DNA of 64,000 nt, taken from the NCBI GenBank assembly GCA_945881965.1, contig CAMCVS010000001.1, forward strand, positions 539,402 to 603,401, written 5' to 3'. Within the stretch, counting starts at the first letter, position 1; every line of letters begins with the position of its first letter. This stretch comes from Paracoccus haematequi (GTDB lineage Bacteria; Pseudomonadota; Alphaproteobacteria; Rhodobacterales; Rhodobacteraceae). The notes below the pieces were generated by a model. The model was not told the DNA's origin. It was given only the letters and a program-made list of their open reading frames with translations, and ran no database searches. Made by a program: the position numbers and the translations under genes. Positions 1 through 64,000 of the stretch are shown here, piece by piece.

Positions 1-434
1 ATCTTCATCGACGGGCGGAAGCTATACGGGCCCAACTGGAACACCGCATCCTCGGATTGTTCATGCGTGCGCAATTGCGCGCGGATCCGCGCCAGCAGCA
101 CGGGAAACTTGAATGGCTTGGTGACGTAATCATTCGCGCCCGCGTCCAGCCCCAGAATGGTGTCCGAATCCGAATCATGCCCGGTCAGCATCAGGATCGG
201 GCTTTTCACACTCTGCTTGCGCATCAGGCGGCACAGTTCACGGCCATCCATATCCGGCAGACCGACATCCAGGATCACCAGATCATAAATGCCTTCCTTG
301 GCGCGTTTCATCGCGTCGCTGCCCGACCCGGCCTCGAACACATCGAAATCCTCGGTCATCACCAACTGCTCGCTTAGGGCCTCGCGCAGGTCTTCGTCGT
401 CATCGACAAGCAATATCTTCTTGAGCTGCGGCAT
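1..434 (-). CDS. Response regulator, OmpR-like (partial, C-terminus off the window)
   Basis: Receiver domain of a two-component response regulator; the C-terminal output domain lies beyond the window edge. The 144 visible residues show the acidic cluster D11-D13, the phosphoacceptor D56 in [14 protein letters not shown]84 in MLTGHD and K106 in YVTKPF, which is the complete receiver active site. After residue 120 the chain runs into a VFQLGPYSF stretch typical of the linker and first strand of an OmpR/PhoB winged-helix domain, so a DNA-binding regulator is likely (inference). The ATG at 434 follows an AGGAGG-type ribosome binding site. The gene diverges from ribA across about 150 bp. No cognate kinase is visible. 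Confidence 0.9.
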
Positions 435-585
435 CGGGGCCTCCTGTGGATAGTTGACCCATACGTGGCGGTCCGGGGGCGGGCTGACAACCTTTGCTGC
501 AACCTCTCACAGGGACGTGTATTGCACATGCCGAATGTTACATTTCGTCGTGCAGGCTGTTACCACCGCGGCAGGAGGCCCCGCC

Positions 586-1671
586 ATGACCCTTGCCCTG
601 ACGATCACCGAACGCTTGTCCCGTGCCCGCGCCGACCTGCGCATGGGGGTGCCCGTGGTGCTGTCACTGGGCGATGCGGGCGCGCTGATGCTGGCCACGG
701 AAACCGCGACGCCCCACCGCTTTGCGGCGCTGCGCGCGATGGACCCGGTGCTGGCGATCACGGCGCGGCGGGCGGATACGCTGAAGGCGCGGGCCTATGA
801 CGATGATCTGGCGCGCGTGGTGCTGCCGCAGGACGCCGATCTGCGCTGGCTGCGCGCCATTGCCGATCCGGCGGATGATCTGCGGATGCCGATGAAAGGC
901 CCGCTGGTGACGCGGCGCGACGGGTCCGCCGCCCTGCCCCGGCTGGCGCTGTTGCTGGCCAAATCGGCGCATCTGCTGCCTGCCGCGCTGGTCGCGCCGT
1001 TGCCGGATGCCGCTGCCTTTGCCCGCGCCGAAGGTCTGACGCAGATCGACGCCACGCAGGCCGGCCCGATATTGGCCGCGTCCGCGCATCCGCTGCCGCT
1101 GGTGACGGCGCGCCTGCCGGTGGCCGATGCCGGGGCCGGACGGCTGCATATCTTTCGCCCGGCTGATGGCGGCGAGGAACATTACGCTTTTGAAATTGGC
1201 ACCCCGCCCCGCGATACCCCGGTGCTGGCGCGGCTGCATTCGGCGTGTTTCACCGGCGATGTGCTGGGGTCGCTGAAATGCGACTGCGGCCCGCAACTGC
1301 ATGCCGCCCTGCACCAGATGGGAACCGAGGGCGCGGGCGTTTTGTTGTATCTGAACCAGGAGGGGCGCGGCATCGGGCTTGCCAACAAGATGCGCGCCTA
1401 TGACCTGCAGGATCAGGGGTTTGACACCGTCGAGGCCAACCACCGTCTGGGGTTCGAGGATGACGAGCGCGATTTCACCCTTGGCGCGCATATCCTGACC
1501 CAGATGGGGTTCCGCGCGGTGCGGCTGTTGACGAACAACCCGAAAAAGATCGCGATGATGGAAAAGGCGGGCATCACGGTGACCGAACGCGTGCCGCTGC
1601 ATGTGGGTATCGGTGATGCCAACCGTGCTTATCTGGCGACGAAAGCCGCGAAATCGGGGCATATGCTGTGA
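586..1671 (+). CDS. ribA: GTP cyclohydrolase II
   Basis: First committed step of riboflavin synthesis: GTP to 2,5-diamino-6-ribosylamino-4(3H)-pyrimidinone 5'-phosphate, formate and pyrophosphate. The 361-residue protein is longer than the roughly 200-residue E. coli enzyme. The catalytic domain fills the C-terminal half, with zinc cysteines C221, C232 and C234 (HSACFTGD...LKCDCG) followed by NQEGRGIGL and the DTVEAN motif. The N-terminal 150 or so residues are an extra domain with no motif I recognise; long RibA forms are common in alphaproteobacteria. The ATG at 586 is chosen because AGGAGG lies at 573-578. An upstream in-frame ATG at 454 has no such site. The stop overlaps the next start by four bases (GTGA). 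Confidence 0.95.
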
Positions 1672-2159
1672 CACGTTTCGACATGGTGGTCACGCCCACA
1701 GGCCTGCGGTTCATGAACCGGATGTTTCCCTGCACCATCGGGCGTGGCGGCGTGACCGACCGCAAACGCGAAGGCGACGGCTGCACCCCGCGCGGGGTGC
1801 ATCGGCTGGTTGGCATGCTGTATCGCGCCGACCGCATCCCCCGCCCCGCCGATTGGGCGCTGCCCATCGGGCCGGGCGATCTGTGGTCCGATGATCCCCG
1901 CCACGAGGATTACAACCTGCACGTCCGCGCACCCTATCCCCACAGCCACGAACGCCTGAGCCGCGCCGATCGGATGTATGACATCGTGATCCTGACCGAC
2001 TGGAACTGGCCCTATGCTGTGCGCGGGCGCGGGTCGGCGATCTTCATTCACCAGTGGCGGCGACCGGGTGCTCCGACGGCGGGCTGCATCGGCCTGTCGC
2101 CCCGCGACCTGACATGGATCGCGCCCCGCATCCGCTATCAGACTCGGTTGATCGTGTAG
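1668..2159 (+). CDS. L,D-transpeptidase (YkuD-fold) family protein
   Basis: Probable small L,D-transpeptidase/YkuD-domain protein, 163 residues with no evident signal peptide. The catalytic signature is present: H128 in IFIHQW and C140 in APTAGCIGL, matching the H-x(n)-G-C layout in which the cysteine is the nucleophile. Classical members crosslink peptidoglycan or attach lipoproteins. Cytoplasmic-looking short versions like this one are often annotated only as catalytic-domain proteins, so the substrate is unknown. It starts with GTG and overlaps ribA by four bases, so the two are co-translated. It converges on the aldehyde dehydrogenase gene with no gap. Confidence 0.85.
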
Positions 2160-4493
2160 TCATTCCCCATAGGGAACCCAGATCGTCTTGACCTCGGTCG
2201 CCTGATCCAGAAAGGCGCGGGCGTCATCCGCGAACCAGTCGCGGCTGCGGGCGTTGTTGACCCAAGTGCGTTTCAGGTTGCCAGCCGATTCGCGTTCGAT
2301 GACCGCTGACAGGTCGGTGGACGAGAACGACCACACCGCATCGACATCGGCATGGCCCGCCAGTTGCGGGGCCAATTCGGCGTGGGAACCCGTCAGGATA
2401 TTGACCACGCCATCCGGCACGTCCGAGGTTTCCAGAACCTGATACAGGTCGGTCGCCACCAGCGGCGCGGGTTCGGATGCCACCAGAACCACCCGGTTGC
2501 CCATCGCCATCGCCGCCGCCATGACCGTGACCAGCCCCAAGAGCGGCGCCTCATCCGGGGCCAGCGCGCCGATCACGCCGACGGGTTCGCGCATCGCCAA
2601 GGCGACACCGCGCAGCGGCACGCCCTTGACCTCGCCCGCGAATTTATCGGCCCAGGCCGCATAGGTGAACAGGGCACGGATGCTGGCGTCCACCTCGGCA
2701 TCATTGCCGCCCGTCGCGTCCAGCAGGCGGGCGAAATCCGCCGCCCGCGCCGATAGATTCTCGGCGATGAAATACAGGATCTGCGCGCGGGCATGACCGG
2801 TGGTCTTGGCCCAAGCGCCCGCGCCCCGCGCGGCCTCGACCGCGTTGCGGATATCCTTGCGGTTGGCGATCGGCACCTCGCCCAGATGCGCGCCTGTGGG
2901 GCCATAGACGGGCCGGGTATAGCCACCGTCGGGCCGCGCCTGCTTGCCGCCGATGAACAGCTTCGGGGTGCGGTTCAGCCCGGTGGCGGGGGCATCGCCC
3001 GCGTGCGGTTTGATGGGCTCCAGCGGCGTGGACGGCGCAATGGGCCGCAGATAGGCCCCCAACCCCTCTGACCCGCCTTCGCGCCCGAACCCGCTTTCGC
3101 GCACCCCGCCAAAGGGAGCGGCGGCGTCGAACAGGTTGGTGGCATTGACCCAGACCACACCCGCGACCAGCTTGGGAGCGATGTCCAGCGCAAGGTTCAG
3201 GTTTTCGGTCCAGACGGTCGCGGCCAACCCATAGCGGGTGTTGTTGGCCAGTTCCACCGCCTCGGACGGTGTGCGGAAGGTGGTCGATACCAGCACGGGA
3301 CCAAAGATTTCCTCCTGCATCAGCGGATCGGCGGGGTGCAGGCCGGTGATCAGCGTGGGGGGATAGAATGCGCCCATCGCAGGCATTTGCAGCGCGGGCT
3401 GGAAACACACCCCGCCTACCCCCGCGACCATCGCCGCCACGCGATCACGCTGCGCCACATCCACCATCGCGCCGATATCAATGCACTTGTCCAGCGGATC
3501 GCCGACGCGCAGCGTGCCCATCCGCGCCCGCAGCTTGGCATGGAACCGGTCCGCGATGCCCTCCTGCACGATCAGGCGCGATCCGGCGCAGCAGACTTGC
3601 CCCTGATTGAACCAGATCGCGTCCACCAGCCCCTCGATTGCGCTGTCCAGATCGGCGTCGTCAAAAACGATATAGGGCGATTTGCCGCCCAATTCCAACG
3701 TCAGCGCCTTGCCCTGCCCCGCCGTGGCGCGGCGGATGGCGCGGCCCACCTCGGTCGATCCAGTGAACGCCACCTTGTCCACGCCGGGATGCGCGACCAG
3801 CGCCGCACCCGTCGCCCCATCGCCGGTGACAATGTTCAGCACACCCTTGGGCAAGCCCGCCCGCTGCGCCAGTTCGGCAAACAGCAATGCCGTCAGCGGG
3901 GTCTGTTCCGCCGGTTTCAGCACCACGGTATTGCCGGCGGCCAAGGCGGGCGCGACTTTCCACGCCAGCATCAACAGCGGGAAATTCCACGGGATCACCG
4001 CGCCGCAGACGCCATGCGGGGCCATGCCGGGGCGTTCGGTGTCTAGCAACTGCGCCAGCCCGGCGTGGTGATAGAGATGCCGCGCCACCAATGGCACGTC
4101 GATATCGCGTGTTTCGCGGATGGGTTTGCCATTGTCCACGGTTTCCAGCACCGCGAACAGCCGCGCATGTTTCTGCACCATCCGCGCCAGCGCATACAGA
4201 TGCCGCGCGCGGGCGTGGCCATCCAGCGCCGCCCATGGCCCTTGCGCGCGCCGCGCCGCTGCGACCGCTGCATCGACATCGGCCTGCATGCCTTGGCTGA
4301 CCTCCGCCAACACCGCGCCGTTCGCCGGGTTGATCGTGGCGAATGTCGCACCGGGCGCCGTGAACGCGCCGTCCATATGATGCCCGAACCGACCGCCGTG
4401 GCATTCCAGCCAGGCCATCGCCTCGGTGGCGGATTCGGGGGCGGGGCCATAGTCCATCGTCTCGAATATCTCTTTCACGGTCATCGCCGCCAT
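2160..4493 (-). CDS. Aldehyde dehydrogenase family protein with two ALDH domains
   Basis: NAD(P)-dependent aldehyde dehydrogenase, 777 residues instead of the usual 480-500. The first domain (about 1-485) has the full active site: N170 in IPWNFP, E267 in LELGGKSP and C301/C302 in GQVCCAG. The second domain (about 505-777) keeps ALDH-like sequence (PVGVIGALAPDE, VVLVASEPAP) but lacks a recognisable catalytic cysteine, so it is probably structural. It lies downstream of deoC in the same direction. Acetaldehyde released by DeoC is a plausible substrate (inference from context). An alternative start nine bases downstream (MTVKEI) is equally possible. Confidence 0.9.
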   Translation of the reverse strand: MAAMTVKEIFETMDYGPAPESATEAMAWLECHGGRFGHHMDGAFTAPGATFATINPANGAVLAEVSQGMQADVDAAVAAARRAQGPWAALDGHARARHLYALARMVQKHARLFAVLETVDNGKPIRETRDIDVPLVARHLYHHAGLAQLLDTERPGMAPHGVCGAVIPWNFPLLMLAWKVAPALAAGNTVVLKPAEQTPLTALLFAELAQRAGLPKGVLNIVTGDGATGAALVAHPGVDKVAFTGSTEVGRAIRRATAGQGKALTLELGGKSPYIVFDDADLDSAIEGLVDAIWFNQGQVCCAGSRLIVQEGIADRFHAKLRARMGTLRVGDPLDKCIDIGAMVDVAQRDRVAAMVAGVGGVCFQPALQMPAMGAFYPPTLITGLHPADPLMQEEIFGPVLVSTTFRTPSEAVELANNTRYGLAATVWTENLNLALDIAPKLVAGVVWVNATNLFDAAAPFGGVRESGFGREGGSEGLGAYLRPIAPSTPLEPIKPHAGDAPATGLNRTPKLFIGGKQARPDGGYTRPVYGPTGAHLGEVPIANRKDIRNAVEAARGAGAWAKTTGHARAQILYFIAENLSARAADFARLLDATGGNDAEVDASIRALFTYAAWADKFAGEVKGVPLRGVALAMREPVGVIGALAPDEAPLLGLVTVMAAAMAMGNRVVLVASEPAPLVATDLYQVLETSDVPDGVVNILTGSHAELAPQLAGHADVDAVWSFSSTDLSAVIERESAGNLKRTWVNNARSRDWFADDARAFLDQATEVKTIWVPYGE

Positions 4494-4508
4494 TCCCCCG
4501 ACCCGTAG

Positions 4509-4529
4509 GATGGGTGCTTTGCACCCATC
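4509..4529. repeat. Short perfect inverted repeat between deoC and the ALDH gene
   Basis: GATGGGTGC, a TTT loop and GCACCCATC form a perfect 9-bp stem. It sits in the 41-bp gap between the deoC stop and the ALDH start, so it would appear in the shared transcript. There is no T-run after it, so it is better read as an intergenic palindrome or mRNA-stabilising hairpin than as a terminator. Confidence 0.6.
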
Positions 4530-4534
4530 ACCCC

Positions 4535-5521
4535 TTATGCCATGCCATGCCGCCAGCCCGCCGAATAGCGTCCGGTCAGGTGGTGTTCCAATTGCCGTTC
4601 GATATCACCCAGCAGCGACGACGCGCCGAACCGGAACAGGTCGGGCCGCAGCCAGCGGTCGCCCAGTTCTTCCTTGATCAGGCTCAGATAAACCAACGCA
4701 TCCTTGGCCTTGGATATCCCGCCTGCCGGTTTGTATCCCACGCGCACGCCGGTGCGGTCGTGATAATCGCGGATCGCGCGCAGCATCACCAGTGACACGG
4801 GCAGCGTGGCATTGACGCCCTCTTTGCCCGTGGATGTCTTGATGAAATCCGCCCCGGCCATCATGCAGACGAGGCTCGCGCGCGCCACATTGCGCAGCGT
4901 GCCCAACTCGCCGGTAGCCAGAATCGCTTTCACATGCGCCGCGCCACAGGCCGCCCGCATCGCGCGCATCTCGTCATACAAGGCCTGCCAGTTGCCGGTC
5001 AGCACATGGCGGCGCGAGATGACGATGTCGATTTCCGTCGCCCCCGCCGCCACGCTTTCGCCGATTTCCGCCAGCCGCAGATGCAGGGGCGACAGCCCCG
5101 CAGGAAAGCCGGTGGACACCGCCGCCACCGGAATGCTCGACCCCGCCAGCGCAGCGACCGCCGGGGCCACCATGTCGTGGTAAACGCAGACCGCGCCTAC
5201 CGTCAGGCCGGTCATCCCCAGCGCGTCCAGCATGTCGGCCCGCACCGGGGCTTTTGCCTTGGCGCACAACCGCGCCACGCGCCCCGCCGTGTCATCGCCC
5301 GACAAGGTGGTCAGGTCGATCACGGATACCGCCCGACACAGCCACGCCGCCTGATAATCCTTTTTCACCGACCGCCGCCCCGGCAGCGTGGCGCAGCGCC
5401 GTTCGATCGCGGATGTATTGGCCGCAGCCTGCATCACCCAATCAAGGTCAAGGTCCATGCCGGGATTGCGCATATCCGCCGCCATCGGCAGCAAGGCCTT
5501 GTGATCAAGCAGCTTTTCCAT
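4535..5521 (-). CDS. deoC: Deoxyribose-phosphate aldolase
   Basis: Cleaves 2-deoxy-D-ribose 5-phosphate to glyceraldehyde 3-phosphate and acetaldehyde in deoxynucleoside catabolism. The 328-residue protein belongs to the longer DeoC form. The Schiff-base lysine is K228 in ADFIKTSTGK, the second lysine is K264 in VGYKPAGGIS, and the upstream strand has KAILATGEL. It lies just upstream of the two-domain aldehyde dehydrogenase on the same strand, with a hairpin between. The pair could turn deoxyribose 5-phosphate into glyceraldehyde 3-phosphate plus acetate. Confidence 0.95.
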   Translation of the reverse strand: MEKLLDHKALLPMAADMRNPGMDLDLDWVMQAAANTSAIERRCATLPGRRSVKKDYQAAWLCRAVSVIDLTTLSGDDTAGRVARLCAKAKAPVRADMLDALGMTGLTVGAVCVYHDMVAPAVAALAGSSIPVAAVSTGFPAGLSPLHLRLAEIGESVAAGATEIDIVISRRHVLTGNWQALYDEMRAMRAACGAAHVKAILATGELGTLRNVARASLVCMMAGADFIKTSTGKEGVNATLPVSLVMLRAIRDYHDRTGVRVGYKPAGGISKAKDALVYLSLIKEELGDRWLRPDLFRFGASSLLGDIERQLEHHLTGRYSAGWRHGMA

Positions 5522-5588
5522 TGGCCCCTCCGCCTCTATGCCAAGGGTGGCACGGCGCGCGGGGTCTTGTCCAGCCGGACGCTCAGGC

Positions 5589-5618
5589 TGCGATCAATCA
5601 GGCAGCGATCAATCAGGC
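5589..5618. repeat. 15-bp tandem duplication spanning the sulP stop codon
   Basis: TGCGATCAATCAGGC is followed directly by AGCGATCAATCAGGC, matching at 14 of 15 positions. On the minus strand the repeat carries the last codons and stop of the SulP gene, so an in-frame second TGA follows 15 bases later. It looks like a recent local duplication. Confidence 0.7.
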
Positions 5619-7349
5619 CGCAGGCACCAGGGCGCGCTGCGCGTCATATTGCGACAGGAACACCTGCCCCGTCAAATCATCAAGGAAATGCGCGCGTTTC
5701 AGCCGGTCCATCACCGGGCCCTTCACCTCGGACAGGTGCAGGGTGATGCCCGCGTCCTTGAGCCGATGGTTCAATTCTTCGAGGCTTTCCAGCGCCGACA
5801 GGTCGATCTCGTTGACCGCCGAACACATCAGCACGACATGGCGCAGCGCACTATCCCCCGCAACGCGCGCCAAAACCATATCCTCAAGGAACCGGGCATT
5901 GGCGAAATACAGGCTTTCGTCGATGCGCAGCGTCACCAGAGACGGGTGGGTTTCGACCGCATGGCGGTTGATGTTGCGGAAATGCTGGGTGCCGGGGACC
6001 AGCCCCACTTCGGCCACATGCGGGCGCGAGGTTTTATACAGGTGCAGCAGCACCGAAATCAGCACCCCCGCCGACACCCCCGCCTCGACGCCAAAAGCGA
6101 GCGTCAAGAGGATCGTGGCGGACACAGCGGCGAAATCGACGGTCGAATAGACCCAAGCGCGCTTCAGGATCGAGAAATCCACCAGACTGATCACCGCGAC
6201 GATGATTGTCGCGGCCAGCGTCGCCTTGGGCAGGAAATACAGCGCGGGCGTCAGGAACATCGCAGCCATCAGGATGCCGATGGCGGTAAAGGCCCCGGCG
6301 GCGGGGGTTTCGGCCCCGGCGTCAAAGTTGACCACTGACCGCGCAAAGCCGCCCGTGACCGGGAACCCGCCTGTCAGGGCTGCGGCGATGTTCGACGTGC
6401 CAAGGCCCACAAGTTCCTGATCCGGGACGATCTTTTGCCGCTTCTTGGCCGCCAGTGTCTGCGCCACCGACACGGATTCCACGAAGCCGATGATGGAAAT
6501 CAGCAACGCAGGCACGAACAACTGCCCGACCAAAGTCGGCGACAGATCGGGCCATGTCAGCGGCGGGATTCCCATCGGCACGGTGCCGACAATCGCGACG
6601 CCCTGTTCATGCAGGCCAAAGATCACGGTCGCCAGCGTGGTCACGGCAACCGCCGCAACCGGACCGGCCTTGGCGATGATATCGGCCAGACGCGGACGCA
6701 GCCCCGCCGCAATCAGCAGCGGCTTCAGCCCCTTGCGCACCCAGAACAGGAACGCCACCGCCGACAGCCCGATGAACAGCGTGATCGGGTTGGTCAGATG
6801 CTGATTGGCGATCAGCCGCTCGGCGATCTCGATCAGGGTATGACCGCCGCCCTGAATACCCATGATGGCGCTGAGTTGCCCCGCTGCAATCAGGATGCCC
6901 GACGCGGTGATGAACCCTGCAATCACCGGATGCGACAGGAAATTCGCCAGAAATCCCAGACGCAGCACCCCCATCAGCGTCAGGATTGCGCCCGACAGGA
7001 ACGCAAGGGTGATCGCGGCGGCGGCATATTCGGCGGGGCTGGACAGGCCCAGCGCACCGATGGACGACGCCGTCATCAGCGAAATCACCGCCACCGGTCC
7101 CACCGCCAGCGCGCGCGACGTGCCGAATATCGCATAAGCGAACAGCGGCAGGATCGACGCATACAGCCCCATCTCGGGCGGCAATCCGGCCAACAGCGCA
7201 TAGGCCAGCGATTGCGGGATCAGCATGATCGTCACGATCACCGCCGCCACCCCATCCGATGTCAGGGTGTCGCGGTCATAGCTCTGCGCCCAGGTCAATA
7301 TCGGCAGATGCCGTTCAAGCGCGGCGCGGGTGATCAGAGGCAAAGGCAT
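5613..7349 (-). CDS. SulP-family anion permease with STAS domain
   Basis: Inner-membrane SLC26/SulP transporter, 578 residues. The N-terminal two thirds is a series of hydrophobic helices beginning with the family region around IPQSLAYALLAGLPPEMGLY, and the GPVAVISLMTA segment follows. The C-terminal part from about residue 440 is a cytoplasmic STAS domain (VTLRIDESLYFANARFLED, then VVLMCSAVNEIDLSALESL). The family carries sulfate, bicarbonate, dicarboxylates or other anions, and the substrate cannot be read from sequence. The downstream same-strand neighbour is deoC; upstream lies the TIGR01244-like gene, which hints at a link with sulfur chemistry. Confidence 0.92.
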   Translation of the reverse strand: MPLPLITRAALERHLPILTWAQSYDRDTLTSDGVAAVIVTIMLIPQSLAYALLAGLPPEMGLYASILPLFAYAIFGTSRALAVGPVAVISLMTASSIGALGLSSPAEYAAAAITLAFLSGAILTLMGVLRLGFLANFLSHPVIAGFITASGILIAAGQLSAIMGIQGGGHTLIEIAERLIANQHLTNPITLFIGLSAVAFLFWVRKGLKPLLIAAGLRPRLADIIAKAGPVAAVAVTTLATVIFGLHEQGVAIVGTVPMGIPPLTWPDLSPTLVGQLFVPALLISIIGFVESVSVAQTLAAKKRQKIVPDQELVGLGTSNIAAALTGGFPVTGGFARSVVNFDAGAETPAAGAFTAIGILMAAMFLTPALYFLPKATLAATIIVAVISLVDFSILKRAWVYSTVDFAAVSATILLTLAFGVEAGVSAGVLISVLLHLYKTSRPHVAEVGLVPGTQHFRNINRHAVETHPSLVTLRIDESLYFANARFLEDMVLARVAGDSALRHVVLMCSAVNEIDLSALESLEELNHRLKDAGITLHLSEVKGPVMDRLKRAHFLDDLTGQVFLSQYDAQRALVPAA

Positions 7350-7458
7350 GGCAGGTCTTTCGGGTGCGTTTTGACGGGGTCGTTGCCGCCCCTATATATT
7401 CAAAACCTGCGATATGTGAAGGGGCAACCGCCCACTTCATTGCAGCTTTGCCGACAGA

Positions 7459-7794
7459 TCATTCCTTGGCCGTCACCATGGCATAGACATTCGCGCTGCG
7501 GGTGCCGGACCGGCAATAGGCCAACATCGGGCCGGGCAGTTCCTCGAGCGCGCGGGCGAAATCGGCCAGATCGTCTTCGGTCAACATCGCTGTCACGATC
7601 GGCACATGACGCACCGGCATGTTCAGCGCGGCGGCCGCGGCGGCGATGGTGGCGAAATCAGGCTGACCCGGATCTTCGTTGTCGGGACGGTTGCACATGA
7701 TCGACCGAAAGCCTGCGGCATGGGCGGCGGCCACATCTTCGACAGTGATCTGCGGGGCGACCGATAGCATCGGCGTCAGGGTGCGGGCATCCAT
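7459..7794 (-). CDS. TIGR01244-type sulfurtransferase/phosphatase-like protein (DUF442)
   Basis: Small 111-residue protein of the family once called beta-lactamase-hydrolase-like. It has a cysteine phosphatase/rhodanese-like loop, YCRSGTRSAN, with C94 and R99, and the typical FRSIMCNRPDNE segment near residue 30. Homologues are proposed to act in sulfide or persulfide handling. It lies about 110 bp upstream of sulP on the same strand. The start at 7794 is chosen because GGAAAGG precedes it; a longer frame to 7824 has no better signal. Confidence 0.87.
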   Translation of the reverse strand: MDARTLTPMLSVAPQITVEDVAAAHAAGFRSIMCNRPDNEDPGQPDFATIAAAAAALNMPVRHVPIVTAMLTEDDLADFARALEELPGPMLAYCRSGTRSANVYAMVTAKE

Positions 7795-7831
7795 GGTGTG
7801 ACCTTTCCGAAGTGGTATGCGCAAACATATA

Positions 7832-7859
7832 GGGGCTGGCGAATATGTTCACCAGCCCC
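7832..7859 (-). terminator. Probable terminator hairpin after the aminotransferase gene
   Basis: On the minus strand GGGGCTGGTGAA pairs with TTCGCCAGCCCC around a CATA loop (12 bp, one G-T wobble), just past the aminotransferase stop codon. The following TATATGTTT is only moderately T-rich, so efficiency is uncertain. Confidence 0.55.
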
Positions 7860-7872
7860 CAGATCACGGCCA

Positions 7873-9225
7873 TCAGGCAGCGGCAAAGCCCTTGTCCAAG
7901 GCGTTCAGGATTACATCGACCTCATCCGCCGTGATGGTCAGGGGCGGCGACATCAGGATGTTATGCCCGCTAAGCCGCACCATCGCGCCCGCTTCATAGG
8001 CGGTCTGGTGGATGCGTTTCATCGTGGCCGTGTCCATCATGGTCTTGGCGGCCCGATCCGACACGATTTCGATCCCGGTCATCAAGCCGTGGCCGCCGCG
8101 CACATCACCGATGATGTCATGCTTTTCGGCCAGTTGCAGCACGCCCTGATACAGTTGCGCCCCGCGCGGTCCGGCATTGGCGGCGGTGTTCAGTCGCAGG
8201 GTTTCGCTCAGGCAGGCGATGACCGCCGCAGCGCCCACAGGATGCGCGGAATAGGTATAGCCGTGCCAGATCGCGCCCTCGCCGGTCTTGTCATCCTCGA
8301 ACACGGCGGCGACCTTGTCCGACATCAGCGCGGCACCGACAGGGAAATACCCGGACGTGATGCCCTTGGCGGTGCACATCATGTCAGGCTTGACGCCCCA
8401 ATGCCGCGCGCCCGACCAATGCCCGGTGCGGCAAAAGCCGGTGATCACCTCGTCCGAGATCATCAGGATGCCGTGCTTGTCACAGATCGCTCGCATCAGC
8501 GGCATGAAGGTTTCCGGCGGCACGATCACGCCGCCCGCGCCCTGAATGGGTTCCATGATGAAGGCCGCAATGGTGTTCGCGCCCTGAAATGCGATTTCAT
8601 CCTCGGCGGCCTGCGCGATCAGTTGCGCCAGACGGGCGGGATCGGTTTCATTGAACGGGTTGCGATAGGTATAGGGCGAGGGCAGGTGATAGCAGCCCGG
8701 CAGCAAGGGTTCATAAGCGATGCGGAAGCGGTTGTTGCCGTTCACGCTCGCGCCGCCGAAATGGGTGCCATGATAGCCTTTTTTCAGGCTGAGGAACTTG
8801 GTCCGCGTCGGCTCGCCCCGCAGCCGGTGATATTGCCGCGCCAGCCGCAGGCAGGTTTCCACCGAATCCGACCCGCCCGAGGTAAAGAACACCCGCGCCA
8901 TGCCGTCGTCGGCGAAAAATTCGCGCACCATCAGGCTGGCCTCGATGGCGGGCGGGTTGGTGGCCCCGGCAAAGGCGGAATAATACGGCAGATCATAGAG
9001 TTGCTTGGCAATCGCCTCCTTGATGGCGTCGTTGGAATAGCCAAGGTTGACGCACCAGAGGCCCCCGACGGCATCGACAACCGAATGCCCGTCGATATCG
9101 GTGATATGCACGCCCTGCGCGGATTTGATGATCTTTGGCGGGTTGGCCTGCAAATCACCGGGCGCGCCCATCGGGTGCCACAGGTGGCGGGCGTTGTTTT
9201 CCTTGAGGAAGTTGTCGTCTTTCAT
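7873..9225 (-). CDS. Class III PLP-dependent aminotransferase
   Basis: Omega-amino-acid type aminotransferase, 450 residues. It has the N-terminal HLWHPMG segment, FTSGGSDSVET for phosphate binding, D258 in LMISDEVITGF and the PLP lysine K287 in CTAKGITSGYFPVGA. Relatives use beta-alanine, taurine, putrescine or similar amines with pyruvate as acceptor. The donor here is not determined. It lies about 100 bp from allA on the same strand with its own apparent promoter region, so a role in the allantoin pathway is possible but unproven; known ureidoglycine aminotransferases belong to a different fold class. Confidence 0.9.
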   Translation of the reverse strand: MKDDNFLKENNARHLWHPMGAPGDLQANPPKIIKSAQGVHITDIDGHSVVDAVGGLWCVNLGYSNDAIKEAIAKQLYDLPYYSAFAGATNPPAIEASLMVREFFADDGMARVFFTSGGSDSVETCLRLARQYHRLRGEPTRTKFLSLKKGYHGTHFGGASVNGNNRFRIAYEPLLPGCYHLPSPYTYRNPFNETDPARLAQLIAQAAEDEIAFQGANTIAAFIMEPIQGAGGVIVPPETFMPLMRAICDKHGILMISDEVITGFCRTGHWSGARHWGVKPDMMCTAKGITSGYFPVGAALMSDKVAAVFEDDKTGEGAIWHGYTYSAHPVGAAAVIACLSETLRLNTAANAGPRGAQLYQGVLQLAEKHDIIGDVRGGHGLMTGIEIVSDRAAKTMMDTATMKRIHQTAYEAGAMVRLSGHNILMSPPLTITADEVDVILNALDKGFAAA

Positions 9226-9243
9226 GGCGCGCTCCGGAGTTTA

Positions 9244-9253
9244 TTTGATCAAA
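9244..9253. promoter_or_regulatory. TTTGATCAAA palindrome upstream of the aminotransferase gene
   Basis: A perfect 10-bp palindrome lies 18 bp upstream of the aminotransferase start in an AT-rich patch (TTTATTTGATCAAAATC) within GC-rich DNA. It could be an operator, but there is only one copy and no known factor to assign. Confidence 0.3.
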
Positions 9254-9324
9254 ATCTAGCGTATCTGCGCCCGCCGCGAAACCCCGTGTGCGACATCCTT
9301 TGCGACATGGCCGTTACAATATCG

Positions 9325-9813
9325 TCACGCCGCGTGGATCAGATAGGCCGGATTTAGCGAGTATTCCTGCAAATTGGGTGTTGCCCCGATGCGGTCAATC
9401 ACCGCGAACAGGCCCGGCGTGTGCAAGGGCGTCAGCACGCCATGCCACGTGCCGCGATGCAGGTTGATGCCCTGCCCCGGTGCGGCCAGAAAGGCGCGCG
9501 GGGTGCCGGGGTGGTCGCCCAGATCGGGGGCCACAATCACCAGCCACTCCACCTGCGCCATCGGGATGAAGGCCTGTGACCCATCGGGGTGCCGCTCCAG
9601 CAGGTCCAGCGCATAGGGCAGGCTGCGCGGTTCGGCATCAAAGATCGAGAGCCCCGCGCGGCCATCCGCACCGAAATCCAGCCGCGCCCGGTCATGCCAG
9701 CGTCCGCAAAGGCCGCGATTGATCAGGCGGTCAGGGGGGCCGGAGGTATCCAGCACATCGCCGAAGGGGGCAAAGGCGGCGGGGGTTAGCGGTTCGGTGC
9801 GGATGGTGTGCAT
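9325..9813 (-). CDS. allA: Ureidoglycolate lyase
   Basis: Splits (S)-ureidoglycolate into glyoxylate and urea, the last step of allantoin breakdown. The 162 residues match the usual AllA length. Family features include the N-terminal PLTPAAFAPFGDVLD, the central FIPMAQVEWLVIVAPD, and the cupin-like LHRGTWHGVLTPL near residue 120. It is the most distal gene of the group (puuE-uraD, allE, allA) read on the minus strand, separated from allE by an 82-bp gap that contains a strong hairpin. Confidence 0.93.
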   Translation of the reverse strand: MHTIRTEPLTPAAFAPFGDVLDTSGPPDRLINRGLCGRWHDRARLDFGADGRAGLSIFDAEPRSLPYALDLLERHPDGSQAFIPMAQVEWLVIVAPDLGDHPGTPRAFLAAPGQGINLHRGTWHGVLTPLHTPGLFAVIDRIGATPNLQEYSLNPAYLIHAA

Positions 9814-9840
9814 GGGCGGGCCTTTGGTCAGGCCGAGAGG

Positions 9841-9863
9841 CCGGGGGGCTGTCTGCCCCCCGG
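9841..9863. repeat. GC-rich intergenic hairpin between allE and allA
   Basis: CCGGGGGGC and GCCCCCCGG flank a five-base loop (perfect 9-bp stem), followed by a run of C and GAGGATAGTTGGAAACCGAAGAAG. The arrangement resembles dispersed intergenic repeats I recall from other Rhodobacteraceae genomes. It may partly terminate or stabilise the allE transcript ahead of allA. Confidence 0.5.
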
Positions 9864-9895
9864 ACCCCCCGAGGATAGTTGGAAACCGAAGAAGA

Positions 9896-10729
9896 TCAAA
9901 GCGTCAGGGACGGATGGCGATTGACGTCTTTGTAGAGCAGGTAGCGGAAGGGTTCCGTGCCGGTGGCCACGCAGGCCTGCGGACAAAAGGCGCGCAGCCA
10001 CATGAAATCACCGGGGGCAACGTCCACCCAATCGGTATTCAGCAGGTAGCGCGCGGTGCCTTGCAGCACGTAAAGCCCGTGTTCCATCACATGGGTTTCG
10101 GCAAAGGGGATCAGCCCGCCGGGGTGGAAGGTGACGATGTTGACATGCATGTCATGGCTGAGGTCAGCGGGATCGGCAAAGCGGGTGGTGCCCCATGTGT
10201 CGGTTCCGGGCATCCAACGGATCGGATTGGCCTCATCGCTGGTCACAAACGGCGCGGGCGTGGGCAGGCCTGTGGCGGGCTGATAGCGGCGGCGAATCCA
10301 GTGAAATTGCAGCGGGGTGGTGCCGCGATTGTGCAGTGTCCAGGCGCACCCCGGCGGCAGGAACGCATAGCCGCCCGATTGCATGAGATGGGCCGCCCCG
10401 TTCAGCGTCAGATGCGCGGCCCCGCTGGCAATCAGGAGCACGCCTTCGGCCCCGGTGTCAGGCTCGGGGCGGTCCGATCCGCCACCGGGCGCGACCTCGA
10501 CCGCGTATTGGGCGAAGGTCTCGGCAAAGCCCGACAGCGGGCGCGCGATGATCCAGGCGCGGGTGCGGTGCCAGTCGGGGAAATAGCTGGTGGTGATGTC
10601 GCGCATGGTGACGGCGGGGATGAAGGCATAGGCGGTAGTGAACACGGCGCGGTTCAGAGCGGCGTCGGCGTCCATCGGCGGCAAGCCACCGGGCGGGAAG
10701 GCATAGGTGCGGGGCACGGGCAGGGTCAT
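9896..10729 (-). CDS. allE: (S)-ureidoglycine aminohydrolase
   Basis: Bicupin enzyme that converts (S)-ureidoglycine to (S)-ureidoglycolate with release of ammonia, placing it immediately before AllA. At 277 residues it has the expected length. The manganese-site motif is clear in the C-terminal cupin: E211, H213, H217 and Q223 in ETHVMEHGLYVLQG. The N-terminal cupin (about 60-150) is less conserved. Its start overlaps the stop of the upstream puuE-uraD gene by four bases (ATGA), so the two are translationally coupled. Confidence 0.93.
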   Translation of the reverse strand: MTLPVPRTYAFPPGGLPPMDADAALNRAVFTTAYAFIPAVTMRDITTSYFPDWHRTRAWIIARPLSGFAETFAQYAVEVAPGGGSDRPEPDTGAEGVLLIASGAAHLTLNGAAHLMQSGGYAFLPPGCAWTLHNRGTTPLQFHWIRRRYQPATGLPTPAPFVTSDEANPIRWMPGTDTWGTTRFADPADLSHDMHVNIVTFHPGGLIPFAETHVMEHGLYVLQGTARYLLNTDWVDVAPGDFMWLRAFCPQACVATGTEPFRYLLYKDVNRHPSLTL

Positions 10730-12141
10730 GGCAGGATGGCTTTCAGGCGCAGGGTGGCGATGCGTTCGACCTGGGCGCAGGCCGTGGTGAATTCGGTCGC
10801 GGTGTCATGGGCGATGCGGGCCTCGAAGGCGGCAAGAATGCCTGCCTTGTCGTGATCTCGCACCGCGATGATGAAGGGAAAGCCATGTTTCGCCATATAG
10901 GCCGCGTTCAGATCGGTGAACCGCGCGCGTTCGGCATCAGACAGTGCGTCCAGACCCGCGCTGGATTGTTCCTGCGTGCTGTCTGCGGTCAGCCGTTGCG
11001 CCTGCGCCAGCTTGCCCGCCAGATCGGGGTGTGCGCGCAACACGCCTAGCCGTTCGTCGGGCGTGGCGCTGCGGAAGATTCGCGCCAGTGCGTTGGCCAG
11101 CCCCAAGGCCGTGTCATGCGCGGGGCCCAGTTCCAGCGCCCAGGCCCGTTCCGCGATCCAGGGTGAATGTTCAAAGATGCCGCCAAAGCGCGCCACGAAG
11201 GCGTCACGCGACATCTGGTGGGGTCGGTCGCGGCGGGTATGGGGGTGATGCGCGGCCCAATGCCGGGCAATCTCGATCCGGCGCGGGGTCCAGACATGGC
11301 TGTGCATGCGGATGTAATCGAGGAACCGTTTCAGCCCCGCGATTTTCCCCGGACGCCCGATCAGGCGGCAATGCAGGCCCACCGACATCATCGCGGGCCG
11401 TCCGGCGCGCCCCTCGGCATAGAGCGTGTCAAAGCTGTCCTTCAGATACTGATAGAACTGTTCGCCGGTGATATACCCCGGTGCGGTGGCGAAACGCATG
11501 TCGTTCGCTTCGAGCGTGTAGGGGATGATCAGCTGGTCGCGGTCGCCGATTTCGGCCCAATAGGGCAGGTCATCGTCATAGGTGTCCGAGATGTAATCGA
11601 ACCCAGCTTCCTCGGTGACCAGCCGCACGGTGTTGACGGAACAGCGCCCGGTGTACCAGCCGCGCGGGCGTTCGCCGGTGACTTCGGTGTGCAGGCGGAT
11701 GGCCTCGGCAATCGCGGCGCGTTCGGCATCCTCGGGCATGTCGCGGTGATCGACCCATTTCAACCCGTGCGAGGCGATTTCCCAGCCCGCCGCCTGCATG
11801 GCCGCCACCTGTTCCGGGCTGCGCGCCAGCGCGCTCGCCACGCCATAGATCGTCACGGGGATGCCCGCGCCGGTGAACAGCCGATGCAGCCGCCAGAACC
11901 CGGCGCGCGCGCCGTAATCATAAAGCGATTCCATGTTCCAGTGCCGCTGCCCCGGCCAGGGTTGCGCGCCTGCGATGTCAGAGAGGAACGCCTCTGACGC
12001 GGCATCGCCGTGCAGGACCGAATTTTCGCCACCCTCTTCATAATTCAGCACGAATTGCACCGCGACATAGGCCCCGCCGGGCCAGTCCACACACGGCGCG
12101 CGCGGGCCATAACCGATCATGTCGCGGGGATAGCGGTGCAT
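10726..12141 (-). CDS. Fused allantoinase (PuuE) and OHCU decarboxylase (UraD)
   Basis: A 471-residue fusion of two purine-catabolic enzymes. Residues 1-300 or so are a PuuE-type allantoinase of the polysaccharide-deacetylase fold ([16 protein letters not shown] start, [31 protein letters not shown]). Residues from about 310 onward are 2-oxo-4-hydroxy-4-carboxy-5-ureidoimidazoline decarboxylase, with [26 protein letters not shown] and FPFIIAVR. It thus covers OHCU to (S)-allantoin and allantoin to allantoate, although the domain order is the reverse of the reaction order. The ATG at 12141 is chosen because a GGAGG site precedes it; the open frame extends further upstream without one. Confidence 0.93.
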
Positions 12142-12270
12142 CTGGGCCTCCGTCCGTTTCGCCCGAGTGTTCCCGCAGCGCGCGGCGATTATCAAGTCAA
12201 TCCGGCAGGCCATTTGCGGCGCGGCGCGGAATGTGCTGCAATCCCCGCGAGATGTGACAGGAGAGCGACG
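12142..12270. promoter_or_regulatory. Divergent promoter region of the purine genes
   Basis: This 129-bp gap separates the minus-strand puuE-uraD/allE/allA group from uraH on the plus strand. Both directions serve urate degradation, so shared control is likely, but I could not pick out a convincing operator. Confidence 0.4.
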
Positions 12271-12630
12271 ATGATGGACGGATATCTGACCACCCATGTG
12301 CTGGACACCGCGCGGGGGCGGCCTGCGGCGGGGCTGGTGATCTGGCTTTACCGCGTCACCGATGCAGGCCGCGACAAGATCGCCGAAGCCGTGACCAATG
12401 CCGATGGCCGCACCGACGCGCCGATCCTGCCCAAGGGCAAAATGGACCCCGGCACCTATGAATTGCTGTTCCACGCAGGCGATTATCTGCGCGCGACGGG
12501 TCAGGCGGGCGATGACCCGCTGTTTCTGGATCAGGTGCCGATCCGGTTCGGGCTGTCGGACGCGGGCGCGCACTATCATGTGCCGCTGTTGCTGTCGCCC
12601 TATGGCTATTCCACCTATCGCGGCAGTTGA
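12271..12630 (+). CDS. uraH: 5-hydroxyisourate hydrolase
   Basis: Transthyretin-like enzyme that hydrolyses 5-hydroxyisourate to OHCU, the substrate of the neighbouring UraD domain. The 119 residues have the family length and motifs: H9 in LTTHVLD, the central [20 protein letters not shown] and the diagnostic C-terminal YRGS. The start at 12271 follows AGGAGA; the open frame reaches back to 12010 without a better signal. It is divergent from the puuE-uraD operon. No urate oxidase gene is visible in the window. Confidence 0.95.
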
Positions 12631-12634
12631 TCGC

Positions 12635-12662
12635 GTAGGGCGGGTGATATCACCCGCCCTAC
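12635..12662. repeat. 28-bp perfect palindrome after uraH
   Basis: GTAGGGCGGGTGAT followed by its exact reverse complement, starting five bases after the uraH stop. It could act as a transcript-end hairpin, though no T-run follows. Similar GGGCGGGTGATATCACCCGCCC elements are, as far as I recall, dispersed in roseobacter genomes. Confidence 0.7.
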
Positions 12663-12711
12663 CAATCCCGCCTCATGGACAGCACCGGGCACAATCACTA
12701 TCTGGTCTGTC

Positions 12712-13188
12712 ATGAACCAGGTGAAAAAAGACCCGAACTCGAAACTGATCGCGGAAAACCGTCGCGCGCGGTATGATTATGCCATCGAGGATGACATCGA
12801 ATGCGGCATCATCCTGCAAGGGTCCGAGGTGAAATCCCTGCGCACCACCGCCGCCAACATCACCGACAGTTACGCGTCGGTCGAACAGAGCGAGCTGTGG
12901 TTGATCAACGGCTATATCGCGCCCTATGCTCAGGCGAAAACCTGGGGCCACGAGGAACGCCGCAAGCGCAAGCTGTTGGTGTCGCGCAAGGATCTGGCGC
13001 GGCTGTGGAAGGAAACCCAGCGGCAGGGCATGACACTGGTGCCGCTGTCATTGTATTTCAACGAACGCGGCATGGTGAAGCTGAAGATCGGCATCGCCAA
13101 GGGCAAGAAGGCCCACGACAAGCGCGAAACCGAGGCCAAGCGCGACTGGTCGCGCGAAAAGGCCCGGCTGATGAAGCAGGCGGGCTGA
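12712..13188 (+). CDS. smpB: SsrA-binding protein
   Basis: Partner of tmRNA in trans-translation, where it rescues stalled ribosomes. At 158 residues it is the standard length. Typical blocks are present: [30 protein letters not shown], the [10 protein letters not shown] loop, and a basic C-terminal tail ([16 protein letters not shown]) that enters the empty A-site. It begins 49 bp after the palindrome downstream of uraH. No tmRNA gene is visible here. Confidence 0.97.
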
Positions 13189-13327
13189 CCTGCGGAAGCG
13201 GCGCGGAAAGAAACCACCGCACCGCCATCATGCAGCACGGCCCCTGCCGCAATGGTGACCAGATTTCGCGCTAAGGCTTGCCCATGGTCAGCATCGGCCA
13301 TGGCTTGGCAGGCTTTGGGCGCAACGG

Positions 13328-14380
13328 ATGGATATCCCGGTCAGCTATCGCTTTTACAATTTCGGCATCCCCTTGGGATCGCTGTTTGGCAACAACACGA
13401 CGTTGTTGCTGAACAACTTCAGTAGTGCCGTGAGCAACGTCGATATCACCAGCGACAGCGGCATCCTCTATGTCGGCGAACAGGTGCCCGTCGGCGGGCG
13501 CGAGATGACCATGATCGGGTCCGGCTTTGCCATCCCCGGCGTCAGTGTTCTGGGGCTGATCGTGCCGTTGGGCACGCCGCGCGACCTGATCCTGATGCAG
13601 GACAATGCGACCGGGAACCTCGTCTTTGCCTTTCCGGACGGCGAGCCGAATATCCTAAGCGCGCTGGCGCTGGTCGTATCGGTGGATGAGGTCGGCTATA
13701 ACGCCAACTCGCTGAACCCCGTGTGTTTCGCGGCAGGCACCCGCATCGCCACGCCGGACGGGTTGTGCATGGTGGAACGGCTGCGGATCGGCGACCGGGT
13801 GATGACGCTGGACGGCAAGGCGCGGCCCATCCGCTGGATCATGTCGTCGACGCATCGCGCCCCCGGCGACACACGCTGGCCCATCGTGTTTGCGCCCGGA
13901 TCACTGGCGCGCGGGCGGCCCTATGGTGCGTTGCGGCTGTCACCGCAGCATCGCGTTGTGCTGCCGCCGAAATCACCGGGCGAGGCGCTGCGGCTGGCCC
14001 CGGCGCTGGCCTTTGTCGGGCAACCGGGCATCGCGCAGGAACAGGCCCCGGCACAGGTGACCTATGTGCATTTCCTGATGGACCGGCATTTTGCGGTGCT
14101 GGCCGAAGGCGTGGGGTGCGAAAGCCTGTTGTTGACGCCCAAGGTGTTGCAGACGATGGGGGCAGAACGCCGCGCCGATCTGGCCAGCGTGATGCGCATG
14201 TCCGAGGCGGCGTTGCGCGATCATCCCGCCGCACGGCCCTGCGGACGGCTGTTGCGGAGGCGCGATGCGGTGGCACTGCTGGAACGGCGGCGCGCGGCGG
14301 GCTGGGCGCTGTGCACGACCGAAATCGCACCGCGCCCGTCACGCCCCGTGGCGCAGATCAGTCCCGCAGCAATTCATTGA
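13328..14380 (+). CDS. Hint-domain protein
   Basis: Protein of 350 residues with a Hint (hedgehog/intein) domain from about 134 to 290. The domain opens with the cleavage-type motif [13 protein letters not shown] and continues with [19 protein letters not shown] and [11 protein letters not shown], so the nucleophilic cysteine is present. The N-terminal 130 residues are a beta-rich, glycine- and valine-rich region with no signal peptide and no recognised family. Rhodobacterales carry many such proteins, often fused to secreted adhesin-like regions; function is unknown. Two more Hint proteins occur 5-8 kb away. Its 3' end overlaps the dapD 3' end by 23 bases on the opposite strand. Confidence 0.85.
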
Positions 14381-15194
14381 TCGACGTCTTGGACCGGGTC
14401 TGGGCATCCACCCGTTTCACGATCACCGCGCAATAAAGGTTGATCCCGTTCTTCGACGGCATGGAACCGGCGACGACGACCGACCCGGCGGGCACCTCGC
14501 CATACATCACGGCCCCCGTTTCGCGGTCCACGATCTTGGTCGATTTGCCGATAAACACGCCCATGCCCAGCACCGACCCTTCGCGGATGATGCAGCCTTC
14601 GACGACTTCGGACCGCGCGCCGATGAAACAGTTGTCTTCGATGATCGTGGGGCCCGCCTGCATCGGTTCCAGGACGCCGCCGATGCCGACGCCGCCCGAC
14701 AGGTGCACATTCTTGCCGATCTGGGCGCACGACCCTACCGTGGCCCAGGTATCGACCATCGTGCCTTCGTCAACATAGGCGCCCAGATTGACGAAGGACG
14801 GCATCAGCACCACGCCGCGCGCGATATGCGCCGATTTGCGCACGATGCAGTTGGGCACTGCGCGGAAACCGGCGTTGCGAAACGCATCCTCGCCCCAGCC
14901 CGCGAATTTGCTGTCGACCTTGTCCCACCAGCTTGACCCCTGCGGCCCGCCGGATTGCAGGCCCATGTCCTGCAGGCGGAACCCCAGCAGCACCGCCTTT
15001 TTCGCCCATTGATTGACGTGCCAGTCGGTCCCGTGCTTTTCCGCCACCCGCAATGTGCCCGCACCCAATGCGGCCAGCGTCGCCTCGACGGCGTCACGCG
15101 CCTCGCCGCGGGTGGCGGGGGTCAGGGTATCGCGCGCCTCCCATGCGGCGTCGATGGCAGTTTCGAGGGCGGCATTGGTCGCGGCGGGGGTCAT
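14358..15194 (-). CDS. dapD: 2,3,4,5-tetrahydropyridine-2,6-dicarboxylate N-succinyltransferase
   Basis: Succinyl-CoA dependent step of the lysine/diaminopimelate pathway; it makes the N-succinyl intermediate that is later deacylated by DapE, whose gene lies near 22 kb. The 278-residue protein has a helical N-terminal domain followed by a left-handed beta-helix of hexapeptide repeats ([39 protein letters not shown]). The start at 15194 gives the family length; the open frame runs on to 15275 without support. Its terminal 23 bases overlap the convergent Hint gene. Confidence 0.95.
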
Positions 15195-15281
15195 GGCACG
15201 TCTCCGGTCAGGCGGGAAAATCCCGGTCTGATCCGGTTCTAAACCGAACCGCAGGTTCAGGGCAACCAAAGGCACGCCACG

Positions 15282-15476
15282 TTATACCAGCGGGCACACC
15301 TCGATCTGATGCGGCAGCGTCACCAGAACCCGGCCCCGCGCGGTATCGCGAAAGCCATAGCCATTGCGCGCCAGTCGCTGCCGCAGATCGGCATCGTCGC
15401 AGGCGCAGGTCACATCGTCGTGGATCAGGTCAAGGATTTCGACCGTCAGGAACGCGTTCTTGTTGAAATGTTGCAT
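15282..15476 (-). CDS. Small conserved-looking protein, paralogue of the next gene
   Basis: A 64-residue protein of unknown function. Its C-terminal half aligns with the neighbouring 68-residue protein: both have L-x(4)-GYGF/Y-x(2)-R-x-T-x(2)-G-x(4)-L-PH-x(2)-E-C-x-L. That shared pattern argues that both are real genes. The start at 15476 is preferred over 15512 because AGAGG precedes it. There is no signal peptide or membrane segment. The N-terminal half (AFLTVEILDLIHDDV) looks helical. Confidence 0.7.
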   Translation of the reverse strand: MQHFNKNAFLTVEILDLIHDDVTCACDDADLRQRLARNGYGFRDTARGRVLVTLPHQIEVCPLV

Positions 15477-15555
15477 TGTCAGCCTCTGAACCGGGGGATG
15501 AACATGCCGCATCGTGCCGGATCAATCGTTCAGATCCGGTAAAGACCGCCCGCGA

Positions 15556-15762
15556 TCATGCGCAAAGATCGGCGGGCAGATCGCAGATTTCATGGTTGTG
15601 CGGCAGGCGCAGCACCGTCATGCCGGTGTCGGTCTTGCGCAAGGCATAGCCATAGCCGCGCAGCACATGCTGCCATTCGCGGGTGGACAGCACCTTGGCA
15701 CGGGTTTCGCGCAGCACTTGCAGCGCCTTGCGCGCCGCATCATTGGGTTGGATCGTGGCCAT
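15556..15762 (-). CDS. Small conserved-looking protein, paralogue of the previous gene
   Basis: A 68-residue protein of unknown function beginning after a clear TAGGAG site. The C-terminal region GYGYALRKTDTGMTVLRLPH followed by NHEICDLP matches its downstream paralogue (spacing about 80 bp, same strand). A helical N-terminal half (NDAARKALQVLRETRAKVL) precedes it. The repeated PH-x(2)-E-x-C motif could bind a metal or nucleotide, but this is speculation. Confidence 0.72.
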   Translation of the reverse strand: MATIQPNDAARKALQVLRETRAKVLSTREWQHVLRGYGYALRKTDTGMTVLRLPHNHEICDLPADLCA

Positions 15763-15915
15763 TTCGCTGGCTCCTAAGGGATTGTTTCCGATAGGGGCAG
15801 GTTCACAGCCGCAGATGGCAGAAATTCTGCGCGGTCAGGGTATCATTGCGGCAGTTTTGGGCGAATTGTGGCGCGGAGCGTCAACAATCGCGGGACACGC
15901 CCGCAACAGCCCGCC

Positions 15916-17115
15916 TTAGTCGGTCAATCCCGCCTCGGCAGCGATCTGGGCGCGGGATTTGCGTTCGCGTTCGGTGGCGGATTTCAACTGGCCACAAGCG
16001 GCCATGATATCCTCGCCGCGCGGGGTGCGGATCGGGCTGGCATAGCCTGCGTGATAGATGATGTCGGCGAATCGTTCGATCCGCGCACGATCCGACCGCT
16101 GATAGGGCGCACCGGGCCATTCGTTGAACGGGATCAGGTTGATCTTGGCCGGGATGCCCGCGATCAGTTGCACCAGACGGCGGGCGTCGGCGTCAGTATC
16201 GTTGACGCCCTTCAGCATGACATATTCGAAGGTAATGCGCTCGCTGTTGGACGCATTGGGGTATTCGCGCAGCGCGTCCAGCAGCGTAGCGATGTTCCAG
16301 CGTTTGTTGATCGGCACCAGCGTGTCGCGCACGTCATCCGTCGTGGCGTGAAACGACACGGCCAGCAAACAGCCGATTTCGGTCGCCGCACGCGCGATTT
16401 CCGGCACCACGCCGGAGGTGGACAGCGTGATACGGCGGCGCGACAGGGCGATGCCTTCGCCGTCCATCGCGATCTTCATCGCGTCGCGCACGTTGTCGAA
16501 GTTATACAGCGGCTCGCCCATGCCCATCAGCACGATGTTCGACAACAGGCGCGGGCCGTTCTCGCCGGTGCCCTGCCCCGGTTCGGGCCACTCGCCCAGA
16601 TCGTCGCGCGCCAGCATGACCTGACCGATTATTTCGCCTGCGGTCAGGTTGCGGACCAGTTTCTGCGTTCCGGTATGGCAGAACGAACAGGTCAGCGTGC
16701 AACCGACCTGTGACGAGATACACAGCGTGCCGCGATCCTCTTCGGGGATATAGACCACCTCGACCTCATGGCCGCCCGCGATCCGCACGAGGTATTTCCG
16801 CGTGCCATCGCTGGAGACTTGCCGGGTCACCACCTCGGGCAGATCAATGTTGAAATGCTGCGCCAGAAACGCGCGATAGTCCTTGGCGAGGTTGGTCATC
16901 ACCGCGAAATCGCGCACGCCCCAGTGATAGATCCACTGCCAGATCTGCCCGACCCGCATCTTTGCCTGACGTTCCGGTGTGCCCGCCGCGATCAGCGCCG
17001 CGCGCATGCCGTCTCGCGTCAACCCGATCAGGTTGATGCGGCCTGTATCAGGCAGCTTGCGCGGGATGGTGTGCAGGTCTTGCACGAGAGGGGCATTGGC
17101 GGGCATTGCGGTCAA
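15916..17115 (-). CDS. rlmN: 23S rRNA (A2503-C2)/tRNA (A37-C2) methyltransferase
   Basis: Radical SAM enzyme that methylates C2 of A2503 in 23S rRNA and A37 in some tRNAs, using a ping-pong mechanism. The 399-residue protein has the [4Fe-4S] motif C139-x3-C143-x2-C146 in [14 protein letters not shown]. The downstream [12 protein letters not shown] block and the C-terminal catalytic cysteine in [12 protein letters not shown] are also present. It stands alone between the small paralogues and the IalB-family gene, on the same strand as both. Confidence 0.96.
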
Positions 17116-17203
17116 CCTGTCTGGATAGAGAGGTCATATAGGCAATCGGCGCACGAAAGAAAACCGCAGACGGAGACTGCAAGCGGCGCATGCCGGCCCG
17201 CGC

Positions 17204-17746
17204 TTATTTGCAGCGCTTTTCGGCCTCTTCGACAGCGGCTGTATAGCCCTTGAGGGAAAAGCTGTCCTTGGTCTGGGTGCCGCGCGCCGACCGGGCGGTC
17301 AGCACGGCAGATGACCCGCGTTTCATTGCCGCGATGATCTTGGCATCCTCGGCCCCCGCCGATGGCCAGGCCCATTCGCCCTCGGCCAGCAGGTCAAACT
17401 TGGTGCCGTTCACATCCAGCGATACCGTGGACCCCGGTGCAAAGGGATAGCCGCCGGTGAACGCCACCTGCCCCTGCACATTCGCGGCGGGGCGGTAAAA
17501 GGTCATGAACAGGATTTCACCCCGGTTCACCGCCACGACGCGGCCATCCTTGGAGTTGATCGTTTCCGTGGGCGACGACACCGCCCAACATTCGCGCGGA
17601 TCCTTGTCCTCGAACACCGACCAGTCGGATTTTTCGGCCACCTGATTGGCGCTGGTCTGTTGCGCCATGGCGATCGGGGCCATCGCGGCGATATTCGCCA
17701 TGACCAGAACCGCGCCGCACAGGACGCCCTTAGTGCGTGATGTCAT
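17204..17746 (-). CDS. Invasion-associated locus B (IalB) family protein
   Basis: Secreted protein of 180 residues with a clear Sec signal peptide (hydrophobic stretch to about residue 28, ending APIAMAQQ). The mature part has the family pattern: DWSVFEDKDPRECWAVSSPTE, a GGYPFAPGSTVSLDV segment, and SARGTQTKDSFSLKGYTAAV near the C-terminus, ending in EEAEKRCK. Two cysteines in the mature protein could form a disulfide. The family is widespread in alphaproteobacteria and periplasmic; its biochemical role is not established outside Bartonella. Confidence 0.88.
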   Translation of the reverse strand: MTSRTKGVLCGAVLVMANIAAMAPIAMAQQTSANQVAEKSDWSVFEDKDPRECWAVSSPTETINSKDGRVVAVNRGEILFMTFYRPAANVQGQVAFTGGYPFAPGSTVSLDVNGTKFDLLAEGEWAWPSAGAEDAKIIAAMKRGSSAVLTARSARGTQTKDSFSLKGYTAAVEEAEKRCK

Positions 17747-17861
17747 CGTTTCAGCCTCCGCGCTGAGGTTGCCTCAAGGCCGTCGCGGGCTGCCGTTCGT
17801 CCGGCAATCATGTGCGCTTGGGCCATTTTCTTCTCGACGATGCTATACTAGCCTGAAATCT

Positions 17862-17885
17862 GCCACGGGCGAAAGTCCCGTTGGC
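17862..17885 (+). other. Hairpin in the 5' leader of the asparaginase gene
   Basis: GCCACGGG, loop CGAAAGT, then CCCGTTGGC forms an 8-bp stem with one bulge, ending 47 bases before the ATG. A TATACT box at 17844-17849 lies just upstream and could be the -10 element, which would put the hairpin at the very 5' end of the transcript. No known riboswitch class is recognised. Confidence 0.35.
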
Positions 17886-17932
17886 GGAATTTCGCACAGG
17901 GCGCAGGCTCACATGACCGAGAGGACAATCCG

Positions 17933-18928
17933 ATGACCGCACCCGTTGCAATGGCCGAAGTCTGGCGTGGCCCGATCCTGGAAAGCGTGCATCTGGGGCA
18001 TGCGGTGATCTGCGGGCCGGGCGGTGAGGTGGTGCAGACCTGGGGCGACCCGGAGGCGATCGTGCTGCCACGGTCATCGTCCAAGATGATCCAGGCGCTG
18101 CCATTGGTGGAATCGGGCGCGGCGGCGGCGTTCGGGCTGGGGTCCGAACATCTGGCGCTGGCTTGCGCCAGCCATCAGGGGGCCGCGATCCACACCAGCC
18201 GCGTACGCGCCTGGCTGGACCATATCGGCAAGGCGGACGACGATTTCCGCTGCGGCGCGCATATGCCCTATGACACCGACGCCGCGCAGGCCCTGATCCG
18301 CGACGGCGCCAGCCCGTGCCAGTATCACAACAACTGTTCCGGCAAACATTCCGGCTTTCTGACCACCACCAAGCATCTTGGCGCGGGGTCGGAATATGTC
18401 GATCTGGATCACCCGCTGCAACGCGCCATTCTGGCCGCGCATGAGGAACTGACCGGCACGATCAACCCCGCCTATGGCATCGACGGCTGTTCCGCGCCGA
18501 ATTTCGCCACCTCGCTGGTGGGGATGGCGCGCGCGATGGCGTTCTTTGCCGGGGCGGAACAGGGTCAGGGCGCGCGCGCGGATGCCGCCGTGGCGCTGCG
18601 GCAGGCGATGGCGGCGCATCCCGATCTGGTGGCAGGCGAGGGGCGCGCCTGCACCGAGTTGATGCGCGCGATGGACGGGCGCGTGACGCTGAAAACCGGG
18701 GCCGAGGCGTTTTTCATCGCCATCGTGCCGGAACGCAAACTGGGTATCGCACTGAAGGTCACAGACGGTGCGCCGCGCGGGTCCGAGGCCGCGATTGCCG
18801 CGATTCTGGTCAAGCTGGGCTTGCTGGACCCCAACCACCCGGCCACGCTGAAACGCCTGAACGCGCCCATCCGCAATTGCAACGGAATCGAGACGGGCAT
18901 GATCCGCGCGGGGGCCGCGCTGCAATAG
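17933..18928 (+). CDS. L-asparaginase, Rhizobium-type II (AnsA/ReAV-like)
   Basis: Hydrolyses L-asparagine to aspartate and ammonia; this family is unrelated to the E. coli enzymes. The 331-residue protein shows the family motifs: the Ser-Ser-Lys cluster S48-S50/K51 in RSSSKMIQALP, and C135 with K138 in HNNCSGKHSGF, the positions reported for the zinc-binding cysteine and lysine in the Rhizobium etli enzyme. No signal peptide, so it is cytoplasmic. A GAGAGGA site precedes the ATG. It diverges from the IalB gene. Confidence 0.92.
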   Translation: MTAPVAMAEVWRGPILESVHLGHAVICGPGGEVVQTWGDPEAIVLPRSSSKMIQALPLVESGAAAAFGLGSEHLALACASHQGAAIHTSRVRAWLDHIGKADDDFRCGAHMPYDTDAAQALIRDGASPCQYHNNCSGKHSGFLTTTKHLGAGSEYVDLDHPLQRAILAAHEELTGTINPAYGIDGCSAPNFATSLVGMARAMAFFAGAEQGQGARADAAVALRQAMAAHPDLVAGEGRACTELMRAMDGRVTLKTGAEAFFIAIVPERKLGIALKVTDGAPRGSEAAIAAILVKLGLLDPNHPATLKRLNAPIRNCNGIETGMIRAGAALQ

Positions 18929-18969
18929 CAGCGCGGCTACGGTTCACGCCCCACCGAGGCGTGACGTGG

Positions 18970-20070
18970 TCAGGCGGCGCGTCTGTGTGCCAGCGTGATC
19001 GCCTCGACCTGACGCAGCACCTGATAGCTGGATTGCGCGTGTTCCGGCAGGGTGGCGCGGTCCAGGCTGGCCAGCAGGCTGTTCGCCAGCACCTCGGGTT
19101 TGCGGCGGACGCGGCCCAAAAACAGGCTTTCCATCGGGGTGCCCGCGACGATCAGCGCCTCATGCTGCGGCAGGATGATCTGCGTCCATGTCACCGTCGG
19201 GCTGCCGGTGCCGCGCATTGCCGCCGTGCCGTTGACCAGATGGCGCGCGGGCACCAGCACATGTTCCTGCCCGAACAGGTATTCCACCTCGGATCCGCCG
19301 ATGACCAGCCGCTGGTCGGGGGCGACCAGCACATCCTCGCGCAGGCCAAAGTAAGGCGCGCGCAGGATCACCGGCGCGAAAGAGCCATAGGCGGGCACGG
19401 TTTGGCGCACCGTGGCCAGCACCGGGGCCAGCCGCCCGTCGATGCTGCGGATCACGTCGCCCGCCTTGATCTTGCCCGCCGGACGATAGCCATCCACCGT
19501 CAGCACCGGCGCATGCAGCGACAGCGTGGTCTGCGGCCCTACCGGTTCGACCCGGTCGGACACGGCAATGAACACCGTCTCGGCGTCAATCTCGCGTTCA
19601 TGCGGGCTGGCGACAATCGCGCGCAGATCGGCCAGCGGGATCGGCGGCGGCGCGGGCACGTCCACCATGCTGATCCGCAGGCTGCCCGCCAGTTTCAACG
19701 CCAGCCGTCCTTTGCGCGCGGGCGCATCCCACGCATAACTGACGCGGATACGTTCATCCTGCGTTTCGACCACATGCGGCAGCGTGGCATGCAGCACCCG
19801 GTCGCCTTGGGTCAGCACCATCACGATTCCCTTGCCGGGCAGCGCGCGCAGCGCGAATGTCGTGGGCCACGGCGATTTCCGCCGCCACGCCAATAGCGTT
19901 ATCGGGCGATCCTCCAGCGGCATCTGCGCCTCGACCATGATCGTGCCCTGCGCCATCATCGCGTCGCCCGGTCCGGCCCCGCGCGCCAAGGGTGACAGCC
20001 CCGCATCGCGGCCCAGCCCGCCCAGGGAAAACCGAAACTCGTCGCGGGTGGAAATACCGATCCAGGCCAT
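18970..20070 (-). CDS. Degenerate Hint-domain protein
   Basis: Protein of 366 residues. The first 150 residues form a beta-rich domain (FALRALPGKGIVMVLTQGD, RKGRLALKLAGSLRISMVD) of unknown family. From about 183 onward there is a Hint-like region: APVLTVDGYRPAGKIKAGD, IRSIDG, VLVAPDQRLVIGG. The position where Hint proteins carry the nucleophilic cysteine is occupied by threonine or leucine (TTLSLHAPVLT), so self-cleavage chemistry is unlikely. It lies three bases downstream of the next Hint gene, in an operon with it. Confidence 0.8.
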   Translation of the reverse strand: MAWIGISTRDEFRFSLGGLGRDAGLSPLARGAGPGDAMMAQGTIMVEAQMPLEDRPITLLAWRRKSPWPTTFALRALPGKGIVMVLTQGDRVLHATLPHVVETQDERIRVSYAWDAPARKGRLALKLAGSLRISMVDVPAPPPIPLADLRAIVASPHEREIDAETVFIAVSDRVEPVGPQTTLSLHAPVLTVDGYRPAGKIKAGDVIRSIDGRLAPVLATVRQTVPAYGSFAPVILRAPYFGLREDVLVAPDQRLVIGGSEVEYLFGQEHVLVPARHLVNGTAAMRGTGSPTVTWTQIILPQHEALIVAGTPMESLFLGRVRRKPEVLANSLLASLDRATLPEHAQSSYQVLRQVEAITLAHRRAA

Positions 20071-20073
20071 TGT

Positions 20074-21654
20074 TTACGCTACCTTTGTGCCGTTGAGGAC
20101 GCGCGCCTCATAAGATTTCAACATCCGCCGCGCGGCGGGGCTATAGCCGTCGCCAGTCAGCGGGTTCAGTTCCGGGAAAATGCGGCAGATTTCCGCGACG
20201 GCCTCGGCCTCGAAGCTGCGGGTGATCTGCGGGCCGGGCAGGAAGCTTTCGCTCGCCAGCCCTTCGGACAGCACGACCTGATGGCGGTCGAACAGGATAT
20301 GGACGTATTCTACCATCCCGCCCTCGATCCGCCGCACCGACCGGTCGTTGACCAGATCCTTGGCGGCGACCAGCACCTCGCCCTCGCCGAACAGCAGTTC
20401 CGCCAGCGCGTCGCGGATCAGGATACGGTGCAGGGGCGACACCACCAGCGCGCGATGCGCCCCGAACGTGTCCGCCGCGATGCGGATCGGGGCCAGATCG
20501 CCCTGCGCCGCCACCCGCCGCCGCCCGATCCAGCGCAAGGGCTGCGCGCCCTCGTCCTGCGTGATGACCAGATCACCGGGCACCAGCGTTTCCACCGCGC
20601 GTTCACCGTCGGGCGTCAGGATAAGGGTGCCTGCCACGAAACACGGCACCTGATCCACGGTGACAAAGGCGCTGTCCGACACCCCGGCGCTGTTGCGCGC
20701 GGTGTAGGAGAAATTGTAAACCTCTTCATCGGCATCGCCCAGAATGGTCAGAGTGCCGTTCGCGTTCAAGGTGACCGTCTGCCCGGTGGGTAGTGTGACA
20801 GTGCTGCCCGCGACCACCGCGCGCCCGTTGATATGCGTGATGGTCAGCGACGATCCCGTGCCGTCATTGCCCAGCACATCCAGCGTGGCCGTGCTGTTGG
20901 CCATCACCGAGGTGGTGTCATCGTTCGCAATAAAGCTGGTTTGCAGCGAATCGCCCGCGATGAGCAGCGAACTGTCGTATTGCGTATCGTTCACATCGGC
21001 GATCCCGATGCGGATGGTGTTCACCACGCCGACATTGACGTTCATCTTCAACGTCATGGTGACGGTAAAGCCATCCATTTCGGTGTTGAACTGGCTGGAC
21101 GTGTTGTCAACGAACAGGTTCTGGTTCGATGTGTTGTTCAGGTTGTTCGGATCGACATCGCCATCGCCCACTGTCAGGTTCACCTGGGTGCCGTTGATCC
21201 AGACGCCGACGAAATCCTGATAGATGCCATAGGTGTATTCCGGGTATTCCTCGGACGCGAAGACGAACCGCATCGACAGCATCGACGAGGTCGGGGTGAA
21301 ATTCACCGTCAGATAGGAGGCGTCAAAGGTGGCGGCCCCGGCGGCGGCATTGAAATCTGCCGCGTTGTTGGTGCCGGAGGTATCGGTGGACCGCCCGGTA
21401 GACTGGTTGGCCTGCGACCCGCTGGTGGCGTTGGTGAAATCTACCGCGCGCCCCGTCGACAGAATGACGCCGCGATCCCCCGGCACCACGCCAGGCGACA
21501 CATTGCCGTTGGTATAGACCCCCGCCGACAGGCGATCCCCGGTATAGGTCGCGCTGTTGACCGTGACACCGGCGCCGAAAATCTCGTTGGCCAATGTCGT
21601 CGCGGTCGTCGACCCCGCAATCGTTGTAACGTTCAACCGTGTTGCCGTAACCAT
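20074..21654 (-). CDS. Choice-of-anchor-L / Hint-domain protein
   Basis: Probable secreted or surface protein of 526 residues without a Sec signal. The N-terminal 230 residues match the choice-of-anchor-L type domain: VTTIAGSTTATTLANEIFG, FVFASEEYPEYTYGIYQD, WINGTQVNLTVGDG. A cadherin-like/tandem-95-like segment follows (TATLDVLGNDG, LNANGTLTILGD). A Hint domain starts near 335 with CFVAGTLILTPDG, VETLVPGDLVITQDEG, LRWIGRR and VSPLHRILI; its cysteine is intact. Such proteins are usually exported by type I secretion (inference). It is the first gene of a two-gene Hint operon. Confidence 0.87.
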   Translation of the reverse strand: MVTATRLNVTTIAGSTTATTLANEIFGAGVTVNSATYTGDRLSAGVYTNGNVSPGVVPGDRGVILSTGRAVDFTNATSGSQANQSTGRSTDTSGTNNAADFNAAAGAATFDASYLTVNFTPTSSMLSMRFVFASEEYPEYTYGIYQDFVGVWINGTQVNLTVGDGDVDPNNLNNTSNQNLFVDNTSSQFNTEMDGFTVTMTLKMNVNVGVVNTIRIGIADVNDTQYDSSLLIAGDSLQTSFIANDDTTSVMANSTATLDVLGNDGTGSSLTITHINGRAVVAGSTVTLPTGQTVTLNANGTLTILGDADEEVYNFSYTARNSAGVSDSAFVTVDQVPCFVAGTLILTPDGERAVETLVPGDLVITQDEGAQPLRWIGRRRVAAQGDLAPIRIAADTFGAHRALVVSPLHRILIRDALAELLFGEGEVLVAAKDLVNDRSVRRIEGGMVEYVHILFDRHQVVLSEGLASESFLPGPQITRSFEAEAVAEICRIFPELNPLTGDGYSPAARRMLKSYEARVLNGTKVA

Positions 21655-21954
21655 GCCTGCTCTGCCCTTTTTGGGCCCATGGCATGGGTTGCAGCAGCCG
21701 GAATCCTATCGGCGCAGGAAAACCTGCGTCCGTGCCGACGGTCACGTCATCTGTGTCTTTGGCCGACATTGCGGCCCGGCTGCTCGAACCCTGCCACGGG
21801 TCATATTATTGTCTAAATGGTTAACATGACTGCGGCGCGCCGGTCATCTCTGTATCGGGCCGTATGCGGATACGCGGCAAAATTGCGTCCTTTCGGCCAC
21901 ATTTGCGTCACAGATCAAACCGGGTTAGCCATAGCTGACGAACAGGAGATGCCC
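21655..21954. promoter_or_regulatory. Divergent intergenic region, Hint operon / dapE
   Basis: A 300-bp gap between the start of the choice-of-anchor-L gene (minus) and dapE (plus). It should hold both promoters. An AT-richer patch (ATATTATTGTCTAAATGGTTAACATG, about 21807-21830) is the likeliest promoter area, but I cannot assign elements to a strand with confidence. No RNA gene or repeat is seen. Confidence 0.35.
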
Positions 21955-23094
21955 ATGACTGATGCCGCCGAACTGACCCGCGCCCTGATCCGCTGCCCCA
22001 CGGTGACGCCCGCCGAGGGCGGCGCGCTGGTGCTGTTGGCGGATGTGCTGGGCGCGGCGGGGTTCGCCTGCACGCGGGTGGATCGCAATGGCACACCTAA
22101 TCTTTATGCCCGCTGGGGCGCGCGGGGGCATGCCCGCACCTTTGGGTTCAACGGGCACACCGATGTGGTGCCTGTTGGCGATGCCGCGGCCTGGACGGCG
22201 GACCCGTTTGGTGGCGAGGTCCGCGACGGGATGATCTGGGGGCGCGGGGCCACCGACATGAAATCTGCCGTTGCCGCGTTTGCGGCGGCTGCGATTGATT
22301 TCGTGCAGGATACGCCCCCGGATGGCGCCGTCGTGCTGGCGATCACCGGCGACGAGGAAGGCGCGTCCACCGATGGCACCATCGCGCTTCTGGACTGGAT
22401 GGCGGCAGAGGGCGAGGCGATGACCGCCTGCATCGTGGGCGAACCGACCTGCCCCAAGACACTGGGCGACATGATGAAAATCGGGCGGCGCGGCGCGATG
22501 ACGGCCTATGTCACTGTGCGCGGCGTGCAGGGCCATTCCGCCTATCCGCATCGCGCCAACAACCCGCTGACGGCCTTGGTGCGGCTGCTGGATCGGCTGG
22601 CCACGCATGAACTCGACAAGGGCACCGACCATTTCGACCCCTCGACGCTGGCCATCGTCACCATCGACACCGGCAATCCGGCGGCGAATGTGATCCCGGC
22701 TGCGGGCCGCGCGACGGTGAACCTGCGGTTCAACGACATCCACACTAGCGCGACACTGACCGACTGGCTGCGCAGGGAATGCGACCGGATAGAGGCCGAA
22801 ACCGGCGTGACAGTCGAGATGACCGTCAAGGTATCCGGCGAGCCGTTCCTGACGCCCCCCGGTCCGTTGTCCGATCTGGTGGCGCGTGCGGTCGCGGCGG
22901 AAACCGGGCTTGTGCCGGTGATGTCCACCACGGGCGGCACTTCGGATGCGCGGTTCATCAAGGATCACTGCCCGGTGGTGGAGTTTGGCCTTGTCGGCAA
23001 TTTCATGCATCAGGTCGATGAACGCGTCCCTGTGGCCGAGGTGCATGCCCTGAAAGCGATCTATGGCCGGATGCTGCGTGACTATTTCGCCTGA
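21955..23094 (+). CDS. dapE: Succinyl-diaminopimelate desuccinylase
   Basis: Di-zinc M20-family hydrolase that removes succinate from N-succinyl-LL-diaminopimelate, the step after the DapD/transaminase reactions in lysine and peptidoglycan precursor synthesis. The 379 residues show the metal ligands and catalytic acid in [22 protein letters not shown] and AITGDEEG, and GGTSDARF near the C-terminus. The start at 21955 is chosen because AGGAG (21944-21948) is six bases upstream; an ATG at 21949 would sit directly on that site. The next gene overlaps its 3' end. Confidence 0.95.
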
Positions 23095-23713
23095 TCCTGC
23101 CTATCGCCCGCGTCTGGTGGTGATGGTGAAACTGCCGCGCCCCGGCAGGGTCAAAACGCGGCTGGCGCGCGGCATCGGCGCGGTGCCTGCGGCATGGTGG
23201 ATGCGGCACCAGTTGCGCCGCCTTTGGCGGCGCTTGGCCGATCCGCGCTGGGACATGGTGTTGGCGGTGGCACCAGACGCGGCACTGTGCGCCGCAGATT
23301 GGCCGCGCGGGCTGCCCCTGCTGGCGCAGGGTCAGGGCGATCTTGGCGACCGGATGGGCAGGCTGCTGCGCAGCCTGCCGCCGGGGCCGGTGTGCATCAT
23401 CGGCGCGGATATTCCGGACATAACGTGCGCGCATGTGGCGCGCGCCTTTGGCGCGTTGGGCCGCGCCGATGTGGTGTTTGGTCCTGCGCCCGATGGCGGC
23501 TATTGGCTGGTCGGGATGCGGCGAACCACGCGTATTCCCGCGACGTTGTTTCACGGGGTGCGCTGGTCCAGCGCACATGCGCTGGCGGATAGCATCGCGT
23601 CCCTGCCGCGTATGCGGATTGCACAGGTCGATACGCTGGCGGATGTCGACGTGCCCGCCGACCTCAAGCCACGGCGCGATCATGCGCGGCCTGCGCGCCC
23701 CGCGACCGAATGA
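23078..23713 (+). CDS. DUF2064 / TIGR04282-type glycosyltransferase-like protein
   Basis: About 211 residues with the nucleotide-sugar-transferase-like fold of the DUF2064 family. Visible motifs are [21 protein letters not shown] at the N-terminus, [11 protein letters not shown] in the middle and [15 protein letters not shown]. Relatives are annotated in arsenosugar biosynthesis clusters, but no arsenic genes are nearby, so the role is open. The start is uncertain: GTG at 23078 (overlapping dapE by 17 bp), ATG at 23063 or ATG at 23123. Its last 50 bases overlap the convergent MFS gene. Confidence 0.85.
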
Positions 23714-24884
23714 TCAACAGACCGACAATCACCAGATTAAGCAGATTCCACCCGATCCCGTTCAGGAACGCCAAGGCATAGCTGCCGGTCTGATCATAGA
23801 TCCACCCCGACATCCACCCGCCCAACGCCATGCCCAGAATGGTCGCCATCATCACGAAACCGACCCGCGCGCCCGCCTCGCGCGCGGGCATGTATTCGCG
23901 GACAATAACCGCGTAACTTGGCACGATGCCGCCCTGTGACAGCCCGAAAATGGCCGATACCACATACAATGGCACCAGCGCGTCAAACGGCAGATACAGG
24001 ATCAAACCCAGCGTTTGCAGCGCCGATCCGATCAACAGCGTCATCACCCCGCCGATCCGGTCCGCCACCAACCCCGATATCAGCCGCGACACCACGCCGC
24101 CCAGCAGCATCAGCGACAGCATTTCCGCGCCCACGGCGGGGCCGTAACCCAAGTCGGCGCAATAGGCCACGATATGCACCTGCGGCATCGACATCGCCAC
24201 ACAACAGCCGATGCCTGCAAAGCCCAGCAACCACGCCAGTTGCGCCGGCGTGAACCCCGACGCCCGCACCCGCAGCGCGGAGGCTGCATCGGACTGTGCC
24301 AAGGCCAACAGCGGCACCCGCCGCCGCAGCAACCATGCCAGCGGCAGCATCGTCACCAGCACCACGACCACCAGCACCCAGTAGGCCCCGCGCCAGTCGC
24401 CCGCCGCGATCATCGGTTTCAACGCCATGGGCCAGATCGCGCCTGACAGGTAATTGCCGCAGGCCGCGATGCCCACCGCAATGCCGCGCCGCTTTAGGAA
24501 CCACTGCGAGATATCCGCGATCAGCGGGCCGAACGTCGCCGCCGACCCGAAACCCGCCACGAATTGCGCCACCGCGACCCAGCCCGCACCGGGGGCAAGC
24601 GCCGATCCCGCGAACCCCGCCGCCACCAGACAGGCCGCGACCCACAGCGCCACGGTGATGCCGAACCGGTCCACCAGCCGCCCGATGACGAAATTGCCCA
24701 AGGCAAAGCCCAGCATGGTGGCGGTATAGGGCAGCGAGGCCGCCGCGCGATCCACGCCAAATTCGGCCTGCATCGCGGGCATCACCACGATGATCGCCCA
24801 CATCGCCACATTGCCGACGCAGGCAATCGCCAGCGACAGGCCAAGGCGACCCCAAGAATAGCGGCTGTCCAGAACGGTTTCCAT
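23664..24884 (-). CDS. MFS transporter
   Basis: Major facilitator superfamily permease of 406 residues with about 12 transmembrane helices. The loop 2-3 motif is GRLVDRFG and the equivalent in the second half is SGLVADRIGG; the halves are joined by a basic loop near residue 190 (LRRRVPLLAL). It resembles the oxalate/formate-antiporter-like (OFA/MCT) MFS branch, which carries organic anions, but the substrate is unknown. It lies 53 bp downstream of nothing obvious and is divergently placed relative to dapE. Its 3' end overlaps the DUF2064 gene by 50 bp. Confidence 0.88.
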   Translation of the reverse strand: METVLDSRYSWGRLGLSLAIACVGNVAMWAIIVVMPAMQAEFGVDRAAASLPYTATMLGFALGNFVIGRLVDRFGITVALWVAACLVAAGFAGSALAPGAGWVAVAQFVAGFGSAATFGPLIADISQWFLKRRGIAVGIAACGNYLSGAIWPMALKPMIAAGDWRGAYWVLVVVVLVTMLPLAWLLRRRVPLLALAQSDAASALRVRASGFTPAQLAWLLGFAGIGCCVAMSMPQVHIVAYCADLGYGPAVGAEMLSLMLLGGVVSRLISGLVADRIGGVMTLLIGSALQTLGLILYLPFDALVPLYVVSAIFGLSQGGIVPSYAVIVREYMPAREAGARVGFVMMATILGMALGGWMSGWIYDQTGSYALAFLNGIGWNLLNLVIVGLLIIRSRGAQAAHDRAVA

Positions 24885-24937
24885 ATCTGCAGGCTAGCCC
24901 GCGATCACGGCCTTGAACAGGGGCGTTAACTGCGGTC

Positions 24938-25810
24938 TCAGCGGTCCAGCAAACCAGCCAGATAGGTGCCGTAATCGTTCTTTTTGTACCGCGCGGCGAT
25001 CGCGGCCAGATCGTCATCGCTGATCCAGCCCTGGTTCCAGGCGATTTCCTCGGGCGATCCGGTCTGCAAGCCCTGCCGGTTTTCCAGCGTGCGGACAAAA
25101 TTCCCGGCGTCCAGCAAACTGCCATGGGTGCCGGTATCCAGCCACGCATAGCCGCGCCCCATGGTTTCCACGCTCAACGCGCCTTCGGTCAGATACATCT
25201 GCAACAGGTCCGCAATTTCCAACTCGCCGCGTGCCGAGGGTTTGACGGCATGGGCACGTTCCGGCGCGGTGCCATCCAGATAATACAGCCCCGTGACCGC
25301 ATAGTTTGACGGCGGCACAGCGGGTTTTTCGATGATCTCTGCCGCGCGCCCATCTGCGCCGAACCGCACAACGCCATACCGTTCGGGATCAGACACGCGA
25401 TAGCCGAACACGGTGCCGCCCGTGGTGCGGGCATCCGCCGATTTCAACAATTCGGGCAGGCCGTGGCCGAAGAAGATGTTGTCGCCCAGCACCAGCGCCG
25501 ACGGCGCGCCGTTCAGGAATGTCTCGGTCAGGATATAGGCCTGTGCCAGACCATCCGGCGAAGGTTGCACGACATAGGTAAATTCCATGCCCCATTGGTG
25601 GCCATCGCCCAGCAGGCGCTGAAATTGCGCCTGATCCTCGGGGGTGGTGATCAGGGCCACCTCGCGGATACCGCCCAGCATCAGCACCGACAGCGGGTAA
25701 TAGATCATCGGCTTGTCATAGATCGGCAGCAGTTGCTTGGACAGGCCCAGCGTGATCGGCCACAACCGCGACCCGGTGCCGCCTGCCAGAATGATCCCCT
25801 TGCGTGTCAT
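24938..25810 (-). CDS. rfbA: Glucose-1-phosphate thymidylyltransferase
   Basis: First enzyme of dTDP-L-rhamnose synthesis: glucose 1-phosphate plus dTTP to dTDP-glucose. The 290 residues carry the nucleotidyltransferase signature GGTGSRLWPITLGLSKQLLP near the N-terminus, plus ALVLGDNIFFGHG and the EIIEKP block. The start at 25810 overlaps the rfbD stop (ATGA), so it is the last gene of the rfbC-rfbB-rfbD-rfbA operon read on the minus strand. The frame extends upstream to 25897 but lies within rfbD. Confidence 0.96.
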   Translation of the reverse strand: MTRKGIILAGGTGSRLWPITLGLSKQLLPIYDKPMIYYPLSVLMLGGIREVALITTPEDQAQFQRLLGDGHQWGMEFTYVVQPSPDGLAQAYILTETFLNGAPSALVLGDNIFFGHGLPELLKSADARTTGGTVFGYRVSDPERYGVVRFGADGRAAEIIEKPAVPPSNYAVTGLYYLDGTAPERAHAVKPSARGELEIADLLQMYLTEGALSVETMGRGYAWLDTGTHGSLLDAGNFVRTLENRQGLQTGSPEEIAWNQGWISDDDLAAIAARYKKNDYGTYLAGLLDR

Positions 25811-26652
25811 GTCGTCTGCTCCAGTTCCTGCAATACCGCCCGCAATCCCGCGCGCCAGTCGGGCCGCGCCAGCGCGTAATCGGCCAACGCGGCACAATCA
25901 AGTCGCGAATTCAGCGGCCGTTGCGCAGGTGTGGGATAATCCGACGACGGGATCGGTGTGACGCGGGTGGGCAGGCTGGCCTGCGCGAATATCTCGGTGG
26001 CGAAATCGGCCCAACTGACATCGGGGGCGCCCGCGAAATGCTGGATGCTGCCGGGGGCCCCGGCGATCAGCGCCTGAGAGATGGTCAGGCAAGCGCGCGC
26101 GATATCCGCCGCAGGCGTCGGGCCGCCCATCTGATCCGCGACCACGTTCAGCACGTCGCGCGTTGCCCCCAGCCGCAGCATCGTCTTGACGAAATTCGCG
26201 CCATGCGCCGAAAATACCCAGGATGTGCGCAGCACGACCGCGCGCGCGCCGGATGCGATCACCGCCTGTTCGCCCGCCAGTTTCGACCGGCCATAGGCGT
26301 TGATCGGGGCCACGGGGTCTGTTGGCCCGCGCGACTGATCGCCCGACCCGTCGAACACGTAATCGGTCGAGATATGCACGAACGGAATGTCCAGCGCCGC
26401 ACATTCCCGCGCCATCGCCCCCGGCGCGTCGCCGTTGATCACGGTGGCCTGCGACTCTTCAGATTCGGCGCGGTCCACGGCGGTATAGGCGGCGGCGTTG
26501 ATCACCGCGCGGGGCTGCGCCGCACGGATCGCCGTCGCGCAGGCGGCGGGATCGGACAGGTCGGCGCGGTCACGGCCCAGATAGATCGCATCAGGCGCCA
26601 GCCGCGCCAGTTCGCGCGCCACTTGGCCGGTCTGGCCGAATACCAGGATCAT
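25807..26652 (-). CDS. rfbD: dTDP-4-dehydrorhamnose reductase
   Basis: NAD(P)H-dependent last step of dTDP-L-rhamnose synthesis. The 281-residue SDR protein begins MILVFGQTGQVAREL (Rossmann glycine motif). It has NAAAYTAVDRAE, the STDYVFDG segment, and the catalytic Y-x3-K in AYGRSKLAGE. It starts eight bases after the rfbB stop and overlaps the rfbA start by four bases. Confidence 0.96.
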   Translation of the reverse strand: MILVFGQTGQVARELARLAPDAIYLGRDRADLSDPAACATAIRAAQPRAVINAAAYTAVDRAESEESQATVINGDAPGAMARECAALDIPFVHISTDYVFDGSGDQSRGPTDPVAPINAYGRSKLAGEQAVIASGARAVVLRTSWVFSAHGANFVKTMLRLGATRDVLNVVADQMGGPTPAADIARACLTISQALIAGAPGSIQHFAGAPDVSWADFATEIFAQASLPTRVTPIPSSDYPTPAQRPLNSRLDCAALADYALARPDWRAGLRAVLQELEQTT

Positions 26653-26660
26653 GCCCGAAT

Positions 26661-27701
26661 TCAAGACGTGACCCCCAGCCGGTCGCCGACACCGGGCCGT
26701 GCCAGCAGGGGCCGCCACCACGCCTCGTTGTCCAGATACCAGCGCGCGGTGCGTTCCAGCCCCTGTTGCAGCGTCACCGAGGGCTGCCAGCCCAGTTCGG
26801 CGCGGATACGGCTGGCGTCGATGGCATAGCGCATGTCATGGCCCGGACGGTCGGTCACAAAGGTGATTTGGTCCGCATAGGGCCGCGCCGCAGGGCGCAA
26901 CTGATCCAGCACAGCACAGAGCATCGTCACCAGATCAATATTCCGTGCCTCGGCATTGCCGCCGATGTTATAGCTGCGCCCGACCGCGCCCTGTTGCAGA
27001 ACCAGCAGCAGCGCCGCCGCGTGATCTTCGACAAACAGCCAGTCGCGGATGTTCAGACCCGCGCCATAGACCGGGATCGGTTGGCCCGAAATCGCCTTGA
27101 GGATCGCAACCGGGATCAGCTTTTCCGGGAAATGGTAGGGGCCATAATTGTTGGAACAATTCGTCAGCACCACCGGCAGGCCGTAGGTTTCGTGCCAAGC
27201 GCGCACCAGATGATCGCTGCCCGCCTTGGACGCGGAATAGGGGCTGCGCGGATCATAGGGGGTATCTTCCGTGAACAGCCCCGTGGGGCCGAGCGACCCG
27301 AATACCTCATCGGTCGAGATGTGGTGAAAGCGGAAATCGTCCGGACGCCCGCGCCCCAGCCAATAGCTGCGCGCAGCCTCCAACAGCGTAAACGTGCCGC
27401 GAATATTGGTGTCGATGAACGCACCCGGCCCGTCGATGGACCGGTCCACGTGGGACTCGGCCGCCAGATGCATCACCGCATCGGGGCGGTGATCCGCGAA
27501 CACCCGCGCCATCGCCGCCGCATCGCGGATATCGGCCTGTTCAAAGGCATACAGAGGGCTGTCCGCCACAGAGGCCACATTGGCCAGACACGCCGCATAG
27601 GTCAGGCAATCGACATTGACCACCGCATGACCCATCGCCACCGCCTGACGCACCACGGCGGACCCGATGAACCCCGCACCACCCGTCACAAGGATCTTCA
27701 T
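26661..27701 (-). CDS. rfbB: dTDP-glucose 4,6-dehydratase
   Basis: Converts dTDP-glucose to dTDP-4-keto-6-deoxyglucose. The 346-residue extended SDR has the N-terminal [18 protein letters not shown], the [10 protein letters not shown] block, and Y-x3-K in [13 protein letters not shown]. The start at 27701 is preferred over 27713 because it overlaps the rfbC stop as ATGA, the same coupling seen between rfbD and rfbA. Confidence 0.96.
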
Positions 27702-28261
27702 GGCTGTTCCCATTGAAAAGGGCTGTCAAACCCGGCGAGTGTCGGGGCCGCCGCGTCCTTGGCTGACAAGACCGGATCGCCCGTCAGGCCCCAGTCGATG
27801 CCGATCACCGGGCAATCCCAGCGCAGCGCGCCATCCGATGGGCCATCGTAGAAGTCTGAACATTTATACAGGATTTCAGACCCCGGCATCCGGGTGACAA
27901 AGCCATGCGCGAACCCCTCGGGGATGAACAGCTGACGGCCATTGTCTGCTGTCAGGTCCACGCCGACCCATCTGCCATAGGTCGGCGACCCGCGCCGGAT
28001 ATCAACCGCCACATCAAACACCGCGCCCTGTCCACAGCGCACCAGTTTGGCCTGCGCATGCGGCGGAGCCTGAAAATGCAGCCCGCGAATGGTGTTGACG
28101 GGATGGGACACCGAATGGTTGTCCTGTACCCAGTCGCGGTGCAACCCGGCATTTGCCAACGTCCGCGCGTTCCAACATTCGGAAAAATAGCCCCGATCAT
28201 CGGCAAATCGCCGCGGTGTCAGGATCATTACCCCGGGCAGGGCGGTTTCTTCGATCTGCAT
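27698..28261 (-). CDS. rfbC: dTDP-4-dehydrorhamnose 3,5-epimerase
   Basis: Cupin-fold epimerase of dTDP-rhamnose synthesis, 187 residues. It has the [10 protein letters not shown] region, the catalytic histidine region [17 protein letters not shown], and [12 protein letters not shown]. It is the promoter-proximal gene of the rfbCBDA operon; the open frame extends upstream but the ATG at 28261 gives the normal N-terminus. A divergent promoter region separates it from the UDP-sugar dehydrogenase. Confidence 0.95.
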
Positions 28262-28443
28262 GTCACAGTCCCGTGTTGTTTGGCGGCACCTTGGCCGAGC
28301 CAATGCTGCAAGGCAATATCTCGCGGCCCGCGCCCGCAAAACACCGAGGATTTGCCACTATTTTTCCTTTCCTCCGCCCCGCAATTGCTGCCTGTATAGA
28401 GCAGGTGGCAGGTTCGCGGGCGCGACGGGAAAGGGGCGTTTTC
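28262..28443. promoter_or_regulatory. Divergent promoter region, rfb operon / UDP-sugar dehydrogenase
   Basis: This 182-bp gap between two sugar-nucleotide transcription units contains an AT-rich pyrimidine tract (CTATTTTTCCTTTCCT) and a TATAGAGC stretch. Both directions likely feed the same surface polysaccharide, but no operator is obvious. Confidence 0.35.
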
Positions 28444-29778
28444 ATGAAAATTGCAATGATCGGGACAGGGTATGTCGGGCTGGTCTCGGGGGTGTGTTTT
28501 TCGGATTTCGGCCATGATGTTGTCTGCGTGGACAAGGATCCCGGCAAGATCGACCGCCTGAACAAAGGCGAGGTGCCGATTTACGAGCCGGGTCTGGACC
28601 AGATGATGGCCAAGAACGTCGCCGCAGGGCGGTTGTCGTTCACGCTGGACCTGAAGGCGGCGGTGACTGGCGCGGATGCGGTCTTCATCGCGGTGGGCAC
28701 GCCGACACGGCGCGGCGACGGGCACGCCGATCTGACCTATGTGATGGCCGCCGCCGAGGAAATCGCCGCCGCCGCCAGCGACTATGTGGTGATCGTCACC
28801 AAGTCCACCGTTCCCGTCGGCACGAATCGCCGGGTGAAAAAGGCTGTGCATCGCGCCAACCCTGGCCTTGATTTCGACGTGGCCTCGAACCCCGAATTTC
28901 TGCGCGAAGGTGCGGCCATCGATGATTTCATGAAACCCGACCGCGTGGTGGTGGGCGTGCAGTCTGACCGCGCCGCGCAGGTGATGCAGGACATCTATCG
29001 CCCGCTGTTCCTGCGCGAATTTCCCATCGTGACCACCGATCTGGAATCCGCCGAGATGATCAAATACGCCGCCAACGCGTTTCTGGCGACCAAGATCACC
29101 TTCATCAACGAAATCGCCGCGCTGTGCGAACGGGTCGGCGCGGACGTCAAGGAAGTCGCCAAGGGCATCGGCCTTGACGGGCGCATCGGCAACAAGTTCC
29201 TGCATGCCGGACCGGGCTATGGCGGCTCATGTTTCCCCAAGGATACCATGGCCTTGGCGCGTATCGGTCAGGAACATGCTGCGCCGATCCAGATCATCGA
29301 GACGGTGATCAAGGTCAACGAGGAAACCAAGCGCCGCATGATCGACAAGCTGAAAGACCTGTGTGCCGGGTCGTTCAACGGCAAGACCATCGCGATCCTC
29401 GGCGTCACGTTCAAACCCAACACCGATGACATGCGCGATGCGCCGTCGCTGACGATCATCCCGGCGCTGGTCGGCGGCGGGGCCAAGGTGCGCGTCACCG
29501 ATCCGCAGGGCAAACGCGAAGGTGAGGCGCTGTTGCCCGGTGTGACCTGGGTCGATGACGCCTACAAGGCAGCGCATAATGCCGATCTGGTGGTCATCCT
29601 GACCGAATGGAACGAATTCCGCGCGCTGGACCTAAAGCAACTGGCGCGCAAGATGGCCCATGCATCGATGGCCGACCTGCGCAACATCTATACCGCCAAG
29701 GATGCCAAGCGCGCCGGGTTCACCGCCTATGCGTCGATCGGGCGGCAGGGGTTTGTGACCGCCCCCGGCGATCACTAA
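28444..29778 (+). CDS. ugd: UDP-glucose 6-dehydrogenase
   Basis: NAD-dependent oxidation of UDP-glucose to UDP-glucuronate for polysaccharide synthesis. The 444-residue protein has the N-terminal Rossmann motif MKIAMIGTGYVGLVSGVCF, the EPGLDQMM segment, TKSTVPVGTNRR, ASNPEFLREGAAI, and the catalytic cysteine in GPGYGGSCFPKDT. GDP-mannose dehydrogenase is a close relative; the GYGGSCFPKD motif favours the UDP-glucose enzyme. It is divergent from the rfb operon and converges on the Wza-like gene. Confidence 0.93.
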   Translation: MKIAMIGTGYVGLVSGVCFSDFGHDVVCVDKDPGKIDRLNKGEVPIYEPGLDQMMAKNVAAGRLSFTLDLKAAVTGADAVFIAVGTPTRRGDGHADLTYVMAAAEEIAAAASDYVVIVTKSTVPVGTNRRVKKAVHRANPGLDFDVASNPEFLREGAAIDDFMKPDRVVVGVQSDRAAQVMQDIYRPLFLREFPIVTTDLESAEMIKYAANAFLATKITFINEIAALCERVGADVKEVAKGIGLDGRIGNKFLHAGPGYGGSCFPKDTMALARIGQEHAAPIQIIETVIKVNEETKRRMIDKLKDLCAGSFNGKTIAILGVTFKPNTDDMRDAPSLTIIPALVGGGAKVRVTDPQGKREGEALLPGVTWVDDAYKAAHNADLVVILTEWNEFRALDLKQLARKMAHASMADLRNIYTAKDAKRAGFTAYASIGRQGFVTAPGDH

Positions 29779-29812
29779 GCCGCATACCAAGGCAGACGGG
29801 GCGCAGCGGCAA

Positions 29813-31168
29813 TCAGTTCGCCAGCTGCGCCGCGTTGGTGATCAGCGACGGGATGATCTGCTGCAAGGTGCGGTTCCATTTCGTGATCGGCTGCTCTTCG
29901 ACAAAGATGATGTCGTTCGGGCGCATCTCGAATTTGGTCGCAAGGATCAGGTTCACGGCGTTACGCGCATCCAGATGCCAGGCGGTCACAGTGCCCGCAT
30001 CGCGCGGATTGCTGGACGCGCGCAGCACATAGATTTGCGCCGGGTTGGCCTTTTCGGTCGAGAACCCGCCCTCGCCCAGCAATGTATCGGCCAGCGTCGC
30101 GGTGCGCCCGAACGGCAGCGCAACGCGACCGCGCTTCAGCACCTCGCCTGACAGATAGACATAGTCGCGGTCCACGGCACCCAAGTCCAATCGCGCATCG
30201 AAATTGCTGCGCTGCTCGTTCAGTTCGGCACGGCGCAGCGTGACGGCCTGATCCAGCTCGTTCAGCGCCTGCTGACGGGCCGTGTTGCGCAGGGTTTGCA
30301 GGGTGATCTGTTCGGTAAAATAGGCCTGCGCCTGATCCAGTTCATAAGATGTGTCCACGAACACGCTGTCACCCGCGATCAGCCGGGTCTTTTGCAGGTC
30401 GGGGCGTTCCAGATAGGTCTGCACCGGGATCTGATAGAGCCGCGCGTCGCGGTAAATCCGGATGGTGGCGAAATCCAGATCGCGGGTTGCGATGCCGCCA
30501 GCCGCCGCCAACGCCTCGTCGAGACGCAAGGGCGTCAGCCCGACCGGCGCGACCGATGGCTGCCCGACAGCCCCGCCAATGGTGACGCGCGACGAATTGA
30601 ATTCGGCCACTTCCAGCGAAAACGACGGGTCAATCCGGTTTTCCACCAGTGTCTGGAACACCTTTGCCTCAGCCTCTTCAAGCGTCAGACCGGCGAGAAC
30701 AATGCGCCCGACATCCGGAATGGCAATCGCGCCGTCATCCTGCACGGTATATCCTTGGCGGCGGCTCTGCGCGGCCAAGAGGCCAGTCAGTTGTTCGACC
30801 GTGGATCCGTTGCCGCGCGTGGCGATCAGCAGCACGTCGCCGGTGCCGATCCGGTAGGGGCCGGGGTCAACGGGGGGCGGCGCGGACAGCGCCTGAACTT
30901 CCGGTTGCGGCTGCACATCCAGCGACCCATCAGGCAGATCGCCCGCACCGCGCAGTGATCCGCCGGTGCCTGCGGATGCAAAGAACACGTCCGGCAAGGA
31001 TTTCGGCGCATAGGCCGACCGGTTTGCGGCAAGAACAGTATCAGCCGTCACCGGAACGATCCGCACATTGCTGTCGGCTTCGGAAACCTGTGGGGCTATA
31101 TAAACCGCACCGCAGCCGGACAGCGCCATCACCGATGTCACGAGGATAATGCGGAAGATCGGGATCAT
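29813..31168 (-). CDS. Polysaccharide export lipoprotein (Wza-like)
   Basis: Outer-membrane polysaccharide export protein of 451 residues. A signal peptide with lipobox LSGC places the lipidated cysteine at residue 19. The polysaccharide-export domain starts near 120 with YRIGTGDVLLIATRG and DDGAIAIPDVGRI. SLBB-type repeats follow (RVTIGGAVGQPSVAPVG, and DYVYLSGEVLKRGRVALP). The C-terminal helix region may form the outer-membrane pore. The start at 31168 is supported by a GAGG site and by the signal peptide; the open frame to 31282 is unsupported. Its exported polymer likely uses the rhamnose and glucuronate precursors made next door (inference). Confidence 0.92.
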   Translation of the reverse strand: MIPIFRIILVTSVMALSGCGAVYIAPQVSEADSNVRIVPVTADTVLAANRSAYAPKSLPDVFFASAGTGGSLRGAGDLPDGSLDVQPQPEVQALSAPPPVDPGPYRIGTGDVLLIATRGNGSTVEQLTGLLAAQSRRQGYTVQDDGAIAIPDVGRIVLAGLTLEEAEAKVFQTLVENRIDPSFSLEVAEFNSSRVTIGGAVGQPSVAPVGLTPLRLDEALAAAGGIATRDLDFATIRIYRDARLYQIPVQTYLERPDLQKTRLIAGDSVFVDTSYELDQAQAYFTEQITLQTLRNTARQQALNELDQAVTLRRAELNEQRSNFDARLDLGAVDRDYVYLSGEVLKRGRVALPFGRTATLADTLLGEGGFSTEKANPAQIYVLRASSNPRDAGTVTAWHLDARNAVNLILATKFEMRPNDIIFVEEQPITKWNRTLQQIIPSLITNAAQLAN

Positions 31169-31332
31169 GTCGCCTCGGCTCAAGCTGGGATCATTTGCTT
31201 GCTTGTTTCGCAATCCGGCGCGCGGATCAAGCCTGCGGGTAACTGTTTCGTCACGAAGCGTCCAGTCGTGGCGCATTTGCATAGCCCTGATGGGTCGCGC
31301 GTCGACTGATCAACGCGCGATCACACACAACA

Positions 31333-31364
31333 AAACAGGACCGGCGCGTCCGCCAGCCCTGTTT
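31333..31364 (-). terminator. Rho-independent terminator of the small secreted-peptide gene
   Basis: On the minus strand AAACAGGGCTGGCG pairs with CGCCGGTCCTGTTT around a GACG loop (14 bp with two G-T wobbles). The 3' arm runs into TTTTGTTGTG. It lies 27 bp after the stop of the 68-residue peptide gene. Confidence 0.8.
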
Positions 31365-31390
31365 CGATTGTTCAGACTGTCGTCAGGCGA

Positions 31391-31597
31391 TCAGGTGCCC
31401 GACGCAGAGTCGTTGGCAGCAGCCACAGCGCCGGCGATCGTGGCAACGATAACCACGGTGAACACTGCGGCACCGGCACCCAGACCACCCAGCAGGGCCA
31501 GCGAGGCCTGCGACGAGGTGACGGGCGCGATTTCTTGGGCGGTTGCGGTCGAGGCACCCAGTGCCGCAACCAGCGCGAGAACAGCGATACGCTTCAT
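31391..31597 (-). CDS. Small secreted/membrane peptide, unknown function
   Basis: A 68-residue protein with a clear signal peptide (MKRIAVLALVAALGASTATAQ) followed by a Gly/Ala/Val-rich hydrophobic helix at about 33-60 and a polar C-terminus (NDSASGT). A strong TAGGAG site sits just upstream, and an excellent terminator follows, so it is a monocistronic, probably well-expressed gene. It lies upstream of the Wza-like exporter on the same strand. Small glycine-rich proteins of this kind occur beside exopolysaccharide loci, but I recognise no named family. Confidence 0.75.
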   Translation of the reverse strand: MKRIAVLALVAALGASTATAQEIAPVTSSQASLALLGGLGAGAAVFTVVIVATIAGAVAAANDSASGT

Positions 31598-31809
31598 ATG
31601 AAATACTCCTAGGATGTTGTGCACGTGCATGATGAAATACCAGATTGCAGCGGATACAACAACTCTGCTGGTCCATACAGACCACAACGGCAGAATTTCG
31701 CTGCGAATTGCGGCGCTTTTACCGCTTTTCGGCAGAAGCGGGCACAAGTTTGCAGGATTGCGCGACAGGGCGCACCTCATGTTTGCACCCGCCGCGCCTG
31801 CATGATTCG
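31598..31809. promoter_or_regulatory. Upstream region of the small-peptide gene
   Basis: A 212-bp non-coding gap between the HNH gene stop and the peptide gene, both on the minus strand. It includes a GCACGTGC palindrome at about 31621-31628 close to the peptide start, and a CCGCTT/AAGCGG stem at 31723-31742. These could be control elements; nothing is assignable to a known regulator. Confidence 0.35.
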
Positions 31810-32154
31810 CTAACTCTTGCCCGCGCCGCGCCGCGATCCCGGCACGCGCGAGGTAAATTCCGGCGGGCGTCCCGCCACCCAAAGCACGAATTTCGCCAAT
31901 CGCGGATGGTCGCGCAGCGCGGCGATGGTGTTGAAATGCCGCGCCAGATCGGTTTCCGACAGCGCAGCGTGGATTTCGCGGTGGCACAGGTGATGCAGGC
32001 GCACGGTTGGGCCGCCCTTGCCGCCCTTCAGCTTGGGAATCAGGTGATGCAGCGATGTTTTCACCCAGGGCGGCATGGGGCGGTCACACAGCGGGCAGAT
32101 GGGATGCCCCTCTGCCGCGTCGTCCGGCGGTTCCACCCATGGCTTGACCCGCAT
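31810..32154 (-). CDS. HNH endonuclease family protein
   Basis: A 114-residue protein with a zinc-finger type HNH core: C20 and C23 in CPLCDRP, H36-H37 in SLHHLIPKLKGGKGG, then C57 and H58/H62 in LHHLCHREIH. Short stand-alone HNH proteins of this form are common in bacteria; their targets are mostly unknown. The start at 32154 follows AGAGG. A much longer open frame (to 33444) reads through the antisense strand of the flavoprotein gene and is not used. Confidence 0.85.
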   Translation of the reverse strand: MRVKPWVEPPDDAAEGHPICPLCDRPMPPWVKTSLHHLIPKLKGGKGGPTVRLHHLCHREIHAALSETDLARHFNTIAALRDHPRLAKFVLWVAGRPPEFTSRVPGSRRGAGKS

Positions 32155-32214
32155 CGCCTCTTGCCCTGCCCGCTGACCCCGGCCTACTGCCTTTTGGAAT
32201 CCTAGGAGCGTCGC

Positions 32215-33411
32215 ATGATCGGACAAGCGGGAAAAACGGCGCTGGTGATCGGCGGCGGACCGGCCGGGTTGATGGCCGCCGAAGCGCTCGCCGCCGCAGG
32301 GCTGACAGTCACTGTCGCGGACAGCAAACCGACCGTCGGGCGCAAGTTTCTGATGGCGGGGAAATCGGGGCTGAACCTGACCAAGGACGAAAAGGATGCG
32401 GTGTTTCTGACCGCTTATGGTGACCGCGCGCCAAAGCTGCGCGCCGCGCTGGAAAATTTCGGCCCGGCAGAAATGCAGGATTGGGCCACCGATCTGGGAC
32501 AGGCGCTGTTCACCGGCACTTCGGGGCGGGTGTTCCCGGTGGCGATGAAGGCGTCGCCGCTGTTGCGCGCCTGGGTGCAGCGGTTGGCGGGACAAGGCGT
32601 CACGTTCCGCACCCGCTGGCGGTGGACGGGATGGGACAACGGCATGACCTTTGCCACGCCCGAGGGTGCGCAGGTGCTGACGCCGGATGTCGCGGTCCTT
32701 GCCTGTGGCGGGGCAAGCTGGGCGCGGCTGGGGTCGGACGGGGCCTGGGCCGGATGGGTCGGGCCGGTGGCCCCGTTTGCGCCCGCGAATGTCGGGCTGG
32801 ATATCGCGTGGTCGGCGCATATGACGCCGCTGTTCGGCCAGCCGGTCAAGGCGGTCACACTGCGCGCGGGCGGGTTGTCGTCGCGCGGCGAGGCGGTGAT
32901 TTCGGCGCGCGGGCTGGAGGGGGGCGGGCTTTACCCGCTGACGCCTGCGCTGCGCGCCGATGCGCGGCTGTATCTGGACCTTGCCCCTGATCTGACGCTT
33001 GACGCGCTGCGCACCCGGCTGGATCGCGCCCGCCCCGGCGACAGCACCGCCAACCGGTTGCGCAAGGCGGGGCTGGACGCGGTCAAGGTCGCGTTGGTGC
33101 TGGAATGTGCGCGGCCCTTGCCCGCCGATCTGGCGGTGTTGCTGAAATCGCTGCCGGTGCCGCATCGCGGGCTGCGCCCGATGGATGAGGCGATTTCGAC
33201 CGCGGGGGGGCTGCGGTTCGATGCGCTGAACGACGGCCTGATGCTGCGTGACCGTCCCGGCGTGTTTGCCGCCGGAGAAATGCTGGACTGGGAGGCCCCC
33301 ACGGGCGGCTATCTGCTGACCGCCTGCATGGCGACCGGGCTGTGGGCGGGACGTCATGCGGCGGAATTTGCGCTGCGTTCCGTTGCGCCACGTGCGCTGC
33401 GGTCTGATTGA
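32215..33411 (+). CDS. HI0933/TIGR03862-type FAD flavoprotein
   Basis: NAD(P)/FAD-dependent oxidoreductase-like protein of 398 residues. The FAD-binding motif is VIGGGPAGLMAAEALAAAG near residue 11, followed by the family block VGRKFLMAGKSGLNLTKDE. The C-terminal region includes GVFAAGEMLDWEAPTGGYLL, another FAD contact. The family (HI0933, related to YhiN) is widespread, and its substrate is not well established. It diverges from the HNH gene with 60 bp between starts. Confidence 0.9.
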   Translation: MIGQAGKTALVIGGGPAGLMAAEALAAAGLTVTVADSKPTVGRKFLMAGKSGLNLTKDEKDAVFLTAYGDRAPKLRAALENFGPAEMQDWATDLGQALFTGTSGRVFPVAMKASPLLRAWVQRLAGQGVTFRTRWRWTGWDNGMTFATPEGAQVLTPDVAVLACGGASWARLGSDGAWAGWVGPVAPFAPANVGLDIAWSAHMTPLFGQPVKAVTLRAGGLSSRGEAVISARGLEGGGLYPLTPALRADARLYLDLAPDLTLDALRTRLDRARPGDSTANRLRKAGLDAVKVALVLECARPLPADLAVLLKSLPVPHRGLRPMDEAISTAGGLRFDALNDGLMLRDRPGVFAAGEMLDWEAPTGGYLLTACMATGLWAGRHAAEFALRSVAPRALRSD

Positions 33412-33458
33412 CGGGTCAGCGGGCCGGCGATACCGTTCGCACAATCAGGGAGGATGCC

Positions 33459-35558
33459 ATGACCGCGCGCAGACAGATCACCGATCCGGTGAGCATCGAG
33501 GATATCGGCAATATAGCCCTGATCTGCATCGACAATCCCCCCGTGAACGCCACCGGGCAGGCGGTCCGCACGGGGCTGCAACAGGCGATCGAGACCCTGA
33601 ACGCCGAGGCCCGCGCGAAAGTCATCGCCATCTACGCCGCTGGCCGCACTTTTGTCGCGGGGGCTGATATCCGCGAATTTGGCAAACCGCCCGCGCCCCC
33701 CGCCTTGCCCGATGTGTTCAATGTGATCGAGGACAGCCGCATCCCCGTGATCGCCGTGATGCATGGCACGGCCCTGGGCGGCGGGCTGGAACTGGGGCTG
33801 GCCTGTCACGCGCGCGTGGGCCTTGCGGGGCTGAAGGTCGGTCTGCCCGAGATTAATCTTGGCCTTTTGCCCGGCGCGGGCGGCACGCAGCGGGTGCCGC
33901 GTCTGGCGGGCATCCCGATGGCGCTGGACATGGCGCTGTCGGGCCGTCAGGTCGGCGCGGAGGAGGCGCTGGCCAAGGGGCTGATCGACCGTCTGGTCAA
34001 CGGCGATCCGCGCGATGTGGCACTTGCCGCCGCGCAGGATGTGTTGGCTGGCACGCTGCCCACCCGCCGCACCTGCGATCTGGCCACGCCCCGCGACGAC
34101 AAGGCGCTAGATGACACCGCCGCGATGCTGGTGAAGACGCAGGCGCACATGTTCTCGCCCCACAAGATCGTCGAGGCCGTGCGCGCGTCCTATCTGCCGC
34201 GCGAACAGGGGCTGGCCATTGAACGGCAGGCCTTCATCGACAGCATGAACACGACGCAGCGCTCGGGCATGATCCACGCGTTTTTCGGTGAACGCGCCGT
34301 GTCGAATATCCCCGAGGCCAAGGGGCCGGTGCGCGCCGTCGATATCGTCGGCGTCATCGGCGGCGGCACCATGGGGTCAGGCATCGCCACCGCCTGCCTG
34401 CTGGCGGGTCTGTCTGTGCGGCTGATAGAGGTGAAGGATGACGCGCTGGCGCGCGGCGTGGCGACGATCACCAAGAACCTTGATGGCGCGGTATCGCGTG
34501 GCAAGTTGGCCGGTGACGCGCGTGACGCCACGCTGGCCCGCCTGCACCCGTCGACCGACATGGGCACGCTGGCCGATGCCGATCTGGTGATTGAGGCGGT
34601 GTTCGAGGATATGGCGGTCAAGAAAGACATCTTTGGCAAGCTGGATGCGATCTGCAAACCCGGGGCCATTCTGGCATCGAATACATCCTATCTGGATATC
34701 AATCTGATTGCGGATTGCACCAGCCGCCCCGGCGACGTGCTGGGCCTGCATTTCTTTTCCCCCGCCCATGTCATGCGCCTATTGGAAATCGTGCGCGGCG
34801 CCGCGACCCTGCCCGATGTGCTGGCGACCGGCTTTGCCTTGGCGAAACGGTTGGGCAAGGTGGGCGTGCTGGCGCAGGTCTGCGACGGCTTTATCGGCAA
34901 CCGCATCCTCGCGCATTATTCGCGCTGTGCCGCCTATCTGGTGCTGGACGGGGCCAGCCCGCAACAGGTGGATAGCGCGCTGGAATCCTTCGGCTTTGCG
35001 ATGGGCCCGCACAAGGTGGGCGATCTGGCCGGGCTAGACATCGGCTGGATGACCCGCAAGCGCAAGGCGGCCGACCGTGACCCGGCAGAACGCTATGCCG
35101 GTGATGTCGCCGACCGCATCTGCGAACAGGGCTGGTTCGGGCGCAAAACCGGCAAGGGGTATTACCTTTACGACGGCGGCGCGACCCTGCCCAACCCTGA
35201 CGCCGACGCGATCATCACCCAAGTGCGCGCCGATCACGGCATCACGCCGCGCGCCTTTACCGATCAGGACATCGTCGACCGCTACATGACAGCGATGATT
35301 TCCGAGGCCGCGCGCGTGGTCGCCGACGGCACCGCCCGCCGCCCGCTGGACGTCGATATGGTTTTCCTGTTCGGCTACGGTTTCCCGCGCCATCGCGGCG
35401 GGCCGCTGCATTATGCCGATACCATCGGCGCGCAGGCCTTGGTCGCCCGCATCACCGCATACGCCAAAGATGACCCGCAATATTGGCAGGTGCCGCCCAT
35501 TCTGGCCCGTATGGCCGAAACTGGCGGCACCTTCGCCGATCTCAACAAGGACGCATGA
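33459..35558 (+). CDS. Multifunctional enoyl-CoA hydratase / 3-hydroxyacyl-CoA dehydrogenase
   Basis: FadB/FadJ-like beta-oxidation enzyme of 699 residues. Residues 1-190 are the crotonase domain, with oxyanion/acid motifs GTALGGGLELGLACHARVG and PEINLGLLPGAGGTQRVPR. From about 295 comes the NAD-binding 3-hydroxyacyl-CoA dehydrogenase domain (VDIVGVIGGGTMGSGIA), then HFFSPAHVMRLLEIVRG and two C-terminal dehydrogenase helical domains (GFIGNRILAHYSRC, and FGYGFPRHRGGPLHYAD). The start at 33459 has AGGGAGG upstream. It is followed after two bases by acyl-CoA dehydrogenases, forming one operon. Confidence 0.94.
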   Translation: MTARRQITDPVSIEDIGNIALICIDNPPVNATGQAVRTGLQQAIETLNAEARAKVIAIYAAGRTFVAGADIREFGKPPAPPALPDVFNVIEDSRIPVIAVMHGTALGGGLELGLACHARVGLAGLKVGLPEINLGLLPGAGGTQRVPRLAGIPMALDMALSGRQVGAEEALAKGLIDRLVNGDPRDVALAAAQDVLAGTLPTRRTCDLATPRDDKALDDTAAMLVKTQAHMFSPHKIVEAVRASYLPREQGLAIERQAFIDSMNTTQRSGMIHAFFGERAVSNIPEAKGPVRAVDIVGVIGGGTMGSGIATACLLAGLSVRLIEVKDDALARGVATITKNLDGAVSRGKLAGDARDATLARLHPSTDMGTLADADLVIEAVFEDMAVKKDIFGKLDAICKPGAILASNTSYLDINLIADCTSRPGDVLGLHFFSPAHVMRLLEIVRGAATLPDVLATGFALAKRLGKVGVLAQVCDGFIGNRILAHYSRCAAYLVLDGASPQQVDSALESFGFAMGPHKVGDLAGLDIGWMTRKRKAADRDPAERYAGDVADRICEQGWFGRKTGKGYYLYDGGATLPNPDADAIITQVRADHGITPRAFTDQDIVDRYMTAMISEAARVVADGTARRPLDVDMVFLFGYGFPRHRGGPLHYADTIGAQALVARITAYAKDDPQYWQVPPILARMAETGGTFADLNKDA

Positions 35559-35559
35559 C

Positions 35560-36747
35560 ATGGACCTGAACTATTCCCCGTCAGAACTGGCCTTTCAGGC
35601 CGAGGTGCGCGGCTTTCTGGCCGACAACCTGCCCCGCGATATCAGCGATGCCGTCCGCCATGGCGATGAGGTGGGCAAGGAAATGTCCGAACGCTGGCAC
35701 GCGATCCTGTCCGCCAAGGGCTGGCTGGCGGCGACTTGGCCGGTCGAATTTGGCGGGCCAGGCTGGACGCCAGTGGAAAAGCACATCTTTGAAGAAGAAT
35801 GTTGCCGCGCCTATGCGCCGCGCATCGTGCCTTTCGGGCTGAACATGCTGGGGCCGGTGTTGCAGAAATTCGGCACCAAGGAACAGCAGGACAGCATCCT
35901 GCCGCGCATCCTGTCGGGCGAGGATTGGTGGTGTCAGGGCTATTCCGAACCGGGGGCCGGGTCGGACCTTGCCTCGCTGAAAACCCGCGCGGTGCGCGAT
36001 GGCGACCATTGGGTGATCAACGGCCAGAAAACTTGGACGACGCTGGGCCAGCACGCGAATAAAATCTTCTGCCTGTGCCGCACCAACCCCGAGGCCAAGC
36101 AGCAGGAAGGCATTTCCTTCATCCTCGTCGACCTTGACACCCCCGGGATTGAGATGCGCCCGATCCGCCTGATCGAAGGCGGCCACGAGGTGAACGAGGT
36201 GTTTTTCACTGATGTCCGGGTGCCTTATGGCAATCTGGTGGGCGAGGTGGACAAGGGCTGGACCATCGCGAAATACCTGCTGAGCCACGAACGCACCGGC
36301 ATCGCGGGCGTGGGGTTCTCGATGCAAAGCCTCGAAGAGGTCAAGGCGCTGGCCCGCAAGGTCCGCCGCAACGGGCGTCCCTTGGCCGAAGACCCGCTGT
36401 TCGCCGCCCGCATCGCGCGGGCCGAGATCGACCTGGAAGCGATGAAAATCACCAACCTGCGCATGCTGTTCAAGGCGCAGGAACAGGGCGCGCCCGGCCC
36501 CGAAACCTCGATCCTGAAAATCAAGGGCACGGTGATCCATCAGGAGTTGAAGGATATTGCGCGCCGCGCCTTGGGTCCGATGGCGGCCCCGTTCCCCGGT
36601 CATGTCACCGAGGGCAACATCATGTTCGGCCCGTCCGACACTGAAATGAACGCAGCGAAATATTTCAACAACCGCAAGACGTCGATCTTTGGCGGCTCGA
36701 ACGAAATTCAGCGCAACATCCTGACCAAAGCGGCATTGGACCTGTAA
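35560..36747 (+). CDS. Acyl-CoA dehydrogenase (first of a pair)
   Basis: FAD-dependent acyl-CoA dehydrogenase of 395 residues. It shows the usual domains: N-terminal helices, the central FAD segment WCQGYSEPGAGSDLASLKT and VINGQKTWTT, and the C-terminal GGSNEIQRNILTKAAL. It begins one base after the stop of the multifunctional enzyme and is followed two bases later by a second acyl-CoA dehydrogenase. The frame extends upstream inside the previous gene, but this ATG gives the standard N-terminus. Confidence 0.92.
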   Translation: MDLNYSPSELAFQAEVRGFLADNLPRDISDAVRHGDEVGKEMSERWHAILSAKGWLAATWPVEFGGPGWTPVEKHIFEEECCRAYAPRIVPFGLNMLGPVLQKFGTKEQQDSILPRILSGEDWWCQGYSEPGAGSDLASLKTRAVRDGDHWVINGQKTWTTLGQHANKIFCLCRTNPEAKQQEGISFILVDLDTPGIEMRPIRLIEGGHEVNEVFFTDVRVPYGNLVGEVDKGWTIAKYLLSHERTGIAGVGFSMQSLEEVKALARKVRRNGRPLAEDPLFAARIARAEIDLEAMKITNLRMLFKAQEQGAPGPETSILKIKGTVIHQELKDIARRALGPMAAPFPGHVTEGNIMFGPSDTEMNAAKYFNNRKTSIFGGSNEIQRNILTKAALDL

Positions 36748-36749
36748 TC

Positions 36750-37820
36750 ATGGACTTTAACCTGACCCAAGACCGCCGCATGATGGCGGACAGCCTGACG
36801 CGCTATCTGGCCGATCAATACCCCGTCACGCATCGGATGAAGATCGCCTATACCCTGCCCTGCCATGACGCGGCGAAATGGGGCGAACTGGCCGAACTGG
36901 GTGTTCTGGGCGCGCTGGTGCCCGAATCCGCTGGCGGGTTCGGCGGCGCGGGCGCGGATCTGGCCGTGGTGTTCGAGGCGCTGGGGCGTGTCCTGTGCCC
37001 CGAACCCATGCTGGGCGCGGCAATGGCCGCACGGCTGCTGATCGCGGCCGGAGCGGAATGTGATGCCCTGATCGCCGGGACTACGCGTTATGCCGTCGCC
37101 TTGGGCGAACCCGAAAGCCCTTGGGACCTGACCGACATCACCTGCACCGCCACCGCCAAGGGCGGCGCGCATGTGCTGTCGGGTCGCAAGGGTGCGGTCT
37201 ATGGCGGGCAGGCGGCAGACACCGTGCTGGTGGCCGCGAAACTGGACGGGCGGCTCGCGCTGTTTGCCGTGAACACCAGTGACGCGCGCACCGTCGCCTA
37301 TCCGATGATGGATGGCGGCGGCGCGGCGGAAGTGCTGCTGGACGACACCCCCGCAATACTGCTGATGGCCGATGCCAATGCGGCGATCATGGATGCCACC
37401 AACGCTGGGATCGTCGCCCTGTGTGCCGAGGCCGTCGGCGCGATGGAGGTTACCTTGGCCACCACTGTCGATTACCTGAAAACCCGCAAGCAATTCGGCG
37501 TGGCGATCGGCAAGTTTCAGGTGCTGCAACACCGCGCGGTCGATATGCTGACCGAAATCGAACAGGCCCGGTCGATCACCATCAAGGCCGCCGCCGAACT
37601 GGGCGGGCCGCTGGCGGATCGGTCCTGCGCGATGGCGAAACACCTGATTGGGCGCGCGGGCCGCATGATCGCCGAAGAGGCGGTGCAGATGCATGGCGGC
37701 ATCGCGATGACATGGGAATATCCGATCAGTCACTATGCCAAGCGGCTGGTGATGCTGGACGCGCAACTGGGCGATACCGATTACCACCTGTCCCGCGTCA
37801 TGGCCGCCTACGCCGCCTAA
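36750..37820 (+). CDS. Acyl-CoA dehydrogenase (second of a pair)
   Basis: Shorter acyl-CoA dehydrogenase-like protein of 356 residues. It keeps the C-terminal FAD region (TRKQFGVAIGKFQVLQHRAVDM, VQMHGGIAMTWEYPISHYAKRL), but the middle domain is shortened and less conserved (TATAKGGAHVLSGRKGAVYGG). Adjacent long/short acyl-CoA dehydrogenase pairs form heteromeric enzymes in steroid and other side-chain degradation, so these two may assemble together (inference). Confidence 0.9.
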   Translation: MDFNLTQDRRMMADSLTRYLADQYPVTHRMKIAYTLPCHDAAKWGELAELGVLGALVPESAGGFGGAGADLAVVFEALGRVLCPEPMLGAAMAARLLIAAGAECDALIAGTTRYAVALGEPESPWDLTDITCTATAKGGAHVLSGRKGAVYGGQAADTVLVAAKLDGRLALFAVNTSDARTVAYPMMDGGGAAEVLLDDTPAILLMADANAAIMDATNAGIVALCAEAVGAMEVTLATTVDYLKTRKQFGVAIGKFQVLQHRAVDMLTEIEQARSITIKAAAELGGPLADRSCAMAKHLIGRAGRMIAEEAVQMHGGIAMTWEYPISHYAKRLVMLDAQLGDTDYHLSRVMAAYAA

Positions 37821-37872
37821 AACGCTTGCGCGCCCCTTCGTCCTGTCGGAAAACGATGGGACGGAGGATGCC

Positions 37873-39381
37873 ATGATCAACCCGCTTTACGACCGCCTGT
37901 TCGGCGCAAATGCAGGTGCGCAAACCCCATTCCTGATCCTGCCAGACGGTCAGGTGATCACCCATGACGCCTTCCTGCGCATGGCGGCGCGCATGGCCCA
38001 TGCGATCACCGGGGCGGGGCTAGTTCCGGGCGACCGGCTGGCGGCGCAGATTGCAAAATCGCCACAGGCACTGGCCGTCTATGCCGCCTGCGCGCAGACC
38101 GGCGTGATCTTTCTGCCGCTGAACACCGCCTACACCGGGGCGGAAATCGCCTATTTCATCGAGAATTCCGGCGCCAAACTGGTGCTATGCGATGCCACCC
38201 GCCACACCGACCTGACCCCCATCGCCGGGCGTCTTGGGGCGCGGCTGGAGGTGCTGAACGGCGACGGCACCGGGTCCTTCGCCGACATGGCCGCCGGTCA
38301 GCCCGACATATTCGCGACCGTCTCCCGCAGCGCCGACGACTTGGCCGCGTTCCTTTATACCTCGGGCACCACGGGCCGGTCCAAGGGCGCGATGCTGACC
38401 CAAGGCAACCTTCTGTCCAACGCCGAGGTGCTGACAACGCATTGGCGGTTCACCCGCGATGACGTGCTGCTGCACCAACTGCCGATCTTTCACACCCATG
38501 GCCTGTTCGTCGCGACCAATGTCTGCCTGATCGCGGGCTGTGCCATGCGGTTCTACCCCGGCTTTGACGTGAACGCCCTGATCCGCGACATGCCGCAGGC
38601 CACCGCGCTGATGGGGGTGCCCACCTTCTACACGCGCCTCTTGGATGACCCGCGCTTTACCCGCGATCTGACAGAGGGGATGCGCCTGTTCATCTCTGGT
38701 TCCGCGCCGCTGCTCGCTGAAACCCATGTGAGTTTCGAGGCCCGGACGGGCCACCGTATCCTGGAACGCTACGGGATGACGGAAACCAACATGAACACGT
38801 CAAACCCCTATGACGGCGACCGGCGCGCGGGCACCGTCGGCCTGCCCCTGCCGGGGGTGGAGTTGAAGATCACCGATGCCAATGGCGTGGAACTGCCCCG
38901 TGGCGAGATCGGCCAGATCGAGGTGCGCGGACCGAACGTGTTCAAAGGCTATTGGCAGATGCCCGAAAAAACGGCCGAGGAGTTGCGGGCGGATGGTTTC
39001 TTTATCACCGGCGATCTGGGGGTGCAGGACGCGGATGGCTATGTCACCATCGTGGGCCGCAACAAGGACCTGATCATCTCGGGCGGGTTCAACATCTATC
39101 CCAAGGAGTTGGAACTGGCGCTGGACGAGGCCACCGGCGTGCTGGAAAGCGCGGTGATCGGCGTGCCGCACCCCGATTTCGGCGAAACGCCGGTGGGTGT
39201 GCTGGTCGCCCGTCCAGGGATGGTGGTCGATACCGATGCCGTGCTGGCGGGTCTGGGGGCCGTTCTGGCGCGCTATAAACAGCCCCGCGCGCTGGTGGTG
39301 GTGGACGCCCTGCCGCGCAACACCATGGGCAAGGTGCAGAAAAACGTGCTGCGGGAAAGGTTTGCGCGCATGTTTGGGTGA
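37873..39381 (+). CDS. matB: Malonate--CoA ligase (malonyl-CoA synthetase)
   Basis: ANL-superfamily acyl-CoA ligase of 502 residues that most resembles MatB, which makes malonyl-CoA from malonate, ATP and CoA. Motifs: the P-loop YTSGTTGRSKGAMLTQ near residue 155, LPIFHTHGLFVATN, GVPTFYTRLL, ERYGMTETNMNTSNPY and the C-terminal lysine in PRNTMGKVQKNVLR. Other short-chain dicarboxylate ligases are possible. CGGAGG precedes the ATG, 52 bp after the acyl-CoA dehydrogenase pair and probably in the same transcript. Confidence 0.85.
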   Translation: MINPLYDRLFGANAGAQTPFLILPDGQVITHDAFLRMAARMAHAITGAGLVPGDRLAAQIAKSPQALAVYAACAQTGVIFLPLNTAYTGAEIAYFIENSGAKLVLCDATRHTDLTPIAGRLGARLEVLNGDGTGSFADMAAGQPDIFATVSRSADDLAAFLYTSGTTGRSKGAMLTQGNLLSNAEVLTTHWRFTRDDVLLHQLPIFHTHGLFVATNVCLIAGCAMRFYPGFDVNALIRDMPQATALMGVPTFYTRLLDDPRFTRDLTEGMRLFISGSAPLLAETHVSFEARTGHRILERYGMTETNMNTSNPYDGDRRAGTVGLPLPGVELKITDANGVELPRGEIGQIEVRGPNVFKGYWQMPEKTAEELRADGFFITGDLGVQDADGYVTIVGRNKDLIISGGFNIYPKELELALDEATGVLESAVIGVPHPDFGETPVGVLVARPGMVVDTDAVLAGLGAVLARYKQPRALVVVDALPRNTMGKVQKNVLRERFARMFG

Positions 39382-39589
39382 GGGGCTGGCAGGCGTGACC
39401 GCAGCAGGCCAACAGACCAGACGGCGCCATTCTGGTCGCAGGGCTGATCGCAAGGCTGCAACTGGAATTTCGCCACCATTTGACAAAATAGTCCGCATTT
39501 GCAGTTTGTTGCATTTTTGAAGTATGTCTAGCGCAACCCAATCCGCCGCATTTCACGGTGTGATAAATGCCCCCGACGGGAAAACAACC

Positions 39590-40636
39590 ATGGCAGAACA
39601 GCCGCTCTTCACCCTGACCACCTCGCGCGGCTTTGCCGGATGGCTGGCGGGCACCGGCGGGTCGCTGGCCTTCACCACCTATCAGGGCGGTAAGGTATTC
39701 TTTCTGGGCACAAAACCGGATGGCAAGCTGGCGGTATTCGACCGCAGCTTTCCGCGCTGCATGGGGTTGGCGGTGACACCCGATGCCCGAACGATCCTGA
39801 TGGCGACGCAGGTGCAGCTTTACCGGTTCGACAATATCCTGCCCAAAGGCGAAATGCAGGACGCGTTTGACGCAATTTATGCGCCGCACCAGACCTGGAT
39901 TACCGGCGATATCGACATTCATGATATCGGAATTGGCGCGGATGGCAGCCCGGTATTCGCCAATACCTTGTTCAATTGCCTTGCGACGACGTCGGATGGC
40001 CACAGCTTTCGCCCGCTCTGGCAGCCGCCCTTCATCACCCGCCTTGTCGCCGAGGACCGCTGTCACTTGAACGGACTGGCGATGGAGCATGGCGTGGCGC
40101 GGTATGTCACCTGTGTGTCACGCTCCGATGTGTCGGACGGCTGGCGCGACCGGCGGGCGGATGGCGGCGTGGTCGTCGATGTGGGCACGTCGGAAATCGT
40201 GGCCAGCGGCCTGTCGATGCCCCATTCGCCGCGCCTCCACAACGGGCGGCTGTGGCTGGTCAATTCCGGCACCGGCGAACTTGGCTGGATCGACCCCGCC
40301 GATGGACGCTTTACCCCTGTGGTGTTCTGCCCCGGCTATGCGCGCGGCCTGACCTTTGTCGGCAATTCCGCCGTGGTCGGCCTGTCGCGCGCGCGGGAAA
40401 ACCGCACGTTTTCCGGTCTGCCGTTGGAAGACGCGCTGCGCGCCCATGACGCCGAGGCGCGCACGGGCTTGCTGGTGATCGACCTGACCAGCGGCGCGAT
40501 CAGCGATTGGGTCCGGATCGAGGGCGTGATCGACGAATTGTTCGACGTCGCCGCCCTGCCCGGCATCCGCAATCCATCCGCCATCGGCCTGAAGGGCACC
40601 GAAATTCAGCGCGTGCTGTCGGTCGATCCGGGATAA
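39590..40636 (+). CDS. TIGR03032-family (DUF4915-like) protein
   Basis: About 348 residues, cytoplasmic, beta-propeller-like (repeated WLAGTGGSLAFTTYQGGKVFFLG, IGIGADGSPVFANTLFNCLA, LWLVNSGTGELGWID, FCPGYARGLTFVGNSAVVGLSRARE). The family is known from marine and plant-associated bacteria without a settled function. The start at 39590 has GGGAA upstream; an ATG at 39524 in the same frame is possible. A TTGACA box at 39480-39485 could be the -35 of its own promoter, though no good -10 is seen at the right distance. Confidence 0.82.
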   Translation: MAEQPLFTLTTSRGFAGWLAGTGGSLAFTTYQGGKVFFLGTKPDGKLAVFDRSFPRCMGLAVTPDARTILMATQVQLYRFDNILPKGEMQDAFDAIYAPHQTWITGDIDIHDIGIGADGSPVFANTLFNCLATTSDGHSFRPLWQPPFITRLVAEDRCHLNGLAMEHGVARYVTCVSRSDVSDGWRDRRADGGVVVDVGTSEIVASGLSMPHSPRLHNGRLWLVNSGTGELGWIDPADGRFTPVVFCPGYARGLTFVGNSAVVGLSRARENRTFSGLPLEDALRAHDAEARTGLLVIDLTSGAISDWVRIEGVIDELFDVAALPGIRNPSAIGLKGTEIQRVLSVDPG

Positions 40637-40688
40637 GTTCTCTCGCACCCACCACACCCTTGCCGCCATGCATCCGCCGCGATAGCGT

Positions 40689-40704
40689 CAACTGTCAACA
40701 GTTG
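40689..40704. promoter_or_regulatory. Candidate GntR operator, copy 1
   Basis: CAACTGT-CA-ACAGTTG, 7-bp perfect arms with a two-base spacer, 18 bp upstream of the first isochorismatase-fold gene. The inner 14-mer occurs as its exact reverse complement at 50630-50643. The GT-N2-AC core fits the general pattern of FCD-type GntR operators. Confidence 0.7.
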
Positions 40705-40721
40705 CACCCAAGGAGCCCGCG

Positions 40722-41399
40722 ATGGCCGATGCCCCCGCCGACTATGTCAAGGCCTTCATGTCCGATCATGTGGTCGATCCGGCCCGCGCGGCGCTGGTCA
40801 TCGTGGATATGCAGTATGCCACCGGGCACCCCACCGGCCCGTTGGCGCAGAAGATGGCGGCAGAGGGCACGGCGGCCACCACCGCGTGGCGGTTTGCGCG
40901 CATCACCGATCTGGTGATCCCGAACACCCGTCGCCTGATCGACGCCATGCGCAAGGCGGGCGGGCAGGTGATTTATGTCACCATCGGCGCCGAGAAACCC
41001 GGTGCGCCGGATGCCCCGCTGCATATGCGCAAATTCTTTGCCGATTGCGGCAATCACCTGGGATCGCGCGCGCATCAGATCGTCGATGAACTGGCCCCCG
41101 AACCGCAGGACCATATCGTACGCAAGACCAGCATCGGGGCCTTTGCCTCGACCAACATCGACCACCTGCTGCGCACGTTGGGGCGGCATGACCTGTATTT
41201 CAGCGGGGTCTCCACCAACATGTGCGTCGATACCACCGCGCGCGAGGCGGCAGATCGCGGCTATGCCGTCACCATGATCGGCGATGCCTGTGCGACCACG
41301 CATGAAGACCTGCACAACGCCGCGCTGCGCAATTTCCAGCGGTTCTTTGGCCGGGTGCGCAGTACGGAAGATGTGCTGGCGGAACTTGCGGGCCGCTAA
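40722..41399 (+). CDS. Isochorismatase-fold cysteine amidohydrolase (1)
   Basis: Cysteine hydrolase of 225 residues in the isochorismatase/N-carbamoylsarcosine amidase superfamily. The catalytic triad is visible: D in LVIVDMQYATG, a lysine in IVRKTSIGAFAS, and the nucleophilic cysteine in GVSTNMCVDTTAREAAD. Relatives hydrolyse N-carbamoyl amino acids, maleamate, ureidoacrylate and similar amides. It begins the catabolic island, downstream of operator copy 1, and ends four bases into the convergent SnoaL-like gene. An amidase acting on the ring-opened product of a neighbouring cyclic amidohydrolase is a reasonable reading (inference). Confidence 0.9.
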   Translation: MADAPADYVKAFMSDHVVDPARAALVIVDMQYATGHPTGPLAQKMAAEGTAATTAWRFARITDLVIPNTRRLIDAMRKAGGQVIYVTIGAEKPGAPDAPLHMRKFFADCGNHLGSRAHQIVDELAPEPQDHIVRKTSIGAFASTNIDHLLRTLGRHDLYFSGVSTNMCVDTTAREAADRGYAVTMIGDACATTHEDLHNAALRNFQRFFGRVRSTEDVLAELAGR

Positions 41400-41788
41400 C
41401 CGCGCGGCGCGGGTTTCAGCCGGTTCTCGCCCGCCATGTAAACCGCGACATCCGCGAACAGCGCCCCGCGCAGGGTGAACACGTTGGCGTTAGATTTGAC
41501 CATGACGCTGCCGTCGGCGCGGTTATAGGTGACGCGGAACTGCGAGGCGATGCGTCCGGCCATCGGGTCAACCGTGTGGATGAAGTTGTCATGCACCACC
41601 GATCCGGGGCTCTGCCAGATATGGGCAAACATCGCGGCGATGGCCGCATGGCCCACGACCGCATCGCCGTGGGTTTCGACGTGAAACCGGCAATCGGGCG
41701 TCATCACCGACAGGATCATCGCCCCGTCGCGCAGATCGACACCGCGAAAATACGTCTCGACCATCGCGGCCATAGCAATATCGGTCAT
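41396..41788 (-). CDS. SnoaL/NTF2-like protein
   Basis: A 130-residue protein of the NTF2-like cone fold: N-terminal helix VETYFRGVDLRDGAMILSVMTPDCRFHVE, then AAIAAMFAHIWQ and strands SQFRVTYNRADGSVMVKSNANVFTL. Members are dehydratases, isomerases or non-catalytic ligand binders. The start at 41788 overlaps the upstream deacetylase-like gene by four bases (ATGA), so they are coupled. The exact activity cannot be read from sequence. Confidence 0.82.
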   Translation of the reverse strand: MTDIAMAAMVETYFRGVDLRDGAMILSVMTPDCRFHVETHGDAVVGHAAIAAMFAHIWQSPGSVVHDNFIHTVDPMAGRIASQFRVTYNRADGSVMVKSNANVFTLRGALFADVAVYMAGENRLKPAPRG

Positions 41789-42672
41789 GTCACAACGCCT
41801 TCTGGCAGGGTTTCGCAATAGCGGGCAATTTCGCCCGGTGTGGTGATCCAGACCTGATCGCGGTGCGCAAGGATATGGTCCATTGCGCGGCGGAAGGCGC
41901 GCAGGCGGAACGGCTGGCCGATCACGAAAGGATGCAGCACCACGGTGAACACCAAAGGCCGCCGCACCGATTGCAGCAGCATTTCGTCGAACTGGTCGAT
42001 GATCATGCCCTCGAAGGTGCGCGCGTCATGCTGGCGGAACACCATTGCGGGGCTGTCGTTGACCTCGATCGCATAGGGCACAGACAGGATACGGCCCTTG
42101 CGGGTGCGCATCCAGAACGGCTGGTCATCGGCGGGCCAGTCCAGCAGATAGCGATAGCCCGCCTCTTGCAGCAGATCGGCGGTGACGCGGCTTTGCACGA
42201 TATAGGGGCCCAGCCAACCAGCGGGCGGTGCCCCGAACACGCGTGTGATTTCGGCGGTCGTCTCATGGATCAGGCGGGTTTCCTCGTCCTCGGCCATGCC
42301 GTCCTGACGTTCGGCATTGGTGCGGCCGTGGCCGATCACCTCGTCGCCGCGCGCCTTGATCCGTTCGACGATATCGGGACAGGCCGCCAGCGACAGCGCG
42401 TTGACGTTATGCGAGGCGGGCAGGCCCAATTCGTCCAGCAGGTCGAACATGTACCAGATGCCGACCCGGTTGCCGTAATCGCGCCAGGCGAAATTGCGGG
42501 TGGTCTGCGGCCCGCCGATGGCGGCGCTGTCGCTGCCAAGCCCCGACAGAAAGGCGAACTGTTCGACGTTGTTGCAGACGCAAACAGCCAACCGCTTGCC
42601 CCCCGGCCAATCATAGACCGGGCGGGTCGGCAGTGCGGAATAGTCATAGCGGTCATGGCCGGGCAGATCCAT
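41785..42672 (-). CDS. PuuE-like polysaccharide-deacetylase-fold hydrolase (1)
   Basis: 295 residues, similar to the allantoinase domain at 10.7-12.1 kb and to the two proteins at 53.5-55.3 kb. Family landmarks: YDWPGGKRLAVCVCNNVEQFAF, RDYGNRVGIWYMFDLLDELG, IGHGRTNAERQDGMAEDEE, GYRYLLDWPADDQPFWM and VFTVVLHPFVIGQP. The PuuE group includes cyclic amide hydrolases (allantoinase; bacterial imidase has been placed near it), so ring opening rather than sugar deacetylation is expected. It diverges from the second isochorismatase-fold gene. Confidence 0.87.
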   Translation of the reverse strand: MDLPGHDRYDYSALPTRPVYDWPGGKRLAVCVCNNVEQFAFLSGLGSDSAAIGGPQTTRNFAWRDYGNRVGIWYMFDLLDELGLPASHNVNALSLAACPDIVERIKARGDEVIGHGRTNAERQDGMAEDEETRLIHETTAEITRVFGAPPAGWLGPYIVQSRVTADLLQEAGYRYLLDWPADDQPFWMRTRKGRILSVPYAIEVNDSPAMVFRQHDARTFEGMIIDQFDEMLLQSVRRPLVFTVVLHPFVIGQPFRLRAFRRAMDHILAHRDQVWITTPGEIARYCETLPEGVVT

Positions 42673-42703
42673 CAGGGGTGCCTTTCATCTAGGGCAGGTC
42701 TGC

Positions 42704-42714
42704 GTCAACTTGAC
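42704..42714. promoter_or_regulatory. GTCAA-C-TTGAC palindrome near operator copy 2
   Basis: An 11-bp palindrome 30 bp from operator copy 2, in the same 96-bp divergent gap. It shares GTCAAC and may be a second, weaker site. Confidence 0.4.
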
Positions 42715-42733
42715 AACGCGGGGGCCCCACCGT

Positions 42734-42748
42734 CAACTGTCAACAATC
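42734..42748. promoter_or_regulatory. Candidate GntR operator, copy 2
   Basis: CAACTGTCAACAATC, preceded by CGT as in copy 1 (CGTCAACTGTCAACA shared exactly, 15 bases). The right arm is degenerate. It lies in the divergent gap between the first deacetylase-fold gene and the second isochorismatase-fold gene, 20 bp before the latter's ATG. Confidence 0.65.
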
Positions 42749-42768
42749 CAGAGCGCAGGGAGTGGCAC

Positions 42769-43455
42769 ATGAGGCCGTGGACCGGAATAATCACCGAGGA
42801 AGAAGAACGGCGCTATGATGCGGCGGGCTTTGGGCGGTCCGGCGGGGTGGGTGAACGGCCTGCCCTTCTGATCATCGACGTGCAATATCGCACGGTCGGC
42901 ACGGTGCGGCGGCCTTATTGGGAGGCGATCAAGGAATTTCCCACCTCGTGTGGCGAAGACGGCTGGCGCGCGGTGGATCATATCGCCCCGCTGTTGGCGG
43001 CGTTCCGCGCGCGCGGGTTTCCGGTGCTGTATCCGCATGTCGCGCCCAAAAATGCGGCGACGGATTCGGGTCGGCTGGCGCAAAAGGTGCCCGCCATCAT
43101 GGGCATCGCCGCGAACGGCTATGATTTCGTGGCGGAGGTGGCGCCCGTGCCCGGTGACGTGCTGCTGCCCAAAAAGCATCCGAGCGCCTTCTTTGGCACG
43201 CCTCTGGTCAGCCATCTGATCGATCTGCGGGTCGATACGCTCTATGTCACCGGCTGCACGACAAGCGGCTGTGTCAGGTCGTCGGTCAGCGATGCGTTTG
43301 CCTATAATTTCAAGGTGATCGTGCCGCATGAGGCGGTCTATGACCGCTCGCCCACGTCCCATGCCGCCAATCTGTTCGACATGAACGCGAAATATGCCGA
43401 CGTCGTCTCGACCGCAGACGCCTTGGCCATGCTGCCCACAGGAGAACCAAGATGA
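42769..43455 (+). CDS. Isochorismatase-fold cysteine amidohydrolase (2)
   Basis: 228 residues, closer to N-carbamoylsarcosine amidase types. The aspartate is in LLIIDVQYRTVG, the lysine in LLPKKHPSAFFGT, and the cysteine in YVTGCTTSGCVRSSVSDAF, with the cis-peptide-type motif before it. An AGGGA site precedes the ATG. The long frame reaching back to 41863 is antisense to the deacetylase gene. Its stop overlaps the start of the MmgE/PrpD gene, opening a four-gene operon. Confidence 0.9.
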   Translation: MRPWTGIITEEEERRYDAAGFGRSGGVGERPALLIIDVQYRTVGTVRRPYWEAIKEFPTSCGEDGWRAVDHIAPLLAAFRARGFPVLYPHVAPKNAATDSGRLAQKVPAIMGIAANGYDFVAEVAPVPGDVLLPKKHPSAFFGTPLVSHLIDLRVDTLYVTGCTTSGCVRSSVSDAFAYNFKVIVPHEAVYDRSPTSHAANLFDMNAKYADVVSTADALAMLPTGEPR

Positions 43456-44813
43456 GCGTAGAACAGGTCGCAGCAGGGCTGAAGCGCCTGACGGAATGGT
43501 CGGCAGCGCTGGAATGGGTCGATGTGCCGGGGCCGGTGCGGTTGCGCGCGGCCTTGGTGATGTCGGATGACATCGCCGCAATCGTGGCCGCGCGCGACGA
43601 GCCGGAACTGGCGGCGGCGCAGGCTGGCCTGATGCGGTCTGCCGGACGCGCCGAGGCCACGCTGTTCAACGCGCGCGGTGACCGGGCCGACCGCTATTCG
43701 GCAGCAACGGCCAATGGCTGTGCGGCGGATTGGTGCGAGTTGGACGGCGGTTATCGCCGGGTGATCTGTCATGCCGGGATCTATGCCCTGCCCGCCATTC
43801 TGGCCGAGGCCGAGGCGGACGGCCACAGCACCCAAGACGTGCTGCGCGCGCTAGTGATCGGATATGAAACGGCGGCCCGCGTGGCGCGGTGTTTCATATT
43901 CCCCAATCTGGTGCTGCACCCGCATGGCAGCCTTGCGGCTATCGGGGCCGCCGCAGGCACCGCTGCGATCCGCCGCCTGTCGGCCAGCGATGCGGCGGCA
44001 GCGATTTCATCGGCGGCCACGATGGTCTTGCCCGGCCCCTATACGCATCCCATCAACGGGTCGCTGGTGCGCAACGTCTGGCCCGGCGTGGCCGCATGGA
44101 CCGGGATGCGCGCCACTGACTGGGCCTTGGCGGGCATCCGTGGCCTGCCGTCGGCGCTCAACGATGTCTATGTCGATGCCTTTGGCGCTGTCGCGCATAC
44201 CAGCGAATTGACCGACGGTTTGGGCGAGGCGTTTGCGCTGAGCGATGGCTATCACAAGGTGTTCGCCTGCTGTCAGTATGGCCACGCCACCATCGAAGCC
44301 ACGCTGCGCCTGCGCGACCGGGCCGATTGGCGCGCGGTTACGGGAATCCATCTGGACACGCATTACAAGGCGCGCGTGATGGACAACACCGACCCGGACA
44401 CCACGATTGCGGGCAAATTCTCGATCCAGCATATCGCGGCGACGGCTGCTGTGCATGGCGACGGCGGTGCCGCAGCGTTTTCGGCGGCGGTGCTGAACAA
44501 GCCCGAGGTGGCCGCCCTGCGCCACAAGGTAACGATGTCCCCCTATATGCCCGAACCGGCATGGCCGAATGACCGCCCGTCACGGGTGACATGGACGCTG
44601 GCTGATGGCAGCACCTTGTCCGAAGAGGTGATGAGCGCGCGCGGCGGGCCTGACCTGCCGTTCAGCCCCGATGAAATCCGCACCAAGATCGCAGGCATCG
44701 TGTCTGCGCCCTATCCGGCCATGTTGCCGCTTTTGGACCGGATCCTGACATTGGATCAGGCCACCCTTGCGCGCCCTTGGGCCGATTGCGTGTCTGAAAT
44801 GGTGGCATCATGA
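43452..44813 (+). CDS. MmgE/PrpD family protein (1)
   Basis: 453 residues of the MmgE/PrpD fold, which includes 2-methylcitrate dehydratase, cis-aconitate decarboxylase and iminodisuccinate epimerase. Landmarks: the helical-domain stretch HAGIYALPAILAEAEADGHS, VIGYETAARVAR, HPHGSLAAIGAAAGTAAI and the catalytic-region YHKVFACCQYGHATIEATL. It overlaps both neighbours by four bases. It is one of three family members in the island and has a proton-abstracting or hydration role on a carboxylated substrate by analogy. Confidence 0.88.
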   Translation: MSVEQVAAGLKRLTEWSAALEWVDVPGPVRLRAALVMSDDIAAIVAARDEPELAAAQAGLMRSAGRAEATLFNARGDRADRYSAATANGCAADWCELDGGYRRVICHAGIYALPAILAEAEADGHSTQDVLRALVIGYETAARVARCFIFPNLVLHPHGSLAAIGAAAGTAAIRRLSASDAAAAISSAATMVLPGPYTHPINGSLVRNVWPGVAAWTGMRATDWALAGIRGLPSALNDVYVDAFGAVAHTSELTDGLGEAFALSDGYHKVFACCQYGHATIEATLRLRDRADWRAVTGIHLDTHYKARVMDNTDPDTTIAGKFSIQHIAATAAVHGDGGAAAFSAAVLNKPEVAALRHKVTMSPYMPEPAWPNDRPSRVTWTLADGSTLSEEVMSARGGPDLPFSPDEIRTKIAGIVSAPYPAMLPLLDRILTLDQATLARPWADCVSEMVAS

Positions 44814-46156
44814 GCGATGCAATTGATCTGCTGGTCGTTGGGGCCGGGGCTTGCGGGCTGGCGGGCGCGATTGCCGCGCATGACGCGGGGCTGAGCGTCG
44901 CCATCGTGGAAAAACGCGACCGACCGGGGGGCAATTCGGCGCTGTCCACCGGGTCGATCCCCGGCGCGGGCAGCCGGTATCAGGCGCAGGCAGGCATCGA
45001 GGACAGCCCCGAGCGCATGATCGCCGATCAACTGGCGGTCGCCGGACATCACGACGCCGATGACCTGACCGCCTTGATCGCCCATCACTGCGCGCCGCTG
45101 TGCGAATGGCTGATCGAGGATCTGGGCGCGCGGATGGAACTGATCACCGCCTATCGCCACATCGGCCATTCGGTCGAACGGCTGCACGCGCCCCGGTCCC
45201 GGCGCGGTGGCGATCTGGTCGATGATCTGCTGCGCATGGTGGCGGATCGCGGCATCCCGCTGGCACTGGGCAATCCGGTCGATGACTTGATCATCGGCGC
45301 GGATGGCGTGACGGGCGCGATGATCGCGGGCGAGGCGGTGGCCGCGCGCAAGGTGCTGCTTGCCACCAACGGCTTTGCCGCCGACCGGGCGCTGGTGGCG
45401 GAATACTGCCCCGAAATCGCCGGGGCCGATTATTATGGCGCACCGGGCAGCACTGGCGACGCGGTGCGCTGGGGCCGCAGCTTGGGCGCGGCGCTGGGAA
45501 ATATGGCGGCCTATCAGGGTTATGCCGCCGTCGCCTATCCGCAGGGGCAATTGCTGTCCTGGACCACGATCGAGAAGGGCGGCATCCTTGTGGGCCGCGA
45601 TGGTCGCCGCTTTGGCCCCGAGGATGCGGGCTATTCCGGGTTCACGCCAGCGGTGATGGCGCAGGGCGACATGGCCTGGGCCGTCTATGACACCCGCCTG
45701 CACGCCATCGCGATGGCCGAGGAAGAATACGCCGAGATGTCGGCGATGGGGGCCTTACGCTGGGCCGATACGCCCGAAGCGCTGGCCGAGGCGGTGGGGC
45801 TGGACCCGGCAGGGTTGGCGCAGGCGGTTACCGACTACAACGCCGCTGCTGCCGGTCTGCGGCCTGATCCGCTGGGGCGGCGCAACTTTGGTCTGGCTCC
45901 TCTGGTGCCGCCGCTGGCGATTGCGGCGGTCAAGCCGGGGCTGTTCCACACTCAGGGCGGGCTGTTGGTCGATGCCCATGCGCGGGTGCGCAGTGCCGCG
46001 GGCGGCGTGATCGGCAACCTGTTCGCCGGGGGTGGGGCCGCCGCAGGGATCAGCGGGCGCAGCGGCGCGGGCGGCTATGCGTCCGGCAACGGATTGATCA
46101 CGGCGCTGGTGCTGGGGCGACTTGCGGGCCTGCGCGCTGCGGCGGAACTGGCATGA
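44810..46156 (+). CDS. FAD-dependent oxidoreductase (fumarate-reductase/KSTD type)
   Basis: 448-residue flavoprotein of the succinate dehydrogenase/fumarate reductase flavoprotein family without a cytochrome domain. FAD motif LLVVGAGACGLAGAIAAHDAG, then EKRDRPGGNSALSTGSIPGAG, and the C-terminal NLFAGGGAAAGISGRSGAGGYASG. Relatives dehydrogenate or reduce the C-C bond next to a carboxyl or keto group (tricarballylate, 3-ketosteroids, urocanate). Four-base overlaps on both sides show tight coupling to the MmgE/PrpD genes. Confidence 0.88.
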   Translation: MSDAIDLLVVGAGACGLAGAIAAHDAGLSVAIVEKRDRPGGNSALSTGSIPGAGSRYQAQAGIEDSPERMIADQLAVAGHHDADDLTALIAHHCAPLCEWLIEDLGARMELITAYRHIGHSVERLHAPRSRRGGDLVDDLLRMVADRGIPLALGNPVDDLIIGADGVTGAMIAGEAVAARKVLLATNGFAADRALVAEYCPEIAGADYYGAPGSTGDAVRWGRSLGAALGNMAAYQGYAAVAYPQGQLLSWTTIEKGGILVGRDGRRFGPEDAGYSGFTPAVMAQGDMAWAVYDTRLHAIAMAEEEYAEMSAMGALRWADTPEALAEAVGLDPAGLAQAVTDYNAAAAGLRPDPLGRRNFGLAPLVPPLAIAAVKPGLFHTQGGLLVDAHARVRSAAGGVIGNLFAGGGAAAGISGRSGAGGYASGNGLITALVLGRLAGLRAAAELA

Positions 46157-47523
46157 TCCCCGCCGCGCGGGTCATCGCCGAGGCAGTGCAGGCGCTGCGG
46201 CATTCTGATCTGCCGCCGCAGGCGACGCAGGCCGCGCGGTTGCATTTTCTGGATGCCGTGGGCGTCGGCCTTGCCGCGTCGCGGGTGCCGCAGAACGTGG
46301 GCTGGGCTGAGTCAGTCGTATCGGTTGGCGGGTCGGGGACGGCCACCGTGCTGGGTCAGTCAACCGGGGCCGCGCCTGCAATGGCCGCGCTGTTGAACGG
46401 CGCGCGCATCCATGCGCTGGAATATGACGATACGCATATCGCATCCGTGGTGCATGGGTCGGCGGTTGCCGCCCCTGCGGCCTTGGCGGCGGCAGAAGCG
46501 GCGGGGGCCGATGGGGTCACGTTGCTCAAAGGCTACGTGCTGGCGTGGGAGGTGATGATCCGTCTTGGTCTGGCCGCCCCCGGCGCGATGCAGGCACGCG
46601 GGTTTCAGGTCACAGCCGTCGCGGGGGCCATCGGCGCAGCGGCGGCAGCGGCGCTGATCGGCGGGCTGGACACGGATCGCACGATGGCCGCTCTGGGGAT
46701 TGCCGGATCGCAGGCGTCGGGGTTGATGGAGTTTCTGGCCGAAGGGGCCAGCGTCAAGGCGCTGCATCCCGGCTGGGCGGCGCATACCGGGGTGTTGGCC
46801 GTCGCATTGGCGCAAGGCGGCATGACCGGACCCGCGTCGATCCTTGAAGGCCGGTTTGGCGTCATGGCGGGTTTTGCCGGTCAGACGGACGCGGCGGCGG
46901 GGTTGGCGGCGCAGATGGCCACGCTGGGGTCGGTCTGGCACCTGTCCGATGCGGCGTTCAAGGCCTATCCCTGCTGCCACTATATTCACCCCTTCCTGGA
47001 GGCGCTGGAAACCCTGATCGCGGGCGGCCTGTCGGCGGATGATCTGGCCAGCGCCACTGCCTTTGTGCCGCCCCCCGAAGCGCCGCTGATCTGCGAACCC
47101 TGGGCGCGGCGGCAGGCCCCGGCCAGCGGCTATGACGCGAAATGGGCCTTGGGGTATTGCCTCGCCGCGCGGCTGGTGAAAGGCCCGCTGGGCGTCGCGG
47201 ATTTCACCCGCGATCCCGATCCTGCGGCCATCGCGTTGGCCCGCAGGATCGACTGGCAGCCGATGGCGGACCACGGGTTTCCGGCGCGGTTTGCCGCCCG
47301 GTTGCAGGTCGTGACCCGTGATGGGGGCATATTGCTGGCCGAGGTGGCCAATGTGCGCGGCGCGCCCGACCGCCCCATCACCGCCGCCGAGGTGCAGGCC
47401 AAGTTCCGCGCCAACGCGGCGCAGGCGCTGTCCGCGCCGTCCGTGGCAGACGCCGAAACCGCGATCCTGACGCTGGACAGCGCGGGGTCACTGACCGCGT
47501 TGCGCCGCGCCTTGGCAGGGTGA
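46153..47523 (+). CDS. MmgE/PrpD family protein (2)
   Basis: 456 residues, same family as the gene two positions upstream. Motifs: RLHFLDAVGVGLAASRVPQ, HALEYDDTHIASVVHGSAVAAPAALA, GASVKALHPGWAAHTGVLA and AFKAYPCCHYIHPFLEAL. The EYDDTH region matches the aconitase-like active-site loop of PrpD-type enzymes. It is the last gene of the operon and converges on dctM with an 18-bp gap. Confidence 0.88.
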   Translation: MIPAARVIAEAVQALRHSDLPPQATQAARLHFLDAVGVGLAASRVPQNVGWAESVVSVGGSGTATVLGQSTGAAPAMAALLNGARIHALEYDDTHIASVVHGSAVAAPAALAAAEAAGADGVTLLKGYVLAWEVMIRLGLAAPGAMQARGFQVTAVAGAIGAAAAAALIGGLDTDRTMAALGIAGSQASGLMEFLAEGASVKALHPGWAAHTGVLAVALAQGGMTGPASILEGRFGVMAGFAGQTDAAAGLAAQMATLGSVWHLSDAAFKAYPCCHYIHPFLEALETLIAGGLSADDLASATAFVPPPEAPLICEPWARRQAPASGYDAKWALGYCLAARLVKGPLGVADFTRDPDPAAIALARRIDWQPMADHGFPARFAARLQVVTRDGGILLAEVANVRGAPDRPITAAEVQAKFRANAAQALSAPSVADAETAILTLDSAGSLTALRRALAG

Positions 47524-47541
47524 ACGCTGCGGCGACAGCCC

Positions 47542-48858
47542 TCAGGTTCCCATCATCAGGTTGGGCAGGAAAAGGGTGATCTCGGGGATCATGATCAGGA
47601 TGATCAGCGTGCACATGTCCATCAGGACAAACGGCATCACCCCGGCAAACGCCTCGTTCAGCGTGATCGGCACCGGGGACGCACTGCGCACCACATAGAC
47701 GTTCAGGCCCACCGGCGGCGTGATCAGCGAAATCTCGGCCAGCTTGATGGAAATCACACCCAGCCAGATCGGATCATAGCCGACGCCGACAAGGATCGGG
47801 AACATCACCGGCAGCGTCATCACCATGATAGCGATGGCGTCAAGGAACATGCCCAAGAACAGGAACAGCCCGACGAAGGCCAGCAGGTAATAATAGCGCG
47901 GCAATTCCAGCGCCAGCAGGCCATTCGAAATCTCTGTCACCAGCCCGGTATAGGTCAGGAACCGCGCAAACAGGATACCGCCGATCACGATGATGAAGAT
48001 GGTCGAGGTGGTCAGGCCGGCCTCCTTGAAGGTGTCGGTCAACATGCGGCGGTTGATGCCCCCCTTGAAGAACACGATCATGAACGCGCCAAAGGCTCCG
48101 ACGGCCCCGGCATAGGTGGGCACGAAGAACCCCAGGTAAATGCCGCCAATCACCAGCGTGAACAGGAACCCGATGCCCCAGACGCCTTTCAGCGAGGCAA
48201 ATTTCTCGCGCAGCGATATCTTTATTGTCTGCCGTGGGGCCAGTTCCGGGCGCAGCGTCACCAGAACATAGATGCCGATCAGGAACACCAGCGCCGAAAA
48301 CAGGCCGGGGATCAGGCCCGCGATCAGCAGGCGCGCCACCGATTGTTCGGTGATGATGGCATAGACCACCATCAGGATCGACGGCGGGATAAGCGAGGCC
48401 AATGTGCCTGATGCGGCGATGCACCCCGCACTCAGCCGCTTGTCATAACCGAAACGGGTCATTTCCGGCATGGCCAGTTTGGTGAACACGGCAGCATTGA
48501 CCAAGGTCGATCCGCTGGCCGCGCCAAAGGCGGCTGATGCCATGGTGGTGGCCATCGCCAACCCGCCCCGGAACCCGCCCAGCCAGGCATAGGCGGCGCG
48601 ATACAAATCCGTCGTCAACCCGGCCTGGGTCGCCAGCGACCCCATCAGGATGAACAGCGGGATAACCGCCAGCGTGAAGGAATTGGTGGTCCCAAACGGG
48701 ATCGTCGCCATCTGCGCCAATGCGGCATCCGGCCCGATGGCCAGATACATGCCGATGAACCCGCCAAGGCCCAGCGCCACACCGATATGGACGCCGACCG
48801 TCAGCATGATCGCCAACAACACAACAACAATGGCACCGGCGATTGCGGGATCGAGCAT
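47542..48858 (-). CDS. TRAP transporter large permease (DctM)
   Basis: 438-residue membrane subunit of a tripartite ATP-independent periplasmic transporter, with about 12 helices. Typical blocks: FGTTNSFTLAVIPLFILMGSLA, FGAASGSTLVNAAVF, ASGTLASLIPPSILMVVYAI and ITPPVGLNVYVVRS. It uses an ion gradient to import the ligand caught by DctP. It lies 17 bp downstream of dctQ in the dctP-dctQ-dctM operon and is the importer of the catabolic island. Confidence 0.95.
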   Translation of the reverse strand: MLDPAIAGAIVVVLLAIMLTVGVHIGVALGLGGFIGMYLAIGPDAALAQMATIPFGTTNSFTLAVIPLFILMGSLATQAGLTTDLYRAAYAWLGGFRGGLAMATTMASAAFGAASGSTLVNAAVFTKLAMPEMTRFGYDKRLSAGCIAASGTLASLIPPSILMVVYAIITEQSVARLLIAGLIPGLFSALVFLIGIYVLVTLRPELAPRQTIKISLREKFASLKGVWGIGFLFTLVIGGIYLGFFVPTYAGAVGAFGAFMIVFFKGGINRRMLTDTFKEAGLTTSTIFIIVIGGILFARFLTYTGLVTEISNGLLALELPRYYYLLAFVGLFLFLGMFLDAIAIMVMTLPVMFPILVGVGYDPIWLGVISIKLAEISLITPPVGLNVYVVRSASPVPITLNEAFAGVMPFVLMDMCTLIILIMIPEITLFLPNLMMGT

Positions 48859-48875
48859 GTTCAGAGTCCTGACGT

Positions 48876-49418
48876 TCAGTTGCGCAATTCGGGCGCGGTG
48901 ATTTCCGGGCCGGACACGGGGGGCGGGGCACCGGACTTGACCCGGCCGATGTCGATGATCAGGTCCAGCACCAGCCGCACGATCATCAGCCCGACCCCAA
49001 AGGCCAGGAAAATGCGCGCGGGCAGCAGCGGAAAGCGAACCGCGCCAAAGGTGGCCTCGCCGATGCGATAGGAAAACTGCGCCTCGACGACCGCCTGCCA
49101 GAACATCAGGCCGTAGAACGCTATGGCGGCGATATCCGTCACCACATCCATCGCGGCCTGCGTATGCGGACCACGGCTGTAATACAGCAGTTCAACCCGG
49201 ATATGCGCGCGCCGCACCTGCGTATAGGCCAGCGCGCCAAACACGATCAGCACCATCGTGCTTTCAGTGATCTCGCGTGGCCCCGCGACCGGCATCGACA
49301 GCACCTGCGTGCCCAGAATGTCGGCCACGCCCAAAAACATCGACATCAACATGCCGATCCCGCCCAGCAAAAGCACGGCAATCGCAACACGCTCGGTCAA
49401 CCGGGACATGGTTTCCAC
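48876..49418 (-). CDS. TRAP transporter small permease (DctQ)
   Basis: 180-residue, four-helix small membrane subunit. Helix 1 is AVLLLGGIGMLMSMFLGVADIL; the conserved PGxREITE-like stretch is VAGPREITESTMVLIVFGALAYTQVRRAHIRVELLY. It partners DctM encoded 17 bp downstream. Confidence 0.93.
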   Translation of the reverse strand: METMSRLTERVAIAVLLLGGIGMLMSMFLGVADILGTQVLSMPVAGPREITESTMVLIVFGALAYTQVRRAHIRVELLYYSRGPHTQAAMDVVTDIAAIAFYGLMFWQAVVEAQFSYRIGEATFGAVRFPLLPARIFLAFGVGLMIVRLVLDLIIDIGRVKSGAPPPVSGPEITAPELRN

Positions 49419-49491
49419 AGGGCGCTCCTATCTGAACGACAAGAAAAAGACGGGCCACGGATGCCGCAGCCCGTCAAGATGATCTGATGGA

Positions 49492-50514
49492 TTACTCGGC
49501 GGCCTTGGCGCGCAGATACTTGGCAACCTCGGCGGCCTCGGCACCCTTGCCCTTGGCTTCCATGCCGACGACCCATTCCTGCAACACGTCGGGGGCCATC
49601 GCGCGCCACTTGTCCAGCTCGGCCTGCGAAATCGGCTTGAACTTGCCGCCCAGCGCTTCGATCTTGGCTTGGGCGTCGTTTTCGGCGGTGTCGATGGCGG
49701 CCATATAGGCCTCACCGGCCTTACGGGCCTCTTCGATCATGATGGCCTGGATATCGGCAGGCAGACGCGCCCAGGTCCGTTCGCCCACGACGATGATGTG
49801 GCCTGCGATGGCGAACACCGGGCCGCAGTTGTTGGGGGCGACTTCGTAGAACTTGTTCGCCAGCACGTTGCCGCGGTTGATCGTCGAATAGTCGATGGCG
49901 TCGCGCTGGAGCGCCTCATAGACTTCGGGGACCGGAACCGTCACCGGAACCGCACCAATCCCGGTCATCAGCTTGGGGATATCCGCGCCAAAGCTGCGCA
50001 GTTTCTTGCCCTTCAGCGCATCGACCGTGTCGCAATTCGGGTCTTTGCCGGTGAAATAATAATCACCCAGCGGCTGGTGGAACATGTATTTCACGCCATA
50101 GGTCGCCAGTTCTTCGGACAGCACGGGCAGGTCTTCCACCGCGTCGAACGAGATTTCCAGCGCCTGCTTGGGCGACTTGAACACGAAGGGGATCTGGAAT
50201 GTGCGCCAGAACAGCAACTGGTCGGCGAAATAGCCGGGCACCAGCGCGGCCATGTCCACAGCCCCGCGACCTGCCAATTGCAGCAGTTCCGGACCCGCGC
50301 CCAGACCGCCCGAATAGGTGATCTCGATCGACACCCGGCCATTGGTGCGCGCGGCCACAGCGGCGGCAAAGTCACGCTCGACCTGAAGGAACGGCGTATC
50401 GGCCAGGTAATGCGCATAGCGCAGCTTGAATTCCTGCGCGGTGACGGCAGAGGCCGCCCCCATTACGCCCAGCGCGGTCACGGCGCCCAGCATGTAGCTG
50501 ATGTTCATTTTCAT
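49492..50514 (-). CDS. TRAP transporter solute-binding protein (DctP)
   Basis: 340-residue periplasmic binding protein with a Sec signal peptide (LGAVTALGVMGAASAVTA, cleaved near 27). The DctP-type landmarks are FKLRYAHYLADTPFLQVERDFAAAV, ELLQLAGRGAVDMAALVPGYF, GKKLRSFGADIPKLMTGIGAVPVTVPVPEVYEALQ and DYSTINRGNVLANKFYEVA; family members bind a carboxylate with a conserved arginine, consistent with an acid substrate. The start at 50514 has a GGGAG site. It diverges from the nitroreductase fusion with operator copy 3 between. Confidence 0.93.
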   Translation of the reverse strand: MKMNISYMLGAVTALGVMGAASAVTAQEFKLRYAHYLADTPFLQVERDFAAAVAARTNGRVSIEITYSGGLGAGPELLQLAGRGAVDMAALVPGYFADQLLFWRTFQIPFVFKSPKQALEISFDAVEDLPVLSEELATYGVKYMFHQPLGDYYFTGKDPNCDTVDALKGKKLRSFGADIPKLMTGIGAVPVTVPVPEVYEALQRDAIDYSTINRGNVLANKFYEVAPNNCGPVFAIAGHIIVVGERTWARLPADIQAIMIEEARKAGEAYMAAIDTAENDAQAKIEALGGKFKPISQAELDKWRAMAPDVLQEWVVGMEAKGKGAEAAEVAKYLRAKAAE

Positions 50515-50626
50515 TGTTCGTCTCCCGTTGGTGGTATCATTGTATGTTCTGGCACACGATTCCGTGTCTGCCCGGATTTTTCTTGAACATCGGAACCTGC
50601 AAGGGGGACTGCACCCCCGCAACTTC

Positions 50627-50643
50627 GTCAACTGTTGACAGTT
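50627..50643. promoter_or_regulatory. Candidate GntR operator, copy 3
   Basis: GTCAACTGTTGACAGTT. It contains AACTGTTGACAGTT, the exact reverse complement of the 14-mer in copy 1, and the palindrome GTCAAC-T-GTTGAC. It sits in the 216-bp divergent gap between dctP (minus) and the nitroreductase fusion (plus). Confidence 0.72.
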
Positions 50644-50730
50644 TCGCTTCCCAGCCTTGGTTTGTCAATGTAATGGTGAGGTGAAGGAACCGGGTGCCTG
50701 CCAAAGCAGCAAACCGGTGGTGAGGACCGC

Positions 50731-52107
50731 ATGACCATAGGAGCACGCGCCGACCTGTCGCGCAATGAAAGCCGCGCGGATGCCATGCCCGATTGGCGCG
50801 CGATGCTGGATGTGATGGCAACGCGCCACTCGACGCGGGCGTTTGACGGGTCGGTGATAGATGACGCAACGCTGGCGGACATCGTGCGCGACGGCACCGA
50901 AGCGCCATCCTCGTGCAATCAGCAGAACTGGCATTTCATCGTGGTCACGGATGGTGACGCCAAGCGGCTGGCGCATGACATTTCCGGCGGCAACGCGCAT
51001 TTTTCCGACTGTTCAGCGCTGATTTACCTGTGTTTCCAGAAGGGCTGGACGCATGGCAATTTCTCGGTGGTGCAATCCGTGGCGGCGGCGGCCTATCACA
51101 TGATGATCTCGGCGCATCTGCGCGGGTTCCAGTCGATCTGGAATGCAGGCATTGGCGATCAGGTGCGGTTGCGGCATATGCTGGCCTTGCCGCAGACATT
51201 CGACGTGATCGGTGCGCTGGCCATCGGGCGTGCGCGGCCCGATGCGCCTGCGATGAAGGCGCCGCGCCGCCCGACCCAAGAGGTGTATTCCTTTGGCCAG
51301 TTCGCGCGCCCTGCCAACGCGGTCTATCCGGCGAAACCTGCGGCCAGCTATCCGTTTTTCCGCATCCGCAATGACAATAACCCTTGGGCAGAATGGAACC
51401 CGGCGCGCTGGTCGCTGGCGCAACTGGCCGATTTCCGGGGCTATTCGGTCTGGGCGAAATCGCCCCTGTCCGGCGTCTATGTTTCGCGCCGCCAGGGGGC
51501 TGCGACGCAGGCGGAACTGGCGCTGTTGCCTGATCTGCCCGCAGGCGCAGCGGTGGCCGAATTGCTGCCCTGGGGCGGCACCTATACCGTAGAATTGCGC
51601 CGCCGCCTTGGACCGGGGGTGACGCTGCATGTGGACGATCTGTCTGACAACAACCTGTCCTTTGTCCGCGAACGGCTGCGCCAAGAGGGGCTGGCATCCG
51701 ACCTGACCCGTTTTGCCCGCATCGACGCGGGCCGCCTGCCACATGACAACGCCAGCCTTGACGCCGTGATCGCGCCGCAGGTTCTTGAACATCTGCCCGA
51801 TCCGCAGGCGATGCTGGACGAGATTGCGCGCGTGCTGAAACCCGGGGGATTGCTGGTGGTCAGCGCGCGTAACCTGTGGTCGGCTTATGGCTGGGTCTGG
51901 GCGACGCGCGAAAGCCGCGCGCCGGTGCCCAATCAGGGCCCGTTCCGTCCGATCCCGGCCCCGCGCCTGCGCGGCTGGCTGGCGGCGCGGTTCACGATCG
52001 AGGCGGACACCGGCATTGGCCGGGGCGCGTCCGGTGACGCCACGCCGTCCACCGGTCCCCACAAGACCCTGTCACGCCTCTATGCGGCGCGGTGCCGTCT
52101 TGGCTAG
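50731..52107 (+). CDS. Nitroreductase-methyltransferase fusion protein
   Basis: 458 residues in two parts. Residues about 20-185 are an FMN nitroreductase-family domain (ATRHSTRAFDG, EAPSSCNQQNWHFIVVTDGD, FQSIWNAGIGDQ). Residues about 255-440 resemble a class I SAM methyltransferase (LHVDDLSDNNLSFVRERL, DAVIAPQVLEHLPDPQAMLDEIARVLKPGGLLVVSARN). The glycine motif I of the methyltransferase is altered (ELLPWGGTYTVEL), so SAM binding needs testing. A linker of about 65 residues joins the two. I do not know this domain pairing as a described enzyme. Operator copy 3 lies upstream. Confidence 0.85.
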   Translation: MTIGARADLSRNESRADAMPDWRAMLDVMATRHSTRAFDGSVIDDATLADIVRDGTEAPSSCNQQNWHFIVVTDGDAKRLAHDISGGNAHFSDCSALIYLCFQKGWTHGNFSVVQSVAAAAYHMMISAHLRGFQSIWNAGIGDQVRLRHMLALPQTFDVIGALAIGRARPDAPAMKAPRRPTQEVYSFGQFARPANAVYPAKPAASYPFFRIRNDNNPWAEWNPARWSLAQLADFRGYSVWAKSPLSGVYVSRRQGAATQAELALLPDLPAGAAVAELLPWGGTYTVELRRRLGPGVTLHVDDLSDNNLSFVRERLRQEGLASDLTRFARIDAGRLPHDNASLDAVIAPQVLEHLPDPQAMLDEIARVLKPGGLLVVSARNLWSAYGWVWATRESRAPVPNQGPFRPIPAPRLRGWLAARFTIEADTGIGRGASGDATPSTGPHKTLSRLYAARCRLG

Positions 52108-52114
52108 CCGCGCT

Positions 52115-53497
52115 CTAGGCCAGTTTCCGCGCGACATAGCGCCCGGTGCCCACGGCGTCGGGTTGCAATCTGCCGTCGCGCAGCACGATCCGGCCGCCAG
52201 CGACGGTGTGCACCACGCGCACCCGCATCTCGTGGCCCTCATAGATCGAACAGGCGGCATCCGTCGCCAGATGCTCTTTGCCCACGGTCCAGCGCGCGTT
52301 CAGATCGATCACCGCCAGATCGGCATCCGCGCCGGGACGGATCGCGCCTTTGGTGGCCAGACCCATGGCCCGTGCGGGCGCGCGGCTGACCATGTCGATC
52401 AGCCGGGGCAGCGGGATACCGCGCTGCACATGGCCTTCGGTCAACAGCGCGGGCAGAAAGGTGTCCAGACCGGGGAACCCCGGCTGCGCCTTCCAGATGC
52501 CGCCGTCTTTGGACGTGGCGGGGCGGTGGATGTGATCCGTGGCAATGGTATCGACTTGGCCGTCGCGGATGCCCTGCCACAGCGCCTCGCGGTCGGCGGG
52601 GTCGCGCAGCGGCGGGTTGACCTTGCCTTGGGTGCCGATGGGGCTGGTCACGTCATGGGTCAGGTAATGGATGCAGGTTTCGATGCTGACCTCTGCGCCC
52701 GCCTGCCGTTGCCGCACCGCCTCGGTCAGCGCCGCGCCAGAAGATGTATGCACCGCATGCACCCGCGTTCCGGTGGCGCGCGACAGCATCAGGATGCGTT
52801 GCAGCGCCTCGGCCTCGACCAGCGGCGGGCGGGTCGCGTTCCATGTTGCCAGACCGCCCAGGCCATCGGGATCAGTGGCCAGCATACGGTCGCGCAACAC
52901 CCATGCGATCTCGATATTCTCGGGGTGCGGACACAGCACACCACCATGGGCCGCGATCACCTCCAGCAGGCGATACATGAACCCGTCATCGGTGCCGGGC
53001 AGACCCAGCCGCGCGCCTTCGTTGCCGCGAATGTTCATGAACAGCTTGGCACTTGGCGCGCCGCGCGCCATCAGGTCGGGCAGTTCGGCCAACTGCGCCT
53101 CGGTCGCGATCACGAAATGAAAGCCGAAATCGACGCGCGCACCCGCCCTTGTGACGGCGATCAGATCGTCAAAGGCGGGGCCATGGGGGTCGGCGCTCAT
53201 GACATAGGACAGGATGCAGGTCACCCCGCCCGTGGCCGCAGCGCCGGTTTCACTGGCGGCATCACCGGGCACACGGGGGCGGGCAATGTCGGACCCGTGG
53301 CCCAGATGGATATGGGCGTCGATGGCACCGGGCACGACGGTCAGGCCGGTGCAGTCGATCACCTGCGCCGCAGACCCGCCCGCGCCGGGGGCGGTGATGG
53401 CCGCGATGCGCCCGCCCGTCACCAGCACATCGGCCTGCGCCAGCCCGTCGGGCAACAGCACCGTGCCATTGGAAAACCGGGTATCTGCCTGATCCAT
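52115..53497 (-). CDS. Cyclic amidohydrolase (dihydropyrimidinase/hydantoinase type)
   Basis: 460-residue metal-dependent cyclic amidase. Ligands: H62 and H64 in DAHIHLGHG, the carbamylated lysine K151 in APSAKLFMNIRG, H191 in LCPHPEN, histidines in RVHAVHTSSG, and D321 in IATDHIHRP. The fold acts on dihydropyrimidines, hydantoins, dihydroorotate or allantoin; the substrate is not settled. It ends eight bases after the convergent nitroreductase fusion. Its start is only 32 bp from the divergent deacetylase-fold gene. The start at 53497 has AAGGAA upstream. Confidence 0.92.
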   Translation of the reverse strand: MDQADTRFSNGTVLLPDGLAQADVLVTGGRIAAITAPGAGGSAAQVIDCTGLTVVPGAIDAHIHLGHGSDIARPRVPGDAASETGAAATGGVTCILSYVMSADPHGPAFDDLIAVTRAGARVDFGFHFVIATEAQLAELPDLMARGAPSAKLFMNIRGNEGARLGLPGTDDGFMYRLLEVIAAHGGVLCPHPENIEIAWVLRDRMLATDPDGLGGLATWNATRPPLVEAEALQRILMLSRATGTRVHAVHTSSGAALTEAVRQRQAGAEVSIETCIHYLTHDVTSPIGTQGKVNPPLRDPADREALWQGIRDGQVDTIATDHIHRPATSKDGGIWKAQPGFPGLDTFLPALLTEGHVQRGIPLPRLIDMVSRAPARAMGLATKGAIRPGADADLAVIDLNARWTVGKEHLATDAACSIYEGHEMRVRVVHTVAGGRIVLRDGRLQPDAVGTGRYVARKLA

Positions 53498-53529
53498 CGC
53501 CTGTTCCTTGCGTTGCGGGGCGCGCGCGC

Positions 53530-54417
53530 ATGATCCGCGACCGCATCCCCTATTCCCCGATCCACGCCCGCCCGCGTCTGGTCTGGCCCGGCGGGGCGCG
53601 GGTGGCCGTCTGGGTGGTGCCGAATGTCGAACACTATGAATACTTGCCAGCCCATGTCGCACATCGCAACCCCTGGCCCCGCATGCCGCATCCCGATGTG
53701 CTGGGCTATGGCTTGCGCGATTACGGCAACCGGGTCGGGCTGTGGCGCATGGCCGATCTGATGGACGCTTATGCCATCCCGGCCACGTTGTCGCTGAACA
53801 TGGCGGTGTGGGACCATTACCCCGAGATCCTCGAGGCCGGCATGACACGCGGCTGGGACGTGATGGCGCATGGGATATACAACACACGCTATCATCTGGG
53901 CATGTCCGAGGACGCGGAACGCGCCGAGATCGCTGCCGCGCTGGACATCTATCGCCGCCACACCGGACAGATGCTGCGGGGGTGGTTCGCGCCTGCCGCC
54001 ACGTTCACCTGGGCCAGCAGCGATCTGGTCGCCGAAGCGGGCATCACCTATTCCGGCGACTGGTATCACGATGACCAGCCCTGCGATATCACCGTGCGGC
54101 AGGGGCGGCTGATTTCCGTGCCCTATCAGATGGATATCAATGACGCGATGGTGTGGCGGCACCATGTCGAGGCGGATGATTTCGCACAGATGGCCATCGA
54201 CCACTTCGATACCCTGTGGCGCGAAGGCGCGGATCAGGGCCGCGTGGTCTGTATCGCGCTGCACCCGTTCCTGATGGGTCAGCCACAGCGCATCCGCGCG
54301 CTGGAACGGGTGTTTGCCCATATGCGGGCGCATGATGGGGTCTGGTTCGCCACGGGCGCGCAAATTGCCGACTGGTATCTTGCGCAGCGCCCGCAGGCCC
54401 CGGGGGGCCAGCCATGA
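53530..54417 (+). CDS. PuuE-like polysaccharide-deacetylase-fold hydrolase (2)
   Basis: 295 residues of the PuuE group. Landmarks: LVWPGGARVAVWVVPNVEHYEYL, RDYGNRVGLWRMADLMDAY, MAHGIYNTRYHLGMSEDAE, GWFAPAATFTWASSDLVAEAG, YHDDQPCDITV and VCIALHPFLMGQPQ. No strong ribosome binding site is visible before the ATG, which follows a GCGCGCGC run. It overlaps the next deacetylase-fold gene by four bases and diverges from the cyclic amidohydrolase. Confidence 0.87.
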   Translation: MIRDRIPYSPIHARPRLVWPGGARVAVWVVPNVEHYEYLPAHVAHRNPWPRMPHPDVLGYGLRDYGNRVGLWRMADLMDAYAIPATLSLNMAVWDHYPEILEAGMTRGWDVMAHGIYNTRYHLGMSEDAERAEIAAALDIYRRHTGQMLRGWFAPAATFTWASSDLVAEAGITYSGDWYHDDQPCDITVRQGRLISVPYQMDINDAMVWRHHVEADDFAQMAIDHFDTLWREGADQGRVVCIALHPFLMGQPQRIRALERVFAHMRAHDGVWFATGAQIADWYLAQRPQAPGGQP

Positions 54418-55322
54418 CGCAGCGCAACCCCGGCATGGATCACGCGCTTTATCCGTTCTCGATGCTGCCCGCGCGGCCTGCGCTGACGTGGCCCGATGGT
54501 GCGCGGCTGGCGCTGGGGCTGGTGGTGCATTTCGATTATTGGGAGATTGACCCGCCCGACGACGCCGTCACCGACCCGCGGTTCCGCGATACCTTTGGCG
54601 CGTTCCGGCCCGACCAGCGCAGCTATGCCTGGCGCGAATATGGCAACCGGATCGGCATCTTCCGCCTGATGGAGGTGCTGGACCGCCATGGCATGACGGC
54701 CACACTGGCCGCAGGAACCGCCGCGATTGCGCGCGCACCACAGGTGATCGAGGCGGCGCTGTCGCGCGGCTGGGAAGTGGCGGCGCATGGCGATTACGCG
54801 ACGCGGATGATCTCGTCCGCGATGTCTGAGGTGGCTGAGGCAGAGCTGATCGACCATTCTGTCCAAGTGATCACTGCCGCCACCGGGCAGCGCCCGACGG
54901 GATGGATCGGGCAGGATTACGGCCAAAGCACCCGCACCCCCGCCCTTTTGGCGCAGGCCGGATTCCGGTATCTGTCCGACTGGCCCAATGATGATCAGCC
55001 CTATCTGATGACGACCACGCCGCCGATCCTGTCGATCCCGGTGCAGGCGGAACTGGATGACGTGCAACTGCTGTGGCATCGCCGGGTGCTGACCCCGCGC
55101 TATCCCGATCTGGTCATGGCGGCGGCCGATGTGCTGCTGTCCGAAGGCGGGCGGTCACTGGTGCTGGGACTGCACCCGTGGCTGTTCGGGATGCCGCACC
55201 GCATCCACTATCTGGATGCAACCCTTGCGCGTCTGGCGCAGGCCGCAGGGATATGGCAAGCCCCGCTCGCGCGTGTCGCGGACCATGTTTTCAGCGCATT
55301 TGACAAAGGACGCCCGGCATGA
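54414..55322 (+). CDS. PuuE-like polysaccharide-deacetylase-fold hydrolase (3)
   Basis: 302 residues, third PuuE-like protein in the island. Landmarks: LTWPDGARLALGLVVHFDYWEID, REYGNRIGIFRLMEVLDRHG, AAHGDYATRMISSAMSE, GWIGQDYGQSTRTPALLAQAG, WPNDDQPYLMTT and VLGLHPWLFGMP. It differs from its upstream partner across the substrate-facing segments, so a different ring or a heteromeric complex is possible. ATGA overlaps at both ends. Confidence 0.87.
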   Translation: MTQRNPGMDHALYPFSMLPARPALTWPDGARLALGLVVHFDYWEIDPPDDAVTDPRFRDTFGAFRPDQRSYAWREYGNRIGIFRLMEVLDRHGMTATLAAGTAAIARAPQVIEAALSRGWEVAAHGDYATRMISSAMSEVAEAELIDHSVQVITAATGQRPTGWIGQDYGQSTRTPALLAQAGFRYLSDWPNDDQPYLMTTTPPILSIPVQAELDDVQLLWHRRVLTPRYPDLVMAAADVLLSEGGRSLVLGLHPWLFGMPHRIHYLDATLARLAQAAGIWQAPLARVADHVFSAFDKGRPA

Positions 55323-56020
55323 GCATCGACGATTTTGCCCGCCCCCTGGTCGCCACCAACCTTGTCAGCCTTGCGCTGGAAAGGCTGGAACGCGCCATTC
55401 TGGAGGGTGATCTGAAACCCGGCCAGCGCCTGTCGGAAACCGAACTGGCGCGGCGGTTCGGGATCAGCCGTGGGCCGCTGCGCGAGGCGATCGGGCAACT
55501 TGAAGGCCGCAAGCTTGTGGAACGCATCACCAATCAGGGCGCGCGCGTGGTCTGGCTGTCGCCTGCAGAGCTGATCGACCTCTTGGTGATCCGCGAAAGC
55601 CTTGAAGGCATGGCCTGCCGTCTGGCCACGCAGCGGATGACGGATGACGATCTGGACCAGTTGGATACCATGCTGGAACACCACGCCGCTGACAGCACGC
55701 TTGTCGCGGGGCGGGGGTATTTCCAAGGCGCGGGCGACAAGGATTTTCACGGTCGCATCGCGCGCGCCAGCGGCAATCCGCGCCTGATCACCATGCTGGA
55801 GGGCGAATTGTATTCGCTGATCCGGCTCTATCGCCACCGGCTGTCGATGCGCCCCGGTCGGCCACAAGACGCACTGGACGAGCACCGCGTGATCCTTGCC
55901 GCCATGCGCACCCGCGACCCGGACCAGGCCGAAGCCGCGATGCGCGCGCATATCCGCAACAGCAGTTCCGCCGTGGCCGAAGTGTTGGCCACCGAAGAGG
56001 CCGCCGCGAATGTTGACTAA
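55319..56020 (+). CDS. GntR-family regulator with FCD domain, likely regulator of the island
   Basis: 233 residues. The winged helix-turn-helix (about 20-85) shows LERAILEGDLKPGQRLSETELARRFGISRGPLREAI. The all-helical FCD effector domain follows (LVIRESLEGMACRLA, KDFHGRIARASGNPRL, LDEHRVILAAMRTRD, MRAHIRNSSS), including histidines typical of metal/carboxylate binding. It is encoded inside a deacetylase-fold/lyase operon by a four-base overlap. Its family and location make it the best candidate to bind the repeated ACTGT-CA-ACAGT sites (inference). Confidence 0.92.
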   Translation: MSIDDFARPLVATNLVSLALERLERAILEGDLKPGQRLSETELARRFGISRGPLREAIGQLEGRKLVERITNQGARVVWLSPAELIDLLVIRESLEGMACRLATQRMTDDDLDQLDTMLEHHAADSTLVAGRGYFQGAGDKDFHGRIARASGNPRLITMLEGELYSLIRLYRHRLSMRPGRPQDALDEHRVILAAMRTRDPDQAEAAMRAHIRNSSSAVAEVLATEEAAANVD

Positions 56021-56053
56021 AACGCGCACCGGGGACCACCACAGGAGTTGGAC

Positions 56054-56953
56054 ATGACGGATTTGGCATTGCGCCAGGATACGGTCGCCTTGCGCCGCGT
56101 CGCCCTGCGGGCGGCGATGGGGCGGCGCGCGGCCCTGCTGGCACCGGGGGCGGCCAATGCGCTGACGGCCCGCATCATCGAGGATTGCGGGTTCGACATC
56201 TGCTACGTCACCGGCGCGGGTATCGCCAACACGCTGCTGGGGGTGCCGGATGTCGGGCTGGTCACCATGTCGGAACTGGCCGGGACGGTCGAGGCGATTG
56301 CCGAAATCTCGTCGCTGCCGCTGGTGGTCGATATCGACACCGGGTTCGGCAACGCGGTGAACACCTATCGCACGGTGCGGGTGCTGGAACGCGCAGGTGC
56401 CGCGGCGTTACAGTTAGAAGATCAGGTTTTTCCCAAGAAATGCGGGCATTTTTCGGGCAAGGCGGTGATCCCGGTCGATGAAATGACCGCGAAAATCCGC
56501 GCCGCCGTCGATGCGCGCAACGATGCGAACCTGATGATCATCGCGCGCACCGATGCGGCGGCGGTGGACGGGTTTCAGGCGGCATTGGACCGGGCGGCGG
56601 AATTTGTGGCCGCAGGCGCGGACATGACCTTTGTCGAGGCACCCCGGTCTGATGCCGAACTGGCGATGATCCCCGCCCGTCTGGCGGTGCCGCAAATCGC
56701 CAATATGGTGGTGGGTGGCAAGACACCGTTGCTGCCGCAGGCGCGGTTGGCAGAAATGGGATTTGCGCTGGTGCTCTATGCCAACGCACCGTTGCAGGCC
56801 GCGATGCGGGCGATGCACGATGTGTTGTCGGCGCTGCACCGCGATGGTGATCTGGACGCGGTCGCAGACCGGCTGGCGGGGTTCGAGGAACGCCAGCGGC
56901 TGGTGGCGAAACACGCCTATGACGTGCTGGAGGATCGTTACCGCACGTCGTGA
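56054..56953 (+). CDS. Isocitrate lyase/PEP mutase superfamily lyase
   Basis: 299 residues of the ICL/PEPM superfamily. It has the metal aspartates in LVVDIDTGFG and LEDQ, and the lyase loop K128-K-C-G-H132 in FPKKCGHFSGK, which marks C-C lyases (2-methylisocitrate, 2,3-dimethylmalate, oxaloacetate type) rather than mutases. It would split a hydroxylated di- or tricarboxylate, as the final step after a PrpD-type dehydratase. AGGAG precedes the ATG at 56054. It overlaps the convergent MmgE/PrpD gene by 16 bases. Confidence 0.9.
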   Translation: MTDLALRQDTVALRRVALRAAMGRRAALLAPGAANALTARIIEDCGFDICYVTGAGIANTLLGVPDVGLVTMSELAGTVEAIAEISSLPLVVDIDTGFGNAVNTYRTVRVLERAGAAALQLEDQVFPKKCGHFSGKAVIPVDEMTAKIRAAVDARNDANLMIIARTDAAAVDGFQAALDRAAEFVAAGADMTFVEAPRSDAELAMIPARLAVPQIANMVVGGKTPLLPQARLAEMGFALVLYANAPLQAAMRAMHDVLSALHRDGDLDAVADRLAGFEERQRLVAKHAYDVLEDRYRTS

Positions 56954-58287
56954 CCCGCTGCCGCCATCTGGTCCAGCAGGGTCGCCGCCGTTGGCGCATC
57001 CGCCAATGCCAGTGTCCTGTCCCAGATCGCTGCCGCCGCGTCGTCGCGCCAGACACGGGTTGCCAGCGACAGGTATTTGCCCCGGATTTCCGCCGCCGGA
57101 TAGGGGTCGGCCCAATCGCCCCGGTTCGTCCGGGTTTCAGCCGTGGCGCTGTGCCCATCGTCAAACACCAGCGTCACCCGCGCCGGACGGTTGTGCGGCA
57201 AGGCCGCCGACATGGCCGCATCCTGGCGCAGCAACACCTTGGCGGCTAGCGCGCGGATCGCCGGATTGCCAAGGTTCGGCGCGGTGAAACTGGCCACCCC
57301 TGTTGACCCGTTGACCAGCGCCGTCGCCACCGCAAAGGGCACCGAAAACTTTGCCGCCAACACGTTGCGCGGCGCGGGGTCGTCCAGTTCGACGGCCAGC
57401 GCATAGGTATCGACCTCGATCCGCGCAATTCGGGCCAGATCGGGGGCACCATCGCGGGCCACGATCATGTCCAGCGCATCCAGTGTGGCATGGTTATAGC
57501 GGCAGCAGGAATGCATCTTGAAATAGTTGCGCGAGACCTCCCACCGCGTGCCAAGACCGTCGGTCATTGCCACTGTATCGAAACTGTCGGACACCACGCG
57601 CCCGAACACCTGGCCCACGCCGTCGCGATCGCCTTCAAAGCCTGCGGTCAGCAGATCATGCGTGGTCAGGCCCATCTGGCCGCTGATCCCGGCATAGGCG
57701 TTACGCACCGTGCCGCCTTCCAGCATGGTGCGGCGCGAGGTGGCGAGGCAGAAACTGGCCGCGATATTCATCGCTTGCCGCATCCCCGCCGCATCCCGCC
57801 CTGCCAGCCGCGCCACCGCAACCGCCGCCGCGATAGTGCCCCAGGTGCCATGCGGGTGCATCGCCGGGCGCAGCCGCGTGGCGATGCCGACGCGCGCGCC
57901 GACCTCGTATCCAATCGCGATGGCGGCCAGCAGATCGCGGCCCGACACCGGCAACCCGTCGGCAAAGGCCAGCGCGGCGGGCACGGTGTGCATCCCCGGA
58001 TGGCCTTTGCAGAACTGGTTGCCCTCGTCCATTTCCAGCACTGTCCCGGCGGTGCCGTTCAAGAACGCGGCGCGGCCCTTGTCGCTACGCCGCGCCGTGC
58101 CGATGACCAGCGCGCCCATATCACCCGCCCCTTGGCGCAGCGCCTGCATGTCGGGTTCCGCCGCCCCGCCCGCGATCGCGCCGATGCAATCCGCAAGGAT
58201 CAGCGCCGTGCGCGCGATCACCGCATCGGAGATATCGTCGCTGCGGGTATCCGCCGCAAAGGCGGCCACGTGGTCCAGATAATCCAT
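56938..58287 (-). CDS. MmgE/PrpD family protein (3)
   Basis: 449 residues, third MmgE/PrpD protein. Landmarks: TALILADCIGAIAGGAAEPDMQA, VLEMDEGNQFCKGHPGMHTVPAALAFADG, GYEVGARVGIATRLRPAMHPHGTWGTIAAA and FKMHSCCRYNHATLDALDM. It differs from the other two and has EMDEGNQF where PrpD types have EYDDTH. It diverges from the Asp/Glu-racemase-like gene with operator copy 4 in the 96-bp gap. Confidence 0.88.
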   Translation of the reverse strand: MDYLDHVAAFAADTRSDDISDAVIARTALILADCIGAIAGGAAEPDMQALRQGAGDMGALVIGTARRSDKGRAAFLNGTAGTVLEMDEGNQFCKGHPGMHTVPAALAFADGLPVSGRDLLAAIAIGYEVGARVGIATRLRPAMHPHGTWGTIAAAVAVARLAGRDAAGMRQAMNIAASFCLATSRRTMLEGGTVRNAYAGISGQMGLTTHDLLTAGFEGDRDGVGQVFGRVVSDSFDTVAMTDGLGTRWEVSRNYFKMHSCCRYNHATLDALDMIVARDGAPDLARIARIEVDTYALAVELDDPAPRNVLAAKFSVPFAVATALVNGSTGVASFTAPNLGNPAIRALAAKVLLRQDAAMSAALPHNRPARVTLVFDDGHSATAETRTNRGDWADPYPAAEIRGKYLSLATRVWRDDAAAAIWDRTLALADAPTAATLLDQMAAAGHDVR

Positions 58288-58344
58288 CGCGCTGTTCCCC
58301 CTGTGCTATCGCTTGGCTTGCATCCGTCCCGCAGGCTGGGCATC

Positions 58345-58356
58345 CTGTCAACAGTC
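58345..58356. promoter_or_regulatory. Candidate GntR operator, copy 4
   Basis: CTGTCAACAGTC, sharing CTGTCAACAGT (11 bases) with copy 1, in the 96-bp divergent gap between MmgE/PrpD (3) and the racemase-like gene, 27 bp before the latter's ATG. Confidence 0.62.
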
Positions 58357-58383
58357 TACACCCGCTGCAAAAGGTCCGCCCGC

Positions 58384-59148
58384 ATGAAACGTGTTCTGGT
58401 GATCGTGCCGTTTCCCATGTCGGACGCCAACCGCGACCAGCGGCGCGCGCAGATGGAGGCGGTCACGCTGGGCCCCGATATCAGTTTCACCTTTGAATCC
58501 GTCCGCGCTGCGCCGCGCAATTATGTCAGCGCCGCTGACATGGCCCTGGCCGAAATCGGCGTGCTGGAGGCTGGATTGACGGCAGAGGCGCGCGGGTTCG
58601 ATGCCGTCTGCGTCGATACCATGAGCGACAGCGGCGTGGCCGCGTTGCGATCTGCGCTGACGATCCCCGTCATCGGGCCGGGGCGCGCGTCGGTGCTGAC
58701 GGCCATGATGCTGGGCCACCGGTTTTCCATCCTCGCGATGTGGCCGCATTGGAAACACCTGTATACCAAGACGCTGACCGAACTGGGGGTGACACAGCAT
58801 TGCGCCTCGATCCGATGGATTGATGCGACGCCCGACAATCAGGCGCTGATGGCCGGCAAAGAGGCCGAGATTTTCCCGGCGCTGGAGGCCGTCGCGCGGC
58901 GCTGCATCTTGGATGACGGCGCGGACGTGATCCTGTTGGGGTCAACGACGATGCATCAGGCGCATGGCTATCTGGCCGCGCGGTTGCCAGTGCCGGTGAT
59001 CAACCCCGGCCCACTGACCTATAAGCTGGCAGAGGCGGTGCTGGGGCTGGGCCTGACGCATAGCCGCATGGCCTATCCCACCTCGCCCGCGCCGCGCGAT
59101 GACCTGATCCACGCGATGCTGACGGCGGGCGCGGTTCTTCCGCACTAG
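58384..59148 (+). CDS. Asp/Glu/hydantoin racemase-like protein without the cysteine pair
   Basis: 254 residues with the pseudo-symmetric fold of the Asp/Glu/hydantoin racemase and maleate isomerase superfamily. The usual catalytic cysteines are missing: the first site reads VCVDTMSDSG (Thr at the Cys-x-x-D-x-G position; C76 lies three residues earlier), and the second reads LLGSTTMHQAHG (Ser for Cys). The rest (PVIGPGRASVLTAMMLGHRFSILAM, PVINPGPLTYKLAE) is well kept. So either a lyase/decarboxylase-type activity or a two-cysteine-independent mechanism is likely. It ends four bases into tcuB's 3' end. Confidence 0.85.
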   Translation: MKRVLVIVPFPMSDANRDQRRAQMEAVTLGPDISFTFESVRAAPRNYVSAADMALAEIGVLEAGLTAEARGFDAVCVDTMSDSGVAALRSALTIPVIGPGRASVLTAMMLGHRFSILAMWPHWKHLYTKTLTELGVTQHCASIRWIDATPDNQALMAGKEAEIFPALEAVARRCILDDGADVILLGSTTMHQAHGYLAARLPVPVINPGPLTYKLAEAVLGLGLTHSRMAYPTSPAPRDDLIHAMLTAGAVLPH

Positions 59149-60251
59149 GCCCCGCCCCCTTGTGGCGCGGGTTTTCCGGCCTCTGCGACCAAGGCCGCGA
59201 AACGAAAGAACCCGTGGACCATCTTGGAAAACGGCATCAGCAGGAACAGGGTCATCACGCTGGCCAGATGCAGCGCCAACAGCGCGGGAACAGCGGCGGT
59301 GCCCGTCGCGGCATAAAGCACCAGCCCCGTCGCCGCGACCACGACCAACAGCAGGATGAACGCCATCTCGCCACCCCAGACCCGCGCCGCGCCCAAGGTG
59401 GGATCGGCCTTGGTCTTGAGCCATGCCAGACCGGCACCGCCCACCACCATCATCACCCCACCGGGTATCCCCAGCAATTTCGGCGGGGCCCAGATCGGAT
59501 AGGGCGCCTGCCAGCCAAAGCCGTAATGCAGCACGGTGGCGCTGGACGTGGCGGCAAAGCACAACAGGAATCCGTACATCATGAGGTGATGCTGCACGCG
59601 GCGGCGGTTGGAATACCGGTCGCCCTGTTCGAAATTGCAGCCCTGCCCCTGCCCGCCCGACAGGTTCTTCAGCCGCGCCGCGTCGCGCAGCGCGCTGACA
59701 AGATGCGCCAGCCGCACCGGTGCTCCGCCGACCTCGCGCCAGTAATCCCGCAGCGCGACGGCGATCACCGCCAGCGGCGCGACAAAGGCGGGCACGAAAA
59801 TCGCGACCAGCGCGTCATGCGCCAGGTAGGCATAGAACCCTGCGCCGCTGGGCGGTTTCAGCGCGGCCAATGCCCAGAAGAACCCGGTCAGCGCCACGAC
59901 CGCCAACGCGGCGATCGCCACGCCGTGGCTCTGGAACAGCCGCGAAAGCCCTTGCGGGCGGATCAGCCGTTCCCAGCTGTCCACCCGCACCTCGGCCAGT
60001 GCTGCGGGCAGGTTCAGGGCAAATTCATGCGGGGCCGTGTATTGGCAGGCATAATAACACCCCCGGCAGTTATGGCAGAGGTTCGCCAGATGCGTGATGT
60101 CGCCATCCGCAAACGCCTTTTGCCGGGTCATCGCCGGGAACACCGCGCAATATCCTTCGCAATAGCGGCAGGCGTTGCAGATGGCGATCTGGCGACGGGC
60201 CTCTTCGGTGGCGGTCAGCGTGGTTAGGTCAAGCGGTTGGTCAAGCGACAT
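59145..60251 (-). CDS. tcuB: Tricarballylate/citrate utilization protein TcuB
   Basis: 368-residue membrane iron-sulfur protein that reoxidises TcuA. Two [4Fe-4S] clusters are expected from C25/C28/C31/C35 and C59/C62/C65/C69. The remainder has several transmembrane helices (ALAVVALTGFFWALAAL, LLCFAATSSATVLHYGF, ILLLVVVAATGLVLYAATG) with probable heme-binding histidines. It overlaps tcuA by 11 bases. TcuB passes electrons from tricarballylate oxidation to the quinone pool in Salmonella; here the substrate may be related but not identical. Confidence 0.92.
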   Translation of the reverse strand: MSLDQPLDLTTLTATEEARRQIAICNACRYCEGYCAVFPAMTRQKAFADGDITHLANLCHNCRGCYYACQYTAPHEFALNLPAALAEVRVDSWERLIRPQGLSRLFQSHGVAIAALAVVALTGFFWALAALKPPSGAGFYAYLAHDALVAIFVPAFVAPLAVIAVALRDYWREVGGAPVRLAHLVSALRDAARLKNLSGGQGQGCNFEQGDRYSNRRRVQHHLMMYGFLLCFAATSSATVLHYGFGWQAPYPIWAPPKLLGIPGGVMMVVGGAGLAWLKTKADPTLGAARVWGGEMAFILLLVVVAATGLVLYAATGTAAVPALLALHLASVMTLFLLMPFSKMVHGFFRFAALVAEAGKPAPQGGGA

Positions 60252-61632
60252 GGGCAGCGGCCTCCTTGCCTGCGATGCGTCCGAACACGGTGCCGATGGT
60301 CATGCCGAACCCGGCCAGATAGCCTTGGCCCAGAATGGACCCGGCCATGATTTCACCCGCTGCCCACAGGTTGCGGATGGGGCCGGTGGCGCTGTGGACC
60401 TGCGCGCGGGCGTCCACCTTTAGCCCCAGATAGGTGAAGGTCACGCCGGGGCGCAGCTGATAGCCATAGAACGGCGCGGTGTCGATTGGCCGCGCCCAGT
60501 TGGTTTTCGGCACGTTCAGCCCGTGGGTGCGCAACCCGTCCAGTTCTGTCGGGTGAAACTGGCCGGTCTGGCAAGCGGCGTTGAACCCATCCACGGTGCG
60601 GCGCATCGCGGCAGGGTCCAGCCCCATCTGGGTCGCCAGTCCCTCGATGCTATCCGCTTTGACCGGCGGAAAGACCGAGGGCATGAACAGGTCGATGGAT
60701 TTCGCGTCGATGATCGCATAGCCGACCTGATCGGGCTGTGCCGCCACCAGCCGCCCCCAGATCGCATAGCGTTTCGGCCAGACATCCTCGCCCTCGTCAT
60801 AGAACCGTTCGCCGTCTTTGTTCACGACGATGGAGAACGGCACACAATCAAGACGGGTAACAATGCCGCCGTCGAACTGCGGCGCGCGCCCGTCGATGGC
60901 CACCGCATGGCATTGCGTCGGATCGCCCACGCTGTCGGCCCCCTGATCCAGCATGTCGCGCAGCACCACGCCGCGATTGTAAGGCGTGCCCCGGATCAGG
61001 AAATTGCGCGCGGCGGGGCCCCAGGCCCGCGCTAGCCAATCCAGATCGGCCTGAAACCCGCCCGAGGCCAACACAAAGGCCCGCGCCTGCACCCGGTGCG
61101 GCGCGCCTGCGATGGTCACCTCCAGATGGGTGATGCGGTCGGCGTCGCGGTGCACATGCGTCACCTCGGCGTCATAGGCGACGCGCACCCCCAGATCGGT
61201 GGCGGTGTTGTAATAGGCGTTCACCAGCGCCTTGCCGCCGCCCAGAAAGAACGCATTGGTGCGCGACAAGGACAGCGTGCCTGACAACGAGGGCTGGAAC
61301 CGCACGCCATGCGCCTCCATCCAATGCAGACATTCTTCCGATGACCGGATCACCAACCGCGCAAGGCCCTCGTCGGTGTTGCCCTTGGTCACCAGCATGA
61401 GGTCGTTGAAGTACTCGTCTTCCTCATAGCTGCCGGTCAGCACGGACAATGGCCCGCAGTGCAGGCAGCGGAAATTGCGGGTGTGGCGCGAATTGCCGCC
61501 ACGATAGGTCAAGGGCGCGCTTTCCAGGATCAGCACCGTCGCACCCGCCTCGGCCGCCGTGATCGCGGCACAAAGGGCTGCATTGCCGCCGCCCACCACG
61601 GCCAGATCGAACACCTGTGGCCAGTCCTTCAC
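60241..61632 (-). CDS. tcuA: FAD-dependent tricarballylate dehydrogenase TcuA
   Basis: 463-residue flavoprotein of the fumarate-reductase type that converts tricarballylate to cis-aconitate in the known pathway. FAD motif DLAVVGGGNAALCAAITAAEAGATVLILE, then TYRGGNSRHTRNFRC, and the C-terminal LWAAGEIMAGSILGQGYLAGFG. The start overlaps the gntR stop by four bases, so gntR-tcuA-tcuB is one operon. Confidence 0.93.
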   Translation of the reverse strand: MKDWPQVFDLAVVGGGNAALCAAITAAEAGATVLILESAPLTYRGGNSRHTRNFRCLHCGPLSVLTGSYEEDEYFNDLMLVTKGNTDEGLARLVIRSSEECLHWMEAHGVRFQPSLSGTLSLSRTNAFFLGGGKALVNAYYNTATDLGVRVAYDAEVTHVHRDADRITHLEVTIAGAPHRVQARAFVLASGGFQADLDWLARAWGPAARNFLIRGTPYNRGVVLRDMLDQGADSVGDPTQCHAVAIDGRAPQFDGGIVTRLDCVPFSIVVNKDGERFYDEGEDVWPKRYAIWGRLVAAQPDQVGYAIIDAKSIDLFMPSVFPPVKADSIEGLATQMGLDPAAMRRTVDGFNAACQTGQFHPTELDGLRTHGLNVPKTNWARPIDTAPFYGYQLRPGVTFTYLGLKVDARAQVHSATGPIRNLWAAGEIMAGSILGQGYLAGFGMTIGTVFGRIAGKEAAAHVA

Positions 61633-62297
61633 AGGTTATCCTCCGGGGCTGGATCGCGGCTGCGCAGGCTGCGGATGCGGGTGGCGAGCGCCGCCTCGAT
61701 ATGGGCGCGCATCGCGGTTTCCGCCGCAATGCCATCGCGGCGCTGCAACGCGGCCAGCACGACGTCATGTTCTGCCACCGCATCCGCCGCGCGGGCCGGG
61801 TCCGCCAGCATGGTGGGGCCCAGGATCAGCAGGGTTTTCTGCAAGGCGCTGATGGATTTCAGCAGAAACCGGTTGCGCGCGGCCTCGTTCAGGGTCCGGT
61901 GAAACTGGCGGTTCCGCTCTTGGGCTTGCAGACCGGCAGGCGCTGCGGCCAGATCAGCGTTCAGCGCCACCAGTTCGGCCAGTTCGATCTCGGACGCGGC
62001 GCGCGCGGCCAAACGTGCTGCGGTGCCTTCCAGCACGGCGCGCATTTCATAAAGCTCGATGACCTCGGCATAATCAAGCCTGCGGATCGCGGCCCCCGAC
62101 CGGGGCAGATGCGCCACCAGACCATCGGCCTCAAGCTGTCGGATCGCCTCGCGCACGGGGGTGCGGCTGATGCCCAGCCGTTCGGCCAATTCGGTCTCGC
62201 GCAGCCGCGCACCTTGGGCCAAGGTGCCCAGCCGGATTTCATCCAGCAGCCGGCGATAGGCCCCCTGCCCCTGCGATATGTCGCTGTCATCCATCAT
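61629..62297 (-). CDS. GntR-family regulator with FCD domain (tcu operon)
   Basis: 222 residues: winged helix (LLDEIRLGTLAQGARLRETELAERLGISRTPVREAIRQLEADGL), then the FCD domain (LYEMRAVLEGTAARLAARA, NRQFHRTLNEAARN, VAEHDVVLAALQRRD, MRAHIEAAL). Salmonella uses a LysR-type TcuR; a GntR gene takes that place here. The start is uncertain: ATG pairs at 62297/62294 give a normal length, while the frame extends to 62399. It differs from the island regulator at 55.3 kb. Confidence 0.9.
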   Translation of the reverse strand: MMDDSDISQGQGAYRRLLDEIRLGTLAQGARLRETELAERLGISRTPVREAIRQLEADGLVAHLPRSGAAIRRLDYAEVIELYEMRAVLEGTAARLAARAASEIELAELVALNADLAAAPAGLQAQERNRQFHRTLNEAARNRFLLKSISALQKTLLILGPTMLADPARAADAVAEHDVVLAALQRRDGIAAETAMRAHIEAALATRIRSLRSRDPAPEDNL

Positions 62298-62342
62298 GGG
62301 TCTGCGCGCCCGCCCTTCTGCATCCGCATGCTGCATCCAGAT

Positions 62343-62359
62343 GAATACATTTGGATACA
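62343..62359. promoter_or_regulatory. GAATACA/GGATACA direct repeat upstream of gntR-tcuAB
   Basis: GAATACA, three T, then GGATACA: two near-identical 7-mers spaced one helical turn apart, about 46 bp upstream of the proposed GntR start. This could be an autoregulatory site. Confidence 0.35.
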
Positions 62360-62464
62360 CCACGCCGCAAGGGCGCATCGGGACCGCCCCGGTGGCCATG
62401 CTGCCGCGAAGACAGGCGGATCATGCAAATCCCGGTCAGAGCCGCGTGGAATACCGCGTCACCA

Positions 62465-62490
62465 TGAATTTTACCGTTTGATAAAATTCA
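62465..62490. promoter_or_regulatory. Perfect inverted repeat upstream of the preT-like gene
   Basis: TGAATTTTA, eight bases (CCGTTTGA), TAAAATTCA: perfect 9-bp arms spanning 26 bp in an AT-rich island in GC-rich DNA, 51 bp before the TTG start. It is unlike the ACTGT-CA-ACAGT sites. An operator for a dimeric regulator is the likeliest reading. Confidence 0.6.
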
Positions 62491-62541
62491 GACCTGTGGC
62501 AGCCTTGAACCCATGATCAACGCCAACAGGGAGGCCGGGTC

Positions 62542-63882
62542 TTGTCCAACACTCCGCACACAGCCGGGATCGTGGCAGGGCGTTTGCCTGCCGATGCCTA
62601 TGCGCGCAATTTTGGCGACGCCGAACCGCCGCTGGACCGGCACGAAGCGCAGGTGGCGGCGGATCGCTGTTACTTCTGCCACGACGCGCCCTGCATCACC
62701 GCCTGCCCCACCGACATCGACATCCCGCTGTTTATCCGCCAGATCGCCACCGGAACGCCCGAGGCGGCGGCGCGGACGATTTTTGGTCAGAACATCCTTG
62801 GCGGCATGTGCGCGCGGGTCTGCCCGACGGAAACGCTGTGCGAACAGGCCTGTGTGCGAGAGGCCGCCGAGGGCAAGCCGGTCGAGATCGGCCGTTTGCA
62901 GCGGTTCGCGACCGATATGCTGATGACGCAGGGCGTGCATCCGTTCACCCGTGCGGCCCCCACGGGGCGGCGGGTGGCGGTGGTGGGCGCGGGGCCTGCG
63001 GGGCTGGCCTGCGCGCATCGGCTGGCGATGCTGGGGCATGACGTGGCGATCTACGATGCGCGGCCAAAGGCGGGCGGCCTGAACGAATACGGCATCGCGC
63101 AGTATAAATCCGTTGGTGATTTCGCGCAGGCCGAGGTGGAATGGCTGTTGCAGATCGGCGGTATTTCCATAAGTAACAGTATGGCGCTGGGACGCGACGT
63201 GACGCTGGCCGGGTTGCAGGCGGACTACGACGCGGTGTTCCTGGGCATGGGTCTGGCAGGGGTCAACGCGCTGCGCGTTCCGGGCGAGGATCGCGGCAAT
63301 GTCCGCGACGCGGTCGATTTCATCGCCGACCTGCGCCAGACGCCCGACAAATCCGCGCTGCCCATCGGGCGGGACGTGGTGGTGATCGGCGGCGGCATGA
63401 CGGCGGTGGATGCCGCCGTGCAATCCCGGCTCTTGGGGGCACAGAACGTCACTATCGTCTATCGTCGTGGTCAGGACCGCATGAGCGCGTCCGATTACGA
63501 ACAGCACCACGCCCAGACGGCGGGTGTGCGGATCGTGACCAACGCGGCTCCGGTGGCCGTGCACGGAAATGGCGCAGTGACCGAGGTCGAATTCGCCTAT
63601 ACCGCCGAAGGACCGGGCGGACTGAGCCTGACCGATGACAGGTTCCGCCTGCGCGCGGATCAGGTGTTCAAGGCCATCGGCCAGACGCTGAGCGGGGCCC
63701 CCGAAGGACTGGCCCTGACCGGCGGCAAGATTCTCGTGACCGGGCCGGGGCGCACGTCGCTTTCGGGCATCTGGGCCGGCGGCGACTGCGCGGCAGGGGG
63801 CGACGACCTGACCGTAACGGCGGTGGCCGAAGGCCGCGATGCCGCGATGGATATCCACGCCAGCTTGACGCGGCGGGGTTAA
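62542..63882 (+). CDS. NAD(P)-dependent flavin/iron-sulfur oxidoreductase (PreT/GltD-like)
   Basis: 446-residue GltD-like diaphorase. Two N-terminal [4Fe-4S] motifs: C43/C46/C51/C55 and C90/C94/C100/C104. FAD site VAVVGAGPAGLACAHRLAM near 139; NAD(P) site VVVIGGGMTAVDAAV near 277; C-terminal GIWAGGDCAAGGDDLTVTA. It resembles PreT, the electron-input subunit of dihydropyrimidine dehydrogenase. The PreA catalytic subunit does not follow; a DedA-like gene does, so the partner is elsewhere or different. It starts with TTG after AGGGAGG at 62528-62534. Confidence 0.88.
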   Translation: MSNTPHTAGIVAGRLPADAYARNFGDAEPPLDRHEAQVAADRCYFCHDAPCITACPTDIDIPLFIRQIATGTPEAAARTIFGQNILGGMCARVCPTETLCEQACVREAAEGKPVEIGRLQRFATDMLMTQGVHPFTRAAPTGRRVAVVGAGPAGLACAHRLAMLGHDVAIYDARPKAGGLNEYGIAQYKSVGDFAQAEVEWLLQIGGISISNSMALGRDVTLAGLQADYDAVFLGMGLAGVNALRVPGEDRGNVRDAVDFIADLRQTPDKSALPIGRDVVVIGGGMTAVDAAVQSRLLGAQNVTIVYRRGQDRMSASDYEQHHAQTAGVRIVTNAAPVAVHGNGAVTEVEFAYTAEGPGGLSLTDDRFRLRADQVFKAIGQTLSGAPEGLALTGGKILVTGPGRTSLSGIWAGGDCAAGGDDLTVTAVAEGRDAAMDIHASLTRRG

Positions 63883-63953
63883 GATGGCTTTCGCCCCGCC
63901 CCGGCATCGCTTATGTGGCAGGGGCCGGATAGCGGCCCTGACCCGGAGCCAAA

Positions 63954-64000
63954 ATGGACGCCTTTGCCGACCAGATCATCGCCTTTGTCAGCACCAACCG
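63954..64000 (+). CDS. DedA-family membrane protein (partial, N-terminus only)
   Basis: Only the first 15 residues are in the window (MDAFADQIIAFVSTN), following a CGGAG site. The start resembles DedA/SNARE-associated membrane proteins, which act as lipid scramblases or flippases, but the identification rests on a short stretch. The rest lies past the window edge. Confidence 0.5.
   Translation, partial: MDAFADQIIAFVSTN

Follow-up and report, generated by a model that had tools for sequence, protein, structure and literature searches.

The question raised by this locus is whether a single polypeptide that joins a flavin-type domain to a methyltransferase-like domain is a genuine enzyme, and what it would do among its neighbours. 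The window, i.e., the whole analysed stretch of 64,000 nucleotides from Paracoccus haematequi, had been described in a first-pass annotation as carrying an uninterrupted 458-residue frame. This was borne out, as 50731-52107 on the + strand was open throughout, and both domains scored above their Pfam cut-offs. The two motifs named there, LLPWGGTYT and LKPGGLLVVSARN, were found in the protein where the annotation had placed them. The features of the gene were as follows, with the basis of each in brackets.

50731..52107, + strand: nitroreductase / methyltransferase-like fusion protein, 458 aa (open frame, Pfam, 36 homologues, AlphaFold2)
50794..51300, + strand: FMN nitroreductase-fold domain, residues ~22-190 (Pfam, alignment, structural matches)
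51301..51498, + strand: conserved connecting region, residues ~191-256, with consensus NPFAEW, DFRGYSVWAKSP and VSRR (alignment)
51499..52104, + strand: class I methyltransferase-like domain, residues ~257-458 (Pfam, fold matches)
51559..51582, + strand: altered motif I, residues 277-284, E-L-L-P-W-G-G-T (family mostly E-x-M-P-W-G-G-T)
51637..51639, + strand: acid ending strand 2, D303 in the window protein (alignment and model)
51868..51873, + strand: invariant R380-N381 after strand 5, together with S384, G387 and Q402-G403-P404 (alignment)

The Pfam model Nitroreductase (PF00881) matched in two N-terminal stretches, the best at residues 30-79, with 8.9e-17 and 62.2 bits against a cut-off of 23.5, and Methyltransf_11 (PF08241) matched residues 283-377 with 6e-16 and 59.3 bits against a cut-off of 21.2. 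Among the best 25 of 32 NCBIfam models, none came near its cut-off. BluB (TIGR02476) reached 36.2 bits (cut-off 150), UbiE 35.3 (378), CmoM 23.5 (366) and arsenite methyltransferase 28.7 (263). The ATG at 50731 followed a ribosome site that looked plausible by eye; many homologues aligned only from about residue 20, so the first residues of the fusion are uncertain. The literature searches, which covered main texts and mostly open papers, gave no description of the fusion or of the locus. The fusion is a new combination of known domains, and the earlier remark that the architecture was not a described enzyme was in agreement with the libraries and literature searched.

The homologue scan covered a collection of 84,980 species; a protein was picked up only if it contained one of six peptides without mismatch, so that distant members were missed. 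It yielded 38 related loci, 36 of which matched most of the fusion protein at 53-81% identity. The record titles of these 36 were alphaproteobacterial except for three given only as Proteobacteria and one, on a 3.3 kb contig, given as Pseudomonadales; the genera are ones we take to belong to Alphaproteobacteria. By record titles, the fusion is conserved across several lineages of this class. According to our own ORF calling, a single frame ran through both halves in 35 of the 36 homologues, one of the 35 ending at a contig edge, and the sole broken frame was that of L056, from a metagenome assembly. The 36 aligned sequences (window included, L056 left out) formed 31 groups at 85% identity, with a mean pairwise identity of 59%. 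Alignment A1, used below, holds 35 sequences and leaves out L047 (cut by the contig end) and L056 (broken frame).

A frameshift and homologues encoded as separate genes were the two findings that had been named as speaking against the fusion, and neither was obtained. Since the whole fusion was conserved in 36 homologues, a chance frame or a local sequencing error is ruled out. Against two genes joined by frameshift or misassembly stand the 36 homologues from other assemblies and seven genomes, which possibly overlap the homologue loci and showed no stop within the match; the homologues refute an origin from an artefact or from split genes, and its probability is negligible. Furthermore, searches with each half gave no split pair in a sample of 398 phylum genomes, in which rarer split forms may be missed. 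The C-terminal profile found only the own genome at 1e-15, and the N-terminal profile at 1e-20 found the own genome and G464 (1.2e-21, a 173-residue frame). Long N-terminal extensions in L034 (946 aa) and L039 (1184 aa) were taken as antisense open frames through TRAP transporter genes and set aside; as read from the layouts of both loci, the TRAP binding-protein and small-subunit genes drop out. The Pseudomonadales-labelled contig, L047, is probably mis-binned: its fusion copy was 94% identical to that of L040 (Rhodobacterales), and its FAD, MmgE and fusion genes stood in the same order.

When genomes were searched by profile, 2 of 385 from the class and 7 of 394 from the family carried the fusion, the own genome counted in both; it is therefore an accessory gene, rare in the sampled genomes. 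None of 100 relatives besides the own genome has a full-length copy, because the best match there was only 8.6e-14. No plasmid record among 72,556 carried it at 80% coverage, and no match was obtained in viral contigs. Between the window and L021, dN was 0.069, 0.146 and 0.145 in the nitroreductase, connecting and methyltransferase-like parts, and dS was 0.997, 1.056 and 1.068, respectively. By these dN/dS values, both halves and the connecting part are maintained by purifying selection.

The nitroreductase half kept S34, R36, APSSCN, GGN-HF...FQKGWTH, LRG and WN-G-G in the 35 sequences of A1. S34, R36, N63 and Q65 were present in all 35, and R32 in at least 90%. In nitroreductase relatives, the Arg-x-Ser-x-Arg and Asn-x-Gln segments contact FMN. 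The AlphaFold2 model of the whole fusion had a pLDDT of 87.8 and a pTM of 0.84, and many solved nitroreductases matched it with Z of about 19-20, mostly over residues 22-190. Mean column identity in A1 was 0.78 for the connecting stretch of 66 residues, 0.77 for the nitroreductase half and 0.65 for the methyltransferase-like half.

In the methyltransferase-like half, motif I was E/D-x-M/L-P-W-G-G-T across the family, with exceptions at the proline in 2 of 35 sequences and at the first of these glycines in 1 of 35. The family form E-x-M/L-P-W-G-G-T aligned to the E/D-x-G-x-G-x-G loop of the class I methyltransferases 3mgg, MitM and 3bus (RebM). The first two loop glycines were replaced by Met/Leu and by Trp (Trp281) in every aligned member, while the third, G283, was kept in 35 of 35. 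Accordingly, the altered motif I pointed out in the first reading proved to be a family trait. The acid of strand 1 (position 277) was also kept (E in 32, D in 3), as was the acid ending strand 2 (position 303; E in 33, D in 2, the window protein having D), where the model placed a strand at 298-303. The latter is the usual place of SAM-ribose binding in class I methyltransferases; the two pocket acids normally hold SAM, and the last motif I glycine normally serves it. Because two SAM-type acids and the last glycine are kept, the altered motif, judged from the sequence, need not amount to a dead SAM pocket. Moreover, R380, N381, S384, G387, Q402, G403 and P404 were invariant in A1.

Structure prediction, which had been proposed as a check of the SAM pocket, was run on the C-terminal half with the connecting stretch and gave a complete class I methyltransferase fold as predicted (AlphaFold2, pLDDT 85.9, pTM 0.87). 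Among the nearest solved structures were CmoM (8joz; Z 19.1, rmsd 3.1 over 211 residues), SpnF (18.2) and TM1293 (18.2). A shared fold alone shows no function, and we call the domain methyltransferase-like because its motif I lacks the E/D-x-G-x-G-x-G pattern.

The genes around the fusion in the window, with group labels and basis in brackets, were as follows.

42769..43455, + strand: isochorismatase-family amidase, N-carbamoylsarcosine amidase-like (F9; 5.9e-30 to 26st, homologue Pfam, start by eye)
43452..44813, + strand: MmgE/PrpD protein (F5; Pfam, recurrence)
44810..46156, + strand: FAD flavoprotein, flavocytochrome c/TcuA-like, below the cut-offs of those models (F6; Pfam, NCBIfam)
46153..47523, + strand: MmgE/PrpD protein (F10; nearest solved chains IRG1, a cis-aconitate decarboxylase, and IDS epimerase)
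47542..50514, - strand: divergent TRAP transporter operon (F1 and F7 by position and recurrence; F4, DctP binding protein, by Pfam)
50627..50639, no strand: palindrome GTCAACTGTTGAC, putative operator in the gap that separates the fusion gene from the divergent TRAP operon (window scan, cross-locus conservation)
52115..53518, - strand: hydantoinase/allantoinase-like cyclic amidohydrolase, below the cut-offs of those models (F2; Pfam, NCBIfam, recurrence)
53530..54417, + strand: PuuE-like polysaccharide-deacetylase-family hydrolase, cyclic imidase candidate (F8; Pfam, NCBIfam)
54414..55322, + strand: second PuuE-like hydrolase (F8; Pfam, NCBIfam, recurrence)
55319..56020, + strand: GntR/FCD regulator, candidate reader of the palindrome (F11; Pfam, recurrence)
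56048..56953, + strand: PrpB / petal-death-protein-like lyase with KKCGH (F3; Pfam, NCBIfam)
56938..58287, - strand: further MmgE/PrpD protein (F5 group; Pfam, recurrence)

Neighbours were counted over 37 copies (the window and 36 loci) with our own ORF calling and grouping, short contigs being uncorrected; greedy ORF choice and single-linkage grouping miss genes and can join unlike ones, and the window's first PuuE-like gene was lost to an overlapping frame. On this basis, the hydantoinase/allantoinase-like gene recurred in 28 of the 37, the TRAP subunits in 28, 25 and 26, the PrpB-like gene in 27, the MmgE/PrpD genes in 26 and 22, the FAD flavoprotein in 25, PuuE-like genes in 24 (often two), the F9 amidase in 24 and the GntR/FCD gene in 20. 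AtuA with DUF4387, a carbon-nitrogen hydrolase, Asp/Glu/hydantoin racemases, and asparaginase or amidase genes were rarer. The solved DctP relatives matched the TRAP binding protein at 1.8e-18 or worse, and no ligand was deduced from them. The place of TRAP was taken by other transporter groups in two Microvirga loci and in L042, and one such subunit looked, by eye, like a branched-chain-type ABC permease. In L030 and L045, the fusion stood mostly with other neighbours, which counts against the pathway reading.

Several further observations concern the composition of these loci. AtuA was called in nine loci and DUF4387 in seven, L024, L037, L046 and L055 among them. The two Microvirga loci have AtuA/DUF4387, and in the part of these loci that was retrieved, neither an MmgE/PrpD nor an FAD gene was called; AtuA/DUF4387 may supply an equivalent step there. 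In the window, a gene at 59145-61632 was read as TcuB-like and one at 61629-62399 as FAD_binding_2, TcuA-like by position, with a GntR-group gene alongside; the pair occurred in four other loci, including L045, where it lies near the fusion. In addition, 58333-59148 encodes an Asp/Glu/hydantoin racemase-family protein with a GSTTM segment where racemases of this family have a cysteine. By eye it resembles group F16, called in five other loci and not in the window.

Among seven genomes with the fusion, which possibly overlap the homologue loci, six had the hydantoinase-like gene at a limit of 1e-60, with all hits better than 1e-150. In four it adjoined the fusion, whereas the distance was about 2 kb in G1078 and about 107 kb in G926; G990 had no hydantoinase match at 1e-60. 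At 1e-110, the own genome was the only one of 149 from the family to contain the gene. The co-occurrence of the two genes is suggestive only, as the 149-genome sample was unmatched to the fusion carriers. The PuuE-like gene was present in 7 of 7 fusion genomes at 1e-40, some copies being distant or only 34-41% identical. Among the assignable groups, the reduced locus of G990 kept TRAP, one PuuE-like gene, the fusion and two amidases.

The gene had been placed under a shared operator, and the perfect palindrome at 50627-50639, picked in the present analysis rather than from the earlier list of operators, was tested as such. Within the window alone the signal was weak: five sites had at most two mismatches, and 4 of 100 shuffles reached five. 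Across loci, the signal was strong: in the 350 bases before the fusion, 20 of 37 loci contained a perfect copy of GTCAACNGTTGAC, and 23 did so when a single mismatch was allowed, compared with 0 and 2 of 7400 single-base-shuffled controls, respectively; the 37 loci are related and hence not 37 independent cases. In several loci, additional copies stood ahead of the start of F9 or F5 and ahead of PrpB-like or AtuA genes. The conserved locus and the conserved upstream palindrome thus support the earlier statements that the gene is under a shared operator and belongs to the pathway. The GntR/FCD protein (55319..56020) is a candidate for binding the palindrome. Weaker copies with two mismatches were seen at 40687-40706, 42732-42744 and 58347-58359, i.e., one some 25 bases ahead of where F9 starts, the others at 40.7 kb and 58.3 kb. 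Alone they were little above chance, and they may widen the regulon.

What was observed is one conserved polypeptide, a conserved locus and a conserved palindrome, with both folds intact by prediction. Our preferred reading, held tentatively and at somewhat below an even chance, is that the fusion is an enzyme of two domains dedicated to one pathway, encoded in a co-regulated locus for the uptake and breakdown of a carboxylated cyclic imide or ureide; the neighbouring hydrolases are compatible with either type of ring. Going by their gene families, the neighbours line up as a coherent series of steps. The imide or ureide, with its carboxylate groups, would enter by TRAP-type uptake. The N-terminal domain would bind FMN and perform a two-electron step on a ring C-C bond, either reduction or dehydrogenation of the cyclodipeptide-oxidase type. 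The C-terminal domain would hold SAM in the pocket with the rebuilt motif I and methylate the same intermediate, and the fusion would keep this reactive intermediate on a single protein. The ring would then be opened by the PuuE-like and hydantoinase-like hydrolases and deamidated by F9 or another amidase, and the resulting diacid would be dehydrogenated and hydrated by the FAD protein and MmgE/PrpD, and split last by the PrpB-like lyase. The fusion would most likely perform the ring redox step because, in the annotated groups, only this protein and the FAD protein recur as oxidoreductases. Both dehydrogenation and reduction are within the reach of nitroreductase domains (PflD, PMC12636437). 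Tetrapyrrole-derived maleimides were considered as a substrate only as an idea, to which the searches gave no support.

The retention of the fusion in the reduced G990 locus is consistent with a role in the main pathway. On the other side stand the missing hydantoinase match in G990, the 14 of 37 loci in which the upstream palindrome had two or more mismatches, the loss of two of three motif I glycines in every aligned member with a bulky Trp in the loop, and the lower conservation of the methyltransferase half (0.65) compared with the rest (0.77 and 0.78). In addition, catabolic pathways rarely spend SAM. For the C-terminal domain, the kept acids favour SAM; the Trp in the loop, and what SAM would cost a catabolic pathway, argue against an ordinary methylation. 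It is quite possible that enzyme and pathway are as proposed and that the C-terminal domain does not methylate, instead holding SAM, another ligand or the substrate for the flavin site, or catalysing otherwise. Trp281, the replaced loop glycines and the invariant R380-N381, S384 and Q402-G403-P404 outside motif I would suit such a role, and SpnF, a [4+2] cyclase of methyltransferase fold, was among the nearest folds. VIA-align 2 also superposed several NfrA/NfsA-type nitroreductases on residues ~23-404 of the whole model, although this range states only where the aligned residues start and stop; in the model, the C-terminal domain may therefore end close to the flavin domain. A SAM-type site is favoured instead by the acids at 277 and 303 and by G283, which none of the 35 sequences has lost. 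That the fusion is a new type of enzyme, in which the flavin site and a SAM-type site with the rebuilt Trp motif I act in sequence on one ring intermediate, in an undescribed bacterial route for a cyclic imide or ureide acid with catabolic use of SAM or of another ligand of the methyltransferase pocket, is rather unlikely.

A place outside the main pathway, with the fusion as a mere bystander or as a detoxifier that, for example, removes a toxic side-product, is improbable. Trans-aconitate methyltransferase has such a clean-up function in other bacteria, and methylation would suit clean-up better than carbon gain; L030 and L045 also carry the fusion without most of the neighbours. The palindrome before the fusion in 23 of 37 loci at up to one mismatch and the retention in G990 weigh against this. 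Even less probable is a small-molecule biosynthesis route, with the fusion as cyclodipeptide oxidase plus methyltransferase and the hydrolases recycling the product. Solved cyclodipeptide oxidases do lie near the flavin domain (9exv, Z 20.3; 8uc3, Z 19.6), but these values are tied with many plain nitroreductases, the annotated recurring groups contained no synthetase or synthase (some groups being unannotated), and a catabolic role is suggested by the genes for the uptake transporter, the PrpB-like lyase and MmgE/PrpD.

Under the preferred reading of a pathway-specific enzyme, the fusion apparently marks a compact locus for the breakdown of a cyclic nitrogen compound, the identity of which was not found in print in the searched literature. 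If so, it gives access to a catabolic route that has not been described, and to the way in which a methyltransferase fold works when its SAM loop departs from the standard. The conserved palindrome and the regulator gene of the locus make it feasible to look for the substrate directly, as the inducer.

Compared with known systems, the fusion shares with the nitroreductase superfamily (3ge5 PG0310, NfrA/NfsA, the enone reductase CLA-ER) the fold, R-x-S-x-R and APS-x-x-N-x-Q-x-W, at 14-26% identity over the aligned parts of the structural matches. It differs by its own invariant block, GGN-HF...FQKGWTH, and by the C-terminal methyltransferase-like domain. The cyclodipeptide oxidases 9exv and AlbAB (8uc3), whose entry titles give activity on cyclic dipeptides, are near the nitroreductase domain in fold and not above plain nitroreductases. 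Cyclodipeptide oxidases have a separate small partner subunit and form filaments, and are not known to carry a fused methyltransferase domain. CmoM (8joz), TM1293 (1vlm), MitM, RebM and the cyclase SpnF (4pne) resemble the C-terminus in the whole fold (Z 17-19) and in the acid ending strand 2; they possess no flavin domain and are 18-24% identical to it, and in comparison with 3mgg, MitM and RebM, the fusion has lost two of the three motif I glycines. The likeness of the PuuE-type neighbours (F8) to cyclic imidases (HxnM, the P. putida imidase) and allantoinase PuuE, known from sequence, concerns the neighbours and not the fusion; HxnM, a PuuE relative, is described as acting as cyclic imidase in nicotinate breakdown by Aspergillus (PMC9304392). 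Among nitroreductase-domain fusions, a peroxiredoxin-nitroreductase fusion has been solved (4eo3, Z 19.0), with a partner domain different from that of the present fusion. PflD, an MNIO-nitroreductase fusion in RiPP biosynthesis, is alike in that a nitroreductase domain is fused to a second catalytic domain; both domains are reported to act on one substrate, which the nitroreductase domain dehydrogenates, whereas its partner is an MNIO and not a methyltransferase fold (PMC12636437).
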